From an uncultured Methylococcaceae bacterium (GTDB taxonomy: Bacteria; Pseudomonadota; Gammaproteobacteria; Methylococcales; Methylomonadaceae), in the NCBI GenBank assembly GCA_903938485.1, contig CAJADF010000127.1, positions 1-64,000 of the forward strand: a stretch of DNA of 64,000 bases, in the 5' to 3' direction. How positions within the stretch are numbered: position 1 is the first letter of the stretch; each line of letters opens with the position of its first letter. The notes under the pieces were generated by a model, which was not told the DNA's origin, did not search any database, and worked only from the letters and a program-made list of their open reading frames with translations. Shown here piece by piece: positions 1 through 64,000 of the stretch. Both the position numbers and the translations under genes were made by a program.

Positions 1-495
<495 letters not shown>

Positions 496-891
496 ATGAA
501 AACTGTTACCCCTAAAAAGAGCAAAACTGCTGAATATGTAAGAACACATATTGATAAAAGCAGCATGAGTCAAAAACAAATATCTGAAGTTTTAGGCTTT
601 AAAACGCCTAATTTAATCACTATGATTAAACAAGGATCCATTAAAATCCCTGTTTATTTAATACCTAAATTAGCTGAAACTCTAAAGGTTGATCCTGCTA
701 AATTATTAGCCATGGCTCTTAAAGAATATAACCCTGATACTTACGCCGCTATTAAACAAGTGTTTGGTTATCCAATTACAGAAACTGAAGCTAAAATATT
801 AGAGAAACTTCAATCAGTTGCACCCTATAGCGAAATAGAATCAACTGAAGAATTAGAAAGCTATCTAGCAAAGATTGACGTTAAAAATTAA
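496..891 (+). CDS. Small helix-turn-helix (XRE-like) protein
   Basis: A 131-residue protein. Residues about 20-75 look like a Cro/C1-type helix-turn-helix: a SQKQISEVLG helix, a turn, then a recognition-like segment with NLITMIKQG, followed by IPVYLIPKLAETLKVDP, typical of this fold. The acidic C-terminal 60 residues have no motif I recognise. No catalytic domain is visible, so a DNA-binding regulator is the likeliest role. It stands alone, with AT-rich DNA in front and a clear hairpin terminator behind, so it is probably monocistronic. There is no phage or plasmid gene beside it. The fold assignment is inference from pattern; the target is unknown. Confidence 0.8.
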   Translation: MKTVTPKKSKTAEYVRTHIDKSSMSQKQISEVLGFKTPNLITMIKQGSIKIPVYLIPKLAETLKVDPAKLLAMALKEYNPDTYAAIKQVFGYPITETEAKILEKLQSVAPYSEIESTEELESYLAKIDVKN

Positions 892-906
892 TTTTTTAAC
901 ACCATA

Positions 907-944
907 AAAAGCCCTATTTAAGAAATAAAACAGGGCTTTTACTG
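907..944 (+). terminator. Rho-independent terminator
   Basis: A nine-base perfect stem (907-915 with 932-940) reads AAAAGCCCT/AGGGCTTTT. It ends in a T-rich stretch just after the stop of the small HTH gene. Confidence 0.85.
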
Positions 945-962
945 TTTTACGACCTCGAAAAC

Positions 963-980
963 TAAGCAATAAATTGCTTA
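963..980. repeat. Small palindrome followed by a C7 run
   Basis: TAAGCAAT and ATTGCTTA pair perfectly across a two-base gap, and a run of seven C follows directly. It lies between the small HTH gene and the orphan OmpR-like gene. No function can be assigned. Confidence 0.5.
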
Positions 981-1115
981 CGCCCCCCCTTTTAAATCAA
1001 CATTTCACTAATTAAATCCTATTTAATCAATATTTACTGATTTAACCATTGATAATTAATTAATAAACATATATTATTAACAATAAATTGTAACTTAGTT
1101 TTCTTATCAAGCATT

Positions 1116-1829
1116 TTGAAAAAGATTCAAAATAACAACGCATTAATTTTATGCATTGGCTTCAATTCATTACTAGAGAGCCGTTTTAATACTTATTTTA
1201 CACATAAGAATTACACGATCAAGTTCGTATCCTACACTCAAAATATAGATCAAAATTTAATTGATCAATTTGATGTTTGTCTTATTTACTCAGTAGATGA
1301 CTTCGACACCATCAGAAATCTAATCGAACTAAAAGATAAAGAAATTATTTGCTTAATGGGCAAAATTAAATTTGATTGCTCCTTTATGTTACTAACTGAT
1401 AACGTCATTTATTGCCTAGATAGCGAAACGCATCCTAAAGATATAGAACTATTCATCATTAAATTACAAGCAAAGAAAGATAGTTCCAGCAATCTTAATA
1501 ATTGGCTTTTAAATACAGAAAAAGGTGAGCTTATAGCCTCTGATAATTCTTGTCTCTCTTTAACTAAAATGGAAACAACCATAGTTAAATCCATCATTAA
1601 ATCGGGAAGCAATTACATCAACAGAAATGAATTAATTTTGGCCTTAAAAATACATTCTAACCCCAGAGCAGAACTCATTTTAAATACCACCATCAGTCGC
1701 TTGAGAAAGAAATTAACAGATTTTGATTCCGCAATTAGAATCAAAACTTGGCGCAGAAACGGCTACTCGCTGGAAGGTGTCAATATTTCAATCAAACCTA
1801 CACATGATGAATTTCCTGATGGCCAATAA
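1116..1829 (+). CDS. Orphan OmpR-type winged-helix protein with degenerate receiver-like N-terminus
   Basis: A 237-residue protein beginning at a TTG codon; no better in-frame ATG precedes the conserved region. Residues about 140-222 resemble the OmpR/PhoB winged-helix DNA-binding domain: a LTKMETTIVKSII helix, NRNELILAL, then the recognition helix TTISRLRKKL and the wing ending RRNGYSLEG. The first 120 residues have the alternating strand/helix look of a receiver (ALILCIGFN, FDVCLIY, EIICLMG), but I do not see the usual acidic pocket or phosphorylation aspartate. No histidine kinase is adjacent. It is therefore probably a phosphorylation-independent or atypical regulator. It is convergent with glmS. 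Confidence 0.78.
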   Translation: MKKIQNNNALILCIGFNSLLESRFNTYFTHKNYTIKFVSYTQNIDQNLIDQFDVCLIYSVDDFDTIRNLIELKDKEIICLMGKIKFDCSFMLLTDNVIYCLDSETHPKDIELFIIKLQAKKDSSSNLNNWLLNTEKGELIASDNSCLSLTKMETTIVKSIIKSGSNYINRNELILALKIHSNPRAELILNTTISRLRKKLTDFDSAIRIKTWRRNGYSLEGVNISIKPTHDEFPDGQ

Positions 1830-1879
1830 GCAAAACGACAGCCATCTGGGGATAGTAATGTGACCACCCCGTAGCAAAA

Positions 1880-3709
1880 TTACTCCACTGTTACCGATTT
1901 AGCTAAATTTCTAGGCTGATCAACATCTGTACCTTTCAGGATTGCCACATGATAAGACAATAACTGCAATGGAATTGTATAGACAATGGGAGCCACCTCA
2001 TTATCGACTTGGGGGATTTTTATGATTTGGACATTGGCATCAGGCGCACTCACTAAGGTTTCATCCATAAATACAATTAACTGCCCGCCCCTAGCACTCA
2101 CTTCCTGAATATTTGATTTAAGTTTCTCTAACAAACTATTATTGGGCGCAACCGTAATGACCGGCATATCCGCATCTATTAAAGCTAATGGCCCATGCTT
2201 TAACTCACCTGCGGGATAAGCTTCTGCATGAATATAAGAAATTTCTTTTAGCTTTAATGCACCTTCCATCGCGATGGGATATTGACTACCTCGCCCTAAA
2301 AACAATGCATTTTGTTTTTCGGCAAATTGCTCAGCCAATACTTTTATAGTTTCGTCTAACTTTAATACGTTTTCAATTTTGCCTGGCAAACTAAATAATT
2401 CAGACGTAATTTTAGCTTCCAAAGCATTTGTTAATTGAAAGCGTCTACCTAATGCAATGACTAACAACATTAAAGCTGTTAATTGAGTAGTGAAAGCTTT
2501 TGTAGATGCTACGCCAATTTCTGGACCCGCTCGAGTCATTAATACTAAGTCCGACTCTCTTACTAGAGAGCTTTCTGGGCCATTACATACGGCTATAGAA
2601 TACTTAGCGCCTAATTTTTTAGCTTCTTGCAAAGCAGCGAGAGTATCAGCAGTTTCACCCGATTGCGAAATAGTCACAATCAAAGTATCGGGTGCTAACA
2701 CAGGACTTCTATACCTAAACTCACTCGCAACCTCAATACTACAGGGTACTCTTGCAAGTTCTTCAAACCAATAGCGAGCAACTAAACCCGCATGATAACT
2801 AGTGCCGCAAGCCAAAATCTGTACTGATTTAATCTTATCAAATACCTCAGTAGCATTATGTCCGAAAGCAGACTCTTGAAGTCGATTATTAATAAATCGC
2901 CCCTCTAAAGTTTGCGATATAGCAAAAGGCTGTTCGTAAATCTCTTTTAGCATGTAATGACGATACTCCCCCTTATTAACCGAATCAGCCGTGAGCTGAC
3001 TTTCCTTAATGGGGCGACTAACAATCTGATCATCCTGATCATAAATTACAATTTTATCGATCGTTAAGGTGGCAATATCACCATCTTCTAAAAAAATAAA
3101 CCGTTGCGTAACTGGCAATAAAGCGGCTACATCAGACGCAATAAAATATTCACCAATACCAACGCCTATGACTAAAGGACTCCCTTTACGACAAGCAATT
3201 AAGGTCTCTGGACATGCCGCATTAATAATACCTAGGGAGTATGCACCTTCAAGTTTTGCTACAGTTAACTTAACAGCTTTTAATAAATCTGCAGTATTAG
3301 TCAATTCTTGTGCTATTTGATGCACAATAACTTCGGTATCGGTTTCTGAGGTAAATACATAACCACCCTCTTTTAGAGAGTCTCGTAAATGGTCATGATT
3401 TTCAATAATCCCGTTATGGACAACCGCTAACTTATCTTGGCTAACATGTGGGTGAGCATTAGTCGTACTTGGCTTTCCATGCGTTGCCCACCGAGTGTGA
3501 GCGATACCTATTGTTCCGGCAATCGGCTCTGCCTGAATTAAATCTTCAAGACCTTTAACCTTACCCAGCTCTCTCTTTCTATAAATCTCTTGGTTATGTA
3601 TAACAGCTAAACCTGCAGAATCGTATCCACGATACTCTAGGCGCTTAAGACCCTCAATAAGAATAGGCACTATATTTCGCTGCGCTATACCACCAACTAT
3701 TCCACACAT
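1880..3709 (-). CDS. glmS: Glutamine-fructose-6-phosphate aminotransferase (glucosamine-6-phosphate synthase)
   Basis: Makes glucosamine 6-phosphate from fructose 6-phosphate and glutamine, the first step toward UDP-GlcNAc for peptidoglycan and LPS. The start is placed at the Met of MCGIVGG because Cys2 must become the N-terminal nucleophile of the glutaminase domain; this gives 609 residues, the family's usual size, and an AAGGAA ribosome site sits just upstream. The N-terminal half is the Ntn amidotransferase (HTRWATHG, NGIIENH). The C-terminal half holds two SIS sugar-isomerase domains (ACGTSYHAG, SQSGETADT, KLKEISYIHAEAYPAGE) and the terminal LAKSVTVE. It lies one base after glmU, so the two are co-transcribed. 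I saw no glmS ribozyme. Confidence 0.98.
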   Translation of the reverse strand: MCGIVGGIAQRNIVPILIEGLKRLEYRGYDSAGLAVIHNQEIYRKRELGKVKGLEDLIQAEPIAGTIGIAHTRWATHGKPSTTNAHPHVSQDKLAVVHNGIIENHDHLRDSLKEGGYVFTSETDTEVIVHQIAQELTNTADLLKAVKLTVAKLEGAYSLGIINAACPETLIACRKGSPLVIGVGIGEYFIASDVAALLPVTQRFIFLEDGDIATLTIDKIVIYDQDDQIVSRPIKESQLTADSVNKGEYRHYMLKEIYEQPFAISQTLEGRFINNRLQESAFGHNATEVFDKIKSVQILACGTSYHAGLVARYWFEELARVPCSIEVASEFRYRSPVLAPDTLIVTISQSGETADTLAALQEAKKLGAKYSIAVCNGPESSLVRESDLVLMTRAGPEIGVASTKAFTTQLTALMLLVIALGRRFQLTNALEAKITSELFSLPGKIENVLKLDETIKVLAEQFAEKQNALFLGRGSQYPIAMEGALKLKEISYIHAEAYPAGELKHGPLALIDADMPVITVAPNNSLLEKLKSNIQEVSARGGQLIVFMDETLVSAPDANVQIIKIPQVDNEVAPIVYTIPLQLLSYHVAILKGTDVDQPRNLAKSVTVE

Positions 3710-3710
3710 A

Positions 3711-5081
3711 TTAATTTTCCTTTTTAACAGGCCTTTGCCAACTTGCAATTGAAATCTGTTTAGAACGACTTAAGGTTAACTGGTTTTCTGGACTATCTTT
3801 TGTGATAGTTGACCCTGCGCCTATTGTGGCATTTTTACCAATGGTTACTGGGGCAACTAATTGAGTATCAGAACCTATAAATGCTCCATCTTCTATAATA
3901 GTTCTAAATTTATTAACGCCATCATAATTACAAGTAATCGTGCCAGCACCAATATTAACTTTACTGCCTACCGTCGTATCACCGATATAACTTAAATGAT
4001 TCACTTTACTGCCAGTTGCAATAGTAGATTTCTTAATCTCTACAAAATTACCAATGTGTACATGCTCGGCTAATACTGCTTCTGGGCGTAATCTAGCATA
4101 AGGACCGACACGACTTCCTTGACCTACAATTGCATTTTCTATTATACAATTAGCCAGAATTTCAACATCATCCGCAATAATTGAATCTTTAATAATAGTA
4201 TTAGCACCAATTTTGACATTATTTCCAATACTATTATTGCCTTCAAATATAACATTAACATCAATGATTATATCTGTGCCCAATTGCACAACCTCACCTC
4301 TCATATCAAACCGTGAGGGATCCATTAAAGTTACACCTTGTTCCATTAAGTGCTCGGATTGCGCTTTTTGATAAACTCGCTCTAAATGACTTAATTGCAG
4401 ACGATTATTAACGCCGAGGACTTCATCTTCAGATTCAGCTACCCTAGTGTTAACATTAAAGCCATCTTTAACAGCCATCTCTATGACATCAGTTAAGTAA
4501 TACTCACCTTGGGCATTATTATTACCCAATTGGCTCAACCATCTTTTTAAATCAGATCCTTGTAAAGCTAAAATTCCAGTATTACCTTCTGTAATCAACT
4601 TTTCATCCGCAGTCGCATCCTTTTCTTCTACTATTTTAAGGACATTTCCTTCAATATCTCTAACTATTCGACCATAACCCGTTGGATTTTCGAGACGAAC
4701 TGTTAGCAAAGCAATTGATTGAGGCCCAACAAGATTAATTAATTGATTAATAGTCGTTAATTTTAATAAAGGTACATCACCATATAAAATCAATACAACA
4801 TCTTGCGCTTCAATTTGATCAGCAACTTGTTGGACAGCATGTCCTGTGCCTAGTTGCTGCTTCTGTTCTACCCAATTTGCATTGAAATCACTCAGCGTAT
4901 TCTTAACTAACTCACCACCATGTCCGTAAACTATTTTAATACTGTTATTAGGTAATTGACTACTCAATTCGTAGACATGCTGAAGCAATGATTTGTTTGC
5001 AATTTTATGGAGTACTTTTGGAAGTTCAGAACGCATGCGAGTCCCCTTTCCGGCAGCAAGTATGACTGTAGTGATTTTCAT
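3711..5081 (-). CDS. glmU: Bifunctional GlcNAc-1-phosphate uridylyltransferase / glucosamine-1-phosphate acetyltransferase
   Basis: Catalyses the last two steps to UDP-GlcNAc in the cytoplasm. The 456-residue length matches the family. The N-terminal pyrophosphorylase domain starts with the nucleotide-binding signature LAAGKGTRMRS and contains GTGHAVQQ and YGDVPLL. From about residue 250 the protein turns into a left-handed beta-helix, visible as hexapeptide repeats rich in I/V-G/A. Near residues 360-395 it carries the acetyltransferase signature HLSYIGDTTVG and GAGTITCNYDG. glmS follows after one base. Upstream, a bidirectional hairpin separates it from atpC, so glmU-glmS may have its own promoter or depend on read-through. 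Confidence 0.98.
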   Translation of the reverse strand: MKITTVILAAGKGTRMRSELPKVLHKIANKSLLQHVYELSSQLPNNSIKIVYGHGGELVKNTLSDFNANWVEQKQQLGTGHAVQQVADQIEAQDVVLILYGDVPLLKLTTINQLINLVGPQSIALLTVRLENPTGYGRIVRDIEGNVLKIVEEKDATADEKLITEGNTGILALQGSDLKRWLSQLGNNNAQGEYYLTDVIEMAVKDGFNVNTRVAESEDEVLGVNNRLQLSHLERVYQKAQSEHLMEQGVTLMDPSRFDMRGEVVQLGTDIIIDVNVIFEGNNSIGNNVKIGANTIIKDSIIADDVEILANCIIENAIVGQGSRVGPYARLRPEAVLAEHVHIGNFVEIKKSTIATGSKVNHLSYIGDTTVGSKVNIGAGTITCNYDGVNKFRTIIEDGAFIGSDTQLVAPVTIGKNATIGAGSTITKDSPENQLTLSRSKQISIASWQRPVKKEN

Positions 5082-5098
5082 GTTTTATCCTATTGAAC

Positions 5099-5138
5099 AA
5101 AAAAAACCCGATAGTGAAAACACTATCGGGTTTTTTAA
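5099..5138. terminator. Bidirectional hairpin terminator between atpC and glmU
   Basis: A 16-base perfect stem (5101-5116 with 5121-5136) with a four-base loop has A-runs on one side and T-runs on the other. In the minus direction it follows atpC and should end most atp operon transcripts before glmU. Confidence 0.92.
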
Positions 5139-5176
5139 ATATGATGTTAGCAAATTAACATTTAAATTAATCTAAT

Positions 5177-5599
5177 TTATCCGCCACGCTTTCTTAATCT
5201 ATCAAGAGTTCTTAATTGCATAACAGCTTGTTGCAATTGAGACTGCGCTGTTGCGTAATCAATTTTACCAGATGTATCAGATAACGCCTCTTCGGCTCTA
5301 GCTTTAGCTTCTAGCACAGCCGCCTCATCAATATCAGCCGCTCTAACTGCTGTATCAGCCAGAATTGTCACTAAATGAGGTTGAACTTCTAAAAGACCCC
5401 CTGAAATATAAAAAGGATAACTTTCACTCTCACTTACTTTAACTCGAACTTCACCCGGGTTAAGTTTTGTTATTAATGGAGCATGACGAGGTGAAATACC
5501 TAATTCACCCATTTCAGCAGGCGCAAAAATCATTTCAGCAAGTCCTGAAAATATCTCTTTCTCTGCACTTACTATATCTACATGTACGGTCATGGTCAT
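5177..5599 (-). CDS. atpC: ATP synthase F1 epsilon subunit
   Basis: A 140-residue central-stalk subunit that links gamma to the c-ring and inhibits ATP hydrolysis. The N-terminal beta-sandwich carries the family hallmarks: [13 protein letters not shown] near the start, [15 protein letters not shown], and [22 protein letters not shown]. The last 50 residues are the helical hairpin ([20 protein letters not shown]). It is the final gene of the atp operon, 50 bases after atpD, and is followed by a strong terminator. Confidence 0.97.
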
Positions 5600-5649
5600 T
5601 TATTCACCTGTTACAAGCTTCCCTCTACCCTAAAGCAGAGGGAGTCAAA

Positions 5650-7050
<1,401 letters not shown>

Positions 7051-7092
7051 TTATGTCATTTTGCATGGGGCTTTCAACTAGCTCGCAAGAGC

Positions 7093-7956
7093 CTATACAG
7101 CGGCGGCTCCGGCAACAATTTCTGAAATTTCTTGAGTAATAGCAGCTTGTCTAGCCTTATTGTAAATCAATTGCAATTCACCAATTAGGTTACCAGCGTT
7201 ATCAGACGCACTCTTCATGGCAACCATTCTGGCTGCTTGTTCACAGGCGTTATTTTCTACCAATCCTTGATAAACTTTTGACTCTATAAAACGAGTTAAC
7301 AAATGATCCAATACTTCCTTAGCATCGGGCTCATAGATATAATCCCAATGGCCACTCAAATTTTCATCGAGCTCATGTGCAACAACCGGCAATAATTGTT
7401 CAATTATAGGGCGTTGAGTCATAGTATTTACAAACTCATTACTCACTACAAATAGTTGATCAATTGTTCCAGTTTCATAGGCATCAAGCATTATTTTAAT
7501 AATGCCGACAATATCATGAAGATGCGGAGCATCACCTAATTTAGAAACTTGACCCACTAAATTTACTTTCAAATTTCCAAAAAAACTAAAAGCTTTACTA
7601 CCAATAGTACAAACATCAACTTCAATATTTGCATTTTCCCATTGCATAAACTCAGCTAACGTTTTTCTGAATAGATTTGAATTTAAACCACCACACAAAC
7701 CCCTATCTGAACTTACTACAATTACTCCGACACGTTTAACTTCACGAGGGAGTAAAAATGTATGTTTATATTCAGGATTTGCTTGAGCTAAGTGTTTAAT
7801 AATTTGGCCAATCTTTACAGAATAAGGTCTTGTTGCCTGCATTCTATCTTTTGTTTTACGCATTTTACTCGCCGCAACCATTTCCATTGCTCGAGTGATC
7901 TTCTGAGTATTCTTAATACTCGCGATCTTGGTACGTATTTCTTTGCCAACAGCCAT
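7093..7956 (-). CDS. atpG: ATP synthase F1 gamma subunit
   Basis: A 287-residue rotor subunit. The N-terminal coiled-coil helix starts [18 protein letters not shown] and continues [13 protein letters not shown]. The C-terminal helix contains [14 protein letters not shown] and the family-typical [36 protein letters not shown] in the middle is also characteristic. It lies 12 bases after atpA. Confidence 0.98.
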
Positions 7957-7968
7957 TAGAAGACCCTT

Positions 7969-9510
7969 TTACCAGCTATGCGTGTTAATGAAAGTTTCAA
8001 TGGCAGACTTCAAACCACTGCTTATATCATTATTGTAATCGCCAGTTGAATTAATAGTGTTAATTAAATCAGCGTGTTCAGACTTTAAATAAGACTGCAA
8101 TGCGGCTTCAAAATCAAGCACCTTGTTAACTTCAATTTTATCAAGATAACCTTCATTCGCTGCAAATAAAGAGACTGCCATTTGTGCTACTGACATTGGT
8201 GAATATTGATTTTGCTTCATCAATTCAGTTACACGTTGACCACGTTCAATTTGCTTACGTGTACTTTCATCTAAATCTGATGCAAACTGAGCGAACGCTG
8301 CCAACTCACGGTATTGAGCTAAGTCAAGACGCGTACCGCCACCTAATTTTTTAATGATCTTAGTTTGTGCTGCACCACCCACTCGAGATACTGATAGACC
8401 GGCGTTTACTGCTGGACGAATACCTGAATTGAATAAGTTACTTTCTAAGAAAATCTGACCATCTGTAATAGAAATTACGTTGGTAGGTACGAAAGCCGAT
8501 ACGTCACCCCCTTGAGTTTCGATAATAGGTAACGCAGTTAATGAACCCGTTTTGCCTTTTACTTTACCACCGGTTAATCGTTCAACTTCTGCTGCATTAA
8601 TTCTAGCCGCTCTTTCTAATAAACGAGAGTGCAAATAGAAAACGTCACCAGGATAAGCCTCACGGCCTGGAGGACGACGTAATAATAAAGAAACTTGACG
8701 GTAAGCCCAGGCTTGTTTGGTTAAATCATCATAAATGATTAAAGCATCTTCACCGCGGTCTCTGAAAAACTCACCCATTGAACAACCCGTATAAGGTGCA
8801 ATGAATTGTAAAGCCGCTGATTCAGATGCTGATGCAGCAACAATGATTGTATGCGCCATTGCGCCATGCTCTTCTAATTTGCGCACTACGTTTGCAATAG
8901 ATGAACGTTTTTGGCCAATAGCTACATAGATACACTTAATCCCTGTACCTTTTTGATTGATGATCGCATCAATAGCAATTGCAGTTTTACCTGTTTGTCT
9001 ATCACCAATAATCAACTCACGTTGACCACGTCCTACAGGAATCATCGCATCAATTGATTTCAAACCTAATTGCACAGGTTGATCAACAGATTGACGAGCA
9101 ATAACACCCGGGGCAATTTTTTCAATCGGAGCAGTTTCAGTCGTATCAATTGCACCTTTTCCATCGATTGGATTACCTAAGGCATCAACAACACGACCTA
9201 ATAACGCTTCACCAACGGGAACTTCTAAAATTTTACCCGTACATTTAACTGTATCGCCTTCAGTGATGTGTTGATAGTTACCTAAAACTACGACACCAAC
9301 AGAGTCTCTTTCTAAGTTAAGCGCCATACCGTAAGTATTGCCAGGAAACTCTAGCATCTCACCTTGCATTGCTTCAGAAAGACCATGTACTCTCACAATA
9401 CCATCAGTCACACTGACTACGGTACCTTCTGTATGCGCTTCGGCACTTAGGTCGAAGTTTTCGATCTTCTTTTTAATCAGATCACTTATTTCAGATGGGT
9501 TTAATTGCAT
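7969..9510 (-). CDS. atpA: ATP synthase F1 alpha subunit
   Basis: The non-catalytic nucleotide-binding subunit of F1. The start is set at the Met of [14 protein letters not shown]: this gives 513 residues, exactly the usual size. The longer frame would add 23 residues that read back into the end of atpH. The Walker A loop GDRQTGKT is near residue 170. [33 protein letters not shown] and the alpha signature [17 protein letters not shown] are all present. atpH ends 17 bases upstream of the chosen start. Confidence 0.98.
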
Positions 9511-9526
9511 GTTCTTTATCTCACTC

Positions 9527-10060
9527 TCACTGTAGTGCTTTGTGCATATGTTGAAGTCGACCTTTAATTGTTCCGTCAATTACTCTGTCGCCTGCTCGAA
9601 CCAGAACGCCGCCAATCAATGATTTATCAACAGCGACATTCATATGAATTTTTTTACCTAAAGCCTTTTCCAATGTTTCAGTAAAGCTTTGTTTTGCTTC
9701 TTTTGTTAAAGCATATGCTGACAATACTTCTACTTCGACATACCCTTCATCTTCCGCTTTATAAGACTCATAAAGCTTGGTAATTTGAGGTAACAATACT
9801 AAACGATTGTTGTGAACTAATAATTTTAGAAAATTACTATTTTCTGCAGTTATCTGTTCTTGGCAAATATCCAGCATCAATTCTGCTAACTTTTGTTTAT
9901 TGACTTTAGGATTATCAATAACAACAGAAATGTCTTCATTTTCAAGCACTGCTGACATAAAAGATAAACTTTGCGACCAGGCTTCAGTCGCATTAGTTTC
10001 TTTAGCTCTTTTAAAAACTGCAGCTGCGTAAGGTCTTGCTAATGTTGCCAATTCGCTCAT
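9527..10060 (-). CDS. atpH: ATP synthase F1 delta subunit
   Basis: A 177-residue stator subunit that joins F1 to the b dimer. The N-terminal helical domain starts [12 protein letters not shown], typical of the family. The C-terminus carries the conserved [26 protein letters not shown] pattern (split here only for length: [12 protein letters not shown] and [11 protein letters not shown]). It lies five bases after atpF. Confidence 0.97.
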
Positions 10061-10065
10061 TATGC

Positions 10066-10539
10066 TTAACTCAGTTGTTTAGAGACTTTAGTTATAATGT
10101 CTTGATGCTTAGTTTTATCAATTTCAGCATTCAATATTTGTTCTGCAGCATTTAATGCTAAGTCGGCCACTTGTTGACGTAAGCCTTCTTTCGCTTGCTG
10201 CATTTCTTGTTCTATTTGCGCTTTTGCTGCAAGTAACAAACGCTCACCTTCTTTTTTAGCGGTGTCTTTTGATTCTTCAACAATTTCATTTGCACGCTTC
10301 TGGGCCAAAGTTACAATCTCTGAAGATTGCTCTTTTGCTTCTTTTATAACGCCTATTGCTTTCTTTTCAGCCAAGATTATTTGTTCTTGACCTTTTTCAG
10401 CAGCCGCTAAACCATCAGCAATTTTCTTTTTACGTTCTTCTAAAGAGTCAAATAACGGTGGCCAAATGTACTTCATGGTAAACCATACCAGAAGTGCAAA
10501 GGTTATCATTTGCCCAATCAGAGTAGCATTGATACTCAC
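10066..10539 (-). CDS. atpF: ATP synthase Fo b subunit
   Basis: A 157-residue peripheral stalk subunit. One N-terminal membrane helix (residues about 5-25, containing [21 protein letters not shown]) is followed by a long charged coiled coil, as in E. coli b (156 residues). The start [12 protein letters not shown] is the family signature. It is placed between atpE and atpH as usual. Confidence 0.97.
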
Positions 10540-10578
10540 GATGCGTTCCTCTTGTTGCTATTAAATACGAAAGTACTA

Positions 10579-10881
<303 letters not shown>

Positions 10882-10913
10882 TTATTTTAATAGTTAAAAG
10901 TGTAAAACAATAA

Positions 10914-11699
<786 letters not shown>

Positions 11700-11718
11700 C
11701 TATTAATAATTAGTAAAG

Positions 11719-12078
11719 TTAGCGCATTAATAGCGCAAACCAAAAAACTGATAATGCTGTTATATATCCAACTAACAGCGCTAATATTTCTGTATTGGGC
11801 ATTTTAAAAATTATTATAAACAACACCCCTGTTAATAATAATTTGCCTGCTTCACCTAAATAAAAGGAATTAAGCACTTTTCTTGCCGGACGCCCCGCCG
11901 GCTTATTTACAATTAATGCAAAAAAGAGATTCGGTAAAAATGCCGCCATGCCACCTAATGCACTTGATAAACCGAAGTTATACCCCTCAAAAATGGCAAA
12001 GCCAGATGAGATTATGACGCTTATCAATAACTGATAACGCAGAATCTTACTGACAGCAGATGTTTTTCTACTGTTCAC
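11719..12078 (-). CDS. atpI: ATP synthase-associated protein I
   Basis: A small protein with about four hydrophobic segments, leading the operon as atpI normally does. The start is set at GTG 12078 (protein begins MNSRKTSAVSK) because GGGAG lies six bases before it; a TTG four codons upstream would place the ribosome site inside the gene. The family is thought to help c-ring assembly and is poorly conserved, so the call rests on size, hydrophobicity and position. Confidence 0.88.
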   Translation of the reverse strand: MNSRKTSAVSKILRYQLLISVIISSGFAIFEGYNFGLSSALGGMAAFLPNLFFALIVNKPAGRPARKVLNSFYLGEAGKLLLTGVLFIIIFKMPNTEILALLVGYITALSVFWFALLMR

Positions 12079-12106
12079 TCTGTCTCCCAAACATAATAGC
12101 TTGAGG

Positions 12107-12135
12107 ATTATATATATCGAACCTGATTAAATCAA
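12107..12135 (-). promoter_or_regulatory. Probable sigma-70 promoter of the atp operon
   Basis: On the minus strand, TTGATT (12130-12135) and TATAAT (12107-12112) are separated by exactly 17 bases, about 28 bases upstream of the atpI start. This is the best -35/-10 pair between purC and atpI. Confidence 0.65.
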
Positions 12136-12227
12136 GGTCGATTAAAGTCTATTCAATAAATTTGTTAGTTTCATAAACCTATACTAACAGCGCAAATTAT
12201 ACCTTAATATTTTTAAGGTTATTGACT

Positions 12228-12236
12228 TTATCCACA
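12228..12236 (+). promoter_or_regulatory. Single consensus DnaA box
   Basis: TTATCCACA occurs once in the gap between purC and atpI. It is a perfect match to the DnaA consensus. No further boxes cluster around it and no AT-rich 13-mer array is evident, so it is not evidence of an origin. It could be a regulatory DnaA site or chance. Confidence 0.4.
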
Positions 12237-12282
12237 GCATATTGTCTATTAATTCAACCATTCTAAGCAGTAATACACCCAA

Positions 12283-13179
12283 TTAACTCTCTTCAGTTAA
12301 CTTAATTTCTGCTTCAGCGTATTTTTTTGCACAAAAACCCGTTACTTCTGCTGGCAATGATGGACCCGGCGCTGTTTTATCCCAGTCTAAGGTTTCCAAA
12401 TAATCTCTAATGTATTGTTTATCAAAACTTGGCGGACTGATGCCTACTTGATATTCATCTGCAGGCCAAAACCTCGATGAATCAGGTGTTAACACCTCAT
12501 CTATCAAATACAAAATCCCCGCATCATCTACACCAAATTCAAATTTAGTATCAGCAATGATAATGCCTCGCTCTTTAGCAAAAGTAGCTGCCTCTCTATA
12601 TATCGTTAAACTTGCATCTCTAACTTGCTCTGCTAAATCTTGACCCATCAAATCAACTGTTTTTTGAAAATCCACATTTTCATCATGCTGATCTACCGCT
12701 GCCTTTGTAGAAGGCGTATAAATTGGCTCGGGCAATTGCTCTGCTTGTTGCAATCCAGTCGGTAATTTAATTCCACATACTTCGCCAGTACTTTGATAAT
12801 CTTTCCAACCTGAACCGATTAAATAACCACGGACAATCGCTTCTACAGGCAATGGTTTTAGTTTTTTTACGACTACCGCCCTGCCTTCTACTTGAGCTCG
12901 CTCCACTTCATCTGGCAAAACATCTGCCAAGCTTAAATCAGAGATATGATTAGGCATAAGATGACCTAATTTTCTAAACCAAAAATTTGATATGTGAGTT
13001 AACACACGACCTTTCCCTGGAATAGGGTCAGGTAATATTACATCAAAGGCTGATAACCTATCCGTAGCAACAATCAACATGAACTTATCATTTATATCGT
13101 AGATATCGCGAACTTTTCCGCGCGCAAGAAGCTTTAAAGATGATAAAGATGATTCGTATAAAGCAACGGGGTTAGTCAT
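12283..13179 (-). CDS. purC: Phosphoribosylaminoimidazole-succinocarboxamide synthase (SAICAR synthetase)
   Basis: Purine synthesis: ATP-dependent joining of aspartate to CAIR. The motifs are [13 protein letters not shown] near the N-terminus, [20 protein letters not shown] and [13 protein letters not shown]. At 298 residues it is the longer form of the enzyme, not the roughly 237-residue E. coli form. It stands alone between the atp block and the divergent relA gene. Confidence 0.96.
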
Positions 13180-13390
13180 AAGACCTCACTATAAATTAAT
13201 ACTATTCTGCTGATTTGGAACTATCGCCCATTGAACCACTCTTATTTTCGGTATCATTAAAAGCAGTCAAAGCGTATATCAACACTAAAAAGGCAGAATA
13301 TTAACATTATTTAGTCGTAATCTGCAGGCTATTCATTAACAATAATTGAGGCACAATTGCTTAGTTTGAATAATCCTCTAAAATGATTTC

Positions 13391-15289
13391 ATGCAAAACA
13401 ACGTCCCCTCTGAAAAAATTCTCTTTAGCGATTTTTCTGCTGACCAAGCAAGTCTTATTTCGCGCGCACTTACTATTATTAAAGATATCCCTGCAGAAGT
13501 GAGATCTCACCTCCCTTGCAGCATTGAGGTTGCTAAGTTCTTAGACTCGTTTAATGTTGATATTAATACGGTTATAGCAACATTACTAACTGATCCAAGA
13601 CTATCGCATTCAGATAATACAATTAATGTCACAGCTGAATTTGGTGAAACTGTCGCCATCTTAGTTAAAGATATTAACTGGCTCAATAGCCTGAGCCTAT
13701 ACAACCTATCGATAACAGATTCACCTCATGAGACTGAAACATTAAGGCGTATGTTGTTATCAATGACACACGATGTCCGGTCTATCTTAATTAAACTAGC
13801 TTATCGCATCCTTAGATTAAGACATTTAACTAATGAATCAGCTGAATTACGCTTTTACATAGCCAAGGAAACTCTAGACATCTATGCTCCGATCGCCAAC
13901 CGCTTAGGTATTCATCAAATTAAGTGGGAGCTAGAAGATATGGCTTTTAGATACATCAATCCACAAGACTATAAGCACATTGCTAAATCTCTTGCCGCAA
14001 AAAGAGTGTATCGAGAAAGTTGTATCAATAATTTCGTTGCAACATTACAAGCACATTTACATGCAGAAAACATCTTAAGCCATTGTTACGGACGCCCTAA
14101 ACATATCTATAGCATTTGGAAAAAAATGCAAAAAAAGCAATTAGATATCACCCAGCTCTACGATCTATTGGCCGTCCGAGTCATTGTGGATAATTTAATC
14201 CAGTGCTATACCGTCCTGGGTATTGTGCATAGTTTATGGGAATTTATACCCAAAGAATTTGACGACTACATTGCCAATCCTAAAGAAAACGGCTATCAAT
14301 CTTTGCATACGGTCATCCATGATGAAGCAGGTAACCGCATAGAAGTACAAATCCGCACTCAAGCCATGCATGATTATGCTGAATTGGGTGTTGCCGCACA
14401 TTGGTCTTATAAAGAAGGTGGCAAACAATCTGCGGCTTTAGAAAAAAGCGTCGCAACACTTCGTCAATTACTCCACGAAAAACAAAATGACGAATCTTTA
14501 TCACGGGACTTTCATAGTGAACTCTTTAACGACAAAGTGTATGTTTTGAGTCCTGCTAATAAAGTGATTGAACTGCCCAAAGGCTCAACGCCTTTAGACT
14601 TTGCTTATGCTATTCATACCGATGTGGGCCATCGTTGTCGAGGAGCTAAAGTTAACGGCAAAATAATCCCCTTAACTTACCCGCTTAAGTCTGGCGAACA
14701 AATTGAGATATTAACCACCAAAATTTGTGCACCCAATCGTAATTGGATAAACCCTAATCTAGGCTACTTAAAAACGAGTCGTGCTATCCATCGAGTTAAA
14801 AGCTGGTTTCGTAATCACCAAAAAGTTGAAACCATCAATCGTGGCAAAACCATCTTAGAGAAAGAGTGCAAGCATCTCGGCATTAAAAATATCGACATGG
14901 TAGACCTGCTTAGTTTCTTTAAACACGCTAAATCAGATGATTTTTTCGAAGCCTTAGGCAGAAATGATATTAATGAACGCCAACTCGCAGGCTATTTAAA
15001 AATACCTGTCAGTAAGCCACTTTCTATATCCATTAGACGTAAAACAACTTCCAGCGCAACGCCGTTAACACTATCAGTTGCCGGCATTAATAATATTGCC
15101 ACCTCTTTTGCACATTGCTGCTCACCTAATGTTGATGACACCATTATTGGCTTTATCTCTTATCATCATGGCATTACGATTCACCGAGCAGATTGCAAAA
15201 ACATCACTCAACTGGACAATGAAAAACAATCTCAATTAATTTCAGTCAACTGGGACACTCATCATTCTGAGCCAAGCTCAGAAACTTAA
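13391..15289 (+). CDS. relA: RelA-type (p)ppGpp synthetase lacking the C-terminal ACT domain
   Basis: Stringent-response alarmone synthetase, 632 residues where RelA is usually about 740. The N-terminal hydrolase-like domain is degenerate: the segment around residues 115-150 reads MLLSMTHDVRSILIKLAYRI, so it lacks the catalytic HD and is a RelA-type, not a SpoT-type, domain. The synthetase domain has GRPKHIYSIWKKMQKK and EFDDYIANPKENGYQSLHT, whose E-F-D-D marks RelA rather than the R-x-K-D of bifunctional enzymes. TGS (FNDKVYVLSPANKVIELPKG), helical and zinc-finger regions (FAHCCSPNVDDTIIGFI) follow. The protein then ends about 25 residues after the CC motif, and the 66 bases before polA hold no remnant of an ACT domain. 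Ribosome-dependent activation is inferred. Confidence 0.92.
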   Translation: MQNNVPSEKILFSDFSADQASLISRALTIIKDIPAEVRSHLPCSIEVAKFLDSFNVDINTVIATLLTDPRLSHSDNTINVTAEFGETVAILVKDINWLNSLSLYNLSITDSPHETETLRRMLLSMTHDVRSILIKLAYRILRLRHLTNESAELRFYIAKETLDIYAPIANRLGIHQIKWELEDMAFRYINPQDYKHIAKSLAAKRVYRESCINNFVATLQAHLHAENILSHCYGRPKHIYSIWKKMQKKQLDITQLYDLLAVRVIVDNLIQCYTVLGIVHSLWEFIPKEFDDYIANPKENGYQSLHTVIHDEAGNRIEVQIRTQAMHDYAELGVAAHWSYKEGGKQSAALEKSVATLRQLLHEKQNDESLSRDFHSELFNDKVYVLSPANKVIELPKGSTPLDFAYAIHTDVGHRCRGAKVNGKIIPLTYPLKSGEQIEILTTKICAPNRNWINPNLGYLKTSRAIHRVKSWFRNHQKVETINRGKTILEKECKHLGIKNIDMVDLLSFFKHAKSDDFFEALGRNDINERQLAGYLKIPVSKPLSISIRRKTTSSATPLTLSVAGINNIATSFAHCCSPNVDDTIIGFISYHHGITIHRADCKNITQLDNEKQSQLISVNWDTHHSEPSSET

Positions 15290-15355
15290 AATTACGCCAA
15301 ACTCAGTTGACGCGGTACTATACATCTATAATTTTCTATCGAACTCTCAGCTTCT

Positions 15356-18085
15356 ATGCAAAACAGTTTAATTCTTATCGACGGCTCATCTTTTTTGTTT
15401 CGCGCTTATCATGCAGTTCCGCCTTTATCTAATCTCAAAGGTGAACCCACCAACGCCATCTATGGCGTATCTAATATGTTACGCAAGCTCATCAACGACT
15501 ATCCGACTGACTACTTCACGGTGGTATTTGACGCACCCGGTAAAACTTTTCGTAATGAACTATATGATCAATACAAAGCACATAGACCCCCCATGCCAGA
15601 TGATCTGCGTGTACAAATCGAACCCTTACATCAACTGATTAAAGCCATGGGCTTACCTTTAATCATGGAATCAGGCGTTGAAGCCGATGATGTATTAGGC
15701 GCACTTGCCCAACATGCTGCGGCACAGGGTTTTAAGGTGATTATTTCCACCGGTGACAAAGACATGGCGCAATTAGTCACCGACCAAATTATCTTAGAAA
15801 ACACCATGTCTAATACGCGCATGGACAGACAAGGCGTTATTGATAAATTTGGCGTTACCCCAGAACAGATTATTGATTATTTAGCCCTCATGGGCGATAC
15901 CAGTGACAACATACCCGGGGTACCTAAAGTAGGCCCTAAGACTGCAGCTAAATGGTTAGAACAATATCAAACGCTGGACAACCTAATGGCAAATGCCGAC
16001 AAGATTACCGGCAAAATTGGTGAAAATCTTCGAGCCAGTTTAGATCAATTGCCTTTAGCTAAACAATTGACCACTATTAAATGTGATCTTAACTTGCCTT
16101 ATGGCATGGAAGATTTAAAGAAACAAGCTATTAATAAAGCTGAGCTAACAGATATTCTTAATCAATTAGGCTTTTCGTCATGGGTTAAAACATTAGACAA
16201 CCCAGTTACTCCAACACTTAGTCAAGCTCCCACGGTAACCGCTGACCACATTGCAGAAGCAAAGCCCGTCGCTAGCACAGGCAACTATGAAACCATCCTT
16301 ACCCAAGCACAATTTGAGCACTGGTTAGCACAACTTAATAATGCCGATATATTTGCTTTTGACACCGAAACCACCAGTCTTGATTATTGCAAAGCCGAAA
16401 TAGTCGGAGTTTCTTTTGCCGTAAATCCTGGCAATGCCGCTTACCTACCCTTAGCTCATCAATATCCTGACGTACCCTTACAACTCGATCGCACTGAAAT
16501 ATTAGCGCAATTAAAACCCTTATTAGAAAACCCAAACAAAGCTAAACTCGGCCAAAATCTTAAATATGATGCCCATGTTTTAGCCAATCATGGTATCTGT
16601 CTGCAAGGCATAGCGCATGACACTATGCTGGAATCCTATGTACTAAACAGCACAGCGACTCGTCATAATATGGATGATCTGGCCAAAGTCTATTTAGGTA
16701 TTACCACTATTCACTACGAAGACATCACGGGCAAGGGTGTTAAACAAATACCATTTGAAGAAGTGCCCATTGAACTAGCGACACCTTATGCAGCAGAAGA
16801 CGCTGATATTACCCTGCAACTGCATCAAACTCTCAACGCTAAATTGCAAGAACAACCCAGCTTATTAAGCTTATACGCCGATGTTGAAATACCCTTGTTG
16901 TCGGTACTATCCCGCATAGAAAGCAATGGCGTACTCATTGATACAGACATGTTATCCCAGCAAAGTTTAGAACTTGCCAGTCAGATTGTTAGCCTTGAAC
17001 AACGCGCCCATGAATCAGCAGGCCACGCATTTAATTTAGGCTCGCCTAAACAATTGCAAACCATCTTGTATGAGCAACTTAAATTGCCCATAAAAAAGAA
17101 AACCCCAAAAGGCCAACCCTCCACAGAAGAATCTGTCTTACAAGAACTGGCCCTAGAATATCCCTTACCTAAACTCATTTTAGATTATCGTAGCTTAAGT
17201 AAACTTAAATCGACTTATACAGACAAACTACCTCTGCAAGTCAATGATAAAACGGGGCGCGTACATACTTCATATCATCAAGCAGTTGCAGCGACAGGGC
17301 GATTATCGTCATCTGATCCCAACTTACAAAATATCCCGATTCGTAGTGAAGAGGGTCGTAAGATACGCCAAGCCTTTATTGCACCGGCAGGCTACAAGAT
17401 TGTAGCTGCCGATTATTCACAAATAGAACTCCGTATTATGGCGCATCTATCCGGTGACGCTGGTTTGCTTAGCGCCTTTAGTGCCGGTGAAGATATTCAT
17501 AAAGCCACAGCCGCAGAAGTATTTGATGTAGCACTCGAAGACGTTACTAACGATTTACGCCGTTCAGCAAAAGCCATCAACTTTGGTCTTATTTACGGCA
17601 TGTCTGCTTTTGGATTGGCCCAACAATTGGGCATTGATAATGGTCGGGCAAAATCTTATATCGACTTGTATTTCGCACGCTATCCTGGGGTTAAAACCTA
17701 TATGGATACCATCAGAGCTCAAGCACACGAACAAGGTTATGTAGAAACCTTATTGGGTAGACGCTTATATTTACCCGAAATTAAATCTAAAAATGCGGCT
17801 CGTCGGCAGTATGCAGAACGCACGGCCATTAATGCGCCTATGCAAGGCACGGCAGCTGATATCATTAAATTAGCCATGATCAAAACTGACCAATGGCTAT
17901 TTAAAGACAAACCAGACGCTAAAATGATTATGCAAGTGCATGATGAATTAGTCTTTGAAATAGCTGAAGATAAACTAGAGAACTGTTGCAACACCATTCG
18001 AAAAATCATGTGTTCCGCTATTGAGCTTAATGTACCGTTAATCGTTGATATTGGTATTGGAAACAATTGGGATGAGGCGCATTAA
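15356..18085 (+). CDS. polA: DNA polymerase I
   Basis: Repair and Okazaki-fragment processing polymerase, 909 residues, full length. The 5'-3' exonuclease occupies about residues 1-290 (LLIDGSSFLFRAYHA, ESGVEADDVLGALA, GDTSDNIPGVPKVGPKTA). The 3'-5' proofreading domain is intact: FAFDTETTSLD has both acidic residues, and LGQNLKYDAHVL and PYAAEDADITLQL supply the other exonuclease motifs. The polymerase domain has SSSDPNLQNIPIR, DYSQIELRIMAHLSGD, RRSAKAINFGLIYG and MQVHDELVFEI. It begins 66 bases after relA and is followed by the Spot 42/ErsA-like locus and then convergent engB, the widespread gammaproteobacterial order. Confidence 0.98.
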   Translation: MQNSLILIDGSSFLFRAYHAVPPLSNLKGEPTNAIYGVSNMLRKLINDYPTDYFTVVFDAPGKTFRNELYDQYKAHRPPMPDDLRVQIEPLHQLIKAMGLPLIMESGVEADDVLGALAQHAAAQGFKVIISTGDKDMAQLVTDQIILENTMSNTRMDRQGVIDKFGVTPEQIIDYLALMGDTSDNIPGVPKVGPKTAAKWLEQYQTLDNLMANADKITGKIGENLRASLDQLPLAKQLTTIKCDLNLPYGMEDLKKQAINKAELTDILNQLGFSSWVKTLDNPVTPTLSQAPTVTADHIAEAKPVASTGNYETILTQAQFEHWLAQLNNADIFAFDTETTSLDYCKAEIVGVSFAVNPGNAAYLPLAHQYPDVPLQLDRTEILAQLKPLLENPNKAKLGQNLKYDAHVLANHGICLQGIAHDTMLESYVLNSTATRHNMDDLAKVYLGITTIHYEDITGKGVKQIPFEEVPIELATPYAAEDADITLQLHQTLNAKLQEQPSLLSLYADVEIPLLSVLSRIESNGVLIDTDMLSQQSLELASQIVSLEQRAHESAGHAFNLGSPKQLQTILYEQLKLPIKKKTPKGQPSTEESVLQELALEYPLPKLILDYRSLSKLKSTYTDKLPLQVNDKTGRVHTSYHQAVAATGRLSSSDPNLQNIPIRSEEGRKIRQAFIAPAGYKIVAADYSQIELRIMAHLSGDAGLLSAFSAGEDIHKATAAEVFDVALEDVTNDLRRSAKAINFGLIYGMSAFGLAQQLGIDNGRAKSYIDLYFARYPGVKTYMDTIRAQAHEQGYVETLLGRRLYLPEIKSKNAARRQYAERTAINAPMQGTAADIIKLAMIKTDQWLFKDKPDAKMIMQVHDELVFEIAEDKLENCCNTIRKIMCSAIELNVPLIVDIGIGNNWDEAH

Positions 18086-18100
18086 AATATTATGCAACGC

Positions 18101-18228
18101 ATGAAACTTTTAACGCTTATAAAAGTCTTAAACCTAGCAATACCTTAAAGATTGCTTCAGCCGCCCCTCGAAATCATCGGCTGAATACTTTTATGCCTCA
18201 CCGACCCTGGTCTCTGAGGCATTTTTTA
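18101..18228 (+). ncRNA. Putative Spot 42/ErsA-type small RNA
   Basis: The 140-base gap between polA and engB is where spf (Spot 42) lies in enterics and vibrios and ersA lies in Pseudomonas. Two hairpins are visible. Hairpin one has TTCAGCCG (18156-18163) pairing perfectly with CGGCTGAA (18178-18185) and exposes GCCCCTCG in its loop. Then GAATACTTTTATGCC leads into the terminator. The layout GGCTGAATA-TTTTA-GCC followed by a terminator resembles the 3' half of Spot 42. The C-rich loop could pair with Shine-Dalgarno sequences, as the UCCCC of ErsA does. The 5' end is uncertain, perhaps near 18133. A possible extracytoplasmic-sigma-like pair (AAACTT, 16 bases, TCTTAA) precedes it. Homology is inferred from position and shape, not proven. 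Confidence 0.6.
18193..18228. terminator. Hairpin terminator between polA/sRNA and engB
   Basis: ATGCCTCA (18193-18200) pairs with TGAGGCAT (18215-18222), followed by a run of T. It overlaps the last codon and stop of the convergent engB. In the plus direction it would end polA read-through and the putative small RNA. Confidence 0.85.
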
Positions 18229-18873
18229 TTCTATCATTTCATCCAACGGCGCTTCTAAATCAACTTCAGATGCTTTTTCGGCAGTAAACAAGGTATCTAA
18301 GGCGGCATGCACTTCATCAATACCCAGCTTTTTTAATGATGAAAACAACTGAATCGTCATCGTGATATGAGTCTCTCTTAACTCCTTTTGCACTTGTAAC
18401 AAGGTATTCTTTGCCGCACCGTAAGTCAACTTATCGGCTTTAGTTAATAAGATATGTAAGGGCAACCCGGTATGCTGACACCACTCCACCATCTGCCAAT
18501 CAAATTCTGTTAAAGGATGTCGCACATCCATCACTAAAATAATGGCGCACAAAGATTTACGCTTAGTTAAATACTTCTCCATCAACTCATGCCACTTCTT
18601 TTTAACCGCAACGGGTACTTTTGCATAACCATAACCCGGTAAATCCACAAAACGCAGTTCTGGTTTAATCTCAAAGAAATTAAGCATCTGGGTTCTACCC
18701 GGCGTTTTACTAATCCGTGCCAAACCATTTTGGCGCGTTAAGGTGTTAATAGCGCTAGACTTGCCCGCATTAGAGCGACCCGCAAAAGCAATCTCTCTAC
18801 CCAGATCTGGAGGTGTATCTCTAAGGTCAGGTGAACTATTAATAAATTTTGCCTGATGATAAACTGGATTCAT
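18226..18873 (-). CDS. engB: Ribosome biogenesis GTP-binding protein EngB (YihA/YsxC)
   Basis: An essential GTPase that assists large ribosomal subunit assembly; 215 residues, the normal size. Motifs: G1 GRSNAGKSS, G2 region TPGRTQMLNFF, G3 DLPGYGYAKV, G4 LTKADKL, and the G5-like LFSSLKKLGIDE. It is convergent with polA across the small RNA locus and divergent from the cytochrome c4 gene. Confidence 0.97.
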   Translation of the reverse strand: MNPVYHQAKFINSSPDLRDTPPDLGREIAFAGRSNAGKSSAINTLTRQNGLARISKTPGRTQMLNFFEIKPELRFVDLPGYGYAKVPVAVKKKWHELMEKYLTKRKSLCAIILVMDVRHPLTEFDWQMVEWCQHTGLPLHILLTKADKLTYGAAKNTLLQVQKELRETHITMTIQLFSSLKKLGIDEVHAALDTLFTAEKASEVDLEAPLDEMIE

Positions 18874-18982
18874 CGTTGCCTCGCTTAAGCGTGTTAATTA
18901 GGGTAAAATCTGGCAACACTGTATAGCCTATGTTGATATTAGGCAGAGACATAATAATTACTTTATTACAAAGGGGATCCCG

Positions 18983-19630
18983 ATGAAAAAAAGACTGCAG
19001 GCAGTTTTATTTGCCTTTGCGTTGACCAGTACTTCAGCTATTTTACATGCAGAAGGCTCTATTGATGCAGGAAAAGAAAAAGCCGCCCTATGTTTTAGCT
19101 GTCACGGAGAAAATGGTAACAGCGTAGTATCAACATTTCCTAAACTAGCACAACAGAACACATCTTATTTAATAAAACAATTACAAGCCTATAAAAATGG
19201 CGCACGTAAAAACGCTATGATGTCTGCCGTTGTTACACACCTGAGTGATGAGGATATGAGCGATATCGCAGCCTATTTCTCTGACCAAGAAATATCTGCA
19301 AATCAACTACCGCTTGAAGATGATGAAGACGATAACGCAAAAACCGTCAAAGACTTAATTTCACAAGGCATTGATTTATATAGAAATGGCGACTTACCGA
19401 GAGAAGTATCTGCATGCATCGCCTGTCACGGTCCTTTTGGTGAAGGGAACAAACCCGCATCATTTCCGTCTATAAAATCTCAACATGCTGAATATTTAAT
19501 ACAAACACTAAAAGATTTTAAATCGGGTGCACGTAGCAATAACCCAGAAAACATGATGCACATGATTGCTAAAAAGATGACGGATGAAGAAATTAAAGCC
19601 GTTTCCTATCATATTTCTATGAAGAAATAA
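18983..19630 (+). CDS. Cytochrome c4 (diheme, periplasmic)
   Basis: An exported electron-transfer protein of 215 residues with an N-terminal signal peptide (LQAVLFAFALTSTSAILHA). Two covalent heme motifs, CFSCH at residues 37-41 and CIACH at 145-149, place it in the two-domain cytochrome c4 family. The repeated GENGNSVVSTFPKLAQQN and GPFGEGNKPASFPSIKSQH after each motif show the internal duplication. Methionines in AMMSAVV and the matching C-terminal segment are likely axial ligands. In relatives it donates electrons to terminal oxidases. It precedes dsbA, a pairing seen in other gammaproteobacteria. Confidence 0.95.
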   Translation: MKKRLQAVLFAFALTSTSAILHAEGSIDAGKEKAALCFSCHGENGNSVVSTFPKLAQQNTSYLIKQLQAYKNGARKNAMMSAVVTHLSDEDMSDIAAYFSDQEISANQLPLEDDEDDNAKTVKDLISQGIDLYRNGDLPREVSACIACHGPFGEGNKPASFPSIKSQHAEYLIQTLKDFKSGARSNNPENMMHMIAKKMTDEEIKAVSYHISMKK

Positions 19631-19673
19631 AAACCACTCTCCTTTAAACATGATTTTATTAGAGACATTAACT

Positions 19674-20294
19674 ATGCTTAAAAAAATAATTAGAAACTCA
19701 CTCGCCCTCGCTTTACTCTGCTTTAGCGTTAGCAGCAATGCAAATGAACTAGGGTATGAAACAATAACCCCTGCTCAACCTACCCAATCTGCAGACAAAA
19801 TCGAAATTATCGAATTCTTTTGGTACGGTTGCCCACATTGCTACGCTTTTGAGCCATTAGTCGACAAATGGTCTAAAAGCCTACCTAAAAATGTAGAGTT
19901 TATCCGCCAACCTGCGGTATTTAATGAAGTATGGGCCAAACACGCTAGAGCTTTTTATGTGGCTGAAACATTAGGCGTCGTTGAAAAAGTGCATGCTGAT
20001 TTATTTGATACCATTCAAAACAAAAAAGAACCTTTAGATTCTGAAGAAGCATTATCTAAATTCTTTGTTGCCCATGGCGTAACTGAAGCGCAATTTAAAG
20101 ACGCTTACGCATCTTTTGGCGTCGATTCAAAGGTTCGTCAAGCACCAGCTATCGCTGCAAAATACGGCATTACCGGTGTACCTACTGTGATTATCAATGG
20201 CAAATACAAAACCAACGGCACAGTTGCTGGCTCTCATGAAAAAATGATAGAAGTGATGAATAAGCTCATCAAACAAGAAAGCGCAGGCAAATAA
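19674..20294 (+). CDS. dsbA: Thiol:disulfide interchange protein DsbA
   Basis: The periplasmic oxidant that introduces disulfides into exported proteins. The start at 19674 (MLKKIIRNSLALALL) gives a normal signal peptide ending SSNA; the longer frame would add an unlikely acidic N-terminus. The active site is CPHC (residues 53-56) within FFWYGCPHCYAFEP, and the cis-proline loop is GVPTVIIN. An insert of helical segments between them is typical of DsbA. Its re-oxidant DsbB is encoded at 60187-60693 in the same window. A strong terminator follows. Confidence 0.96.
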   Translation: MLKKIIRNSLALALLCFSVSSNANELGYETITPAQPTQSADKIEIIEFFWYGCPHCYAFEPLVDKWSKSLPKNVEFIRQPAVFNEVWAKHARAFYVAETLGVVEKVHADLFDTIQNKKEPLDSEEALSKFFVAHGVTEAQFKDAYASFGVDSKVRQAPAIAAKYGITGVPTVIINGKYKTNGTVAGSHEKMIEVMNKLIKQESAGK

Positions 20295-20301
20295 GCCCCA
20301 C

Positions 20302-20343
20302 AAAAAAAGGGCGGTGACATTTGTGTGTCACCGCCCTTTTTTA
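20302..20343. terminator. Bidirectional hairpin terminator
   Basis: A stem of about 17 bases (AAAAAAGGGCGGTGACA with its complement, about 20303-20319 and 20326-20342) with a short T-rich loop lies between convergent dsbA and the DUF2058 gene. A-runs and T-runs flank it, so it can serve both genes. Confidence 0.92.
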
Positions 20344-20380
20344 TGCGCTAAATTTTAACAATTCAGATACTGTTTAAAAC

Positions 20381-20935
20381 TTACCAGATCAAATCATCAG
20401 GGATTTGATAATTTGCGTAAGGATCATCCTCAGCAACAACAGTTTCAGTTGATTGCTCATAATTAACTATCACGCTAGCCGGATCTCGATCAGCAATCTT
20501 CTTTGCCACCTCTGTCGCAACAACCTCATAGCCCTCGCCAAACTTAACAACCGCTAAACGACCTTTAATAATAAAATCGCGCATGGCTTCAGTCATATAA
20601 AGCGTTTTTACCTTATTATCATCTGTAAAGTTATAAGCTATGCCATTAGGGTCTCGCGCCTGCTTATTAAGTTCAATCAGTTGCTTAACTTGCGCAACTA
20701 ATTGCTTTTGCTCTTCAATCTGTTTTTTAGCCAGATTAAGTTCGCGATCTCTTTCTACCTGTTCTAGATACGCCTGTTTAGCTAACTCTTTAGCTTCATC
20801 TACTACCACAAGTTTATTATTACGTTGTTGCTGTTCTTGCTTACGCTTGTCTGACTTAATGCTTTTAGCCTTAGCGTTACTCACTAAACCAGATTTTAAC
20901 AACTGCTCCTGCAAAGATAATTTCTGTTTACTCAT
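20381..20935 (-). CDS. DUF2058 (YaiL-type) nucleoprotein family protein
   Basis: A 184-residue protein of the gammaproteobacterial DUF2058/YaiL family. The start MSKQKLSLQEQLLKSGLVSNAKAK (the conserved part is LSLQEQLLKSGLV) and the end DDPYANYQIPDDLIW match the family closely. The middle (about 25-95) is a highly charged coiled coil rich in K, E and Q. The C-terminal half has NFTDDNKVKTLY and KIADRDPASVIV. The function is not established. A 51-base stretch of this gene (20805-20855) recurs perfectly at 21810-21860. Confidence 0.93.
   Translation of the reverse strand: MSKQKLSLQEQLLKSGLVSNAKAKSIKSDKRKQEQQQRNNKLVVVDEAKELAKQAYLEQVERDRELNLAKKQIEEQKQLVAQVKQLIELNKQARDPNGIAYNFTDDNKVKTLYMTEAMRDFIIKGRLAVVKFGEGYEVVATEVAKKIADRDPASVIVNYEQSTETVVAEDDPYANYQIPDDLIW
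20805..20855. repeat. 51-base direct repeat, copy 1 (inside DUF2058 gene)
   Basis: Identical to 21810-21860 over 51 bases, in the same orientation, with starts 1005 bases apart. This copy lies in the coiled-coil coding part of the intact DUF2058 gene. Confidence 0.95.
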
Positions 20936-21005
20936 AAATAATAATTAGTCGTTCTACGTTTATTTAGAATCATTTAGCGAACCGAAACACCATTTCGCCC
21001 TAAAA

Positions 21006-21203
21006 TTAATGCACCCAGTTATCAAGTGCCTGCTGCTTAAGCTCTTCCGCAGAAATCTTGCACAGTTCACCATTCTTAATAACTACAATAGCAGTGTTTG
21101 TTTGTATTGCCGTTTGTCTGGCCAATTTTGCGGCTCGCTTAATGGCAATAAGAGAAGCAATTAAGTCAGGGTTTTTGGCATGGTGTAATTCAGATGCTTT
21201 CAT
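21006..21203 (-). CDS. Small protein downstream of zeta-like kinase (possible antitoxin)
   Basis: A 65-residue protein beginning MKASELHHAKNPD. Its ATG overlaps the stop of the zeta-like kinase (TAATG) and is preceded by GGGGAG, so the pair is translationally coupled. It is helical and lysine/alanine-rich (ASLIAIKRAAKLARQTAIQ), then has a short strand pair (AIVVIKNGELCKIS). I recognise no named family. A role as the kinase's antitoxin or partner follows only from the tight coupling. Toxin-first order would be the reverse of classical epsilon-zeta operons. Confidence 0.75.
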   Translation of the reverse strand: MKASELHHAKNPDLIASLIAIKRAAKLARQTAIQTNTAIVVIKNGELCKISAEELKQQALDNWVH

Positions 21204-21718
21204 TAATTTTCTCCCCATTCAATCAGTAGTGGTTCTTCAGCAGCATTGTCATATAACGCCCAGTCATTAACAATAGGACTGTAATGTTGTTCAAAATTTT
21301 TACGACCCGCATTAAAACGGCGACGAATAACATCTTCTGGAATATTATGACCGCCTTGCTGAACTCTAAAAGCAACACGATCAATTGCTACTTCAACTGT
21401 CGGTAAACTCAAAAAATACAAGCTGACCTGATACCCTTGATCCTGCCAGTTTTTTATATGCCTTATGTAAGCCAAACCAGAAAGTGTGGTTTCAAAAGCA
21501 AAGGACTGATGCTGATCGATACAACTAGCTATTTCCTGCAACATTAACCGCCCAGCCTTAATTGCCATTATTTCAGGCGCAAATGGCGACAAACCTGAGG
21601 CAATCAAATCTGCATTTATAAAGCGCTGACAATGAGCTTCTTGAGGTAAAAAAGCCCGAGCAAATGTTGTTTTTCCTGCTCCATTAGGCCCTGCGATAAT
21701 AATAATTCTTTGAGTCAT
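21203..21718 (-). CDS. Zeta-toxin-like P-loop kinase
   Basis: A 171-residue P-loop kinase. The start is the ATG at 21718 (MTQRIIIIAGPNG); an upstream TTG start is less likely. Walker A is AGPNGAGKTTFARAFLP at residues 9 onward. RFINADLIASGLSPF matches the zeta/UDP-GlcNAc kinase pattern with the Asp that activates substrate. FAFETTLSGLAYIRHI and the arginine-rich RVQQGGHNIPEDVIRRRF are typical of the lid region. Zeta toxins phosphorylate UDP-GlcNAc, but many chromosomal members of this family have unknown substrates. It lies in a toxin-antitoxin patch beside DUF2058 fragments. Confidence 0.85.
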   Translation of the reverse strand: MTQRIIIIAGPNGAGKTTFARAFLPQEAHCQRFINADLIASGLSPFAPEIMAIKAGRLMLQEIASCIDQHQSFAFETTLSGLAYIRHIKNWQDQGYQVSLYFLSLPTVEVAIDRVAFRVQQGGHNIPEDVIRRRFNAGRKNFEQHYSPIVNDWALYDNAAEEPLLIEWGEN

Positions 21719-21780
21719 GGTTATGATTATAAACGCCAACCCATCATAAACATATCGTTAGCGAACAATTCTGCCTAATT

Positions 21781-21860
21781 AAATCATCAAGGATCTGTTA
21801 GTTAGCACCACCACAAGTTTATTATTACGTTGTTGCTGTTCTTGCTTACGCTTGTCTGAC
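21781..21860 (-). pseudogene. Broken partial copy of the DUF2058 gene
   Basis: 21781-21806 matches the 3' end of the DUF2058 gene (20391-20416) at 21 of 26 positions. 21810-21860 matches its middle (20805-20855) at all 51 positions. The roughly 390 bases that separate these parts in the intact gene are missing. The remnant is therefore an internally deleted duplicate. It forms the present 3' end of the neighbouring toxin frame. Confidence 0.8.
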
Positions 21861-22177
21861 CGTAAGTAGCATCATGATCAGAAGCAATCGTCAGTAAGCG
21901 AATAAAATCTCTCTCACGATAAGCAGTAGCTCTTCTAGACTGAGTAATTCTTAATGAATAAAGGGCTTCTATACCTTTAGGCGGTTTAACACTAATGATC
22001 TTTTCCCATTTAAGACCATTATATCGATAAACCTGAGTCCAAGTCATCTGCCTAAGTTTATTAAGGGTGTCTAAAGCTGAATGTCTTTCTGGTTTTTGCA
22101 GCATCAAAAATATTTAATTGAAAAACAGGGTTATTAAGATCAAGTCGAACGAATTGCTCCTGATCAATCTTGGTCAC
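21802..22177 (-). pseudogene. Frameshifted RelE/ParE-like toxin gene
   Basis: Reading from a GTG at 22177 that overlaps the antitoxin stop gives TKIDQEQFVRLDLNNPVFQ then NIFDAAKT, the usual N-terminus of this toxin family. The continuing frame soon stops. The rest (KPERHSALDTLNKL, TWTQVYRYNGLKWEKI, ALYSLRITQSRRATAYRE, LLTIASDHDATYG) is in another frame, joined near the T and A runs at about 22090-22110. The last family residues after DATYG are replaced by translated DUF2058 repeat. I call the toxin inactive unless the frame is restored or the shorter frame is used. The family name is inferred from pattern. Confidence 0.65.
21810..21860. repeat. 51-base direct repeat, copy 2
   Basis: Perfect copy of 20805-20855. 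It begins directly after the toxin codons for DATYG, so the repeat boundary is also the toxin truncation point. Confidence 0.95.
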
Positions 22178-22457
22178 TAAACTGCTCCAAAATAGAATCT
22201 ACCTGACTATCAATTGGGGAGTTAGCTAGCGCCCAAGCCATTGCAATTTGTAAATCATCTGCTGCTTTGGGTTGATGCAACCAAATTTCATTATCTGGAA
22301 TAATGGTAGCTGTTCGAACCAACCAAACACCTGGTTCGCGCTCTTCTACAAGAACCTGTCGTCCTGCGTATTGCTTACCCAATGAGATTTGTCCGTTTGC
22401 ACCAATAACTTTGACGCTTGGGGAAGAAACAACTGATGCCACAGTGAGCTCAAACAA
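22164..22457 (-). CDS. AbrB/MazE-like antitoxin
   Basis: A 97-residue protein. The core VKVIGANGQISLGKQYAGRQ followed by VLVEEREPGVWLVRTA has the swapped-hairpin look of AbrB/SpoVT antitoxins. The C-terminal half (EIWLHQPKAADDLQIAMAWA) is the toxin-binding style tail. The toxin frame begins at a GTG within its last codons, a normal translational coupling. Because the toxin is frameshifted, this may be an orphaned antitoxin. It lies divergent from the chaperone operon. Confidence 0.75.
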   Translation of the reverse strand: MFELTVASVVSSPSVKVIGANGQISLGKQYAGRQVLVEEREPGVWLVRTATIIPDNEIWLHQPKAADDLQIAMAWALANSPIDSQVDSILEQFSDQD

Positions 22458-22643
22458 TTTAAAAAATACTAACGCACTATAGCACTAACATAATTCAAAA
22501 AACTATACAGCTGCAAAGAACGTAAATCAGCATGTTTGGGGCGTTTTTTTATGCCTTGTGTGGGGAGCACTCTTACAATTGAAATTCTTTTAAAAATCTA
22601 ACGTAACATTAATAAAATTTTAATGGATATTATGTCTAATTAA

Positions 22644-22671
22644 TTGTTCACGAACTTAAAAGAGCTATAAT
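22644..22671 (+). promoter_or_regulatory. Probable sigma-70 promoter of the Hsp70/AAA+ operon
   Basis: TTGTTC (22644-22649) and a consensus TATAAT (22666-22671) are 16 bases apart. GTTC and GAAC form a small inverted repeat around the -35 end (22646-22655). Transcription would start near 22678. Confidence 0.6.
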
Positions 22672-22731
22672 CTTGTGAAAAATTCAATAGAAAGAATCAA
22701 TAGCGCAACAATACTTTATGAAGAGTTGGGC

Positions 22732-22833
22732 ATGATAATGCAACTAGTTGAATTGATATTTTTTGTTGAAAATTTACTGGCTAACCTGTTATTTTTCTTC
22801 TTAGGCAAGCTAATAGTTCTAGTATCCCCATAG
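22732..22833 (+). CDS. Possible 33-residue hydrophobic leader peptide
   Basis: An ATG at 22732 preceded by GAAGAG at six bases opens a 33-residue frame that is almost entirely hydrophobic (LVELIFFVENLLANLLFFFL). The frame extends back to a GTG at 22675, but that lies at the predicted transcription start. It ends 16 bases before the ATG of the GrpE-like gene. It could be a small membrane protein or chance. Confidence 0.3.
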   Translation: MIMQLVELIFFVENLLANLLFFFLGKLIVLVSP

Positions 22834-22849
22834 TCACAAGGAGTTGGTA

Positions 22850-23254
22850 ATGATATTTGAAGAAAAAAATTTAATTGTTGAGCAAGAGCAATCGCTTAAG
22901 GATAATAATCAATTTGAAAAGTCACTAATTGATATAGCAGTAGAGAGCTGGCGTTTTTCTAGGTTATTTGCACGTGTAGTAAATAAACTTGATGCTGGCG
23001 AAGCGGGTCGCTACTTGAATCAATTGCGTTATTTTCAAAAGAAAGTAGAAGACAATCTTGATGCTGCCGGATTAAAATTCGTTAATGTAGAGGAGCAAGC
23101 ATTCGATCCTGGCATGGCTGCCTCAGCATTGAATATTGGTGATTTTGAGCCTGACGATATCCTTTTCGTAGATCAAATGGTTGAGCCCATCATTATGGGC
23201 ACTGAAGGACTCAAGAAACAGGGCACGGTAATGCTTCGAAAGGTAAAAGAATGA
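22850..23254 (+). CDS. GrpE-like nucleotide exchange factor
   Basis: A 134-residue protein from the ATG at 22850, which has AAGGAG six bases upstream (a TTG two codons earlier is less likely). The last 70 residues resemble the GrpE head: a helix ending LRYFQKKVEDNLDAAGLKFVN, then EQAFDPGMAASALN, then a beta part with VDQMVEPIIM and GTVMLRKVK. The long N-terminal helix of GrpE is much reduced. Its stop overlaps the Hsp70 start by four bases (ATGA), so the two proteins are co-produced. It probably releases ADP from the Hsp70 next door. It is not the housekeeping grpE, which would be longer. Confidence 0.82.
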   Translation: MIFEEKNLIVEQEQSLKDNNQFEKSLIDIAVESWRFSRLFARVVNKLDAGEAGRYLNQLRYFQKKVEDNLDAAGLKFVNVEEQAFDPGMAASALNIGDFEPDDILFVDQMVEPIIMGTEGLKKQGTVMLRKVKE

Positions 23255-25761
23255 AATACGTAGGGATCGATCTTGGTACAACCAATAGTGCAATTTGTTC
23301 TTATGATGGTGAATCTGTTCATCTATATAAAAGTCCCGATCAAAATGATGTTACCCCGTCTGCAATCTTTTTTGATAAACGGGGTAACAAATATTTAGGA
23401 AAGCGTGCATACGATAGTGCTGCTAAGAATCCCGATAACGCAGCAACGAAGTTCAAAAGGATGATGGGCACAAGTACACCAATTAAGCTAACTGCTGTCG
23501 ATATGACAATGACACCAGAGCAATGCTCAGCCGAAATTATCAAATTGTGTTTTGGATATCTTCCTGAAGAAATACGAAATAGTGATGATACCGGTACAGT
23601 AATTACAGTACCTGCCGCATTCAATCAGATGCAAAAGGATGCGACACTAGCTGCGGCTGAAATGGCAGGTCTTGGTAAAGTTGCATTAATGCAGGAACCG
23701 GTTGCAGCAGTAATGAGCGTGATGAAACAAAGGAAAAATGATGGTGTTTTTCTTATTTTCGATTTAGGCGGTGGTACTCTTGATATTGCGATTGCTGAAA
23801 GCATTAGTGGTCGTGTAAGTCTTTTGTCACATGGTGGTGTTGCCATGTGTGGCGGTACGGATTTTGATCGAACTATACTCGACAATGTTGTAAAGCCCTG
23901 GTTAATAGAACGCTTTGATTTACCTGAAGACTTCAGCGCTAACCCCAAGTATAAGTCCTTGCTTAGAATGGGCCTATGGGCTGTAGAGAAAGCTAAAATT
24001 GAACTTTCAGCCAAAGAGGAGACGGTTATAAGTCTCCCCGAATCTGATCTCGGCATTTCCGATGAATCTGATAACGAAGTATATATTGATATACCTTTTA
24101 CAAGAAAACTGCTTGATTCACTCATCACAGATAAAGTAGACGAAGCCATCCAATCAGCGCGTGATACCTTGGAAAAGGCTCTTATGTGCGCTCATGATAT
24201 TCAGCGGATTGTTTTTGTTGGTGGACCAACCCATTATCCGCCCTTACGAGAAAAAGTTTGTTTTGAATTGGGGATTCCTGCTGGAAAATTGCCAGATGGT
24301 TCACCTGAAGTAAACCCCATGACTGCTGTTGCCGAAGGTGCTGCTGTTTTTGCAGAGTCAATTGACTGGGCCTCACAAAGTAGAGGCCGAAAGAATTCAC
24401 GAGGTACGATTAGTGTAGGTAGTCACTTAGCACTTTCATTTAATTATGTAACTAGAACACCTGACTCAAAAGCAAAGGTTATAGCTAAGGTTGATGGTGA
24501 TATTACATTGGGTGTGGAATTTCAAATCGACAGCCTAGATACAGGTTCATCATCAGGTCGTGTTGTTTTAAAAGATGGAGCGACCTTAGATCTTACATTG
24601 ACCAAGCCTGGTGAAAATACCTTCAAAGTTTTCGTATTTGATGCCAATGGAGGGGCTATTAATTTAGGCGAAGATAAAATTGTGATTACTCGCACTGCAG
24701 CGAGTATTGATGCTATTCCTGCATCATATTCAATAAGTGTTGAGGCACTTGATAAGATTGGCGGAAGGTATGTGCCTGTTTATCTCGTGCGTGAAGGTGA
24801 TCAGTTGCCTAAAAAAGGTAAATTAATTTTTAAGGCCGAGGAATCACTAAAAGCAGGTAGTCCAGGTTCTATCAAATTCAAATTATGGGAAGGTGAAATT
24901 ACTGATCCAGTAAAGGATAACCGCTTTGTTGGTTTATTTGAGATTAAGGGTTCTCATTTCGATGATGGCGTGATTGGTGCGGGAGCAGAATTGATCTGTG
25001 ATTATGAAGTGCATGACTCAGGTAATATTGTCATTGAGATTTCTATTCCTTCAATTGGTGGTTCTTTTTCTTCAGGGCGAAACTTCTATTCAAGACTAGA
25101 AGGTCAAATTGATTATTCTAATGCAGTAAAGCTTGTTGAAGAACAGTCAGAAAATGCTATGCAACGCTTAAATGAAATGGCTGCAAAAATTGATGATCCG
25201 AGAATTGATCAAGCCAGAGAAAAACTAGAAAAAGCTGGGACTTTAAAATCTGATGAAAGTGACCCAGAGATTACTAAGCAGGCTATGGATAACATTCAAG
25301 AGGCAAAGAAGTTGTTGGCATTGGCTCGCAAGGGGAATTTGCCAGAAATTCGGCAGATGGAGTTGGATAGAACGGTTGATTACTTCAATAAACACATTCG
25401 TGAATATGCGCGTCCCACAGAAGTCAGTGCTTTTGATAATCTTACTAAAACTGCTCAACGAGCTATTAACAACAATGGCGGTGATTTCGAATCACACCTG
25501 GATGAGCTTCGCGGCAAAAATTTCATGATCCTTTGGCGCCAAGATTGGTTTGTGATTGATCGATTTAAGTGGTTGGCTGAAAGTTATTATTTATTTCCAG
25601 ATAGTCATGAACATTCGGAGTTAATTGCGCTGGGCACAGAAGCACTCAAATCGAATGATATTGAAAAACTGCGTACAGTCGTGCGTCATCTTGATTCTAT
25701 ACGCATCGGTTCTGCTGATGCAGATGAAATGATGGCGGGTGCAAACATCATCCGGAGTTGA
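23251..25761 (+). CDS. Divergent Hsp70 (DnaK-like) chaperone
   Basis: An 836-residue Hsp70; ordinary DnaK is about 640. The ATPase domain (1 to about 375) is intact: GIDLGTTNSAICSYDG, the EPVAAVMS segment, FDLGGGTLDIAIAE, and IVFVGGPTHYPPLREKV. The DnaK interdomain linker with its run of leucines is absent; GTISVGSHLALSFN stands in that position. A beta-rich region continues to about 590. The last 230 residues are helical and charged (NAMQRLNEMAAKID, EKLEKAGTLKSDE, FMILWRQDWFVIDRFKWLAESYY). The substrate part is therefore unlike DnaK, which suggests a dedicated client. It overlaps the GrpE-like gene upstream and the AAA+ gene downstream. Confidence 0.93.
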   Translation: MKYVGIDLGTTNSAICSYDGESVHLYKSPDQNDVTPSAIFFDKRGNKYLGKRAYDSAAKNPDNAATKFKRMMGTSTPIKLTAVDMTMTPEQCSAEIIKLCFGYLPEEIRNSDDTGTVITVPAAFNQMQKDATLAAAEMAGLGKVALMQEPVAAVMSVMKQRKNDGVFLIFDLGGGTLDIAIAESISGRVSLLSHGGVAMCGGTDFDRTILDNVVKPWLIERFDLPEDFSANPKYKSLLRMGLWAVEKAKIELSAKEETVISLPESDLGISDESDNEVYIDIPFTRKLLDSLITDKVDEAIQSARDTLEKALMCAHDIQRIVFVGGPTHYPPLREKVCFELGIPAGKLPDGSPEVNPMTAVAEGAAVFAESIDWASQSRGRKNSRGTISVGSHLALSFNYVTRTPDSKAKVIAKVDGDITLGVEFQIDSLDTGSSSGRVVLKDGATLDLTLTKPGENTFKVFVFDANGGAINLGEDKIVITRTAASIDAIPASYSISVEALDKIGGRYVPVYLVREGDQLPKKGKLIFKAEESLKAGSPGSIKFKLWEGEITDPVKDNRFVGLFEIKGSHFDDGVIGAGAELICDYEVHDSGNIVIEISIPSIGGSFSSGRNFYSRLEGQIDYSNAVKLVEEQSENAMQRLNEMAAKIDDPRIDQAREKLEKAGTLKSDESDPEITKQAMDNIQEAKKLLALARKGNLPEIRQMELDRTVDYFNKHIREYARPTEVSAFDNLTKTAQRAINNNGGDFESHLDELRGKNFMILWRQDWFVIDRFKWLAESYYLFPDSHEHSELIALGTEALKSNDIEKLRTVVRHLDSIRIGSADADEMMAGANIIRS

Positions 25762-25763
25762 GT

Positions 25764-27203
25764 GTGGTAATTGATGCTTGGCTCCCAGTAGGTTACTTGC
25801 TCCCAGATGGTGCGAAGACTAGAGTCGTTTTATTTGAGGGAACAGGGTGGCAAATTCTTGAAACACAAGGCAATGGACGAGCACTTATAGCGAAAGACGA
25901 TCTAGTGCAGCGCTGGATCGAATCTGAACTCATCGAAACAGGGGCGATGCTAACTTTTATTTTTGGCAATCAGCGATTATGTTCAATTGCATGTGGGGCT
26001 AGTCAGTTTCTTTGCCCGATATTAGAAAGTAAATCACCCGATACAAAAAGTGATGCCCTTGCTTTTTCTTTAGCATTTAAGGCGACACGTGAGATTGATA
26101 AAGAGTCCCCGCTGCAAGATGCGCTTTATGTTGAGAAAATGAGTCGTCTTTTACCCACCTACAGCATCAGTCCAAGAATAGATGATGATATCGTACTAGG
26201 CTACTGGCTGACTGGCGGTGCAAATATCTCAGTGAAAACCTTTCGACGTCTACGCCAATCATTGAGTTGGCTAGAGGCAGAATCTTTGAGAGATATTGTT
26301 GTAACAGCGGGCTTTGAAGTGACAGAGCTTATTTCTTCAGAGAGACATAAACCACTGACACAAAAGCCAGCCGACTTGTCTGAGCAAACATCTGATAAGC
26401 CTAAAGAGACTCCTGATACACGGCAAGGTCATAAGATTTTCGAATTGCCAGGTCGTATGGAAATTGCCTCGTTTATTAATGAACATCTTGTCGATATCCT
26501 TCAAAATAGGGATAGGTACAAAGCAATGGGTATTGAGTTTCCATCAGCGATAGTACTTCATGGCCCGCCTGGGTGTGGCAAAACTTTTGCCGTTGAGCGA
26601 TTAGTTGATTTTCTTGGTTGGCCAAGTTTCCAAATTGATGCATCAAGTGTCGCTAGCCCCTATATTCATGAAACTAGCAAAAAAGTTGCCGAAGTTTTCG
26701 ATAAAGCGATGGAAAATGCTCCTTCTGTTCTTGTAATTGACGAAATGGAGGCTTTTTTGGCCGATCGAGAAATGGGCTCTGGTCATCATCGGGTTGAAGA
26801 AGTAGCCGAGTTTCTAAGGCGTATCCCTGAGGCAGCAAAGAATGAGGTATTGATTGTTGCGATGACCAATCGGATCGACATGATTGATTCAGCCATACTT
26901 CGTCGTGGACGGTTCGATCATATTATTAAAGTGGATTTTGCTAGCGAGGCCGAGGTACTAGCTTTACTTGAAAAGCTTCTGTCATCTCTACCGAAAGATA
27001 AGGATGTTGATGCTGTACCTTTTGCGAAAGAACTCGCAGGTAGACCGCTATCGGATGTGGCTTTTGTGGTACGAGAGGGTGCGAGGCTTGCCGCGCGTTC
27101 TGGTAAAGACCGGCTTGATCAAGCCAGCTTATTTGCGGCTCTGCAAACAGCATCCATGCGGGAGCGCGAAGGTGGGAAAAAACATAATATTGGCTTCATT
27201 TAA
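25764..27203 (+). CDS. AAA+ ATPase of the Hsp70 operon
   Basis: A roughly 480-residue ATPase starting at GTG 25764 (an in-frame TTG at 25758 also works); the start overlaps or abuts the Hsp70 stop. The first 230 residues are unrecognised and end in a proline/threonine-rich hinge. The classical AAA module follows. Counting from the TTG, Walker A is GPPGCGKT at 269-276, Walker B is VLVIDEMEAF at 324-333, sensor 1 is VAMTNRIDMID, and the arginine finger region is RRGRFD at 382-387. It most resembles the FtsH/Cdc48 group but has no protease domain or membrane helix. It may unfold or remodel the same clients as the Hsp70. Confidence 0.93.
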   Translation: MVIDAWLPVGYLLPDGAKTRVVLFEGTGWQILETQGNGRALIAKDDLVQRWIESELIETGAMLTFIFGNQRLCSIACGASQFLCPILESKSPDTKSDALAFSLAFKATREIDKESPLQDALYVEKMSRLLPTYSISPRIDDDIVLGYWLTGGANISVKTFRRLRQSLSWLEAESLRDIVVTAGFEVTELISSERHKPLTQKPADLSEQTSDKPKETPDTRQGHKIFELPGRMEIASFINEHLVDILQNRDRYKAMGIEFPSAIVLHGPPGCGKTFAVERLVDFLGWPSFQIDASSVASPYIHETSKKVAEVFDKAMENAPSVLVIDEMEAFLADREMGSGHHRVEEVAEFLRRIPEAAKNEVLIVAMTNRIDMIDSAILRRGRFDHIIKVDFASEAEVLALLEKLLSSLPKDKDVDAVPFAKELAGRPLSDVAFVVREGARLAARSGKDRLDQASLFAALQTASMREREGGKKHNIGFI

Positions 27204-27215
27204 CAGGAAAAGGAT

Positions 27216-28526
27216 ATGGCATCTGAAGAGGAGAATAATGATGAATCAGCGAAAGGATTTTCTGGTTTTTCGTCAATGGTTTCAGTTGTTGACGATATTA
27301 ATAGGAGTGAAGAAATTCAATATTTTGAACCTTCTAAACCAATTGCTCCTGTATTACAAACTGAACGCCAATCCACCACCACTGGATCACTCGCTTCACA
27401 GAAGTACCGACCAAACAAAATAAAATTACTCTTTTGGGTAATTATTATTTGTGCAGTTATCTTTTTAAGATGGCTGATTATAGCATCAGGTATTGATAGC
27501 AATAGGTTTACACTGCCCAACTATTCTGCCAAATCGGATGTTGATAGTTCATTTCAACAGATGGATAAGACAATAGAAGCCAACAAGCAATCATTTAAAC
27601 CTATTCGACCATCTGAAGAAAAGCCGCCAGTTGGAACAAATCTTAATCTCACTGTGACTCAAATCAGTTACTGCTTAGCCGAAGACCTTAGGTTAAGTGG
27701 AGCTAAGCAAAGTCTAAATAATGACATTGAGCCTGATGTGGATTTATATAATCAAATGATTAATGATTATAATGCTCGTTGTGGTTATTTTCATTATCGA
27801 GCAGGTACATTAGACGCTGCTCGATTAGTGATTGATAGATATCGAGAGATCCTTGAGTCCGATGGACGAGCTCGATTTACATCCAGGTCTTCTTTTAGTA
27901 TTAGTAGCCCTGCTAATATTAATACAACGATTAAAGCGGAAGATTTGATAAACCAAATGCTTGAGAATGCTTTGATTGATGGTGGATTTAATAAAGAATT
28001 TGAAATACAACAGTTAAAACTTGAAATTGAAAGATTACCTAAACCCATTAAAGGTAAAAAGAAAATAGCTAGGGAGTTTAATGAAAATGGATTAATTTTA
28101 TTAAAAGTGGGTGATCTTAATGCTGCGGTAACAAAGTTTCAAGAGGCCTATGAATTAGATAAGTCCGATACTGAAATAGCAAGTAATTTAGGTTATGCGT
28201 ATTTGAAACAAGGTAATTTAGATTTGGCGAAAGAAACAATAGTTATTAGTTTAACGTTGACGCCAGGGCGAGCAGTTTCTTGGGATAATTTAGCAGTTGT
28301 TTTTGGTCAGAGAGGTGATATTAACAAAGCTATAGCATGCTTTTCTAATACATATAGATTTTCAAAAAACAGATTAAGAACTCATCAATTTATGAAAAAA
28401 ATTAACCAAAGTGAAGAGTTTATTTATTTAAAGCAAGCGAGAAATCATGTTATTGATTGGGCAGAAAAAAAATATCCTGAATTAGTTGGTCAAGATTCAA
28501 TTCAGTTGAAACAAGGGCTCTTTTAA
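27216..28526 (+). CDS. Membrane-anchored TPR protein
   Basis: A 436-residue protein with a good AGGAAAAGGAT ribosome site 12 bases after the AAA+ gene. The first 65 residues are polar and acidic. One membrane helix lies at about residues 69-90 (LLFWVIIICAVIFLRWLII). The rest is probably on the far side of the membrane, or the protein has the reverse topology; charge (KYRPNKIK before the helix) favours a cytoplasmic N-terminus. Two or three TPR units occupy about 288-385 (NENGLILLKVGDLNAAVTKF, NLGYAYLKQGNLDLAKE, NLAVVFGQRGDINKAIACF). It is likely a scaffold or client-recognition part of the operon. Confidence 0.88.
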   Translation: MASEEENNDESAKGFSGFSSMVSVVDDINRSEEIQYFEPSKPIAPVLQTERQSTTTGSLASQKYRPNKIKLLFWVIIICAVIFLRWLIIASGIDSNRFTLPNYSAKSDVDSSFQQMDKTIEANKQSFKPIRPSEEKPPVGTNLNLTVTQISYCLAEDLRLSGAKQSLNNDIEPDVDLYNQMINDYNARCGYFHYRAGTLDAARLVIDRYREILESDGRARFTSRSSFSISSPANINTTIKAEDLINQMLENALIDGGFNKEFEIQQLKLEIERLPKPIKGKKKIAREFNENGLILLKVGDLNAAVTKFQEAYELDKSDTEIASNLGYAYLKQGNLDLAKETIVISLTLTPGRAVSWDNLAVVFGQRGDINKAIACFSNTYRFSKNRLRTHQFMKKINQSEEFIYLKQARNHVIDWAEKKYPELVGQDSIQLKQGLF

Positions 28527-28634
28527 GCGTTATTACAATAAATTATTATAACTAAAGTGGTTAAATCCTCATGAGTATTGTTAAAGATCAATTTTATAAA
28601 AAACCAGTGATAATCTAATTGAAAGGGTCTTACG

Positions 28635-30302
28635 TTGTCTGATTTATACCAAAATCCATTCTTTTTGTTGGGCGCAACTACCCGAGATGATAGGAGGCAT
28701 ATTGTTGAGTTGGCAGATGAGAAAGCGCTATTGCTTGATCACGAGCTTTGTCAAAAAGCACGTACAGATTTGATTGGTCTAAGAGCTAGACTTGCGGCTG
28801 AAATGTCTTGGTTACCAGGTGTTTCACCCAAAGAGGCTTTACAACTTGTTGATCAATTATTGAACAACCCTATGTTTATACGCATGGCTTCAGGTTTGCC
28901 ATCACTAGCTCATGCAAATTTAATGGCGGCTGCTATCAATGTTGTCGCTGCAAAAGAATATCCAGAAAATCCAGAAGACTTATCTCGATTTATTAAAGAA
29001 ATGGCCTATCTTGTTGATGATATAACTGTTGATGATATTATTCGCGACATAAATGAAGATCGTTTAATTGCTGGATTTCCTTTAATTCTAGCAAAAGACT
29101 TAGTTGAGCAAGAGCTTATTGATCGTAAACGATATTACCAAAAATCAATTAAAGAAGCTTTAAATCGTCATACTCCAAAATCTTTAATTCTAGCAATAAC
29201 TTTAGCTGTGGATAGCACGACAGCAAGTGGTAAAGACCAGGCACCACAATTAATCGACGAAATTGTAGATAGCTATGAACTAGAGTCCCAATATTTTCTT
29301 CAAAAGGAAGCCGAGAATGCTAGTATTGTAATCAAAAGAATTAGTGATTACGCAACATCTGATCAGGCTTTAATAAAACCCTTGATTGATAAGCTTGATA
29401 AGGTTATCGCAAATTGGTTTACTGTTGCTTATCCTATTCAAATGAGTATGAATTCACGAGGTTTGGTTCATAATCAGAGCCGTGATTTGGGCTTTGAAAT
29501 TAGAGAATTGGCGATCTATCTGTTTAATGAACATAAGGCCATTAATGAAGCTAAACAGATTATTGACTTACTAAGAAACTACTTTTCACAGTGTGCAGCA
29601 GTAGCTGTTTACGTTGAAGACGATGAAAATGTACTAGCTGGAATTGCTAATAAGCGAAAGTTTGATAAATTAATAAGTCCGATTTACGAGCTTTGCAATG
29701 AAGCTTTGTCAGTCTCGGGACGTAATCCACAATACGCTTATATTCAAGGGCAAAATATTATAGCTAAGGTACCTGAGTTGTTAAAGGCTGCTAAATTAAT
29801 GGGTGCACCACTTGAGGTCATTAATGAATCTAAAGACCACATTGCCGCTACCTTAACAACTTGTGCAGTCAAATTCGGAAATAAAACATCAAAGTGGAAA
29901 TCATGTTTAGACTTACTTCATTCGGCGCATATATTTGCTATTGATCCGCAAATTAAGGAAAGGGTGTCACACAATCTAGAAATTGTCAGGAATAATATAA
30001 TCCTTTATGGAAATACTGAGCCGATGAGTTCCACACCACCGCTATACACCATTAATGGATGCGGTTTAACACTTTATGGCTCTACGGACACTGATTTAAC
30101 TAATGGCTCATACATGGCGACTTATTACTTTGTTTTGTTTTTTGTTCCCATTTTTCCAATTTGTCGATATCGAGTAATATCATCTGGCGGGAGAAGTTAC
30201 CGTTTTTTAGGTAAGGGGGCTCTCCGAACTATTGATAAGTGGCACATATCTATATCTGTACTTGTAATGATAATCCTTATCATTACAAATATTCGTTACT
30301 AG
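28635..30302 (+). CDS. Membrane J-like protein of the Hsp70 operon
   Basis: A 555-residue protein from a TTG start with GAAAGGGT upstream. Residues 6-20 (NPFFLLGATTRDDRR) mimic helix I of a J-domain, and LGLRARL-type residues near 45-60 (DLIGLRARLAAEMSWLPG) continue the helical fold. I find no HPD tripeptide, so it is a degenerate J-domain. The middle 400 residues are helical. The C-terminus carries a small GCGLTLYGSTDTD beta element, a hydrophobic segment (MATYYFVLFFVPIFPICRY, about 493-511) and a final membrane helix (537-555). It would tether the Hsp70 to the membrane. It resembles, in plan, the J-like partners of the Hsp70 HscC, but I infer this only from layout. Confidence 0.85.
   Translation: MSDLYQNPFFLLGATTRDDRRHIVELADEKALLLDHELCQKARTDLIGLRARLAAEMSWLPGVSPKEALQLVDQLLNNPMFIRMASGLPSLAHANLMAAAINVVAAKEYPENPEDLSRFIKEMAYLVDDITVDDIIRDINEDRLIAGFPLILAKDLVEQELIDRKRYYQKSIKEALNRHTPKSLILAITLAVDSTTASGKDQAPQLIDEIVDSYELESQYFLQKEAENASIVIKRISDYATSDQALIKPLIDKLDKVIANWFTVAYPIQMSMNSRGLVHNQSRDLGFEIRELAIYLFNEHKAINEAKQIIDLLRNYFSQCAAVAVYVEDDENVLAGIANKRKFDKLISPIYELCNEALSVSGRNPQYAYIQGQNIIAKVPELLKAAKLMGAPLEVINESKDHIAATLTTCAVKFGNKTSKWKSCLDLLHSAHIFAIDPQIKERVSHNLEIVRNNIILYGNTEPMSSTPPLYTINGCGLTLYGSTDTDLTNGSYMATYYFVLFFVPIFPICRYRVISSGGRSYRFLGKGALRTIDKWHISISVLVMIILIITNIRY
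30262..30288 (+). repeat. Perfect 12-base hairpin in the 3' end of the J-like gene
   Basis: TTGTAATGATAA (30262-30273) pairs perfectly with TTATCATTACAA (30277-30288) across a three-base loop, inside the codons for the last membrane helix. No T-run follows, so it is not a standard terminator. It could stabilise or process the mRNA end. Confidence 0.7.
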
Positions 30303-30672
30303 GTAAATTGATGTTCTATTTAAAAACTAATATGTGCTTTGAATTATATTAGGTCTTTCATTATGACAATTGCCTAATTTAAAGTCATAAAACACAATAT
30401 CATTTTATTGATGATGTGATTTTTAGGGCACAAATATTATGACTCCTTGTGTATGGCTAGTTACTCTTTTAACCGACATTGTGATAGTTTGGGTAAATAG
30501 CCCCAATGGGCTTGTGCATTCATATTTAGGATGATCCAGTGTGTTGTAATTAGCGTTAATAATTGAGCCTGTTTTATACATGCCGAGAACTACACCAATA
30601 ACTAGTGTTCAACAACTCAAGCGCATACCGGTTTAAGATAGTTTTGTATTTAGATTAAATGATGCCATGAGC

Positions 30673-30693
30673 AATTCTGATATTTTCAGAATT
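30673..30693. repeat. Small hairpin
   Basis: AATTCTGA (30673-30680) and TCAGAATT (30686-30693) pair perfectly around a five-base loop in the AT-rich part of the gene-free region. Confidence 0.5.
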
Positions 30694-31092
30694 TATTCCC
30701 TATCAATTCACATATAATCTCTAATAATCTTTATCGCGAACATGTATAAGGTCGCTCTAGAAACCCCATAGAGTCTCGCCAGTGCACTTACTGACAACCT
30801 AGCCTGTTAATCAGCATGTATTTCAAGACTATAATTTATAAAAACTACAAAATAATAATACTGATAATCGGAATGGTGTTTTCAGGAAAAACTAGCAAAT
30901 ATTCAACGCGTAGTAACAAATCCAGCAATTGGCCTCGTCTTTGGGCTAATCAACCCTAAAATTATTTAGAAGGTTAGGATAGCAAACTGATGGGGCAGAA
31001 TAAGATGTAATTAAACGTGTCTCACTCAATGAGTGCTCCATTACCCCTTACAAGCCTCTGTATCAGATATAACAATCTGTATCTGAGCTATC

Positions 31093-31148
31093 TTACGGCG
31101 TGTCTCGACTCTCATTACACTATTCAACCCTCTGACGGCATGTCTCGA
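31093..31148. repeat. 16-base direct repeat, two copies 40 bases apart
   Basis: TTACGGCGTGTCTCGA (31093-31108) and TGACGGCATGTCTCGA (31133-31148) differ at two positions. Partial inverted versions occur at 31175-31191 and 31221-31233, and GACACGTGTC at 31179-31188 is itself a perfect palindrome. Confidence 0.75.
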
Positions 31149-31283
31149 GCGTCTGTTGACAAGGTTTGAGCAGTTGGAGACACGTGTCGAGTAGCCTGAG
31201 ACAAGGTTAGCAACCCTTACGACACGTCACGCCAACATACAATTTGAGCCGACATATTCTTGTGGCGTGTGGCGATATGCTCA

Positions 31284-31312
31284 ACACATCTCGCAAAGGT
31301 TGCGAGATGTGT
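31284..31312. repeat. Perfect 12-base stem hairpin
   Basis: ACACATCTCGCA (31284-31295) pairs with TGCGAGATGTGT (31301-31312) around AAGGT. No T-run follows on either side, which argues against a simple terminator. Confidence 0.85.
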
Positions 31313-31558
31313 CAACAGAATGTGGAACCGTGTTAACGAGTCCTTGAGACTCCATACTAAACAGCGCAACTCGCCTTAAGTTGTAACAGAGACGTCTCTC
31401 AAGTCCCACTAGGCGCCTTCATGAGTAGCCAAACGATCTAATCTAGATTCAGAAAATATGCTTAGCTATTTGATAAGATCAACTATACGATGGCTTATTG
31501 TTCGCACAAATTGCCGTTATTGCCACCCTAATTAAGTTGCTCTAATTTACTAAAAACT

Positions 31559-33109
31559 TTATTTTTCTTGCGAGTTTGTAGTTTGTTCATGCAGTTGCAT
31601 GTTGATCATTTTAAGCGCGGCTAATACGCCGGCAAATACTTGATTAGCATGCACAGCTAAAGTCTTGCGTAACTCACCACCACAATCCCACGTGATAACA
31701 CACTCAGTTAACGCGTTGGTATTACCGCCTCTAGGGATTCGCACTTCATAGTCACTTAAGGCCGGCAAAGTATAATCATGATGCTTCATCACTTTATTAA
31801 TGGCATCGATAAACGCATCGAAACCACCATTGCCCGAACCTGAAGCAACGTGCTTAGTGCCTTTTACATTGACTCGAATGCTGGCTGTTGACTCTAAATC
31901 TAAGCCACTGGTAATCGAGCAATTTAATAATTTGATATGCTGGTAATTTTTACTTTCTAACACATCGGCAATGATAAAAGGTAAATCATCTGTGGTAATA
32001 ATCTGTTTTGAATCACCCAAACTAACGATGCGCTCTAAGACTTTCTTTTGATTTTCTTCAGATAGATCTAATTCTAACTGCTCTAAGTTTTTCTTTAATG
32101 AGGCCTTACCACTCATTTTGCCTAAAGCATAACTGCGGGTTCTTGAGAAACGTTCGGGGCCTAACTTAGTTTTATACAAGCCGCCTTTTTGATCACCGTC
32201 GGCATGAATCCCAGCAGTTTGGGTAAACACGTCGGCACCAATAATTGGGGCATTTGCAGATACACGCTTACCTGAGAAATTCTCCACCATATTACTTAAT
32301 CGCACGATATGACTTTCATTAATAGATAGAGCAATATTCATTTTATCCCGCAACACCACCGCCACTTCGGCGATAGACGCATTACCAGCCCGTTCGCCTA
32401 AGCAATTAACCGTACAATGAATCGCACTAACACCTGCCCGCACAGCCGCCATAACATTAGCTGTCGCTAGGCCATAATCATTATGCGGATGAAAATCAAA
32501 ATGCGCTTCTGGGTAACGCTGACACATATCACTCAGATACTCAAAGACCTCTTCGGGTGATAAAACCCCTAAGGTATCTGGCAACATAAAATGATGAATA
32601 CCTACATGACGTAGGTTTTCCATTAATTGATAAACATATTCAGGACTATTTTGATAACCGTTCGACCAATCTTCTAAATACACATTAACGGTTAAGCCTT
32701 TTTCTAAGGCGTAATTAACGGTTTGTAAGATATCAACGGTATGTTGTTCTAAAGTTTTACCTAATTGCTCACGGCAATGTTTTTCACTACCTTTAGTGAG
32801 CAAGTTAATTACTCGCCCACCGGTTTCTAAAATCCAATCAACACTTTTAGTATGATCAACAAAACCTAAAACTTCAACACAGCCATCAAAGCCTTCTTGC
32901 TTAGCCCATTGATTAATACTGGTAACGGCTTCTTTCTCACCCTCAGACACCCGCGCCGAAGCCACTTCTATACGATCCACGCGTAATGACTGCAACAAAG
33001 CTTTTGCGATGGTTACTTTTTCGGTAGGGGTAAATGAAACACCCTGCGTTTGCTCACCATCACGCAAGGTGGTGTCCATCAGTTGGAGTGTTCTTGGAGC
33101 TGTGGACAT
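31559..33109 (-). CDS. 2-isopropylmalate synthase family protein (LeuA2-like)
   Basis: A 516-residue acyl-CoA/keto-acid condensing enzyme of the LeuA/citramalate synthase superfamily. The TIM-barrel signatures are LMDTTLRDGEQTQGVSF, the metal-binding HPHNDYGLATANVMAA (HxH) and NCLGERAGNASIAE. A C-terminal regulatory domain begins near 390. The segment VDRIEVASARVSEGE differs from enteric LeuA and matches the divergent LeuA2-type group. The last position of a leuC-leuD-leuA-like operon suggests leucine synthesis, but substrate choice (2-ketoisovalerate or pyruvate) cannot be decided by eye. No leuB is present in the window. Confidence 0.88.
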   Translation of the reverse strand: MSTAPRTLQLMDTTLRDGEQTQGVSFTPTEKVTIAKALLQSLRVDRIEVASARVSEGEKEAVTSINQWAKQEGFDGCVEVLGFVDHTKSVDWILETGGRVINLLTKGSEKHCREQLGKTLEQHTVDILQTVNYALEKGLTVNVYLEDWSNGYQNSPEYVYQLMENLRHVGIHHFMLPDTLGVLSPEEVFEYLSDMCQRYPEAHFDFHPHNDYGLATANVMAAVRAGVSAIHCTVNCLGERAGNASIAEVAVVLRDKMNIALSINESHIVRLSNMVENFSGKRVSANAPIIGADVFTQTAGIHADGDQKGGLYKTKLGPERFSRTRSYALGKMSGKASLKKNLEQLELDLSEENQKKVLERIVSLGDSKQIITTDDLPFIIADVLESKNYQHIKLLNCSITSGLDLESTASIRVNVKGTKHVASGSGNGGFDAFIDAINKVMKHHDYTLPALSDYEVRIPRGGNTNALTECVITWDCGGELRKTLAVHANQVFAGVLAALKMINMQLHEQTTNSQEK

Positions 33110-33157
33110 GGTGAGCGAAGCCTGTGTTGTTAAAGTACTGAGTGAGCGTTAATTAAA

Positions 33158-33769
33158 TTAAGCCCAAAGCCAAGGGAAAGTTTGTTTGTGTTGTACTTCG
33201 TAAGCCGAAATTTTATCTACATGCTTAAGAGTTAAACCAATATCGTCTAAACCACTTAACAAGTTACCTTTGCGGAATGGATCAATTTCAAAACTAAAGC
33301 CATTGCCCGCTGGCGTAATCACTTGTTGATTTTCTAAATCAACCGTAAAACGCACACCTTCGTTAGCGCTGATTTCTGCCATCACTTTATCTAACTGTTC
33401 TTGGCTCACGCGAATAGCTAAGATGCCATTTTTAAAACAGTTGTTATAAAAGATATCGGCATAACTAGTAGAAATAATGGTGTTAAAGCCATAATCTGCA
33501 ATCGCCCATGGCGCATGTTCACGAGAAGAACCACAACCAAAGTTATCACCAGCGACTAAAATTTTAGCGCCTTTGAAAGCAGGTTTATTCAATTCAAACT
33601 CAGCGTTATCTGTGCCGTCATCGTTATAACGCCAGTCGTGGAATAAGTGAATACCAAAGCCACTGCGCTCTACTTTCTTTAAAAACTGTTTAGGAATAAT
33701 TTGATCTGTGTCTACATTGCTACGATCCATTAACGCAGCAACACTGTCATGCTTTAAGTACGGTTCCAT
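33158..33769 (-). CDS. leuD: 3-isopropylmalate dehydratase small subunit
   Basis: Partner of LeuC in isomerising isopropylmalate; 203 residues, the normal length. Hallmarks are NVDTDQIIPKQFLK near the N-terminus and the swivelling-domain motif GDNFGCGSSREHAPWA. It lies 21 bases after leuC and 48 bases before the LeuA-like gene. Confidence 0.97.
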   Translation of the reverse strand: MEPYLKHDSVAALMDRSNVDTDQIIPKQFLKKVERSGFGIHLFHDWRYNDDGTDNAEFELNKPAFKGAKILVAGDNFGCGSSREHAPWAIADYGFNTIISTSYADIFYNNCFKNGILAIRVSQEQLDKVMAEISANEGVRFTVDLENQQVITPAGNGFSFEIDPFRKGNLLSGLDDIGLTLKHVDKISAYEVQHKQTFPWLWA

Positions 33770-33790
33770 AATTTTTGCTCTGTCTATTAA

Positions 33791-35188
33791 TTAAAGGGTG
33801 CGAATATCAACAAAGTGACCAGCCGCCGCTGCTGCTGCAGCCATTGCAGGTGATACTAAATGCGTACGGCCACCTTTGCCTTGCCTACCTTCAAAGTTAC
33901 GATTTGAAGTCGATGCACTGCGTTGACCTTTCGTTAACTCATCACCGTTCATCGCTAAACACATAGAGCAACCTGGATCACGCCATTCCCAACCAGCTTC
34001 AATAAAGATTTTATCTAGACCTTCGTCTTCAGCTTGTTTTTTAACATGGTAAGAGCCAGGCACTGCTAAAGCTGTAACACCCGGAGCTACTTTAGTGCCT
34101 TTTGCAACTTCTGCCGCGATTCTAAAATCTTCAATACGGCCATTAGTGCAAGAACCAATAAAGACTAAATCAACAGGGATATCAGTGATTTTAGTATTCG
34201 CTGTTAAGCCCATATAAGCTAAAGCACCTTCACAAGCTTTACGTTTACCTTCATCAGCAAAACTTTCTGGACTAGGTACAACGCCATCAACGCCAACTAC
34301 TTGTTCTGGTGAAGTTCCCCATGATACTTGTGGCGCGATATCCGCACCCTCAAGCACGATAGTCGTATCAAATTCAGCACCTTCGTCACTGGTTAAACTT
34401 TTCCAATAGGCGACCGCTTGATCCCAATAATCGCCAGCAGGCGCAAACTCACGACCTTTTAAATATTCATAGGTTTTTTCATCTGGAGCTACTAGACCTG
34501 CTCTGGCACCGGCTTCAATCGCCATGTTACAAAGCGTCATACGACCTTCCATCGATAATTCTCTAATAGCAGAGCCGGTATATTCAATAACATAACCCGT
34601 ACCACCCGCTGTACCAATTTTACCGGTAATGGCTAAAGCGATATCTTTTGCAGAGGCATATTTAGATAAAGAACCATTGACCACGACTTGCATGGTTTTA
34701 GATTTCTTTTGTGGCAACGTTTGAGTTGCCATGACATGTTCAACTTCAGAAGTACCAATACCAAAAGCTAAAGCGCCAAAGGCTCCGTGCGTTGCTGTAT
34801 GGCTATCACCACATACAACCACCATACCGGGATGCACAAAACCGTGCTCAGGTACCACAACGTGAATTACACCGTTGTTTGGATTTTGCATGTCATAAAG
34901 GTTTAAACCATTTTCGCGGCAGTTGTCCGCCATGGTTTCAATTTGTTTTTTAGCGATAGGATCTGCAATCGGCAGATTTCTATTTTTAGTCGGTACACAA
35001 TGATCCATTGTGGCTAAAATACTATGCGGATTGCGAACTTTACGTCCTGATATTTTTAAGCCTTCAAAAGCTTGGGGACTGGTTACTTCATGCATCAAAT
35101 GGCGATCAACGTAAAGCAAGGGAGCCTGGCCAGCCTCGTCAACTACAAGGTGACTGTCCCAAATTTTTTCGTACATGGTCTTTTTCAT
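33791..35188 (-). CDS. leuC: 3-isopropylmalate dehydratase large subunit
   Basis: The [4Fe-4S] aconitase-family subunit of the leucine pathway. The start is placed at [15 protein letters not shown], which matches the family N-terminus and gives 465 residues; an ATG seven codons earlier is possible. The cluster ligands are Cys in [13 protein letters not shown] and the pair in [27 protein letters not shown] and [20 protein letters not shown] are also diagnostic. It is the first gene of the leu operon, about 90 bases downstream of a good promoter. Confidence 0.97.
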
Positions 35189-35281
35189 TGCGTATTCCAA
35201 AGCTTGCATACAAGCTCTTAATGAGCGTATGGCGAGTTACAAAGTCTATTCAGCAGCATACTAAATAATGCGTAATAGAAT

Positions 35282-35310
35282 ATTATCCCCAAAGTAGGCA
35301 TAATTTGCAA
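35282..35310 (-). promoter_or_regulatory. Probable promoter of the leuC-leuD-leuA-like operon
   Basis: On the minus strand, TTGCAA (35305-35310) and GATAAT (35282-35287) are exactly 17 bases apart, leaving a leader of about 85 bases before leuC. I looked for a leucine-rich attenuator peptide in the leader and did not see one. Confidence 0.5.
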
Positions 35311-35462
35311 TTAAGGCTTATAGAATGTAACTATCAGGCGTGATAAGATGCAAAATGCTAATATATCAGCCCGTAAAAAAGTGTTATCAATTTAGTTAAA
35401 CTTGCATTACTTAAAGTCTTAACTAAAATAATTCTTAGAAACTATTCTTACAAATCGACGAG

Positions 35463-35771
35463 ATGACAATCATGACTACTGTAGTAGAACCCAGTATTGG
35501 CAGTTGGTACAAAGATGTAGAAAACAACTTAACATTCAAAGTTGTCGCTATTGACGAAAAAGACGAAGCCATTGAAGTCCAATATGCCAATGGAGATATT
35601 GGTGAATATGACAATGAAAGCTGGTTTACATCGACTTTTGATTACATTGAAGACCCCGAAGATTGGAGCGCCCCCTTTGATGATGTTGAGTCAGATGACT
35701 TAGGCTATTCCGACCCTGACGAGCATAAACCTAATCCAGAAGATGTAGATCTTGAAGATTATTTAGATTAA
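35463..35771 (+). CDS. Small acidic protein, DUF6763-type
   Basis: A very acidic protein of 99-102 residues (ATG at 35463 or 35472; GAG at 35459 fits the latter). It starts VVEPSIGSWYKDVENN and has FKVVAIDEKDEAIEVQYANG, then a D/E-rich tail ending LEDYLD. The pattern matches a small conserved gammaproteobacterial family of unknown function. It lies 15 bases before the P-loop gene and probably shares its transcript. Confidence 0.85.
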   Translation: MTIMTTVVEPSIGSWYKDVENNLTFKVVAIDEKDEAIEVQYANGDIGEYDNESWFTSTFDYIEDPEDWSAPFDDVESDDLGYSDPDEHKPNPEDVDLEDYLD

Positions 35772-35786
35772 TAAGGAAATCTTTAT

Positions 35787-36632
35787 ATGAGAATGAGTCC
35801 ACAGGAATTCTTAGACTGGCCCTCAAAAAGGATTACTTTGCTAGCCATGTCGGGGGCTGGTAAAACAACATTAGCGAATAAACTCCCTAAAGCTAAGTGG
35901 TTTCATTATTCGGGTGACTACCGAATTGGTACTAAATATTTAAGAGAACCCATCTTAGATAATATCAAGCGTCAGGCCATGAGCGTGCCATTTTTGCGCG
36001 ATTTGTTAATGTCTGACTCTATATATATCTCTAATAAAATTACCGTTGATAACTTAGCGCCCGTTTCTACTTTCTTAGGAAAATTAGGAAATCCTGAAAA
36101 AGGTGGTATGTCTTTACTTGAGTTTAAACGCAGGCAACTCTTACATCACCAAGCTGAAGTCGCGGCAATGAATGATGTGCCGGAGTTTATTCATAAAGCT
36201 GAAGATATCTATGGCTATCATCACTTCATAAATGATGCAGGTGGCAGTGTTTGTGAACTTGATAATCTAAAAGTATTAAAGACCTTAGCAGAAAATACGC
36301 TGATTATTTATATCAAAATTCCACCTACTTTAGAACAAACTATTATTGAACGCGCTAAAACGGATCCAAAGCCACTTTATTACCGTGAAGCTTTTTTAGA
36401 TGAAAAATTAGCTGAGTTTTTAAGCTTAAAAAATTATGCATCAACAGATCTAATGCCACCCGATGAATTTGTGACTTGGGTATTTCCTGAATTGTTTAAA
36501 GCACGAATTCCTCGCTATCAAGCCATTGCTGATGAATATGGTTATACCGTAGATGCGAATGATGTTGCAAAAGTAAATAACGAAGACGATTTTATCAAGC
36601 TCGTTACTGATGCTTTAGCTAAACACGCCTGA
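35787..36632 (+). CDS. P-loop nucleotide-binding protein upstream of metA
   Basis: A 281-residue protein. Walker A is AMSGAGKTTLANKL near residues 20-33, followed by WFHYSGDYRIGTKYL. HHFINDAGGSVCEL and NTLIIYIKIPP look like the core strands of a kinase-like P-loop fold. I do not recognise a named enzyme. It lies 20 bases before metA, suggesting a shared operon; whether it has a role in methionine metabolism is unknown. Confidence 0.85.
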   Translation: MRMSPQEFLDWPSKRITLLAMSGAGKTTLANKLPKAKWFHYSGDYRIGTKYLREPILDNIKRQAMSVPFLRDLLMSDSIYISNKITVDNLAPVSTFLGKLGNPEKGGMSLLEFKRRQLLHHQAEVAAMNDVPEFIHKAEDIYGYHHFINDAGGSVCELDNLKVLKTLAENTLIIYIKIPPTLEQTIIERAKTDPKPLYYREAFLDEKLAEFLSLKNYASTDLMPPDEFVTWVFPELFKARIPRYQAIADEYGYTVDANDVAKVNNEDDFIKLVTDALAKHA

Positions 36633-36651
36633 ATACTAGAATACTGAAACT

Positions 36652-37716
36652 ATGCCACTAGTCGCTCATATTGACCTACCCACCTTTAAACGCCTGCATG
36701 ATGAAGGCGAAGAAATATTAGCTCCAGAAAGAGCGAGTCAGCAAGATATTAGAGAACTCCACATCGGCTTGCTGAATATGATGCCTGACGCCGCATTAGA
36801 AGCCACCGAAAGGCAGTTCTTTCGCTTAGTGGGGGCGTGTAATCAAATAGTGCAGTTTCATGTGCACCCTTTTACGGTGCCCGGTTTAAAACGTGGTGCT
36901 AAAGCACAAGCGCATATCGAAAAATACTATGAACCCTTCTCTCAAATCCAACGCGAGGGTTTAGATGCTTTAATCATTAGCGGTGCTAATGTGGTCCATG
37001 ATCGCTTACCCGAAGAAGATTTCTGGGAGCCTTTAATGGAAGTTTTTACGTGGGCAAAAGAAAATGTCACGTCTATCATGTGTTCATGTTTAGCGACTCA
37101 TGCCGTAATTCAATATTGTTATGGTATTGAACGTACCCGTTTACCTAGTAAACGGTGGGGCGTTTTCTCGCATAAACTACTTAATAAAACGCATCCCTTA
37201 ATTGCAGAAATCAACACCCGCTTTGACGTACCTCATTCACGTTTTAATGAAGTCTTTCAGAGTGACATGGAACGCAATGGTCTTATCGTTTTAGCCGCAA
37301 GTAGAGAAGCAGGTGTTCACCTAGCAGTGAGTCCTGATGGCTTTAGGGTTGTGTTCTTTCAAGGCCATCCAGAATACGACGATATCAGTTTACTCAAGGA
37401 ATACAAACGCGAAATTATGCGCTTTTATTTGAATGAACGCTCTGATTATCCGCCTTTGCCTGAGCATTACTTCGATGAGACTTTACTCTCTTTGTTAGCA
37501 ACATATGAATCACACGTAAGAACGGCTAAACAGGAGCAACAACCCTTAGATGCTTTTCCTGAAGCGGAAGTACTGGAACACATCGACAATACATGGAAGG
37601 ATACGGCAAAAGCTGTATTTAATAATTGGTTAGGAAAAATCTATCAATTAACCAATCAAAATAGAGGATTACCTTTTATGGCGGGAATAGATCCTAATAA
37701 CCCTTTGAATCTATAA
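36652..37716 (+). CDS. metA: Homoserine O-acyltransferase (MetA/HTS family)
   Basis: Activates homoserine for methionine synthesis. At 354 residues it is longer than E. coli MetA by a C-terminal extension. LHIGLLNMMPDAALEATERQ aligns with the family's LNLMP region. The nucleophile is Cys146 in VTSIMCSCLATHAV. PHSRF (194-198) and GHPEY (238-242) supply the catalytic His239 and Glu241. The acyl donor (succinyl- or acetyl-CoA) is set by a residue next to the active site and cannot be safely assigned here. Confidence 0.93.
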   Translation: MPLVAHIDLPTFKRLHDEGEEILAPERASQQDIRELHIGLLNMMPDAALEATERQFFRLVGACNQIVQFHVHPFTVPGLKRGAKAQAHIEKYYEPFSQIQREGLDALIISGANVVHDRLPEEDFWEPLMEVFTWAKENVTSIMCSCLATHAVIQYCYGIERTRLPSKRWGVFSHKLLNKTHPLIAEINTRFDVPHSRFNEVFQSDMERNGLIVLAASREAGVHLAVSPDGFRVVFFQGHPEYDDISLLKEYKREIMRFYLNERSDYPPLPEHYFDETLLSLLATYESHVRTAKQEQQPLDAFPEAEVLEHIDNTWKDTAKAVFNNWLGKIYQLTNQNRGLPFMAGIDPNNPLNL

Positions 37717-37768
37717 TTTAATACTATAAAACTGCAAGATTATTGTTTTCTTATAACAACAAAGTACT

Positions 37769-37966
37769 ATGAACACCTTTAACACCGAACAAGATGAAGA
37801 AATTATTTGCCACTGTACCGGCACAAGTCCCAGCAAGATTAAAACTCTATATAAAGAAGGTTGCACCAACTTTGAGGCAATGTCAGATAGATCAGGGGTT
37901 TGCACCGGTTGTGGTGGTTGTGAGGACTCCGTAAGAGATTTAATGAATGATCTTAAGTACGCTTGA
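37769..37966 (+). CDS. Bacterioferritin-associated ferredoxin-like [2Fe-2S] protein
   Basis: A 65-residue protein with the BFD-type cysteine set: Cys14 and Cys16 (ICHCTGTS), then Cys45 and Cys48 (GVCTGCGGCED). Bfd proteins reduce bacterioferritin to mobilise iron; related domains also occur in nitrite reductases. No bacterioferritin gene is adjacent. An extra cysteine (Cys51) follows the last ligand. Confidence 0.9.
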   Translation: MNTFNTEQDEEIICHCTGTSPSKIKTLYKEGCTNFEAMSDRSGVCTGCGGCEDSVRDLMNDLKYA

Positions 37967-38101
37967 TTTTTTCAATGATAGCGCTATAAAGACACTACCA
38001 AAAACAAAACTCTGAAACTATTAATTCAACTAGAAACTTGCAATCACTAGTCGACTTAATAATAATGCACACCTCTCATTACAGCTTAACAGGTCAGCAC
38101 A

Positions 38102-38392
38102 ATGAATATGATGATTAATACTTCTATTACTTTACTCTTCTGGACAGTTCTTATTTTCTGTTTGGGCATGTATAAACCTAAATGGCCTTTGTTTTTTTTA
38201 AAGAACCCCTCTAGATTTATGATTCTTGCAATTACAATGGTATTGTTCATGATTACTGCAACACTTTATGGTGAAGGCAATAGAAGAGCAAAACTTGAAG
38301 AAATGGCAAAACATCAAACTACAGAAATCACCGCACCAACTCCAGAGCCTGTTCCAGTCCCTGTGCCTACGCCAGAAAAATCCGCTAAATAA
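38102..38392 (+). CDS. Small membrane protein with proline-rich tail
   Basis: A 96-residue protein with two membrane helices (about 7-23 and 40-56) joined by MYKPKWPLFFLKNPSR. A charged stretch and a proline/valine-rich tail (PEPVPVPVPTPEK) follow. No family is recognised. A hairpin terminator follows, so it is probably monocistronic. Confidence 0.75.
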   Translation: MNMMINTSITLLFWTVLIFCLGMYKPKWPLFFLKNPSRFMILAITMVLFMITATLYGEGNRRAKLEEMAKHQTTEITAPTPEPVPVPVPTPEKSAK

Positions 38393-38408
38393 TAACTTCA
38401 TCTATTTA

Positions 38409-38447
38409 AAAAAACCTAAATGGCAACAATGTCTTTTAGGTTTTTTA
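38409..38447 (+). terminator. Rho-independent terminator
   Basis: AAAAAACCTAAA (38409-38420) pairs with TTTAGGTTTTTT (38435-38446), with a 14-base loop, just after the small membrane protein gene. It could also serve the minus-strand gene at 38527-38703. Confidence 0.85.
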
Positions 38448-38521
38448 TATTTACAAGATACTCATTTAACAAAGAAGACTAAGCTTTTTTGCATTTTATT
38501 GTTTAGTTAATTTAACAAGAA

Positions 38522-38559
38522 ATTTCTCAAATAACTTTTGCAAAAATTATTTGAGAAAT
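38522..38559 (-). promoter_or_regulatory. Long hairpin at the 3' end of the ArfA-like gene
   Basis: ATTTCTCAAATAA and TTATTTGAGAAAT form a 13-base perfect stem. The intervening 12 bases (TTTTTGCAAAAG) can extend it by a U-G pair and several U-A pairs. The 5' arm lies in codons 49-53 and the 3' arm includes the stop codon. It looks more like an RNase III substrate than a terminator because only a weak T-run follows. Confidence 0.8.
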
Positions 38560-38703
38560 GTCCTGCTTTCTATGTTTTGCATTACGATGATATTTATTTT
38601 TATCTTCAAAAACCTGGGCTTTATTAAACTGATGCGCAAACTTCGCAACCAAATTATTAATGGGCGCTGTGGCAATATTTTCAGGAATGTTACGTTTTTT
38701 CAT
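38527..38703 (-). CDS. Small basic protein with 3' hairpin, candidate ArfA-like ribosome rescue factor
   Basis: A 58-residue gene starting at ATG 38703 with a strong AGAGGT ribosome site. The protein is basic, begins MKKRNIPENIATAP, has NLVAKFAHQFNKAQVF in the middle and a basic stretch KNKYHRNAKHRK. This stretch resembles the Y-x-R-x-x-K-H segment of ArfA, which enters the empty mRNA channel of stalled ribosomes. The end of the gene folds into a long hairpin that overlaps the stop codon (38522-38559), as in arfA mRNAs that are cut by RNase III and made nonstop. Overall identity to enteric ArfA is low, so the function is inferred. It is divergent from mnmG. Confidence 0.7.
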   Translation of the reverse strand: MKKRNIPENIATAPINNLVAKFAHQFNKAQVFEDKNKYHRNAKHRKQDISQIIFAKVI

Positions 38704-38730
38704 GGTTTACCTCTTATAATAGTAATAGTA

Positions 38731-38743
38731 TGTCAAGTTGACA
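38731..38743. promoter_or_regulatory. Palindrome with back-to-back -35-like boxes
   Basis: TGTCAAGTTGACA is a perfect palindrome about its central G in the 75-base gap between the ArfA-like gene and mnmG. It provides TTGACA on each strand, suggesting overlapping divergent promoters, although the matching -10 boxes are poor. Confidence 0.4.
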
Positions 38744-38778
38744 CGATTTAATATAGCGACTTAGAGTGTAAAAAGCTT

Positions 38779-40650
38779 GTGAAATTTAAAAAAGATTTTG
38801 ATGTGATTGTAGTGGGTGGCGGACATGCGGGTACTGAAGCGGCTTTAGCCTCTGCGCGATGTGGTGCAAAAACCTTATTACTATCACAAAATATTGAAAC
38901 ATTAGGCCAAATGAGCTGCAACCCTGCCATAGGCGGTATCGGTAAAGGTCATCTCGTTAAAGAAATTGATGCCTTAGGCGGCATTATGGCAAAAGCCATT
39001 GATTTAGGTGGCATTCAATTCCGTACATTAAATGCTAGCAAAGGCCCGGCAGTCAGAGCGACTCGAGCGCAAGCAGACCGTAAGCTGTATAAACAAGCGG
39101 TCAGATTTACCTTAGAAAATCAACCCAACTTAGCTTTATTCCAACAAACTGTTTCAGATTTAATTGTTGAAGGAAATAAAGTAGTCGGCGTTAAAACCCA
39201 AATGGGTTTGGATTTTAGAGCAAAGGCCGTCGTCTTAACTGCAGGTACTTTCTTAGCGGGTAAAATTCATATTGGTTTAGAAAACTATAGCGGTGGTAGA
39301 GCGGGGGATCCAGCCTCTGTCACTCTAGCTGAACGCTTACGTGAACTCCCCTTTAGAATTGATCGTTTAAAAACCGGAACACCGCCACGTATTGATGGCA
39401 AAACTATCGATTTTAGTAAATTAGAAGAACAACATGGAGATACTCCCTTGCCAGTTTTCTCATTTATGGGTAAACGCGAGCAACACCCCCGACAAATCCC
39501 TTGTTACATTACACGCACAAACACACAAACACATGACATTATTCGGGCGGGCTTAGACAGATCCCCCTTATATTCTGGCGTCATTGAAGGAATTGGTCCG
39601 CGTTACTGCCCGTCTATTGAAGACAAAATTGTTCGCTTTGCGGATCGAGACACTCATCAAATTTTTGTAGAACCCGAAGGTTTAGATACACATGAGATCT
39701 ATCCTAACGGCATTTCCACCAGTTTACCTTTCGACGTGCAATATGAATTTGTACGTTCCATGTTAGGTTTTGAGAATGCCGAAATTATTCGCCCTGGCTA
39801 TGCAATAGAATATGATTTTTTTGATCCTCGCGACCTGAAAATGTCATTAGAAACCAAGCACATAGATGCTTTGTTTTTTGCCGGCCAAATAAATGGTACT
39901 ACCGGATATGAAGAAGCGGCGGCTCAAGGGTTAATCGCTGGACTTAATGCTGCGCGTTTATCACTAGGATTAGAAAGTTGGTGCCCAACGCGTGACCAAG
40001 CTTATATCGGTGTTATGATTGATGATTTAATTACCTGCGGTACGCAAGAACCTTACCGTATGTTTACTAGTCGAGCTGAATATCGCTTGTTATTACGTGA
40101 AGATAACGCTGATTTACGCTTAACCGAAAAAGGTCGTGAATTAGGTTTAGTGGATGATGACCGCTGGCAAGCCTTTGAAACTAAACGCGAGTCTATATCT
40201 ACTTTACAAGAAGACTTAAAGAAAAAATGGATCAGAGCCGAAACACCCGAAGCAACCCAAGTTGCCGATATTTGGGGTAAGCCTTTACTCAAAGAAGCTA
40301 ATTTAATGGAATTATTGCGTCGACCCGAGGTTGACGTACAACGCTTATTAGGTTTCTTAGAAGGTGGCGAAACGATCAATGAACATGTAGGTGAACAAGT
40401 CGAAATTCAAGCGAAATATGCTGGTTATATTGTTAGACAACAAACCGAAATTGATAAAACGTCGCGCTATGATCATCTAAAACTACCTGACAGCTTAGAC
40501 TACACCATCGTCCCCGGATTATCGAATGAAGTGAGCCAAAAGCTTAAAGCTCAACGCCCAGAAACATTAGGCCAAGCTTCACGTATTCCTGGCATGACAC
40601 CCGCAGCTATATCGTTATTATTAGTTTATTTAAAAAAGAAAACTGCCTAA
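38779..40650 (+). CDS. mnmG: tRNA uridine-5-carboxymethylaminomethyl modification enzyme MnmG (GidA)
   Basis: With MnmE it modifies wobble uridine 34 of several tRNAs. The 623-residue protein starts at GTG 38779. The FAD-binding N-terminus reads [21 protein letters not shown] (the diagnostic part is [10 protein letters not shown]). [35 protein letters not shown] and [11 protein letters not shown] are family signatures, and [13 protein letters not shown] closes the FAD site. Its stop overlaps the rsmG start (TAATG). Confidence 0.97.
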
Positions 40651-41267
40651 TGGAATCCTGTAAAAATTCTCTACTTACTGGTCTTGTAGCGCTTAATATC
40701 GATTTAGAGGAACATAAAGTTGCGAAACTATTAGCGTTTGTGCAATTACTTGAAAAATGGAATAAGGCCTATAATTTAACAGCTATTAGAAATAAAGAGG
40801 CCATGATTGGCCTTCATATATTAGATAGCTTAGCAGTTGCTCCCTATGTACAAGGCCCTAGAATCATAGATATTGGCACAGGTGCAGGCTTACCAGGAAT
40901 ACCATTAGCCATCTTCTATCCCGATATAGAATTTACCTTATTAGATAGTAATGCTAAAAAAACACGCTTTGTACAACAAGTTATTCTGGAATTAGGACTT
41001 AAAAACATTACTGTCTGTCACACAAGAGTAGAACAATACCAACCTGAGCTAAACTTTGATACAGTTATCACGCGTGCATTCGCGAGTTTGCCAGATATTT
41101 TAGCATTAACAACCCGTTTACTATCAGAGCAGGGTATATTATTAGCCATGAAAGGCCAAGCAACTGATATTCCCGAACTAGAAAACGCTCAAACAACCAT
41201 TATTCCTATCCATGTTCCAGATGTAGATGCGGAAAGATGTCTGGTTAAAATTCAATTAACTAAATAA
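40650..41267 (+). CDS. rsmG: 16S rRNA (guanine-N7) methyltransferase RsmG (GidB)
   Basis: Methylates G527 of 16S rRNA using S-adenosylmethionine. It is 205 residues, the family size. The SAM-binding motif is DIGTGAGLPGIPLAI near residue 72, followed by FTLLDSNAKKTRFVQ and ITRAFASLPDIL. ROS: loss of this gene confers low-level streptomycin resistance in other bacteria. It is coupled to mnmG and lies 14 bases before parA. Confidence 0.96.
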   Translation: MESCKNSLLTGLVALNIDLEEHKVAKLLAFVQLLEKWNKAYNLTAIRNKEAMIGLHILDSLAVAPYVQGPRIIDIGTGAGLPGIPLAIFYPDIEFTLLDSNAKKTRFVQQVILELGLKNITVCHTRVEQYQPELNFDTVITRAFASLPDILALTTRLLSEQGILLAMKGQATDIPELENAQTTIIPIHVPDVDAERCLVKIQLTK

Positions 41268-41281
41268 TTCGAGGAAACTGC

Positions 41282-42046
41282 GTGGGAAAAATAATTGCCG
41301 TAACCAACCAAAAAGGTGGCGTAGGAAAAACGACCACCAGTGTTAACTTAGCCGCTTGTTTAGCGGTTGCTAAAAAACGCGTATTATTAATAGATCTTGA
41401 CCCACAAGGTAATGCAGCCATGGGTTGTGGTGTTGATAAACAACAAGTTAAATACTCAAGCTACGACTTATTAATGGAAGACGTACCGGCTGCTGCAACC
41501 ATTATTTATCAAGAAAACATTAAACTTTCTGTCATTGCTGGCAATGAAGATTTAACAGCCGCAGAAATCAAATTAATTCATGCCGATCGTAAAGAGTTAA
41601 GACTTTCAGATGCCTTAAATTCTATAAAAGACGACTTTGATTATATTCTTATAGACTGCCCGCCATCTTTAAACATGTTAACTTTAAACGCGATGGTGGC
41701 AGCAGATAGTTTATTAATACCTATGCAATGTGAGTATTACGCTCTTGAAGGGATCTCTGCGTTAATGAGCACTTTGCAAAATATTCAAAATACTGTGAAT
41801 CCTAACCTACACCTAGAAGGTATTTTACGAACAATGTACGATGATAGGAATCGTCTTACAAAAGATGTATCTGAACAATTGATTCGCTACTTTGGAGATA
41901 AAGTCTTTAGAACTTGCATCCCAAGAAATATTCGCTTAGCTGAAGCGCCAAGTCATGGTTTGCCAGTTATTAACTATGATAAGACTTCGCGAGGTACTTT
42001 AGCTTATATCGCCCTAGCAAAAGAAATGATCAACATAAACAAATAA
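41282..42046 (+). CDS. parA: Chromosome partitioning ATPase ParA
   Basis: A Walker-type partition ATPase of 254 residues from a GTG start with GAGG upstream. The deviant Walker A is NQKGGVGKTTTSVNLA (residues 9-24, with the signature Lys11). DLDPQGNAAMG and DYILIDCPPSLNMLT are the other nucleotide motifs. There is no N-terminal DNA-binding domain, so it is the chromosomal (Soj) type. It lies between rsmG and a short ParB-like gene, with parB beyond. Confidence 0.97.
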   Translation: MGKIIAVTNQKGGVGKTTTSVNLAACLAVAKKRVLLIDLDPQGNAAMGCGVDKQQVKYSSYDLLMEDVPAAATIIYQENIKLSVIAGNEDLTAAEIKLIHADRKELRLSDALNSIKDDFDYILIDCPPSLNMLTLNAMVAADSLLIPMQCEYYALEGISALMSTLQNIQNTVNPNLHLEGILRTMYDDRNRLTKDVSEQLIRYFGDKVFRTCIPRNIRLAEAPSHGLPVINYDKTSRGTLAYIALAKEMININK

Positions 42047-42051
42047 AACGC

Positions 42052-42381
42052 ATGTCCATAAAAAAACGAGGCCTAGGCCGTGGGCTTGAAGCATTACTTG
42101 TTAATGTATCAACACTTGAAGATAATCAAGCACAACGTACTGATACCGAAGCCAACAATAAATTAAGTACAAATAACCAACTAAACTCAAATAATGCTAA
42201 TAACCAAACGCCAGATGAGTATATAAGACAAATAGCTGATGGTAATATTATTAAAAGCAGCTCTAGTACTTTATCCTATCAAGAAGAAAGTCATTTATCA
42301 AATGCCTCACATTTATTAAAAGAAGCTGAAAGTTTAATGGCGTTATTAATTGAATTTGAAGAGTTGCTATTAAACCGTTAA
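42052..42381 (+). CDS. Mini ParB-like protein with only the ParA-contact peptide
   Basis: A 109-residue protein six bases after parA. Its first 17 residues (MSIKKRGLGRGLEALLV) closely match the start of the real ParB (STKRGLGRGLDALLG). In ParB families this basic N-terminal peptide stimulates ParA ATPase. Nothing else of ParB is present: no CTP-binding GERRWRA box, helix-turn-helix or dimer domain. The middle is asparagine-rich and low-complexity (NNQLNSNNANNQTPDEY). The end is a helix (LLKEAESLMALLIEFEELLL). It may modulate ParA without binding DNA, or be a decayed parB duplicate. Confidence 0.82.
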   Translation: MSIKKRGLGRGLEALLVNVSTLEDNQAQRTDTEANNKLSTNNQLNSNNANNQTPDEYIRQIADGNIIKSSSSTLSYQEESHLSNASHLLKEAESLMALLIEFEELLLNR

Positions 42382-42488
42382 GATTATCCTTAAACATAAA
42401 TAGAGTATCTGAATAATATAATTGACTAAAGACCTACTAAAATACTTACTTTAGTTTTAACTACTATTACCCATAATAAAGAGAAAAA

Positions 42489-43349
42489 ATGTCTTCAACT
42501 AAACGTGGATTAGGTCGAGGTCTAGATGCCTTATTAGGTGATGTTTCTGTTAAAGACCCTAAGGATAAACAACATCTTCAAACACTGCCTATTGAATATC
42601 TGCAACGCGGCAAATATCAACCTAGGCAAGACATTAATCCTGAGAAACTTCAAGAACTAGCGGATTCAATTAAAGCACAAGGTATTATTCAACCGATTTT
42701 GGTGCGTAAAGTTGGGTTTGAAAAATATGAAATCATCGCGGGTGAAAGACGCTGGCGAGCAGCACAAGTTGTGGGCTTAATTCAAGTTCCCGTCGTGATA
42801 AAAGAAATTGATGATCGATCGGCCATGGCCATGGCTCTTATTGAAAATATTCAACGAGAAGACCTTAATGCTTTAGAAGAAGCCGAAGCCTTAAAACGCC
42901 TAATTGATGAGTTTGAAATGACCCATCAACACGTCGCCGAAGCCATTGGTAAGTCACGAACCACTGTAACAAATCTTTTAAGATTAATAGAATTACATCA
43001 CGAGGTAAAAAAACTTTTAGCCAATAATCAATTAGAAATGGGACACGCACGTGCTTTATTAGGTGTTGAAGGTATCAAGCAAGTCACCTTAGCCAATAAA
43101 GTCGCTAAAGAAGGGTTAACAGTCAGAGCTACAGAACGCTTAGTTAAAGAAAGCCAGGCTGAACCCAAAGTAGCTATTGTGAAAACTATTGATAACGACA
43201 CCTTGAGACTACAAAACAGCCTAACCGCAAAGTTGGGCGCCAAAGTAACTATTGATCACAAAAGCAATGGTTCTGGAAAAGTAGTTATTAACTACTCAAG
43301 CCTTGATGAACTTGATGGAATTATTGAGCAATTTAATATTTCTGATTGA
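42489..43349 (+). CDS. parB: Chromosome partitioning protein ParB
   Basis: The centromere-binding CTPase, 286 residues. The N-terminal ParA-contact peptide (KRGLGRGLDALLG) is followed by the CTP-binding segments YQPRQDI, GIIQPILVR and AGERRWRAAQ, ENIQREDLNALEEAEAL, and a helix-turn-helix (HQHVAEAIGKSRTTVTNLLRL). The C-terminal dimer domain ends IIEQFNISD. I found no consensus parS (TGTTTCACGTGAAACA) in the window. It is 107 bases from the mini ParB-like gene. Confidence 0.97.
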   Translation: MSSTKRGLGRGLDALLGDVSVKDPKDKQHLQTLPIEYLQRGKYQPRQDINPEKLQELADSIKAQGIIQPILVRKVGFEKYEIIAGERRWRAAQVVGLIQVPVVIKEIDDRSAMAMALIENIQREDLNALEEAEALKRLIDEFEMTHQHVAEAIGKSRTTVTNLLRLIELHHEVKKLLANNQLEMGHARALLGVEGIKQVTLANKVAKEGLTVRATERLVKESQAEPKVAIVKTIDNDTLRLQNSLTAKLGAKVTIDHKSNGSGKVVINYSSLDELDGIIEQFNISD

Positions 43350-43427
43350 ATTTATGGCTGCAAAGTAAAATGGATTAAAATACTCACAGCCCAACAAAAT
43401 CAACACAGAAATAATAAATATTATTGA

Positions 43428-43940
43428 TTAATTTACCGCACCTAACTCTGGATCATCATATAAACGCACTTTTTTCCAACCGACAAACTTATCATCATAG
43501 AAAGGTATATCGTTGTCTATAGAGACCTCGTAACAGATTCTAAATAATTTAGCCGTTCTAAAAGCATGTAACTCATCATCAGCAGTCACTTTGTCTACGT
43601 TACCCACTTGGAAAGTTTTATTTCTTGACTTGCCATTACTCACCCAAAAAACGGTATAACAAAGATAATTCTTATCTTTTCTATGATCATACTTAATCGT
43701 TCTGGACACACCCGTTACACCTGTGGTGGTTTTATTTTTTGGTGGTTTTAAAAAGCGTGTCTTACTCCCTTTTAACACGACTAGCATCTGATCTCGCCAG
43801 GTGATTGCCGCATTTAATGATTTAGATTTATTCCCCCATAGTTTATGAGAAAAATAACGACTACTCTCTTTACCACGCCTAACTATACGCACTTGATAGC
43901 CAAATAAATCCGGCTCAGTTATATGTTTGTTTTTTGGCAA
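43428..43940 (-). CDS. AP2-like DNA-binding domain protein (tentative)
   Basis: A 170-residue basic protein. It starts with GYQVRIVRRGKESSRYFSH, then WRDQMLVVLKG. The central segment GVTGVSRTI, YTVFWVSNGKSRNKTFQVG and HAFRTAKLFR has the three-strand-plus-helix pattern of AP2/integrase-type DNA-binding domains, which in bacteria often accompany HNH nucleases. No HNH motif is present here. The domain call is tentative. It is convergent with parB. Confidence 0.75.
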   Translation of the reverse strand: MPKNKHITEPDLFGYQVRIVRRGKESSRYFSHKLWGNKSKSLNAAITWRDQMLVVLKGSKTRFLKPPKNKTTTGVTGVSRTIKYDHRKDKNYLCYTVFWVSNGKSRNKTFQVGNVDKVTADDELHAFRTAKLFRICYEVSIDNDIPFYDDKFVGWKKVRLYDDPELGAVN

Positions 43941-44222
43941 AATACACCTCTTTACGAAGGATTATAATAATTTGAAGTTAACGGCAATACTATGTAGCCT
44001 AACTGTTAGAATCAATTATAGACTCTAAATTGCAATAATGTAATATTTTTGTAACTTTAATATTGCAAATATTGCACTTTCTTGAAAAAAAGCAAATTCT
44101 TAGACAAGAACACTAGACATTTACCAACTAATTCAGTGTAGAATATATCGATACCACTACATTAGTTACTGGTACTGAAATTCATAACCTTTTGCTTTTT
44201 CGAATTTTTTTGGAGATAAACA
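43941..44222. other. Intergenic region upstream of the peroxiredoxin gene
   Basis: An AT-rich 280-base region between divergent genes. The motif ATTGCAA occurs at about 44029 and again twice close together near 44070-44086, possibly a regulator site. I cannot assign an OxyR site or one clear promoter. Confidence 0.4.
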
Positions 44223-44825
44223 ATGAGCGTATTAGTTGGTAAACAAGCCCCTGATTTTACAGTTCCTGCCGTACTAGGAAACGGTGAAATAGTTGACTCA
44301 TTCAACTTTTCTGATGCAACTAGCGGCAAATATGCTGTTGTATTTTTCTACCCATTAGACTTTACATTCGTATGCCCAAGTGAATTAATTGCATTGGATC
44401 ACCGTATGGATGAATTTACTAACCGTGGCGTTGAAGTGATTGCAGTTTCTATTGACTCACACTTCACACACAACGCATGGCGTAACACTCCAATCAATAA
44501 AGGTGGCATTGGTGCAGTTCGTTACACAATGGCAGCTGACTTAACACACAGCATCGCTAAAGATTATGACGTTGAAACTGCCGGTGGTGTTGCATTCCGT
44601 GGCACGTTCTTAATTGATACTAACGGCGTAGTTCGTCACCAAGTTGTTAACGATCTACCATTAGGTCGTGACATGGATGAATTACTACGTATGGTTGACG
44701 CTCTGCAATTCCATGAAGAACACGGTGAAGTTTGCCCTGCAGGATGGAACAAAGGCGACAAAGGTATGAATGCAAGCCCTGCTGGCGTTGCGGAATACTT
44801 AGATCAAAACGCTGATAAATTATAA
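44223..44825 (+). CDS. 2-Cys peroxiredoxin (AhpC/Prx1 group)
   Basis: A cytoplasmic peroxidase of 200 residues with a GGAG ribosome site. The peroxidatic Cys51 is in PLDFTFVCPSELIALD and the resolving Cys171 in EVCPAGWNKG. RGTFLIDTNGVVRHQ completes the thioredoxin fold. It belongs to the typical 2-Cys (Prx1) group, not the enteric AhpC operon with AhpF; no ahpF is near. Its codon use looks optimised, with few rare codons, consistent with high expression. A strong hairpin follows. Confidence 0.95.
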   Translation: MSVLVGKQAPDFTVPAVLGNGEIVDSFNFSDATSGKYAVVFFYPLDFTFVCPSELIALDHRMDEFTNRGVEVIAVSIDSHFTHNAWRNTPINKGGIGAVRYTMAADLTHSIAKDYDVETAGGVAFRGTFLIDTNGVVRHQVVNDLPLGRDMDELLRMVDALQFHEEHGEVCPAGWNKGDKGMNASPAGVAEYLDQNADKL

Positions 44826-44832
44826 TCAGTAG

Positions 44833-44864
44833 AAGGTGCAAGCATTTTTGAATGCTTGCACCTT
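44833..44864. terminator. Hairpin terminator between convergent genes
   Basis: AAGGTGCAAGCATT (44833-44846) pairs perfectly with AATGCTTGCACCTT (44851-44864) around TTTG. It lies between the peroxiredoxin gene and the convergent small membrane protein gene and can serve both. Confidence 0.88.
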
Positions 44865-44870
44865 AATTTA

Positions 44871-45152
44871 CTATTTATTAACAACGTCTACCAATAATCT
44901 TTTTCTTACTAAGAACACCGTTGTTAAACCTGCCAAAGTGGGCAACAACAACACGATAAAACCTATAAACGCACCTTTAGCGGTCAGACCAGTTAAAGCA
45001 CTAACCACGGTAAGCTTAACTATCCACCAAGCAATCCAATAACCAACAACTCCCACTGCAGACCATTTAACCCCATTTTGACCTACAGTTATAGCGCTTT
45101 TATAAAACCATACGACAACCGCAATTGCGGATAATATTGCGATGAACGCCAT
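44871..45152 (-). CDS. Small multi-pass membrane protein
   Basis: A 93-residue very hydrophobic protein with about three membrane segments (IAILSAIAVVVWFY; VVGYWIAWWIVKLTVVSAL; FIGFIVLLLPTLAGLTTVFL). It ends in a basic tail. No family is recognised. It is convergent with the peroxiredoxin gene across a shared terminator. Confidence 0.72.
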   Translation of the reverse strand: MAFIAILSAIAVVVWFYKSAITVGQNGVKWSAVGVVGYWIAWWIVKLTVVSALTGLTAKGAFIGFIVLLLPTLAGLTTVFLVRKRLLVDVVNK

Positions 45153-45323
45153 ACCTTACCCTCTCTGATAATTTTTATTATTAATGATAAATAAATTCTA
45201 GAATTTATCTGGCCCTAAAGCCACATGATATTCGATAATAGCCAAGTATTAAACCTTATTTAAACCAAATATTTATTGTGCTTACAATGTTGTCATTAAG
45301 TTATCCACGCACCTCTTAATTTT

Positions 45324-46379
45324 ATGGATCCTATAGATTTTCAACAAAATATCCTCAATTGGTTTGACTTAAATGGCCGTAAAGACTTGCCTTGGCAACA
45401 AAATATATCTCCCTATCGAGTTTGGCTATCTGAAACAATGCTCCAACAAACTCAAGTAACAACAGTTATACCGTATTTTCATAACTTTATTGCCCAATTT
45501 CCTAATATTGAAGATTTAGCTGCAGCACCTATTGATGCTGTGTTACTTCTATGGTCTGGTTTAGGCTATTATGCAAGAGCACGTAATCTGCACAAGAGCG
45601 CGCAAATTATCACTAGACAAGGCTATTTTCCAAATAATATAGACGAATTAATAGCCTTACCTGGCATTGGTCAATCTACAGCCGGCGCAATTTTAAGCAT
45701 TGCATTCCAAAACAGCCATCCTATTCTTGACGGTAATGTTAGAAGAGTATTAGCGCGCTTTAAAGGGATATCAGGTTGGCCAGGAAGCACTGTAGTAAAT
45801 AAACAATTATGGGGCATTAGCAAAAACTTAACCCCTCAACATCGAGTGGCTGATTACACTCAAGCCATAATGGATTTAGGGGCTACCGTTTGTACGCGAA
45901 GCAAACCAGCTTGTTATAAATGTCCACTCAATAGTCAATGTTTTGCAAATGCTACTGAGTCAGTACATTTATTACCCACACCTAAGCCATCTAAGATCAT
46001 TCCAGTAAAACAACTCACCTTTTTATTGCTAAAAAACACACATCAAGAAATAGCACTCATAAAAAGACCTCCTACCGGAATATGGGGGGGCTTATGGAGC
46101 CTGCCTGAATTTGATAGTATTAGTTCAGCGTTAGACTGGTGTAATACTAAACAACTAACTATACTAAAATCAAAAACTATAGCCCCACAACGCCACACAT
46201 TTTCTCATTATCATTTAGACTACAGCACCTTAATCGTCCAAACAGATAACCCTATAAATTTTGTGTTGGAAGCTAATCGAAGTGTCTGGTATAAAGAGGC
46301 AAACATGGGTAGCCTTGGCTTACCTGCACCGATTAAATTATTACTTCAACAAAATATACTTGAGAAAAACAATGACTAG
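45324..46379 (+). CDS. mutY: A/G-specific adenine DNA glycosylase
   Basis: Removes adenine mispaired with 8-oxoguanine. It is 351 residues. The catalytic Glu is in LSETMLQQTQV, the helix-hairpin-helix reads PGIGQSTAGAI, and the catalytic Asp is in HPILDGNVRRVLARF. The [4Fe-4S] ligands are Cys190, Cys197, Cys200 and Cys206. A C-terminal NUDIX-like domain (IWGGLWSLPEF) recognises 8-oxoG. Its last eight bases overlap yggX, the usual mutY-yggX pair. Confidence 0.97.
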   Translation: MDPIDFQQNILNWFDLNGRKDLPWQQNISPYRVWLSETMLQQTQVTTVIPYFHNFIAQFPNIEDLAAAPIDAVLLLWSGLGYYARARNLHKSAQIITRQGYFPNNIDELIALPGIGQSTAGAILSIAFQNSHPILDGNVRRVLARFKGISGWPGSTVVNKQLWGISKNLTPQHRVADYTQAIMDLGATVCTRSKPACYKCPLNSQCFANATESVHLLPTPKPSKIIPVKQLTFLLLKNTHQEIALIKRPPTGIWGGLWSLPEFDSISSALDWCNTKQLTILKSKTIAPQRHTFSHYHLDYSTLIVQTDNPINFVLEANRSVWYKEANMGSLGLPAPIKLLLQQNILEKNND

Positions 46380-46644
46380 AATAGTTAACTGCGTAAAACT
46401 TGGCATATTGGCAGAAGGTTTTGATGAACCACCTTTTCCTGGGCCAAATGGCCAAGAAATTTATGAGCATATTTCAAAGCAAGCTTGGAAAGATTGGCTA
46501 AGCAAACAAACTATGCTTATAAATGAAAATAGATTGGCGAGTTTCGACCCTAAAGCTCGCGCGTTTTTAGCTGAAGAAAGAACTAAATTTCTATTTGAAA
46601 ACAACAATGATATGCCAAATGGCTATGTACCGCCCAAAGCATAA
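46372..46644 (+). CDS. yggX: Fe(2+)-trafficking protein YggX
   Basis: A 90-residue protein linked to iron handling and protection of Fe-S clusters from oxidation. The start at 46372 (MTRIVNCVKLG) is fixed by the family N-terminus; upstream codons in frame belong to mutY DNA. EGFDEPPFPGPNGQ and WKDWLSKQTMLINENRL are diagnostic. It overlaps mutY and ends before a hairpin terminator. Confidence 0.96.
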   Translation: MTRIVNCVKLGILAEGFDEPPFPGPNGQEIYEHISKQAWKDWLSKQTMLINENRLASFDPKARAFLAEERTKFLFENNNDMPNGYVPPKA

Positions 46645-46664
46645 AAAGTAAATGATTTACTGAT

Positions 46665-46697
46665 AAAAAAGGCTTATTAAACACTAAGCCTTTTTTA
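46665..46697 (+). terminator. Rho-independent terminator after yggX
   Basis: AAAAAAGGCTTA (46665-46676) pairs with TAAGCCTTTTTT (46685-46696), giving a T-run for the plus strand. Confidence 0.9.
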
Positions 46698-46784
46698 TTA
46701 AAATTGTTTCTCCCCATATTGTTAAGCTAATCTAATAACTCTTAACAAAACCGTAACAACAATAATCTCTAAATATTCGTTTGA

Positions 46785-47228
46785 TTATAATCCGTTAACT
46801 ATCGCTGGCTTAGCTGCTGGTGGATTAACGTTAGGTGCAACTGGAGCAACCACCGGTGATGGATCCAACTTAATAGTAGAATTAATATCTGGTAAATCCC
46901 TTAAATGTCGATCAGCAGACTCATCATATGGAAACCCTTTGTCTCCCAATGGTCTAACAAATGTATAAGTAGCAGGAGCCAAGACTAAAATACCTGCAGT
47001 TTTTTTAAAGGCATCATGTGGCTTTGGTATAGAAGCTAAAGCTACTAAGGGACTAATACCTGCGAATGCCGCCGTACCTAATCCTGTAACAACCAGACCA
47101 ACAGGTCTATATAACACTACATCTAACAACACAAACAAAGGATCAACAGCCTGTTGACTCTGCGCATTAGCCATCGGGCTACCAGCCAATATTGACACTA
47201 AAAATGTAAAACTAAATAATTTTTTCAT
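46785..47228 (-). CDS. Exported protein of unknown function
   Basis: A 147-residue protein with a clear signal peptide (MKKLFSFTFLVSILAGSPMANA). The next 60 residues are hydrophobic and glycine-rich (DVVLYRPVGLVVTGLGTAAF, SPLVALASIPKPHDAFKK). A short conserved YTFVRPLGD follows, then a proline/valine-rich tail. The pattern recurs in small gammaproteobacterial exported proteins, but no function is known to me. Confidence 0.8.
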   Translation of the reverse strand: MKKLFSFTFLVSILAGSPMANAQSQQAVDPLFVLLDVVLYRPVGLVVTGLGTAAFAGISPLVALASIPKPHDAFKKTAGILVLAPATYTFVRPLGDKGFPYDESADRHLRDLPDINSTIKLDPSPVVAPVAPNVNPPAAKPAIVNGL

Positions 47229-47347
47229 AAGGATCTATTCTAATAGCAATTAAAACTGAGTGAATCGTAAGTTAATTATTAAAACTTGTCCAGCAGGTAA
47301 ACAAAATGTAGGTATTACATAATATGATTAATTGCATAAAAAAACAG

Positions 47348-47833
47348 CTAATCTTTCATTACCGTTACTTTATCACCTACTGTTATTAGGCCACCTTGCA
47401 ACACTTGGGCATTAATTCCTCCATGGCCGCGCATTGCATTATAACCCCCTGATCCTATTTTATTTTCCATCTTTGAACACGGATGACACAAACCCGTCAT
47501 TTGAAAGACCGCAGCGCCTATCTTAAATTTGCAATTTTTTAAGGCCAATAAATTAACACCTTTTATCAGCAAATTACGCCGTAAAACTTCTGGCGGAATT
47601 TCTTTACCCAACATAGATTCCAGTACCGCTAAATGCTCATATTGTAATAAAGTGACTTGTCTCCGGCCACTATTACCATTATATCGATCGCCCATTAAAC
47701 CCGATCGCGTATCAGTTAATACCTCATCTACCACTATCATAGGCTCGCCTTTAGCGGGCCTTACACCTATCCACATTACTTCCCCAGCATACGGAAAGAT
47801 CTGTAGTAATTCAGCTAAACTTAATTGACTCAT
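47348..47833 (-). CDS. MOSC-domain protein
   Basis: A 161-residue stand-alone MOSC (molybdenum cofactor sulfurase C-terminal-like) domain. DRYNGNSGRRQVTLLQ, EVLRRNLLIKGVNLLALKN and the conserved cysteine in MTGLCHPCSKME fit the family. MOSC proteins move sulfur or bind molybdenum cofactor; the exact substrate is unknown. Its ATG overlaps the stop of the upstream kinase (ATGA). Confidence 0.9.
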   Translation of the reverse strand: MSQLSLAELLQIFPYAGEVMWIGVRPAKGEPMIVVDEVLTDTRSGLMGDRYNGNSGRRQVTLLQYEHLAVLESMLGKEIPPEVLRRNLLIKGVNLLALKNCKFKIGAAVFQMTGLCHPCSKMENKIGSGGYNAMRGHGGINAQVLQGGLITVGDKVTVMKD

Positions 47834-48885
47834 AACAACTGCAACTGATTAATAATGGCTTTTATTGCTAGCTCTTGACGAGCAATACTGGCTGATAATT
47901 GAAATTGAGCAACCGCTCTCTGTAAATTTTGTTCTGGATCAGTCACTTTAAAATACCGATTACCTTCTAAGTAATCCGTATAAAAACGCATACCTAATTC
48001 AAAAGGAATCAACTGAATGGCTGCAAACAAATAGTCATAATCTGCTACAGAAAAAAAACCTTTAACCTCAGCTAAATAGCTTTTTAAAATGACTTGGCAA
48101 ATTTCTAAATCAAATTCATTAGTACCCAGTTGATGACAAGCAGACCGTAAACAGTCGCCAATATCGTAATGCACCAAACCTGGCTTAACCGTATCTAAAT
48201 CAATAAGACTTAAGATTGATTCAGCACTGGCATCAAACAGAAAGTTATTTAATTTAGGATCACCATGAATAACCCTTAATACCAAGTCACCTTGGTGTTT
48301 AGCGTTTTCTAAAACAGGTATCCAAGCTTCATGCTGAGCAATAAAATATCGGCAAAACTCACTAAAATTATTTAACTGACCGTTATAACGGGATAAAACT
48401 GCTTGGTAATGCTCAAAATAAGACGGAGTAATATGAAAGCCCGGTAAAGTATCATACAAACCATCCGCTTTAAGATCACTTACTAAACAATGAAAGTGTC
48501 CTAAAGCAAAACCCACTTGTTGCGCTTGCTGTAAAGAAGTTAAGAACTCTAAGCTTTGGGTATTTTCTATAAACTGCAAAGCCCGCCAATATTGGCCCTG
48601 CAAATCTACAAAAAAATCTTGCTGGATGTGAGTCGGTATTAAAGCAGGAATTTTTAACTTAACAGACTCAAGTGACTTTTGACTAATATGTGCCGTTAAT
48701 TGTTGCAGATTAGCCATAATCTGCGCTGGCTCAGGAAAAACTTGCTGATTAATGCGCTGTAAAACCAGACTTGATGAATCGGAAACTACCCGATAAGTAT
48801 CATTAATAAGCCCATTACCTAGAGAAGTAATACTGTTAATGCTATCCGTAAATTGTTCCGCAATAACACTAATCGGCTTCATCAA
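47830..48885 (-). CDS. APH-fold phosphotransferase family protein
   Basis: A 351-residue kinase of the aminoglycoside-phosphotransferase fold. LGNGLINDTYRVV is the glycine loop, RVIHGDPKLNNFLFD holds the catalytic Asp and metal-binding Asn, and LSLIDLDTVKPG has the DxD metal site. The glycine loop followed by LQRINQQVFPEP resembles N-acetylhexosamine kinases more than drug-resistance enzymes, so a sugar kinase is a reasonable guess. It overlaps the MOSC gene and lies close to rdgB. Confidence 0.85.
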   Translation of the reverse strand: MMKPISVIAEQFTDSINSITSLGNGLINDTYRVVSDSSSLVLQRINQQVFPEPAQIMANLQQLTAHISQKSLESVKLKIPALIPTHIQQDFFVDLQGQYWRALQFIENTQSLEFLTSLQQAQQVGFALGHFHCLVSDLKADGLYDTLPGFHITPSYFEHYQAVLSRYNGQLNNFSEFCRYFIAQHEAWIPVLENAKHQGDLVLRVIHGDPKLNNFLFDASAESILSLIDLDTVKPGLVHYDIGDCLRSACHQLGTNEFDLEICQVILKSYLAEVKGFFSVADYDYLFAAIQLIPFELGMRFYTDYLEGNRYFKVTDPEQNLQRAVAQFQLSASIARQELAIKAIINQLQLL

Positions 48886-48894
48886 TGCTAAAAC

Positions 48895-49503
48895 TTATTG
48901 CGCACTTAAAGTAAGCATCTGGGTTAAAGATCGAATTGCTTGACCTCTATGACTCATCGCATTCTTATCATCCGCAGACAATTCAGCCGAGGCACATTGA
49001 TGATCAGGCACCCAAAATACGGGATCATAACCAAAGCCATTTGATCCAGCAGGCTTCGTTAAAATTTTACCTTCCCAAACACCTTGAGCAATTATCGGGC
49101 AAGGATCATTAGCGTGTGCCATAAAAACCATCACACAAATAAAGCGTGCCGTACGCTGTGCTTCTGGCACGCCGTCTAAAGCGAGTAATAATTTCTTGAT
49201 ATTATCTTGATCAGTTGCGCCAACCCCTGCATAACGAGCCGAAATAACCCCAGGATAACCATTTAAAGCATCAACCACTAAACCAGAATCATCTGCGATA
49301 GCCGGTAAATTACAATGTAAGGCGGCATTTCTGGCTTTGATCAAAGCATTTTCTACAAATGTACAGGCTGTTTCATCCGCTTCAGCTACATTAAATGCCG
49401 ACTGAGCCACAATTTGATGCCCCGCTAATAAGGCTTGAATTTCTTTAATCTTACCTGGATTTCCGCTGGCTAAAACAATCTGTTGTGCTGATAAAAATGT
49501 CAT
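48895..49503 (-). CDS. rdgB: dITP/XTP pyrophosphatase (RdgB/HAM1)
   Basis: Removes non-canonical purine nucleoside triphosphates. The start is put at ATG 49503 (TFLSAQQIVLASGNPGK follows); an in-frame GTG three codons earlier is possible but lacks a ribosome site. Signatures are LASGNPGKIKEI, IADDSGLVVDALNGYPGV, and GFGYDPVFWVPD, with SHRGQAIR near the C-terminus. The length of about 200 residues is normal. It follows rph by 27 bases. Confidence 0.95.
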   Translation of the reverse strand: MTFLSAQQIVLASGNPGKIKEIQALLAGHQIVAQSAFNVAEADETACTFVENALIKARNAALHCNLPAIADDSGLVVDALNGYPGVISARYAGVGATDQDNIKKLLLALDGVPEAQRTARFICVMVFMAHANDPCPIIAQGVWEGKILTKPAGSNGFGYDPVFWVPDHQCASAELSADDKNAMSHRGQAIRSLTQMLTLSAQ

Positions 49504-49529
49504 AGGGGTCACTCAAGAAAATGTGTATA

Positions 49530-50258
49530 TTACAAACTACCTTCTAGGGCAGCCTGTTGTTTTTCTAAGAGTTGCTTAATACCCGCACTAGCCAACTCCA
49601 GCATCGCATCAAGCTCTTCTTTTCTAAACGCATGGCCTTCAGCAGTACCTTGTACTTCAATAAACGCAGCGGCATCATTCATTACTACATTCATATCCGT
49701 TTCAGCATTACTATCTTCTGCATAATCTAAATCTAATACGGGTACCCCATTAAATATACCCACCGATACTGAAGCTACTTGCCCATGAATCGGACTCGTT
49801 TTAATCAGTTTGCGTTCTAACATCTTTTCAACAGCTAAAGATAAGGCCACAAATCCCCCAGTAATTGAGGCTGTCCTCGTACCTCCATCGGCTTGCAAAA
49901 CATCACAATCAATCGTAATTGTATGCTCACCTAAAGCTTTTAAGTCAACAGCCGCCCTTAAAGAACGGCCAATTAAGCGTTGGATTTCAAGGGTACGGCC
50001 ACCTTGTTTGCCATGAGACGCTTCACGATTCATACGCGTATGCGTTGAGCGCGGCAACATACCATATTCAGCCGTTACCCAACCCTCACCTTTACCCTTA
50101 AGAAAGCGCGGTACACTTTTATCAACACTCGCAGTACACAGTACGCGAGTATCCCCAAACTCAACTAACACAGAGCCCTCAGCATGTTTGGTAAAGCCAC
50201 AGGTAAATTTAATATCTCTGAGTTGATCTGGGTTGCGTCCGCTTGGTCTCATATTCAT
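49530..50258 (-). CDS. rph: Ribonuclease PH
   Basis: A phosphate-dependent 3'-5' exoribonuclease that trims tRNA precursors. It is 242 residues. [16 protein letters not shown] opens the protein, [17 protein letters not shown] is the core signature, and [19 protein letters not shown] is the active-site region. The C-terminus is complete, unlike the frameshifted rph of some E. coli K-12 strains. It leads an rph-rdgB unit and is divergent from yicC, the usual neighbourhood. Confidence 0.97.
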
Positions 50259-50452
50259 TCCGATAAATTTTAAACTTCAAAGTATACATTAACTCAGCTA
50301 GCTTAATACGCTCAATTTACGGATAAAATCACATTCGAGATTAAGTCAAAAAATAAATTTACACCCTAAAATCCATGAAATGGTGCAAGACCACTCATAG
50401 CGGGTTAGAATGCTTAAATTTTGAAGTTTATCGGCACTTTATTGGATTTATC

Positions 50453-51319
50453 ATGATAAAAAGCATGACCGCATACGCTGGCAGTGAAGCTAGTATTGGT
50501 GACTTAACGCTCAACTGTGAATTACGCACGGTTAATCATCGTTACTGTGACATTACACTTAAATTACCTGAACACTTTCGCTTTTTAGAAGCTGATATTC
50601 GAACTATGTTAACCGCAAAAATTAATCGCGGAAAAATTGAGTGCGCCCTGAGTTATAAAAAACAAACAAAAAATACACGTGCATTTAACATCAATATTGA
50701 TGCAGTAAAAGCATTACTGGAAGCAACAAATCTAATTGAAGAACAAATGCAAGCCGCATTATCATTCTCTGCACTTGATGTTTTAGCCTTCCCGGGGATT
50801 CAACAAGAAGCTGATTCAGATAAAACCCACCTTAATGAAGGTGTGGCGCATTTAGTAAAACAAACTTTAATACAATTATTAGAAGTTAGAGAACGTGAAG
50901 GTGCTCAACTTAAAGTTTTAATCGAAGAACGTTGCCACAAAATGCAAGGCTTTGTCTCTCAGGCAAGCGAACGTATGCCCCATGTCTTACAATTAATTCG
51001 CACTAAAATTACTGATCGCGTTACCGAATTAGTTGTGCAACCTGATTTTGATCGTTTAGAACAAGAATTAGTCTACCTTACGCAGAAATTAGATATTACT
51101 GAAGAACTCGATCGATTAAACACCCATATTACAGAAGTTCTAAGAGTACTTAACGAAAAAGAACCCATCGGCAGACGCTTAGACTTTTTAATGCAAGAAC
51201 TTAACAGAGAAGCTAATACGCTTGGGTCAAAATCAACAGATAAAGAAATGACCCAAATCTCTATTGAACTAAAAGTATTAATAGAGCAGATGAGAGAACA
51301 GATTCAAAATATAGAGTAA
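50453..51319 (+). CDS. yicC: YicC-family endoribonuclease
   Basis: A 288-residue member of the YicC/YloC family of metal-dependent endoribonucleases. The start is ATG 50453 (MIKSMTAYAG), which is the conserved family N-terminus; the frame's upstream 26 codons are unsupported. ELRTVNHRYCDITLKLPE and RGKIECALSY mark the N-terminal domain. LDRLNTHI and PIGRRLDFLMQELNREANTLGSK (core GRRLDFLMQELNREAN) mark the C-terminal domain. It is divergent from rph. Confidence 0.95.
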   Translation: MIKSMTAYAGSEASIGDLTLNCELRTVNHRYCDITLKLPEHFRFLEADIRTMLTAKINRGKIECALSYKKQTKNTRAFNINIDAVKALLEATNLIEEQMQAALSFSALDVLAFPGIQQEADSDKTHLNEGVAHLVKQTLIQLLEVREREGAQLKVLIEERCHKMQGFVSQASERMPHVLQLIRTKITDRVTELVVQPDFDRLEQELVYLTQKLDITEELDRLNTHITEVLRVLNEKEPIGRRLDFLMQELNREANTLGSKSTDKEMTQISIELKVLIEQMREQIQNIE

Positions 51320-51345
51320 TTTTGAGAGATAAGCATTTACCTAAA

Positions 51346-51388
51346 TAAAGATATAAAGCCACGTAATTCGTGGCTTTATATCTTTATA
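51346..51388 (+). terminator. Hairpin terminator after yicC
   Basis: An 18-base perfect stem (51346-51363 with 51369-51386) around TAATT, just downstream of yicC. The T content after it is modest. Confidence 0.85.
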
Positions 51389-51478
51389 AACTCTAATTAT
51401 TAGCTACTCATATTTGCCTAATTATTAACAAAAGCTTTATCATCCTAATTTTAGAATGAGTCTTAAAATCAGAACACT

Positions 51479-53008
51479 ATGCCAAAATTTGCACATCAAT
51501 ACTGGCAAATAATCGCCCTGCTCATTGGCGTTTTATACACATTGGCTTTTGCGCCTTTTAACTATGCTTACCTTGCACCCATTTCACTTAGCCTACTTTT
51601 TTTCAGTTGGCAAAATACCTCGCCAAACCTATCTTTTCTTATCGGTTATTTCTTTGGCATCGGTTCTTTTGGTTTAGGTATTTCTTGGGTTTACATTAGC
51701 TTGCATGATTACGGCGGCGCTAATAGCTTAACCGCTTGTTTTATTAGTCTTTTATGTGTGCTTTTTTGGGGGGTATTTCCCGGAATGGCCGGTTACATTT
51801 CAGCAAAAACACAATTAAACAGAAACGCTAAAGTATCTGCTATTTCCCTTCCAGTTGTTTGGATTCTAGTTGAATATTTGCGAGGCGAACTTGTTTTAAA
51901 TGGCTTCCCTTGGTTACAAATTGCCTATGCGCAATTAGATTCACCGTTGGCCGGTTACATTCCTGTTGTTGGTGCTTATGGCACTGGTTTAATTGTGGCT
52001 TTAACGGCTTCTGGGGTTGTTTGCATTGCTCAAATGCCTAAGTACAGAATCCAATTATTAGTTATTTTAATAAGCACTTGGGGCTTGGGTGCTGCCCTTA
52101 AAACAGTTGAATGGACACAGACACAGGGCGATCCTCTTAAGATATCTTTATTACAAGGTAATTTAACTCAAGATCAAAAATGGTTGCCTGAAAATAAAGC
52201 CAAAACATTACTTTGGTATAAAACTGCTACTGAAGCGCATTGGGATTCCGCGCTTATTATCTGGCCAGAAACCGCCGTTCCTGCTTATTTATCAGAAGTT
52301 AATGATGGATTTATTCAACCATTAAATCTAGAGGCACAACAGCATCATGCGACGGTCGTGGTTAGTTTGCCCATAAAAGGCGAAGCAGTTGATGAGAGAT
52401 TTAATGCTGTTATGACCTTAGGTGAAGAATCGGGTATTTACAAAAAGCGCCATTTATTACCTTTTGGTGAATACTTGCCGTTACAACCTCTGTCTGGATT
52501 TGTCCTTAATAGGCTATCGATAAAACTGAGGCAATTTACAGCAGGAGAGCTTACGCAGCCTTTATTAAAGGCTTCAGGCTATGCTTTTATTACCACTATT
52601 TGTTACGAGGATGCTTTTGGTCAAATTGGACTTATTAATATAGATAAAGCGGCTTTTTTAATTAATGTGACTAATGACGCTTGGTTTGGTGACTCAATAG
52701 AACCGCATCAACATTTACAGTTAGCGAGAATGCGGGCTTTGGAAACTGGCCGGTATTTATTACGCGCAACTAATACTGGAGTGACTGCCATAGTGGATGC
52801 TAAAGGTAAAATTGTGCAACAAGCACCGCTATTTAAGACAACCGTGCTAACAAATTATATTGCCCCCATGACGGGCTTAACGCCTTATGCCCGTTTAGGA
52901 GATAAACCAACTATTATCGTCTTGATAGCGCTGTTTTTTATGCTGATATGGCTAACGAAGCAAGCAAATAAAGCTATTAGAAATAATAAATTAGCAGATG
53001 CCTTATAG
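51479..53008 (+). CDS. lnt: Apolipoprotein N-acyltransferase
   Basis: Inner-membrane enzyme that adds the third acyl chain to lipoproteins. It is 509 residues. About six membrane helices occupy the first 200 residues (starting IALLIGVLYTLAFAPFNYAYL). The periplasmic nitrilase-like domain has the catalytic triad: Glu in IIWPETAVPAYL, Lys in YKKRHLLPFGEYLP, and Cys in TICYEDAFG. A last membrane helix (IIVLIALFFMLIWL) ends the protein. No adjacent hemolysin C/CorC-type gene is seen. Confidence 0.96.
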   Translation: MPKFAHQYWQIIALLIGVLYTLAFAPFNYAYLAPISLSLLFFSWQNTSPNLSFLIGYFFGIGSFGLGISWVYISLHDYGGANSLTACFISLLCVLFWGVFPGMAGYISAKTQLNRNAKVSAISLPVVWILVEYLRGELVLNGFPWLQIAYAQLDSPLAGYIPVVGAYGTGLIVALTASGVVCIAQMPKYRIQLLVILISTWGLGAALKTVEWTQTQGDPLKISLLQGNLTQDQKWLPENKAKTLLWYKTATEAHWDSALIIWPETAVPAYLSEVNDGFIQPLNLEAQQHHATVVVSLPIKGEAVDERFNAVMTLGEESGIYKKRHLLPFGEYLPLQPLSGFVLNRLSIKLRQFTAGELTQPLLKASGYAFITTICYEDAFGQIGLINIDKAAFLINVTNDAWFGDSIEPHQHLQLARMRALETGRYLLRATNTGVTAIVDAKGKIVQQAPLFKTTVLTNYIAPMTGLTPYARLGDKPTIIVLIALFFMLIWLTKQANKAIRNNKLADAL

Positions 53009-53073
53009 AACAAACTTATAAAAATGTTAGAATACTCAATTATTTATTATACGTAGATTGTTAAACTTATTTC

Positions 53074-55464
53074 ATGTCCAGTCATTTAAAGCTTCCCATT
53101 GAGTCACTTAAACTTACCATCGATCTAAACGGCATTGAGTTAGCTGAGGTTCCTCGCTTAGATAACGGTATCTTAGGCCAGCCTAGAGCTCAATCTGCAT
53201 TAGAGTTTGGCGTGGCAATGAACAACCCTGGCTATAATATTTTCGTGATGGGCGAAACTGGACTGGGTCGTCTAACGATGATCATGAATCATCTGGAAAA
53301 AGTTGCACAAAACCAATCGGCACCTTGTTCCTATGCCTATGTGGATAATTTTGATAACAGCAGAGAGCCCATTGCTCTTGAATTACCTCCCGAATACGGT
53401 CAAATTCTCAGTAAAGATATTGAGAAGTTTTTGGATGATCTTTTAACGACTTTTCCATCTGCTTTCGAAAGCCCAACTTATCAACAAAAAAAGTCAGCTA
53501 TTGAGCGTCAATTTGGGCAAAACTATAATGCTGCAATTGATATTGTTGATAAAAAAGCTCAATCTATCAGTATTGCTTTATTCAAAGAAAGTGAATCGAT
53601 TACCTTTGCGCCTATTAGAAATGATAAATCGCTTAACGAAGAGCAATTTCAACAACTGCCTCAAACCGAACGAGATATTTTTCATAAGCATGTTGAAGAA
53701 CTAGAAGTGAATTTAAGCGAAGTGTTATTGGATTTACCCCAATGGCGCAGAACCATGATTGATAAAATAAAACAACTCGATAGTGACACCATCAGTTTAG
53801 CCATCGATCCCATATTTTCTGAACTAAATGAAAAATATCAAAACATCGATGACGTTATTACTTATTTAGCTGAAATCAGAAAGCATTTAACGCTAACAAT
53901 TGCTGATTATTTAATGCCAGGACGCACAGCAGACCCTAGAGAATCAGCGGCTAAACGCACTGCGCTAAATGAACTATACGCACCTAATATTATTGTTGAT
54001 AATAAAGTAGAGTCTGGTTCACCTATAATTTATGAGCCACACCCTATTTATCAAAACCTATTTGGCCGCATTGAGTATGTGAGTGATCAAGGCACTTTAG
54101 TGACTCACTACCAGAAAATATGCGCCGGTTCTTTACATAAAGCTAACGGTGGTTATTTAATTCTAGATGCCGAAAAACTATTAATCTATCCGTCTGTTTG
54201 GGAAGGTCTTAAACGCGCTTTACAATCTGGACGCATCGAAATTGATTCACCTTATTCAGAATTTAGCATTAATACCATTACATTAAAACCTGAAGTCATC
54301 CCTTTAAATGTTAAAGTAATCTTAGTTGGATCACGTGATATTTATTATCTTTTAGAAGAAATGGATGATGAATTCAATGAAATGTTTAGAATCCTTGCGG
54401 ACTTTGATAATTATATTCCACGCAATCAAGAATCCATCCAAGGTTTCGCGTTGTTAATGCTTACACATGCTAAAGACTCTGGTTCTAAGCCACTAACCAG
54501 AGCAGCAATCAAGAGTTTAATTGAACATAGTTGCAGACTTTCTGAAAATCAGCATCATTTTTCCGCACACATTAAAGACTCTTTAGATATCATTGCTGAA
54601 GCCAATTTATTTTGTAAGCAAGCCCTGCAATCTGAAATTGATAAAGTACATATCGAACAAGCACTAAGTGCTAGAGAGCATCGTAATGGCCGTTTATCAC
54701 AAGCAATACTAGAAGAAATGTTGGATGGCACTATACTTATTGATACTAAAGGCGAAGCCATAGGCAAAATAAATGGTTTAACAGTATTAGAAATTGGTGG
54801 CAGTAGCTTTGGTGCTCCTGCTCGTATTACTACGACTGTTTATCCTGGTTCAAGAGGTATTGTTGATATAGAAAGAGAAGCGGAATTAGGTCAAGCTATA
54901 CACTCTAAAGGGGTGATGATTTTAACAGGCTACCTAGGACACTCTTACGCACAACAATTTCCACTAGCTATTTCAGCAAGTATCGCTATTGAACAATCTT
55001 ATGGTTATATCGATGGAGATAGCGCTTCACTAGCGGAACTCTGTTGCCTGATTTCCGCGTTAACTCGCACCCCTATTATTCAAGCCTTTGCTGTAACCGG
55101 ATCTGTTAATCAATACGGTGAAGTCCAAGCAGTAGGAGGGATTAATGAAAAAATTGAAGGTTACTTTAGATTATGTAAAGCCCGAGGACTTACAGGAGAG
55201 CACGCCGCTATTATTCCATCTGCAAATAAGCGTAATCTAATGTTAAAACAAGAAGTTATTGATGCTGTAGCTGAAGGATTATTTGCCGTTTATGCTGTGG
55301 GATCAGTAAATGAAACATTAGAATTATTAACCGGACAATATGCCGGTGAAGCGGATGAGGATGGAATGTACCCTGAAAACAGCATAAACTATAAAGCCAT
55401 ATCTCGTTTAAAAGAAATCTCTGATATGACTACTGATGACGATAAAGAAGAAGCCGAAGGCTAA
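53074..55464 (+). CDS. LonB-type ATP-dependent protease (AAA, S16)
   Basis: A 796-residue protease of the Lon-like group with an AAA domain. The catalytic dyad is Ser650 (in GDSASLAELCCLISAL) and Lys693 (in GGINEKIEGYFRLC), with the 43-residue separation typical of Lon. The Walker A-like loop at residue 60 onward reads GETGLGRLTM, with Arg in place of the usual GK[ST]. This suggests a weak or altered ATP site; I recall such variation in the YcbZ-like group, but that is not certain. TVYPGSRGIVDIEREAELG is the protease-domain lead-in. It ends seven bases from the convergent SPOR gene. Confidence 0.92.
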   Translation: MSSHLKLPIESLKLTIDLNGIELAEVPRLDNGILGQPRAQSALEFGVAMNNPGYNIFVMGETGLGRLTMIMNHLEKVAQNQSAPCSYAYVDNFDNSREPIALELPPEYGQILSKDIEKFLDDLLTTFPSAFESPTYQQKKSAIERQFGQNYNAAIDIVDKKAQSISIALFKESESITFAPIRNDKSLNEEQFQQLPQTERDIFHKHVEELEVNLSEVLLDLPQWRRTMIDKIKQLDSDTISLAIDPIFSELNEKYQNIDDVITYLAEIRKHLTLTIADYLMPGRTADPRESAAKRTALNELYAPNIIVDNKVESGSPIIYEPHPIYQNLFGRIEYVSDQGTLVTHYQKICAGSLHKANGGYLILDAEKLLIYPSVWEGLKRALQSGRIEIDSPYSEFSINTITLKPEVIPLNVKVILVGSRDIYYLLEEMDDEFNEMFRILADFDNYIPRNQESIQGFALLMLTHAKDSGSKPLTRAAIKSLIEHSCRLSENQHHFSAHIKDSLDIIAEANLFCKQALQSEIDKVHIEQALSAREHRNGRLSQAILEEMLDGTILIDTKGEAIGKINGLTVLEIGGSSFGAPARITTTVYPGSRGIVDIEREAELGQAIHSKGVMILTGYLGHSYAQQFPLAISASIAIEQSYGYIDGDSASLAELCCLISALTRTPIIQAFAVTGSVNQYGEVQAVGGINEKIEGYFRLCKARGLTGEHAAIIPSANKRNLMLKQEVIDAVAEGLFAVYAVGSVNETLELLTGQYAGEADEDGMYPENSINYKAISRLKEISDMTTDDDKEEAEG

Positions 55465-55471
55465 TTTTTTA

Positions 55472-56065
55472 TCATTCTTGTTCTGTTATAAGAATATCAA
55501 TACCGTTCTGTCTTAATCTTGCCCGAATGGTATTGACGCTATCTGTCTGCGTATAAGGTCCCATCTTTACTCGGTACCAATTAACATCACCCAATTTGCC
55601 TTTGTCAATTTTAGACTCTATTCCCATAGTCGCTAATTTTAAGCGCAATTGTTCTGCTTCTTTAAACGTTTTAAAAGAACCCGCCTGCATAATGTAATGT
55701 GTTTCTTTAGCCTTTCCTACGCGCTCTTCCCTAGCACGAGTTTTAATTTCGTACTCAGGAACTATAACCTCTTTATCTGGCAAGATAGTATAAAAATCGA
55801 ACTGTGGAATCTTAGGACCCAACTTAACTTCTGATTCGGGTTTCACCTCTGTAGTTTTTTCTAATACGAGCAGTGTCATCGCTTTCTCATCTTTCTTAAA
55901 AGCCATCGTCAATAAATAAACCAAGCCCACCGCAAATAAAATAATCACTGCAGTAAGCAACATCCACTTCCATAGACTAGCGTTAGAGCTGGATTTATGT
56001 CTATATTCAGATCTATTGCCCCAACTTTTTTTCTCTTGTGTTCTTGGTTTATAATCTCTAGCCAT
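55472..56065 (-). CDS. SPOR-domain membrane protein (FtsN-like)
   Basis: A 197-residue protein with a basic cytoplasmic N-terminus, one membrane helix at about 32-54 (WMLLTAVIILFAVGLVYLLTM), a linker, and a C-terminal SPOR domain (HYIMQAGSFKTFKEAEQLR to PYTQTDSVNTIRARL, binding denuded septal glycan). The position directly after argS is common for ftsN-like genes. The short linker and lack of recognisable essential FtsN helices leave room for another SPOR protein. Its ATG overlaps the argS stop. Confidence 0.9.
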   Translation of the reverse strand: MARDYKPRTQEKKSWGNRSEYRHKSSSNASLWKWMLLTAVIILFAVGLVYLLTMAFKKDEKAMTLLVLEKTTEVKPESEVKLGPKIPQFDFYTILPDKEVIVPEYEIKTRAREERVGKAKETHYIMQAGSFKTFKEAEQLRLKLATMGIESKIDKGKLGDVNWYRVKMGPYTQTDSVNTIRARLRQNGIDILITEQE

Positions 56066-57822
56066 TACATAGATTCGGGTGTATTAATATTTAAAAGGCC
56101 TAGGCCATTTGCTAAAACCTGTTTAATAGCGCACACCAAATTTAATCTCGCATCACGAATACAGGCTTCTTCAACAAGAAATTGATAGGCGTTATAGTAT
56201 GTATGAAACTCATGAGCTAAATCACGCAAATAATGTATAACTTGATGAGGCTCATATTGCAAAGCTGCTTTTTCTAAAACTTCTGGATAGCGTGCTAAGG
56301 TACCCAATATAGCAATCTCATGCTCCGAGTTTAACTGCGCTAAATTCTCCATACCTAAAGCAATATTTCTAGTAAAACCTTTTTCATCTAACTGTCTCAA
56401 TACACTGCAAACTCTTGCGTGTGCATATTGGACGTAGAATACAGGATTCTCATTAGATTTTGATGTCGCTAATTGCAAATCGAAATCCATATGTTGCTCT
56501 GATCGACGCATCACATAAAAGAAACGCGCAGCATCTTTACCCACTTCACTTCGCAACTCTCGTAAAGTAACAAACTCACCAGAACGTGTCGACATTTGCA
56601 CGCGCTCTGCACCTCTATATAAAACAGCAAATTGCACTAATAGTACTTTTAATTTAGACTCATCAGCACCCAGAGCATGAATAGCAGCCCTTACTCTAGG
56701 CACATAACCATGATGATCAGCGCCCCAAATATCTATAATTTGATCGAAACCACGATCCAATTTATTCATGTGGTAAGCAATATCAGAAGCAAAATAGGTG
56801 TATTGACCATTTTCTCTAACAACCACTCGATCTTTCTCATCGCCTAATTGACTAGAAGCAAACCAAGTTGCACCCTCTAGTTGATATAAATGTCCACCCG
56901 CCTCTAAACGCGCTAAAGCTTTTTGAACCGAACCGTCATCCATCAAATCTCGTTCTGAAAACCATTGCTGATAACTAACACCAAATTCTTCTAAGTCAGC
57001 CTTAATATCATCCAGAATATTCTCTAAACCAATTTGGAAAAAATCTCGATATTGCGAACCCAATAAAGTTTTGGTGCGCTCAATTATGGCATCAATATAC
57101 AGGTCTTTATCGCCACCTTCTGGTTCATCGGGTGGTGTGTTTTCTAATACCAACTCCATCGGACGTCGGTAATCATTACTTGAGTTCTTATAAATATCTT
57201 TCGCAATATCACGAACATAATCACCACGATAAGCGTTACTAGGAAAAATAACTATCTCACCACATTCTTCTAAATACCTTAACCAAACACTCGCCGCCAA
57301 GATATCCATTTGACGACCCGCATCATTTACGTAATATTCACGATGCACATCAAAACCAACAGCTTGTAACAAATCAGCAACTACAGAACCATAAGCAGCA
57401 CCTCGTCCATGTCCAACATGCAAAGGCCCCGTTGGATTAGCTGACACAAATTCAACTTGCACCTTTTTACCTGCGCCTACTTTACTTAAACCGTAGTTCT
57501 TGCCTAACTCATGAATCTGGCTAACAATTTGATATTGTGAATTTGGATTAATAAAAAAATTAATAAACCCAGGACCCGCCAATTCAACTTTAGTAACAGC
57601 ATCATCTTGTGGCAATGCCGCAATGATTTTTACAGCAAGTTCTCTAGGATTCAATTGAGCCGGCTTAGCCAGTATTAAAGCTAAATTAGATGCAAAATCG
57701 CCATGCTGAGCATCACGAGCGCGATCTATTGTAATCTGTGGATTTAGTTCTAAGCTAATAACCCCCTCATCTTTAAGAGTTTTAATAGCGTGTTGAATCA
57801 GGTCCTCTATTTTTTGTTTCAT
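56065..57822 (-). CDS. argS: Arginyl-tRNA synthetase
   Basis: Class I synthetase of 585 residues. The HIGH motif appears as HVGH in [17 protein letters not shown]. The KMSKS-like loop reads [15 protein letters not shown]. The N-terminal Add1 domain and the C-terminal anticodon domain (helical, ending [12 protein letters not shown]) are both present. It lies between priA and the SPOR gene on the same strand, so priA-argS-SPOR may be one transcript, though 78 bases separate priA from argS in the order priA first. Confidence 0.97.
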
Positions 57823-57900
57823 TGCTGCACTGCGAAGTTAAATCGGATAAATATAACTGCATTATCCATTAAATTGTCGTGTTTATCCATTCAAACAATA

Positions 57901-60132
57901 TCAATATAGATCTACAGGATCCACATCCAACGACCACCGAACTTTTTTAGCCTGTTTAAGCTGAGTGAGTTCTGGCACGAACATCTTAAGAAAAGCTTGT
58001 AATTGTGTCCGCTGAGTATTTTGAAACAACATTTGATACCGATACTGACCTGATCGTTTAGCCATAGGCGCTGCAACAGGTCCTAACACTAAAGTATGAC
58101 CCGTGTTAAATTTATGAATTAAATCTGCTATAGCCTGAAAAAACAATTTGGGAGCATCAGGCTCAAATGCTTGCACCCTAAGTAAAGCTTGATAGCCAAA
58201 AGGTGGCAAATCGGCAACCTTCCGCTCTTCCAAAACAGTCTTAGCAAAACTATTATATCCCTGCGTAATTAGAGTGTTTAATAAAGGATGATCAGGTTGG
58301 CGGGTTTGCATAATCACCTTACCTGACTTATCTGCTCGACCCGCACGCCCTGAAACTTGGATTATCATCTGCGCGAGTTTTTCTGAAGCATGAAAATCAA
58401 TGCTAAATAAACCGGCGTCCACATCTAAAATCGCAACTAAAGTAACATTAGGAAAGTGATGGCCTTTCGCTAACATTTGAGTACCCAAAATAATATCTAC
58501 AGTACCTGTATTTATTTGCTGTAAATAATTTTCTAGAACACCTTTACGTTGCGTTGTATCCCTATCCAACCTGACAGTTACTTTACCCTTAAATAAATCA
58601 ACCAAGACCCGTTCTACACGCTCAGTCCCTAAACCTAAAGGCATTAATTGCCCACCTTTACAGTCAGGACACTGCTTAAGCAATCGATGTTCTTGAGCAC
58701 AATGGTGACAACGTAATCGGTCTTCATCAAAGTGAATAACCAAATTAGCATCACAACGCAAGCACTTAGCCACCCAGCCACAACTATGACAAATTAAAGT
58801 GGGTGCAAACCCCCGTCTATTTAAAAACAATAAAACTTGCTCTTTATTTGCAAGCGTCTTATGCATCTCTGCGATGAGAGGCTCTGAGAGTCCTTCTTGT
58901 ATTGATTTATTTCTAACATCTAACAATTGCAACACAGGCTCAACAGAGTTACCGGCTCGTTCTGGTAAATGCAACAACTCATAACGCTGTCTTTGAACAT
59001 TGTGCAAACTTTCTAAAGAAGGTGTCGCTGAACCTAAAACGACGGGAATAGCTAATAATTTAGCACGGACCAAAGCCACATCTCGTGCTGAAAAACGGAA
59101 ACCTTCTTGCTGTTTAAAAGAACCATCATGTTCTTCATCCAGAATAATTAGTCCTGGTCTTTTTAAGGGGGTAAACAAGGCTGAACGGGTACCCAACATA
59201 ATCGAGCATTGTCCTGTCTGCATTTGCAACCAAGCTGTCTGACGCTGTTTATCGGTTAATTTAGAATGCGAAACCGCAATATTAACTGAAAAACGGTGTT
59301 TAAATCGCTCTTCCAATTGTGGTGTTAGGGTAATTTCCGGCACCAACACCAGAACTTGTAAGTTTTGTTCTAAAACCGTTTGAATAATCTGCAAATAAAC
59401 TTCAGTTTTACCACTTCCAGTAACCCCTTCTAACAAAAAAGTTTTAAAACTACCCAATTGAGCGCAAACCTTGTCTATAGCATCTTGTTGTTGAGGGTTA
59501 CAAGTTAAGGCGGGATTTCTTATAACTACATTAGAGTTAACATTGCGGGTATTAACATCACACTGCACTAACAATCCATTATTAATTAACGAGTTAACTG
59601 TAGATCGCCAATTTGAATTCCATTCAGCTAATTCTGATTCTGAAAGACACTCTCCGTCCATTGCTTGAAATTTATCTATAAGTCTCTTTTGTTTTGGGGT
59701 CCTTTTTAACTCATTAGAGTCCGTTGATTTTCCCGAATCCGTTAAACAATAATACTTTTCAAATTTTAGAACGGCTGGCTTACCTTGCCTTAAAGCAATA
59801 GGAAATGCAGTGCTAATTACTTCACCTATCGGGTAATGGTAATAACCACTCGCCCATTGCAACAAACTTAAATCTTTAGCTGATAATAAAGACCGCCGAT
59901 CCAAAACCCTTAAGACTGACTTTAACTTATTAATATCAATATCACTACGCTGAGTAATTTCTAATAAATAAGCTATTTTTTTGGCTTTACCAAAAGGCAC
60001 TTCTAATCGAGCACCAGGACTTATAGCTTTTAAATCAATATCAGCGGGAGCAAGATAATCAAATACACGATAAACAGGAATTTGAATGGCAACTCTAAAA
60101 ATGACCGGAGCAACAACTTGCAATTTGAGCAT
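57901..60132 (-). CDS. priA: Primosomal protein N' (replication restart helicase PriA)
   Basis: A 743-residue superfamily 2 helicase. Walker A is GVTGSGKTEVYLQ, Walker B is LIILDEEHDGSFKQQ, and GSATPSLESL is motif III. Two zinc sites are formed by CHSCGWVAKCLRCDA and CHHCAQEHRLLKQCPDC. ILGTQMLAKGHHFPNVTLV and QVSGRAGRADKSG are the C-terminal helicase motifs. The N-terminal 3'-DNA-binding domain begins FRVAIQIPVYRVFDYL. It is upstream of argS, a familiar gammaproteobacterial order. Confidence 0.97.
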   Translation of the reverse strand: MLKLQVVAPVIFRVAIQIPVYRVFDYLAPADIDLKAISPGARLEVPFGKAKKIAYLLEITQRSDIDINKLKSVLRVLDRRSLLSAKDLSLLQWASGYYHYPIGEVISTAFPIALRQGKPAVLKFEKYYCLTDSGKSTDSNELKRTPKQKRLIDKFQAMDGECLSESELAEWNSNWRSTVNSLINNGLLVQCDVNTRNVNSNVVIRNPALTCNPQQQDAIDKVCAQLGSFKTFLLEGVTGSGKTEVYLQIIQTVLEQNLQVLVLVPEITLTPQLEERFKHRFSVNIAVSHSKLTDKQRQTAWLQMQTGQCSIMLGTRSALFTPLKRPGLIILDEEHDGSFKQQEGFRFSARDVALVRAKLLAIPVVLGSATPSLESLHNVQRQRYELLHLPERAGNSVEPVLQLLDVRNKSIQEGLSEPLIAEMHKTLANKEQVLLFLNRRGFAPTLICHSCGWVAKCLRCDANLVIHFDEDRLRCHHCAQEHRLLKQCPDCKGGQLMPLGLGTERVERVLVDLFKGKVTVRLDRDTTQRKGVLENYLQQINTGTVDIILGTQMLAKGHHFPNVTLVAILDVDAGLFSIDFHASEKLAQMIIQVSGRAGRADKSGKVIMQTRQPDHPLLNTLITQGYNSFAKTVLEERKVADLPPFGYQALLRVQAFEPDAPKLFFQAIADLIHKFNTGHTLVLGPVAAPMAKRSGQYRYQMLFQNTQRTQLQAFLKMFVPELTQLKQAKKVRWSLDVDPVDLY

Positions 60133-60186
60133 TAATTATGACTTTTTGATTTAAATCGCAAATTATTAGATAGCTAAGTGAATAAT

Positions 60187-60693
60187 TTATTGTTTAGGAG
60201 TATTCCAAATCTGTAAAAAACTTAAAGAAGCTAATATTAAAAATGCCAACAAAGTCCAAACCGGCATACTAAAGCCTAATAAGGTCCAATCCACTTTAGC
60301 GCAATCACCTGTACCGCTTAACATAAATTTTAAAGTATCAAATATCGGAAAATACTCCAACATATAGCTTAATTCAGGACCGCACTCGGGTACTTTATCA
60401 AGTGGTAAATGTTGTAACCATACATGTCTACTCGAAATTGACGCCCCCAATAAAGCAGAAACAGTACCCGCTATAGCATAACGCTTAACACCGACTGATA
60501 GAGGATTATGAATAGCTGCAATTAAAAAAATAATTCCAGTAAAGAATATCGCTATGCGTTGTGAAATACATAACGGACAAGGCTCTAATCTTTGAACTAA
60601 TTGAAAATAAGCGCCCATGCCTAATAATCCTGCACAAGCCAAAAAACCTAAGAAAAACCAAATTCTGGCGTTAAATTTTAGACCGTTTAACAT
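60187..60693 (-). CDS. dsbB: Disulfide bond formation protein DsbB
   Basis: Four-helix inner-membrane protein that re-oxidises DsbA and passes electrons to quinone. It is 168 residues. The first cysteine pair is in EPCPLCISQRIAIF. The second pair is Cys in VPECGPELSYML and GTGDCAKVDW. The helices are clear (FLACAGLLGMGAYFQL; IAIFFTGIIFLIAA; and others). The likely partner DsbA is encoded at 19674-20294. Confidence 0.95.
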   Translation of the reverse strand: MLNGLKFNARIWFFLGFLACAGLLGMGAYFQLVQRLEPCPLCISQRIAIFFTGIIFLIAAIHNPLSVGVKRYAIAGTVSALLGASISSRHVWLQHLPLDKVPECGPELSYMLEYFPIFDTLKFMLSGTGDCAKVDWTLLGFSMPVWTLLAFLILASLSFLQIWNTPKQ

Positions 60694-60869
60694 TATAAAT
60701 GTCTCAATAAAAGATTTTAAAACTCAATGTGAGTAGTGAATACTAAAGCAGAGTAGAGTGTATACAGGGGTGCACTAGAAAATCTAATCACACCCTTTTA
60801 AAAAAACATTATAACGATTTGAATGACTTTAAAAAAGCAATCTCTAAAAGGGCTATAAATTTATCAAAT

Positions 60870-60888
60870 AGATACACAATAGGTATCT
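60870..60888. promoter_or_regulatory. Inverted repeat, candidate operator of the DUF1778-GNAT pair
   Basis: AGATAC (60870-60875) and GTATCT (60883-60888) form a perfect six-base inverted repeat, about 45 bases before the antitoxin ATG. Ribbon-helix-helix antitoxins usually bind such a site and repress their own operon. Confidence 0.5.
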
Positions 60889-60932
60889 GTATTATGATAT
60901 GGTTAATTGAAATTTGAATGGAGATAATTTTT

Positions 60933-61217
60933 ATGTCTTACAACCCAATAAACGAGACACAAACTCATGCGGTAAACTTGCGTATTCGTCATGATATTCG
61001 CAATCTAATCGATAGAGCGGCAAAAACTCAAGGCAAAACACGATCCGACTTTATGATTGATGCTGCTCGACGCGCGGCAGAAGAATCTCTTCTTGATCAA
61101 ACTTTAATGCGTGTCGATGAAGAAACTTACAATCATTTTCTTGATTTACTTGATCAACCGCCTCAAGGTGAAGGATTTGAAAGACTGATGTCTGCCTCAA
61201 AACCTTGGAATAAATAG
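60933..61217 (+). CDS. DUF1778 (TacA-type) antitoxin
   Basis: A 94-residue ribbon-helix-helix antitoxin. The start is ATG 60933 (MSYNPINETQ), which has GGAGA about nine bases upstream; the earlier in-frame ATG overlaps that site. HAVNLRIRHDIRNLIDRAA and KTRSDFMIDAARRAAEESL match DUF1778. The C-terminal part (FLDLLDQPPQGEGFERLM) resembles the toxin-neutralising tail of TacA proteins. Its stop overlaps the toxin GTG. Confidence 0.93.
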   Translation: MSYNPINETQTHAVNLRIRHDIRNLIDRAAKTQGKTRSDFMIDAARRAAEESLLDQTLMRVDEETYNHFLDLLDQPPQGEGFERLMSASKPWNK

Positions 61218-61702
61218 TGCTATCTTCCCCTATTTTATTGAATCCAGATCATCAAATTAGTCAGTTTAACTGTAATATTGATAGCCTTAATGATTGGCTC
61301 AAAAAAAGAGCTTATCCAAATCAAGTCAGCAGTGCTTCTCGTACTTATGTAGTGTTAAAAGAACAAAGAGTGATTGCCTATTACTGTCTTGCTTCAGGAG
61401 CATTAGAACTAAACGATGCCCCTAGCCAAGTTCGTCGTAATATGCCAAACCCTATTCCCGTTGCAATTCTAGGCCGTCTTGCAGTTGATCATTCTTTTCA
61501 AGGAACAGGACTTGGTGTTGCCCTACTTCAAGACGCGGTCATACGCATTGCGCAAGCAGCTGGAATTCTTGGGATACGAGGTATTCTCGTGCATGCCATT
61601 TCTATCGAAGCAAAATCATTTTATGAGCGTAATGGCTTTATCGCCTCACCAACTCAACCGATGACATTAATACTATCTATAAAAGGTTATCACTCGTTGT
61701 AA
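61217..61702 (+). CDS. GNAT-fold toxin (TacT-type)
   Basis: A 161-residue GCN5-type N-acetyltransferase from a GTG start overlapping the antitoxin stop. The acetyl-CoA loop lies in LGRLAVDHSFQGTGLGVALL and the likely catalytic tyrosine is in AKSFYERNGF. Known TacT toxins acetylate the amino group of aminoacyl-tRNAs and block translation. It appears intact. It is convergent with the SDR gene, nine bases away. Confidence 0.92.
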   Translation: MLSSPILLNPDHQISQFNCNIDSLNDWLKKRAYPNQVSSASRTYVVLKEQRVIAYYCLASGALELNDAPSQVRRNMPNPIPVAILGRLAVDHSFQGTGLGVALLQDAVIRIAQAAGILGIRGILVHAISIEAKSFYERNGFIASPTQPMTLILSIKGYHSL

Positions 61703-61711
61703 GAACTTTTA

Positions 61712-62425
61712 TTATTTTTTAAACTTAACCACCTTATTCAACGGACTTAAATTAATCTCATCTATCACCATATTAGTCGGTGAATTTAAAACATATATCA
61801 CCGCTTCGGATACATTTTCCGCGGTAATGCTATTGCTCTGATGATCGCCTGGTTCAAAACTTAACTCATTAAAGAAAGGTGTTTTTACCATGCCTGGATT
61901 TATTAAACTCACTCGGACATTGCTTTTACCACAATCTTCTCTTAACGCTTGGGTAAAGCCACGTAAGGCAAATTTACTCGCACAATACATTGCACCATTA
62001 CGGCTACCTTTTAAGGCCGCTTCAGAACCTATATAAATTAAATCACTCTGTGCTTTGCGCTTAAAATCCGGCAATAAAGCTTTGGTTAAATAAACCTGAC
62101 TAGTAAAATTAAGCGTCATTAACGCATCAATTTGCTCATAAGAAAACTGCTCTATTGCCCCAAACTGCCCTTTACCCGCACAAAATATCACCGCATCAAG
62201 TGCCGGATAAGCTTGCTGTAGTTCTTTAATTTTCTGTGGCAAGACATCTAATTGACTTACATCTAAGACAATCGACACAAACCTAGGGTATTTAGCCAAT
62301 ACTTGATTTGCACGTCTAGCTATGCCCAGCACAGTATGACCATATTTTAATAATTGCTCAGCCACAGCTAAACCAATACCAGAACTAACACCGGTCACTA
62401 AAATAGTGCGCTCTAAAGCGTGCAT
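61712..62425 (-). CDS. Short-chain dehydrogenase/reductase
   Basis: A 237-residue SDR. The start at ATG 62425 (MHALERTILVTGVSSG) is chosen because the longer frame reads into the radical SAM gene; the two still overlap by 13 bases. The cofactor loop is TGVSSGIGLAVAEQ and the active site is YCASKFAL with the expected Tyr and Lys. The residue pattern RR after the second strand (GIARRANQ) suggests NADP(H). The substrate is unknown. Confidence 0.9.
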   Translation of the reverse strand: MHALERTILVTGVSSGIGLAVAEQLLKYGHTVLGIARRANQVLAKYPRFVSIVLDVSQLDVLPQKIKELQQAYPALDAVIFCAGKGQFGAIEQFSYEQIDALMTLNFTSQVYLTKALLPDFKRKAQSDLIYIGSEAALKGSRNGAMYCASKFALRGFTQALREDCGKSNVRVSLINPGMVKTPFFNELSFEPGDHQSNSITAENVSEAVIYVLNSPTNMVIDEINLSPLNKVVKFKK

Positions 62426-63405
62426 GGAAAAAATACCGATTTTGGAATATAACTTAAAAGTTGCTCTGTGCAATAGCTCATCATTTCTTGCTCTAAATCT
62501 TGTTGATAAGACACCATACCCCGTTGATTTTCTAAAGGACTCACGAACAATCTTTCTTCAGGATACAACTTATGTATCTTTTTAAAATAACTCTCTGGCA
62601 ATCTAAAAGTCCCTAAACTGACCGAGTGTAACTGCGCCAAATTAATTTTAGAAAATACCTGTTCAAATAAACGCTGATATTGAGCTTGATAACCCGTTTG
62701 ATAAATAAGTGGATCAAAGCGTAAACCAATTTGCCAACCCTGATCCTGCACTTTACACAAAGCATCAAGACGACGCTCTAAACTAGGCGCTTTATCTTCA
62801 ACTTTTGAGGCAATTTCATCAGGATTTAAACTAAAAGCTACAATACAACGCTCAAAAGGTGTTTTATTCAGCAAACTTCTAACTTGAGTACTTTTAGTAC
62901 GCAACTCCAACCAAGCATTAGGAATTTGTTCAAAAATTGGTAGGAATTGTTCCGCAAATCCAGTCACTGGCTCTAAAGCTAAACTGTCACAATCATAACC
63001 AGAGAAAAAATGCACAGGCTCATCAGGAAACGCCTCTGCTCGCGCTTTAATATCGGCTTGAAAGTCTTCGTAATTAACAAACAATACATAATTAGCCGAT
63101 TGATACATCCCTTGTAAAAAGCAATATCGGCAATCGTACAAACAATTAAGCATATGAGAAAAATAATAATTACGCTCAGCACCTACACCATAACCCGATG
63201 GAGCAGGCATCGTAAAATTCTTATATTTCTCAGCCAATATCAAAGCCGGTTTTTGTTTTTGCAATCTAAAGTTTTGGGCTTTAGGATTAAAAACTTCACC
63301 ATAACGACCACAAGTTATTTTATTGGCCTGTGGGAAACGCGCCAAAATCTCCAACACCCGCGGATGTTGCAAGATATTTTCTTCTATATAGATAGTTTCG
63401 ATCAT
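62413..63405 (-). CDS. Spore photoproduct lyase-family radical SAM protein
   Basis: A 330-residue radical SAM protein. The cluster motif is Cys88, Cys92 and Cys95 in NCLYDCRYCFLQG. YSANYVLFVNYEDF-type residues (SANYVLFVNYEDF) and HFFSGYDCDSLALEP are typical of the spore photoproduct lyase family, which also occurs in non-sporulating bacteria. ELRTKSTQVRSLL and VAFSLNPDE continue the barrel. Its role here is not known; DNA repair of UV products is one possibility. It overlaps the SDR start and is divergent from proC. Confidence 0.9.
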   Translation of the reverse strand: MIETIYIEENILQHPRVLEILARFPQANKITCGRYGEVFNPKAQNFRLQKQKPALILAEKYKNFTMPAPSGYGVGAERNYYFSHMLNCLYDCRYCFLQGMYQSANYVLFVNYEDFQADIKARAEAFPDEPVHFFSGYDCDSLALEPVTGFAEQFLPIFEQIPNAWLELRTKSTQVRSLLNKTPFERCIVAFSLNPDEIASKVEDKAPSLERRLDALCKVQDQGWQIGLRFDPLIYQTGYQAQYQRLFEQVFSKINLAQLHSVSLGTFRLPESYFKKIHKLYPEERLFVSPLENQRGMVSYQQDLEQEMMSYCTEQLLSYIPKSVFFPCTL

Positions 63406-63524
63406 GCGATTAGTTTTACAGTTGCCTCTTTTTAAAGACGCATTTTATAGGAAAACACTTGCGAATTATTGCACTGGCCTTATATAGGTTAAAATACGCT
63501 TAACTTAACCTCACTTTATTAAAA

Positions 63525-64000
63525 ATGAATACACAGAAAATTGGTTTTATCGGTGGAGGCAATATGGCCTCTAGCTTGATTAGCGGTTTAATTGCCAGCG
63601 GTCATTCTGCCCAACATATTTGGGTTTCAGATATAAATTCAGAGGCACTTAAAAACTTAGCAAACAGCTTAAATGTTAATACAACTACAGATAATGATGA
63701 AATAATCAATGCTGTTGATGTGGTAGTCTTAGCAGTAAAACCTCAAATACTAAAAGAAGTTGCTGAAAAAGCGGCTCCGATAATACAACAAAACAAATCA
63801 TTGGTCGTGTCAATTGCTGCAGGCATTAGTCAAGCTAGCTTAGGCCAATGGTTGGGGACCGATATTGCAATTGTGCGTTGCATGCCTAATACACCGGCAC
63901 TCGTCTTAACGGGTGCTACCGCCTTACATGCCAATTCTAATGTAAGCACTACTGAACATGATTTAGCAGAAAGCATTATGCGCTCGGTAGGCATTGCACT
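63525..64000 (+). CDS. proC: Pyrroline-5-carboxylate reductase (partial, runs off the window)
   Basis: The first 158 codons of the last proline-synthesis enzyme. The Rossmann loop is IGFIGGGNMASSLISGL. Later segments LAVKPQILKEV, SIAAGIS and RCMPNTPALVLTGATAL are family signatures. The gene is open at 64000, so the C-terminal dimer domain lies outside the window. Confidence 0.96.
   Translation, partial: MNTQKIGFIGGGNMASSLISGLIASGHSAQHIWVSDINSEALKNLANSLNVNTTTDNDEIINAVDVVVLAVKPQILKEVAEKAAPIIQQNKSLVVSIAAGISQASLGQWLGTDIAIVRCMPNTPALVLTGATALHANSNVSTTEHDLAESIMRSVGIA

Follow-up and report, generated by a model that had tools for sequence, protein, structure and literature searches.

The question raised by this window, which is the whole stretch of 64,000 nucleotides analysed from an uncultured Methylococcaceae bacterium, is whether five consecutive genes on one strand (22850-30302) form a chaperone system of their own and, if they do, what such a system is for. 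All five ORFs described in an earlier note on this DNA were present and they encode, in order, a GrpE-like protein, an Hsp70, an AAA+ ATPase, a protein with one transmembrane (TM) helix, referred to here as gene 4, and a J-like adaptor (Table 1). The short overlaps that had been described were found at GrpE/Hsp70 and at Hsp70/AAA, each of 4 bp, and they are followed by spacers of 12 bp between the AAA gene and gene 4 and of 108 bp between gene 4 and the J-like gene. The start of the GrpE-like gene had been placed at 22644, but it is likelier to be the ATG at 22850, which has AAGGAG upstream, and 22644-22849 would then be a leader. The DNA after 30302 had been called gene-free repeat DNA; genes are indeed lacking there, but a search for direct repeats of at least 11 bp turned up none.

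Table 1. Positions of the cassette, its predicted parts and the surrounding variable region in the window
Feature	Position	Strand	Basis
GrpE-like nucleotide exchange factor, ~134 aa	22850..23254	+	profile-profile match to GrpE
Hsp70, 836 aa; nucleotide-binding domain (NBD) = residues 1-370	23251..25761	+	PF00012, AlphaFold2 model, structural alignment
Hsp70 inserted beta-strand domain, residues ~375-488, at the place of the DnaK linker	24373..24714	+	predicted strands
Hsp70 substrate-binding beta domain (SBDbeta), residues ~489-616	24715..25098	+	structural alignment; weak hhalign
Hsp70 extended helical tail, residues 626-819	25126..25707	+	predicted structure
Single-ring AAA+ ATPase, 481 aa, N-terminal domain and one AAA module	25758..27203	+	PF00004, alignment
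Gene 4, one-TM protein	27216..28526	+	TPR family matches, homologue comparison
Gene 4 cytosolic motif KGFSGFSSMVSV	27252-27287	+	
Gene 4 TM helix	27426-27482	+	
Gene 4 conserved domain with Cys153/Cys189	about 27624-27860	+	
Gene 4 C-terminal TPR	28074-28370	+	
J-like adaptor, 555 aa, with helical solenoid and hydrophobic beta hairpin	28635..30302	+	
J-like adaptor N-terminus, J-like, without HPD	28635-28814	+	
J-like adaptor C-terminal TM helix	30228-30296	+	
Stretch missing in the nearest sequenced species	22580..31104	.	
Variable insertion, DUF2058 gene to leuA	20936..31558	.	sister-genome comparison

When the 55 evaluable relatives from Proteobacteria, Chloroflexota, Bacteroidota and other phyla were compared, the GrpE-like, Hsp70, AAA and J-like genes were found together in all 55 and all five genes in 51, mostly in one order, a linkage that is far beyond chance. 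The five genes are therefore not rarely together but co-occur across many phyla, and the cassette consists of a core of four genes almost always accompanied by the bitopic membrane protein, gene 4 being missing at 4 of the 55 loci. The cassette is sporadic (4 of 398 genomes of the phylum) and occurs mainly in Pseudomonadota; Pseudomonas, Comamonas, Cupriavidus and Serratia, as well as one strain of E. coli, have relatives of it. No name for it was found in PADLOC, NCBIfam, Pfam, PHROGs or the literature searched, in which subscription-journal papers and preprints were few, and within these sources the claim that the system is undescribed held; the PHROGs search gave generic matches only. A phage origin was considered and rejected since no J-like homologue was present in 50,697 phage records and the phage Hsp70 matches cover the NBD only. 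Because it is mobile, membrane-wired and often found among anti-phage genes, the cassette ranks as a strong candidate for a bacterial system, as yet undescribed, of immunity or envelope stress, and we hold with about even confidence that it is a mobile, self-contained, envelope-tethered remodelling machine, most likely directed against phage.

The Hsp70 is the best recognised part. PF00012 matches residues 4-369 (1e-54), and in the homologue alignment the nucleotide-binding motifs GIDLGTTNS, K69 and the DLGGGT region are invariant or nearly so. The AlphaFold2 model (pLDDT 84.5) aligns with the NBD and SBDbeta of DnaK/BiP through residue ~616 with Z of about 45 (rmsd 2.6 over 468 residues against 7b7z_B), and at the sequence level the support for SBDbeta is weak (hhalign, P=0.005); computationally, both domains appear to be complete. 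The DnaK linker is absent, as had been claimed, and in its place the model has a beta domain of ~110 residues that gave no alignment to the DnaK SBD, while the helical tail that had been described is indeed helical in the predicted structure. The AAA+ ATPase is matched by PF00004 (1.8e-30), its motifs (GPPGCGKT, DEM, TN and RRGRFDH) are intact and conserved in the alignment, and by profile it is IetA-like and VCP/NVL-like (IteA_antiphage, 1.6e-26; IetA, 3.5e-27), although its 93 bits against the IetA model are far below the curated cut-off of 510. The GrpE-like protein had no significant Pfam match, PF01025 being sub-threshold only, with weak matches in four relatives. In a profile-profile comparison (hhalign), however, it matched real GrpE with P=8.6e-5 and a score of 35.5, compared to 18.7 for the reversed control and at most 14.7 for 20 shuffles. 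The similarity spans the C-terminal half and includes the FDP motif, and the long N-terminal coiled coil of GrpE is missing.

The J-like protein likewise had no significant Pfam match, and a PF00226 search of 8 genomes recovered no J-like gene of the cassette, but its N-terminus matched the J-domain in the profile-profile comparison (P=8.7e-5, score 26.7; reversed control 10.9, 60 shuffles at most 13.5). The HPD is missing, in agreement with the degenerate J-domain that had been proposed. When the GrpE-like and J-like profiles were run against PDB sequences with hmmsearch, nothing matched. On the J-like model, Foldseek and VIA-align recovered only common helical repeats, both designed and unrelated ones, with Z up to 10.9, and assigned no specific fold to the solenoid. 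The description of this protein as a membrane protein applies to the window's variant, which has a TM helix, but only some variants have a membrane anchor, many end in a soluble beta domain that has no hydrophobic segment, and the C-terminal module has changed at least 8 times along the Hsp70 tree. The earlier note had concluded that the genes encode a complete, private chaperone machine held at the membrane. What stands of this is a dedicated accessory set that is found across many phyla; that it is complete is doubtful because the sole J-like protein is without HPD, so that the trigger for ATP hydrolysis by the Hsp70 may be another one or may come from a J-protein of the host.

The missing HPD and the hydrophobic C-terminus of the window's J-like variant also bear on a quite unlikely alternative, namely that the cassette is a guard or regulatory system of the abortive infection kind in which the Hsp70 cycle keeps the membrane protein or the AAA+ ring inactive until a misfolded or coat protein made by the phage titrates the chaperone and frees a growth-arresting membrane activity. 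An adaptor without HPD would suggest holding rather than ordinary client delivery, and bNACHT25, which senses a phage coat protein through host DnaJ (PMC12169576), is a precedent showing that chaperone-based indirect sensing exists. However, the many J-like variants with a soluble end speak against this reading, and no pore-forming domain was recognised.

Gene 4 had been described as a one-helix TPR protein. The one TM helix was confirmed but the TPR repeats are only the C-terminus of this variant, and the protein is better described as bitopic, with a conserved cytosolic motif at the N-terminus, then the TM helix, a conserved periplasmic domain that contains two cysteines, and a C-terminus that varies. 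Among homologues this C-terminus is swapped between TPR, PG_binding_1, SH3_3 and other modules; of 8 separate gene-4 homologues that were scanned, 5 (L025, L054, L061, L079 and L092) end in PG_binding_1, whereas the window's variant has TPR and no peptidoglycan-binding module. Median identities were 67% for Hsp70, 66% for GrpE and 60% for AAA compared to 42% for the J-like protein and 32% for gene 4, a conserved core with divergent outer parts, as would be expected of sensors and adaptors that take part in an arms race.

The claim that the locus is accessory was strengthened by its contexts. In the nearest sequenced species, whose LeuA protein is 99% identical, about 450 bp of other sequence replaces the cassette, and the DUF2058 gene and leuA adjoin in most sister genomes that have both on one contig. 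Cassettes of relatives ride as cargo of Tn7-like transposons, one lies between Zorya and BREX-2 (the Zorya neighbour being in pPNAP01) and one is beside RADAR rdrB and a dptF remnant; the cassette is mobile between unrelated bacteria. When the two largest neighbours per locus at 40 loci were scanned with PADLOC, they matched 75 families, counted as families and including type I RM, AbiEii, SoFic, MADS, Bil, HEC-05 and GajB, whereas randomly chosen regions of these genomes matched 7. At the strict cut-off and at the protein level the contrast was modest (at least 11 of 79 neighbours versus at most 2 of 80 random proteins, p ~0.008). Such a position is guilt by association, and several flanks carry ordinary chromosomal genes; in the window the cassette adjoins a zeta-like kinase gene and no classical defence island is there.

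That the cassette is instead a stress-tolerance or protein-quality-control system is unlikely, although all its recognised parts are chaperone or unfoldase, no nuclease or toxin was recognised, and tLST, an island for protein quality control that is mobile in beta- and gammaproteobacteria (PMC8290217), is a precedent. A sigma-32-like promoter upstream was not supported, as 2 of 74 loci scored 11 or more compared to 5% of shuffles, on a scale where E. coli dnaK and grpE score 12-13. The named neighbours are defence genes and not heat-shock genes, and the fast divergence of the J-like protein and gene 4 would be unexpected for housekeeping repair. ClpK, Hsp20, FtsH and their companions, by which tLST is known, are not among the five genes, nor do they appear in the 25 commonest neighbour families shown. 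At some loci 4-6 more genes follow downstream, among them one for an RDD membrane protein, and these, like the membrane tether, would fit a private chaperone that serves a surface or envelope structure by folding, inserting or assembling it; the extra genes would perhaps encode that structure. This is very unlikely considering that most loci, including that of the window, are without them, that a conserved client is absent, and that the carriage is Tn7-like and in defence islands.

How a mobile anti-phage remodelling machine might work can be proposed from its parts. Tentatively, and with somewhat less than even confidence, we suggest a new class of immunity that runs from an envelope sensor through the HPD-less J-like adaptor to Hsp70, the GrpE-like factor and AAA+, and in which the phage is stopped by remodelling and not by a nuclease or toxin. 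In gene 4, the domain that faces the periplasm or peptidoglycan would sense or mark the place where the envelope is disturbed as a phage enters or assembles, and the conserved cytosolic motif (KGFAGLSSLVSDV) would dock on the J-like adaptor; in Sinorhizobium a natural fusion of the J-like core, a TM and the gene-4 periplasmic domain in one protein would make this docking step covalent. The adaptor would then pass the bound protein to Hsp70, which would be recycled by its private GrpE-like factor, and the AAA+ ring would extract, unfold or disassemble what is delivered. Because none of the five proteins has a recognised domain of a separate toxin or nuclease, remodelling itself would be the effector step, either by breaking a phage protein complex or by setting free a membrane activity that kills. 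Phages are classically helped by chaperones; if this proposal is true, bacteria have turned Hsp70-AAA+ chaperone chemistry into a weapon or sentinel at the envelope. The cassette is also compact and portable, and its Hsp70 is a natural case in which a domain stands where the allosteric linker would be; together with the HPD-less J-like partner, it makes the rules of Hsp70 coupling testable.

Like DnaK-DnaJ-GrpE and ClpB, the cassette unites an Hsp70 NBD and SBDbeta, a GrpE-like factor, a J-like domain and AAA+ in one set. It differs from DnaK by the inserted beta domain, from DnaJ by the helical solenoid and the lack of HPD, from ClpB by its single VCP/IetA-like module, and from all of them in being membrane-tethered and horizontally mobile. 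The predicted conflict operons centred on a GAP1-N2 GTPase also contain HSP70, GrpE and a DnaJ- or TPR-bearing protein, with FNIII-repeat proteins, mainly in actinobacteria and firmicutes (PMC7159879). No GTPase domain was found among the five cassette proteins; the cassette has AAA+ in its place and a bitopic membrane protein, and it is mainly in Pseudomonadota. CoCoNuT CnuD also belongs to a predicted defence operon and shares the Hsp70 NBD/SBD unit, but it is described as having degenerate Walker-like motifs and McrBC GTPase/HEPN partners (PMC11090510), unlike the cassette Hsp70 with its near-invariant motifs, and neither McrBC, HEPN nor the coiled-coil McrB-type GTPase and nucleases of CoCoNuT were recognised among the five proteins. 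IetAS has an AAA+ module of similar type, and no subtilisin-like IetS or protease domain is encoded by the five genes. No Zorya-homologous component was found among the five proteins either. Zorya is an inner-membrane complex that is anchored to peptidoglycan and reacts to phage entry, a likeness to the system proposed here, which has instead a single-TM protein and chaperone machinery.

When the window Hsp70 was used as query in a genome-wide scan, 134 relatives were obtained, of which 80 were retained, the nearest one outside the window being from an uncultured Methylococcaceae bacterium (86% identity). The source of the window is accordingly a probable gammaproteobacterium with kinship to Methylococcaceae. 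The earlier note had proposed that the five genes belong together, and the neighbourhood survey bore this out: at the 55 loci with enough flank, counted by HMMs, the GrpE-like, AAA and J-like genes accompanied Hsp70 in 55 and all five genes were present in 51. As the loci were selected by Hsp70 similarity, this means that the cassette Hsp70 is nearly always accompanied by its partners. The commonest gene order is GrpE-Hsp70-AAA-membrane-J (33 loci), followed by GrpE-Hsp70-AAA-J-membrane (10 loci), and in the window GrpE-like/Hsp70 and Hsp70/AAA overlap by 4 bp. A distant Hsp70 in genome G511 has no cassette partners and is 29% identical over the tail; it lies next to a 224-aa protein of unknown family, on an otherwise ordinary stretch of chromosome. 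Hosts of the cassette are alpha-, beta- and gammaproteobacteria, Thermodesulfobacteriota, Planctomycetota, Verrucomicrobiota, Acidobacteriota, Bacteroidota, Chlorobiota, Chloroflexota and Synergistota, several of them bins in which stray contigs are possible. Its occurrence is sporadic: among 398 genomes sampled from the phylum 4 have it, the window's own among them, and a DNA search of 5,426 E. coli genomes found it in one. In three MAG loci (L031, L066, L068) AAA or Hsp70 genes are split, either by real breaks or by assembly errors. A long variant (L024, L026, L036, L037, L080, L089, L090) carries 4-6 additional genes after the J-like gene, from families of about 214, 165, 350 and 217 aa, together with one for an RDD membrane protein and one for a small protein.

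Coordinates of the cassette and of related features
Sequence	Position	Strand	Feature	Remarks
Window	22850-30302		Cassette	Five ORFs, all on one strand
Window	from 22850		GrpE-like protein, 134 aa	ATG start, AAGGAG ahead of it
Window			Hsp70, 836 aa	
Window			AAA+ ATPase, 481 aa	
Window			One-TM membrane protein (gene 4), 436 aa	
Window			J-like protein, 555 aa	
Window	22580-31104		Segment absent from G029	
Window	21806-21853; 20884-20937		Short fragments matching start half of DUF2058 gene	
Window	21203-21739	minus	Zeta-toxin-like P-loop kinase gene	Beside insertion; PF06414 1.9e-11
Window	21006-21218	minus	70-aa protein	Neighbour of kinase gene
L198 (G014)	2293-4744		611-aa protein without Pfam match; HigA-like gene	DUF2058-leuA site
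L197 (G511)	5038-8323		Distant stand-alone Hsp70	Full-length profile match to same family
L090 (Aeromonas caviae pKAM471_1)	6070-8567		Hsp70 gene	In two pieces
L093 (Sinorhizobium plasmid)	11980-18667		Fusion locus	GrpE-like gene; Hsp70 interrupted by ISNCY element

The Pfam match on the window Hsp70 is limited to the nucleotide-binding domain; the AlphaFold2 model (pLDDT 84.5) aligns with DnaK and BiP to residue about 616 (Z about 45), and therefore both this domain and the substrate-binding beta domain are present. The model agrees with the earlier note in that the short DnaK linker is missing and a long helical tail is present (helices 626-819); the place of the linker is taken by a beta domain (residues about 375-488). 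Nucleotide-binding motifs are invariant across cassette Hsp70s, unlike those of CoCoNuT CnuD, which are described as degenerate (PMC11090510). Pfam GrpE gave sub-threshold matches only, yet these fell on cassette GrpE-like genes in four genomes, and in profile-profile comparison the C-terminal half of the family, FDP included, aligned with real GrpE (P=8.6e-5), with a score of 35.5, compared with 18.7 for the reversed control and no more than 14.7 among 20 shuffles. The J-like N-terminus had no match in the PF00226 search and scored 26.7 against J-domains (reversed control 10.9, 60 shuffles no higher than 13.5), and in this alignment the HPD loop is deleted, consistent with the lack of HPD claimed earlier. 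For the GrpE-like and the J-like protein alike, the resemblance is remote. In the J-like model (pLDDT 90) helices 8-12, 20-30, 36-47 and 49-58 are followed by a helical solenoid to 458. The C-terminus is exchangeable: typed by sequence patterns, with 12 rows unassigned, it is a hydrophobic hairpin plus TM helix in the window and 12 other rows and a soluble beta domain in 44, it changes at least 8 times on the Hsp70 tree, and even the sister rows L025 and L067 differ in it.

Gene-4 homologues have in common the cytosolic motif KGFAGLSSLVSDV, one TM helix preceded by basic residues and a domain in which two cysteines are conserved, and the positive-inside rule predicts an N-in topology. Their C-termini vary, with PG_binding_1 in L025, L054, L061, L079 and L092 and TPR in the window; a candidate with a bacterial SH3 domain at L091 lies upstream on the opposite strand and its membership is doubtful. 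In Sinorhizobium a single 636-aa protein joins the J-like core (E=1.2e-43) to the TM and periplasmic domain of gene 4 (E=2.1e-35), the cytosolic motif being absent, and this fusion is the strongest evidence for joint action of the adaptor and the membrane protein. That locus has no AAA gene; an S8 peptidase, an MBL hydrolase and a DNA methyltransferase lie nearby. Median identity to the window is 67% for Hsp70, 66% for GrpE and 60% for AAA and falls to 42% for the J-like adaptor and 32% for the membrane protein. This slow core and fast adaptor and membrane protein, together with the tether, suggest a constant engine with changing sensors. Beside the observed parts list, fusion and contexts, we infer an order of events and a target: envelope sensing would start the process, the J-like adaptor would then dock and hand over to Hsp70, and the AAA+ ring would extract or disassemble the target. 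A sigma-32 pattern was sought for the cassette and none was found, which counts against heat-shock control.

The DUF2058 gene and leuA are about 50-250 bp apart in many sister genomes (G013, G015, G019, G024) and 10.6 kb apart in the window. G029, the nearest sequenced species, has about 450 bp of other sequence instead of the cassette segment, with flanks on both sides aligning at 93-95%, and in G014, a sister species, other genes occupy the site, which makes it an insertion hotspot. The G014 site also holds a 154-aa protein, nuclease-like by eye. In the window, in G014 and in G029, the DUF2058-gene fragments occur close to the insertion, perhaps as traces of repeated integration. Tn7-like elements carry the cassette on plasmids of Shewanella and Aeromonas, and classes are intermingled on the Hsp70 tree, where the label for class takes 31 changes against a minimum possible of 15.

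On pPNAP01 the cassette is flanked by Zorya and BREX-2 genes, and in E. coli HeN100 it lies within a tRNA-Phe island, adjoining RADAR rdrB and a dptF remnant. At 40 loci the two largest genes lying no more than 7 kb away were set against the two largest genes of a 12-kb control region taken at random from the same genome. At 1e-15 this gave 75 PADLOC families around the cassette as against 7 in the control regions; redundant models inflate these family counts. At 1e-40, clearly different defence matches were carried by at least 11 of 79 proteins from the neighbourhoods as against at most 2 of 80 controls (p about 0.008). Both comparisons have a mild bias in that control regions were drawn from the longest contigs. 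Closest in composition to the cassette are the GAP1-N2 conflict operons, which combine HSP70, GrpE, DnaJ or TPR proteins with a GTPase and for which no AAA+ is named (PMC7159879), whereas the cassette has one. Among defence proteins IetA is the closest AAA type, but the cassette AAA is far below the IetA cut-off and the protease partner of IetA is lacking. The main text of DefensePredictor (PMC13092281) makes no mention of chaperone, DnaK, DnaJ or GrpE. These comparisons place the cassette among chaperone-based machines for conflict or stress, though a new class is a real possibility.
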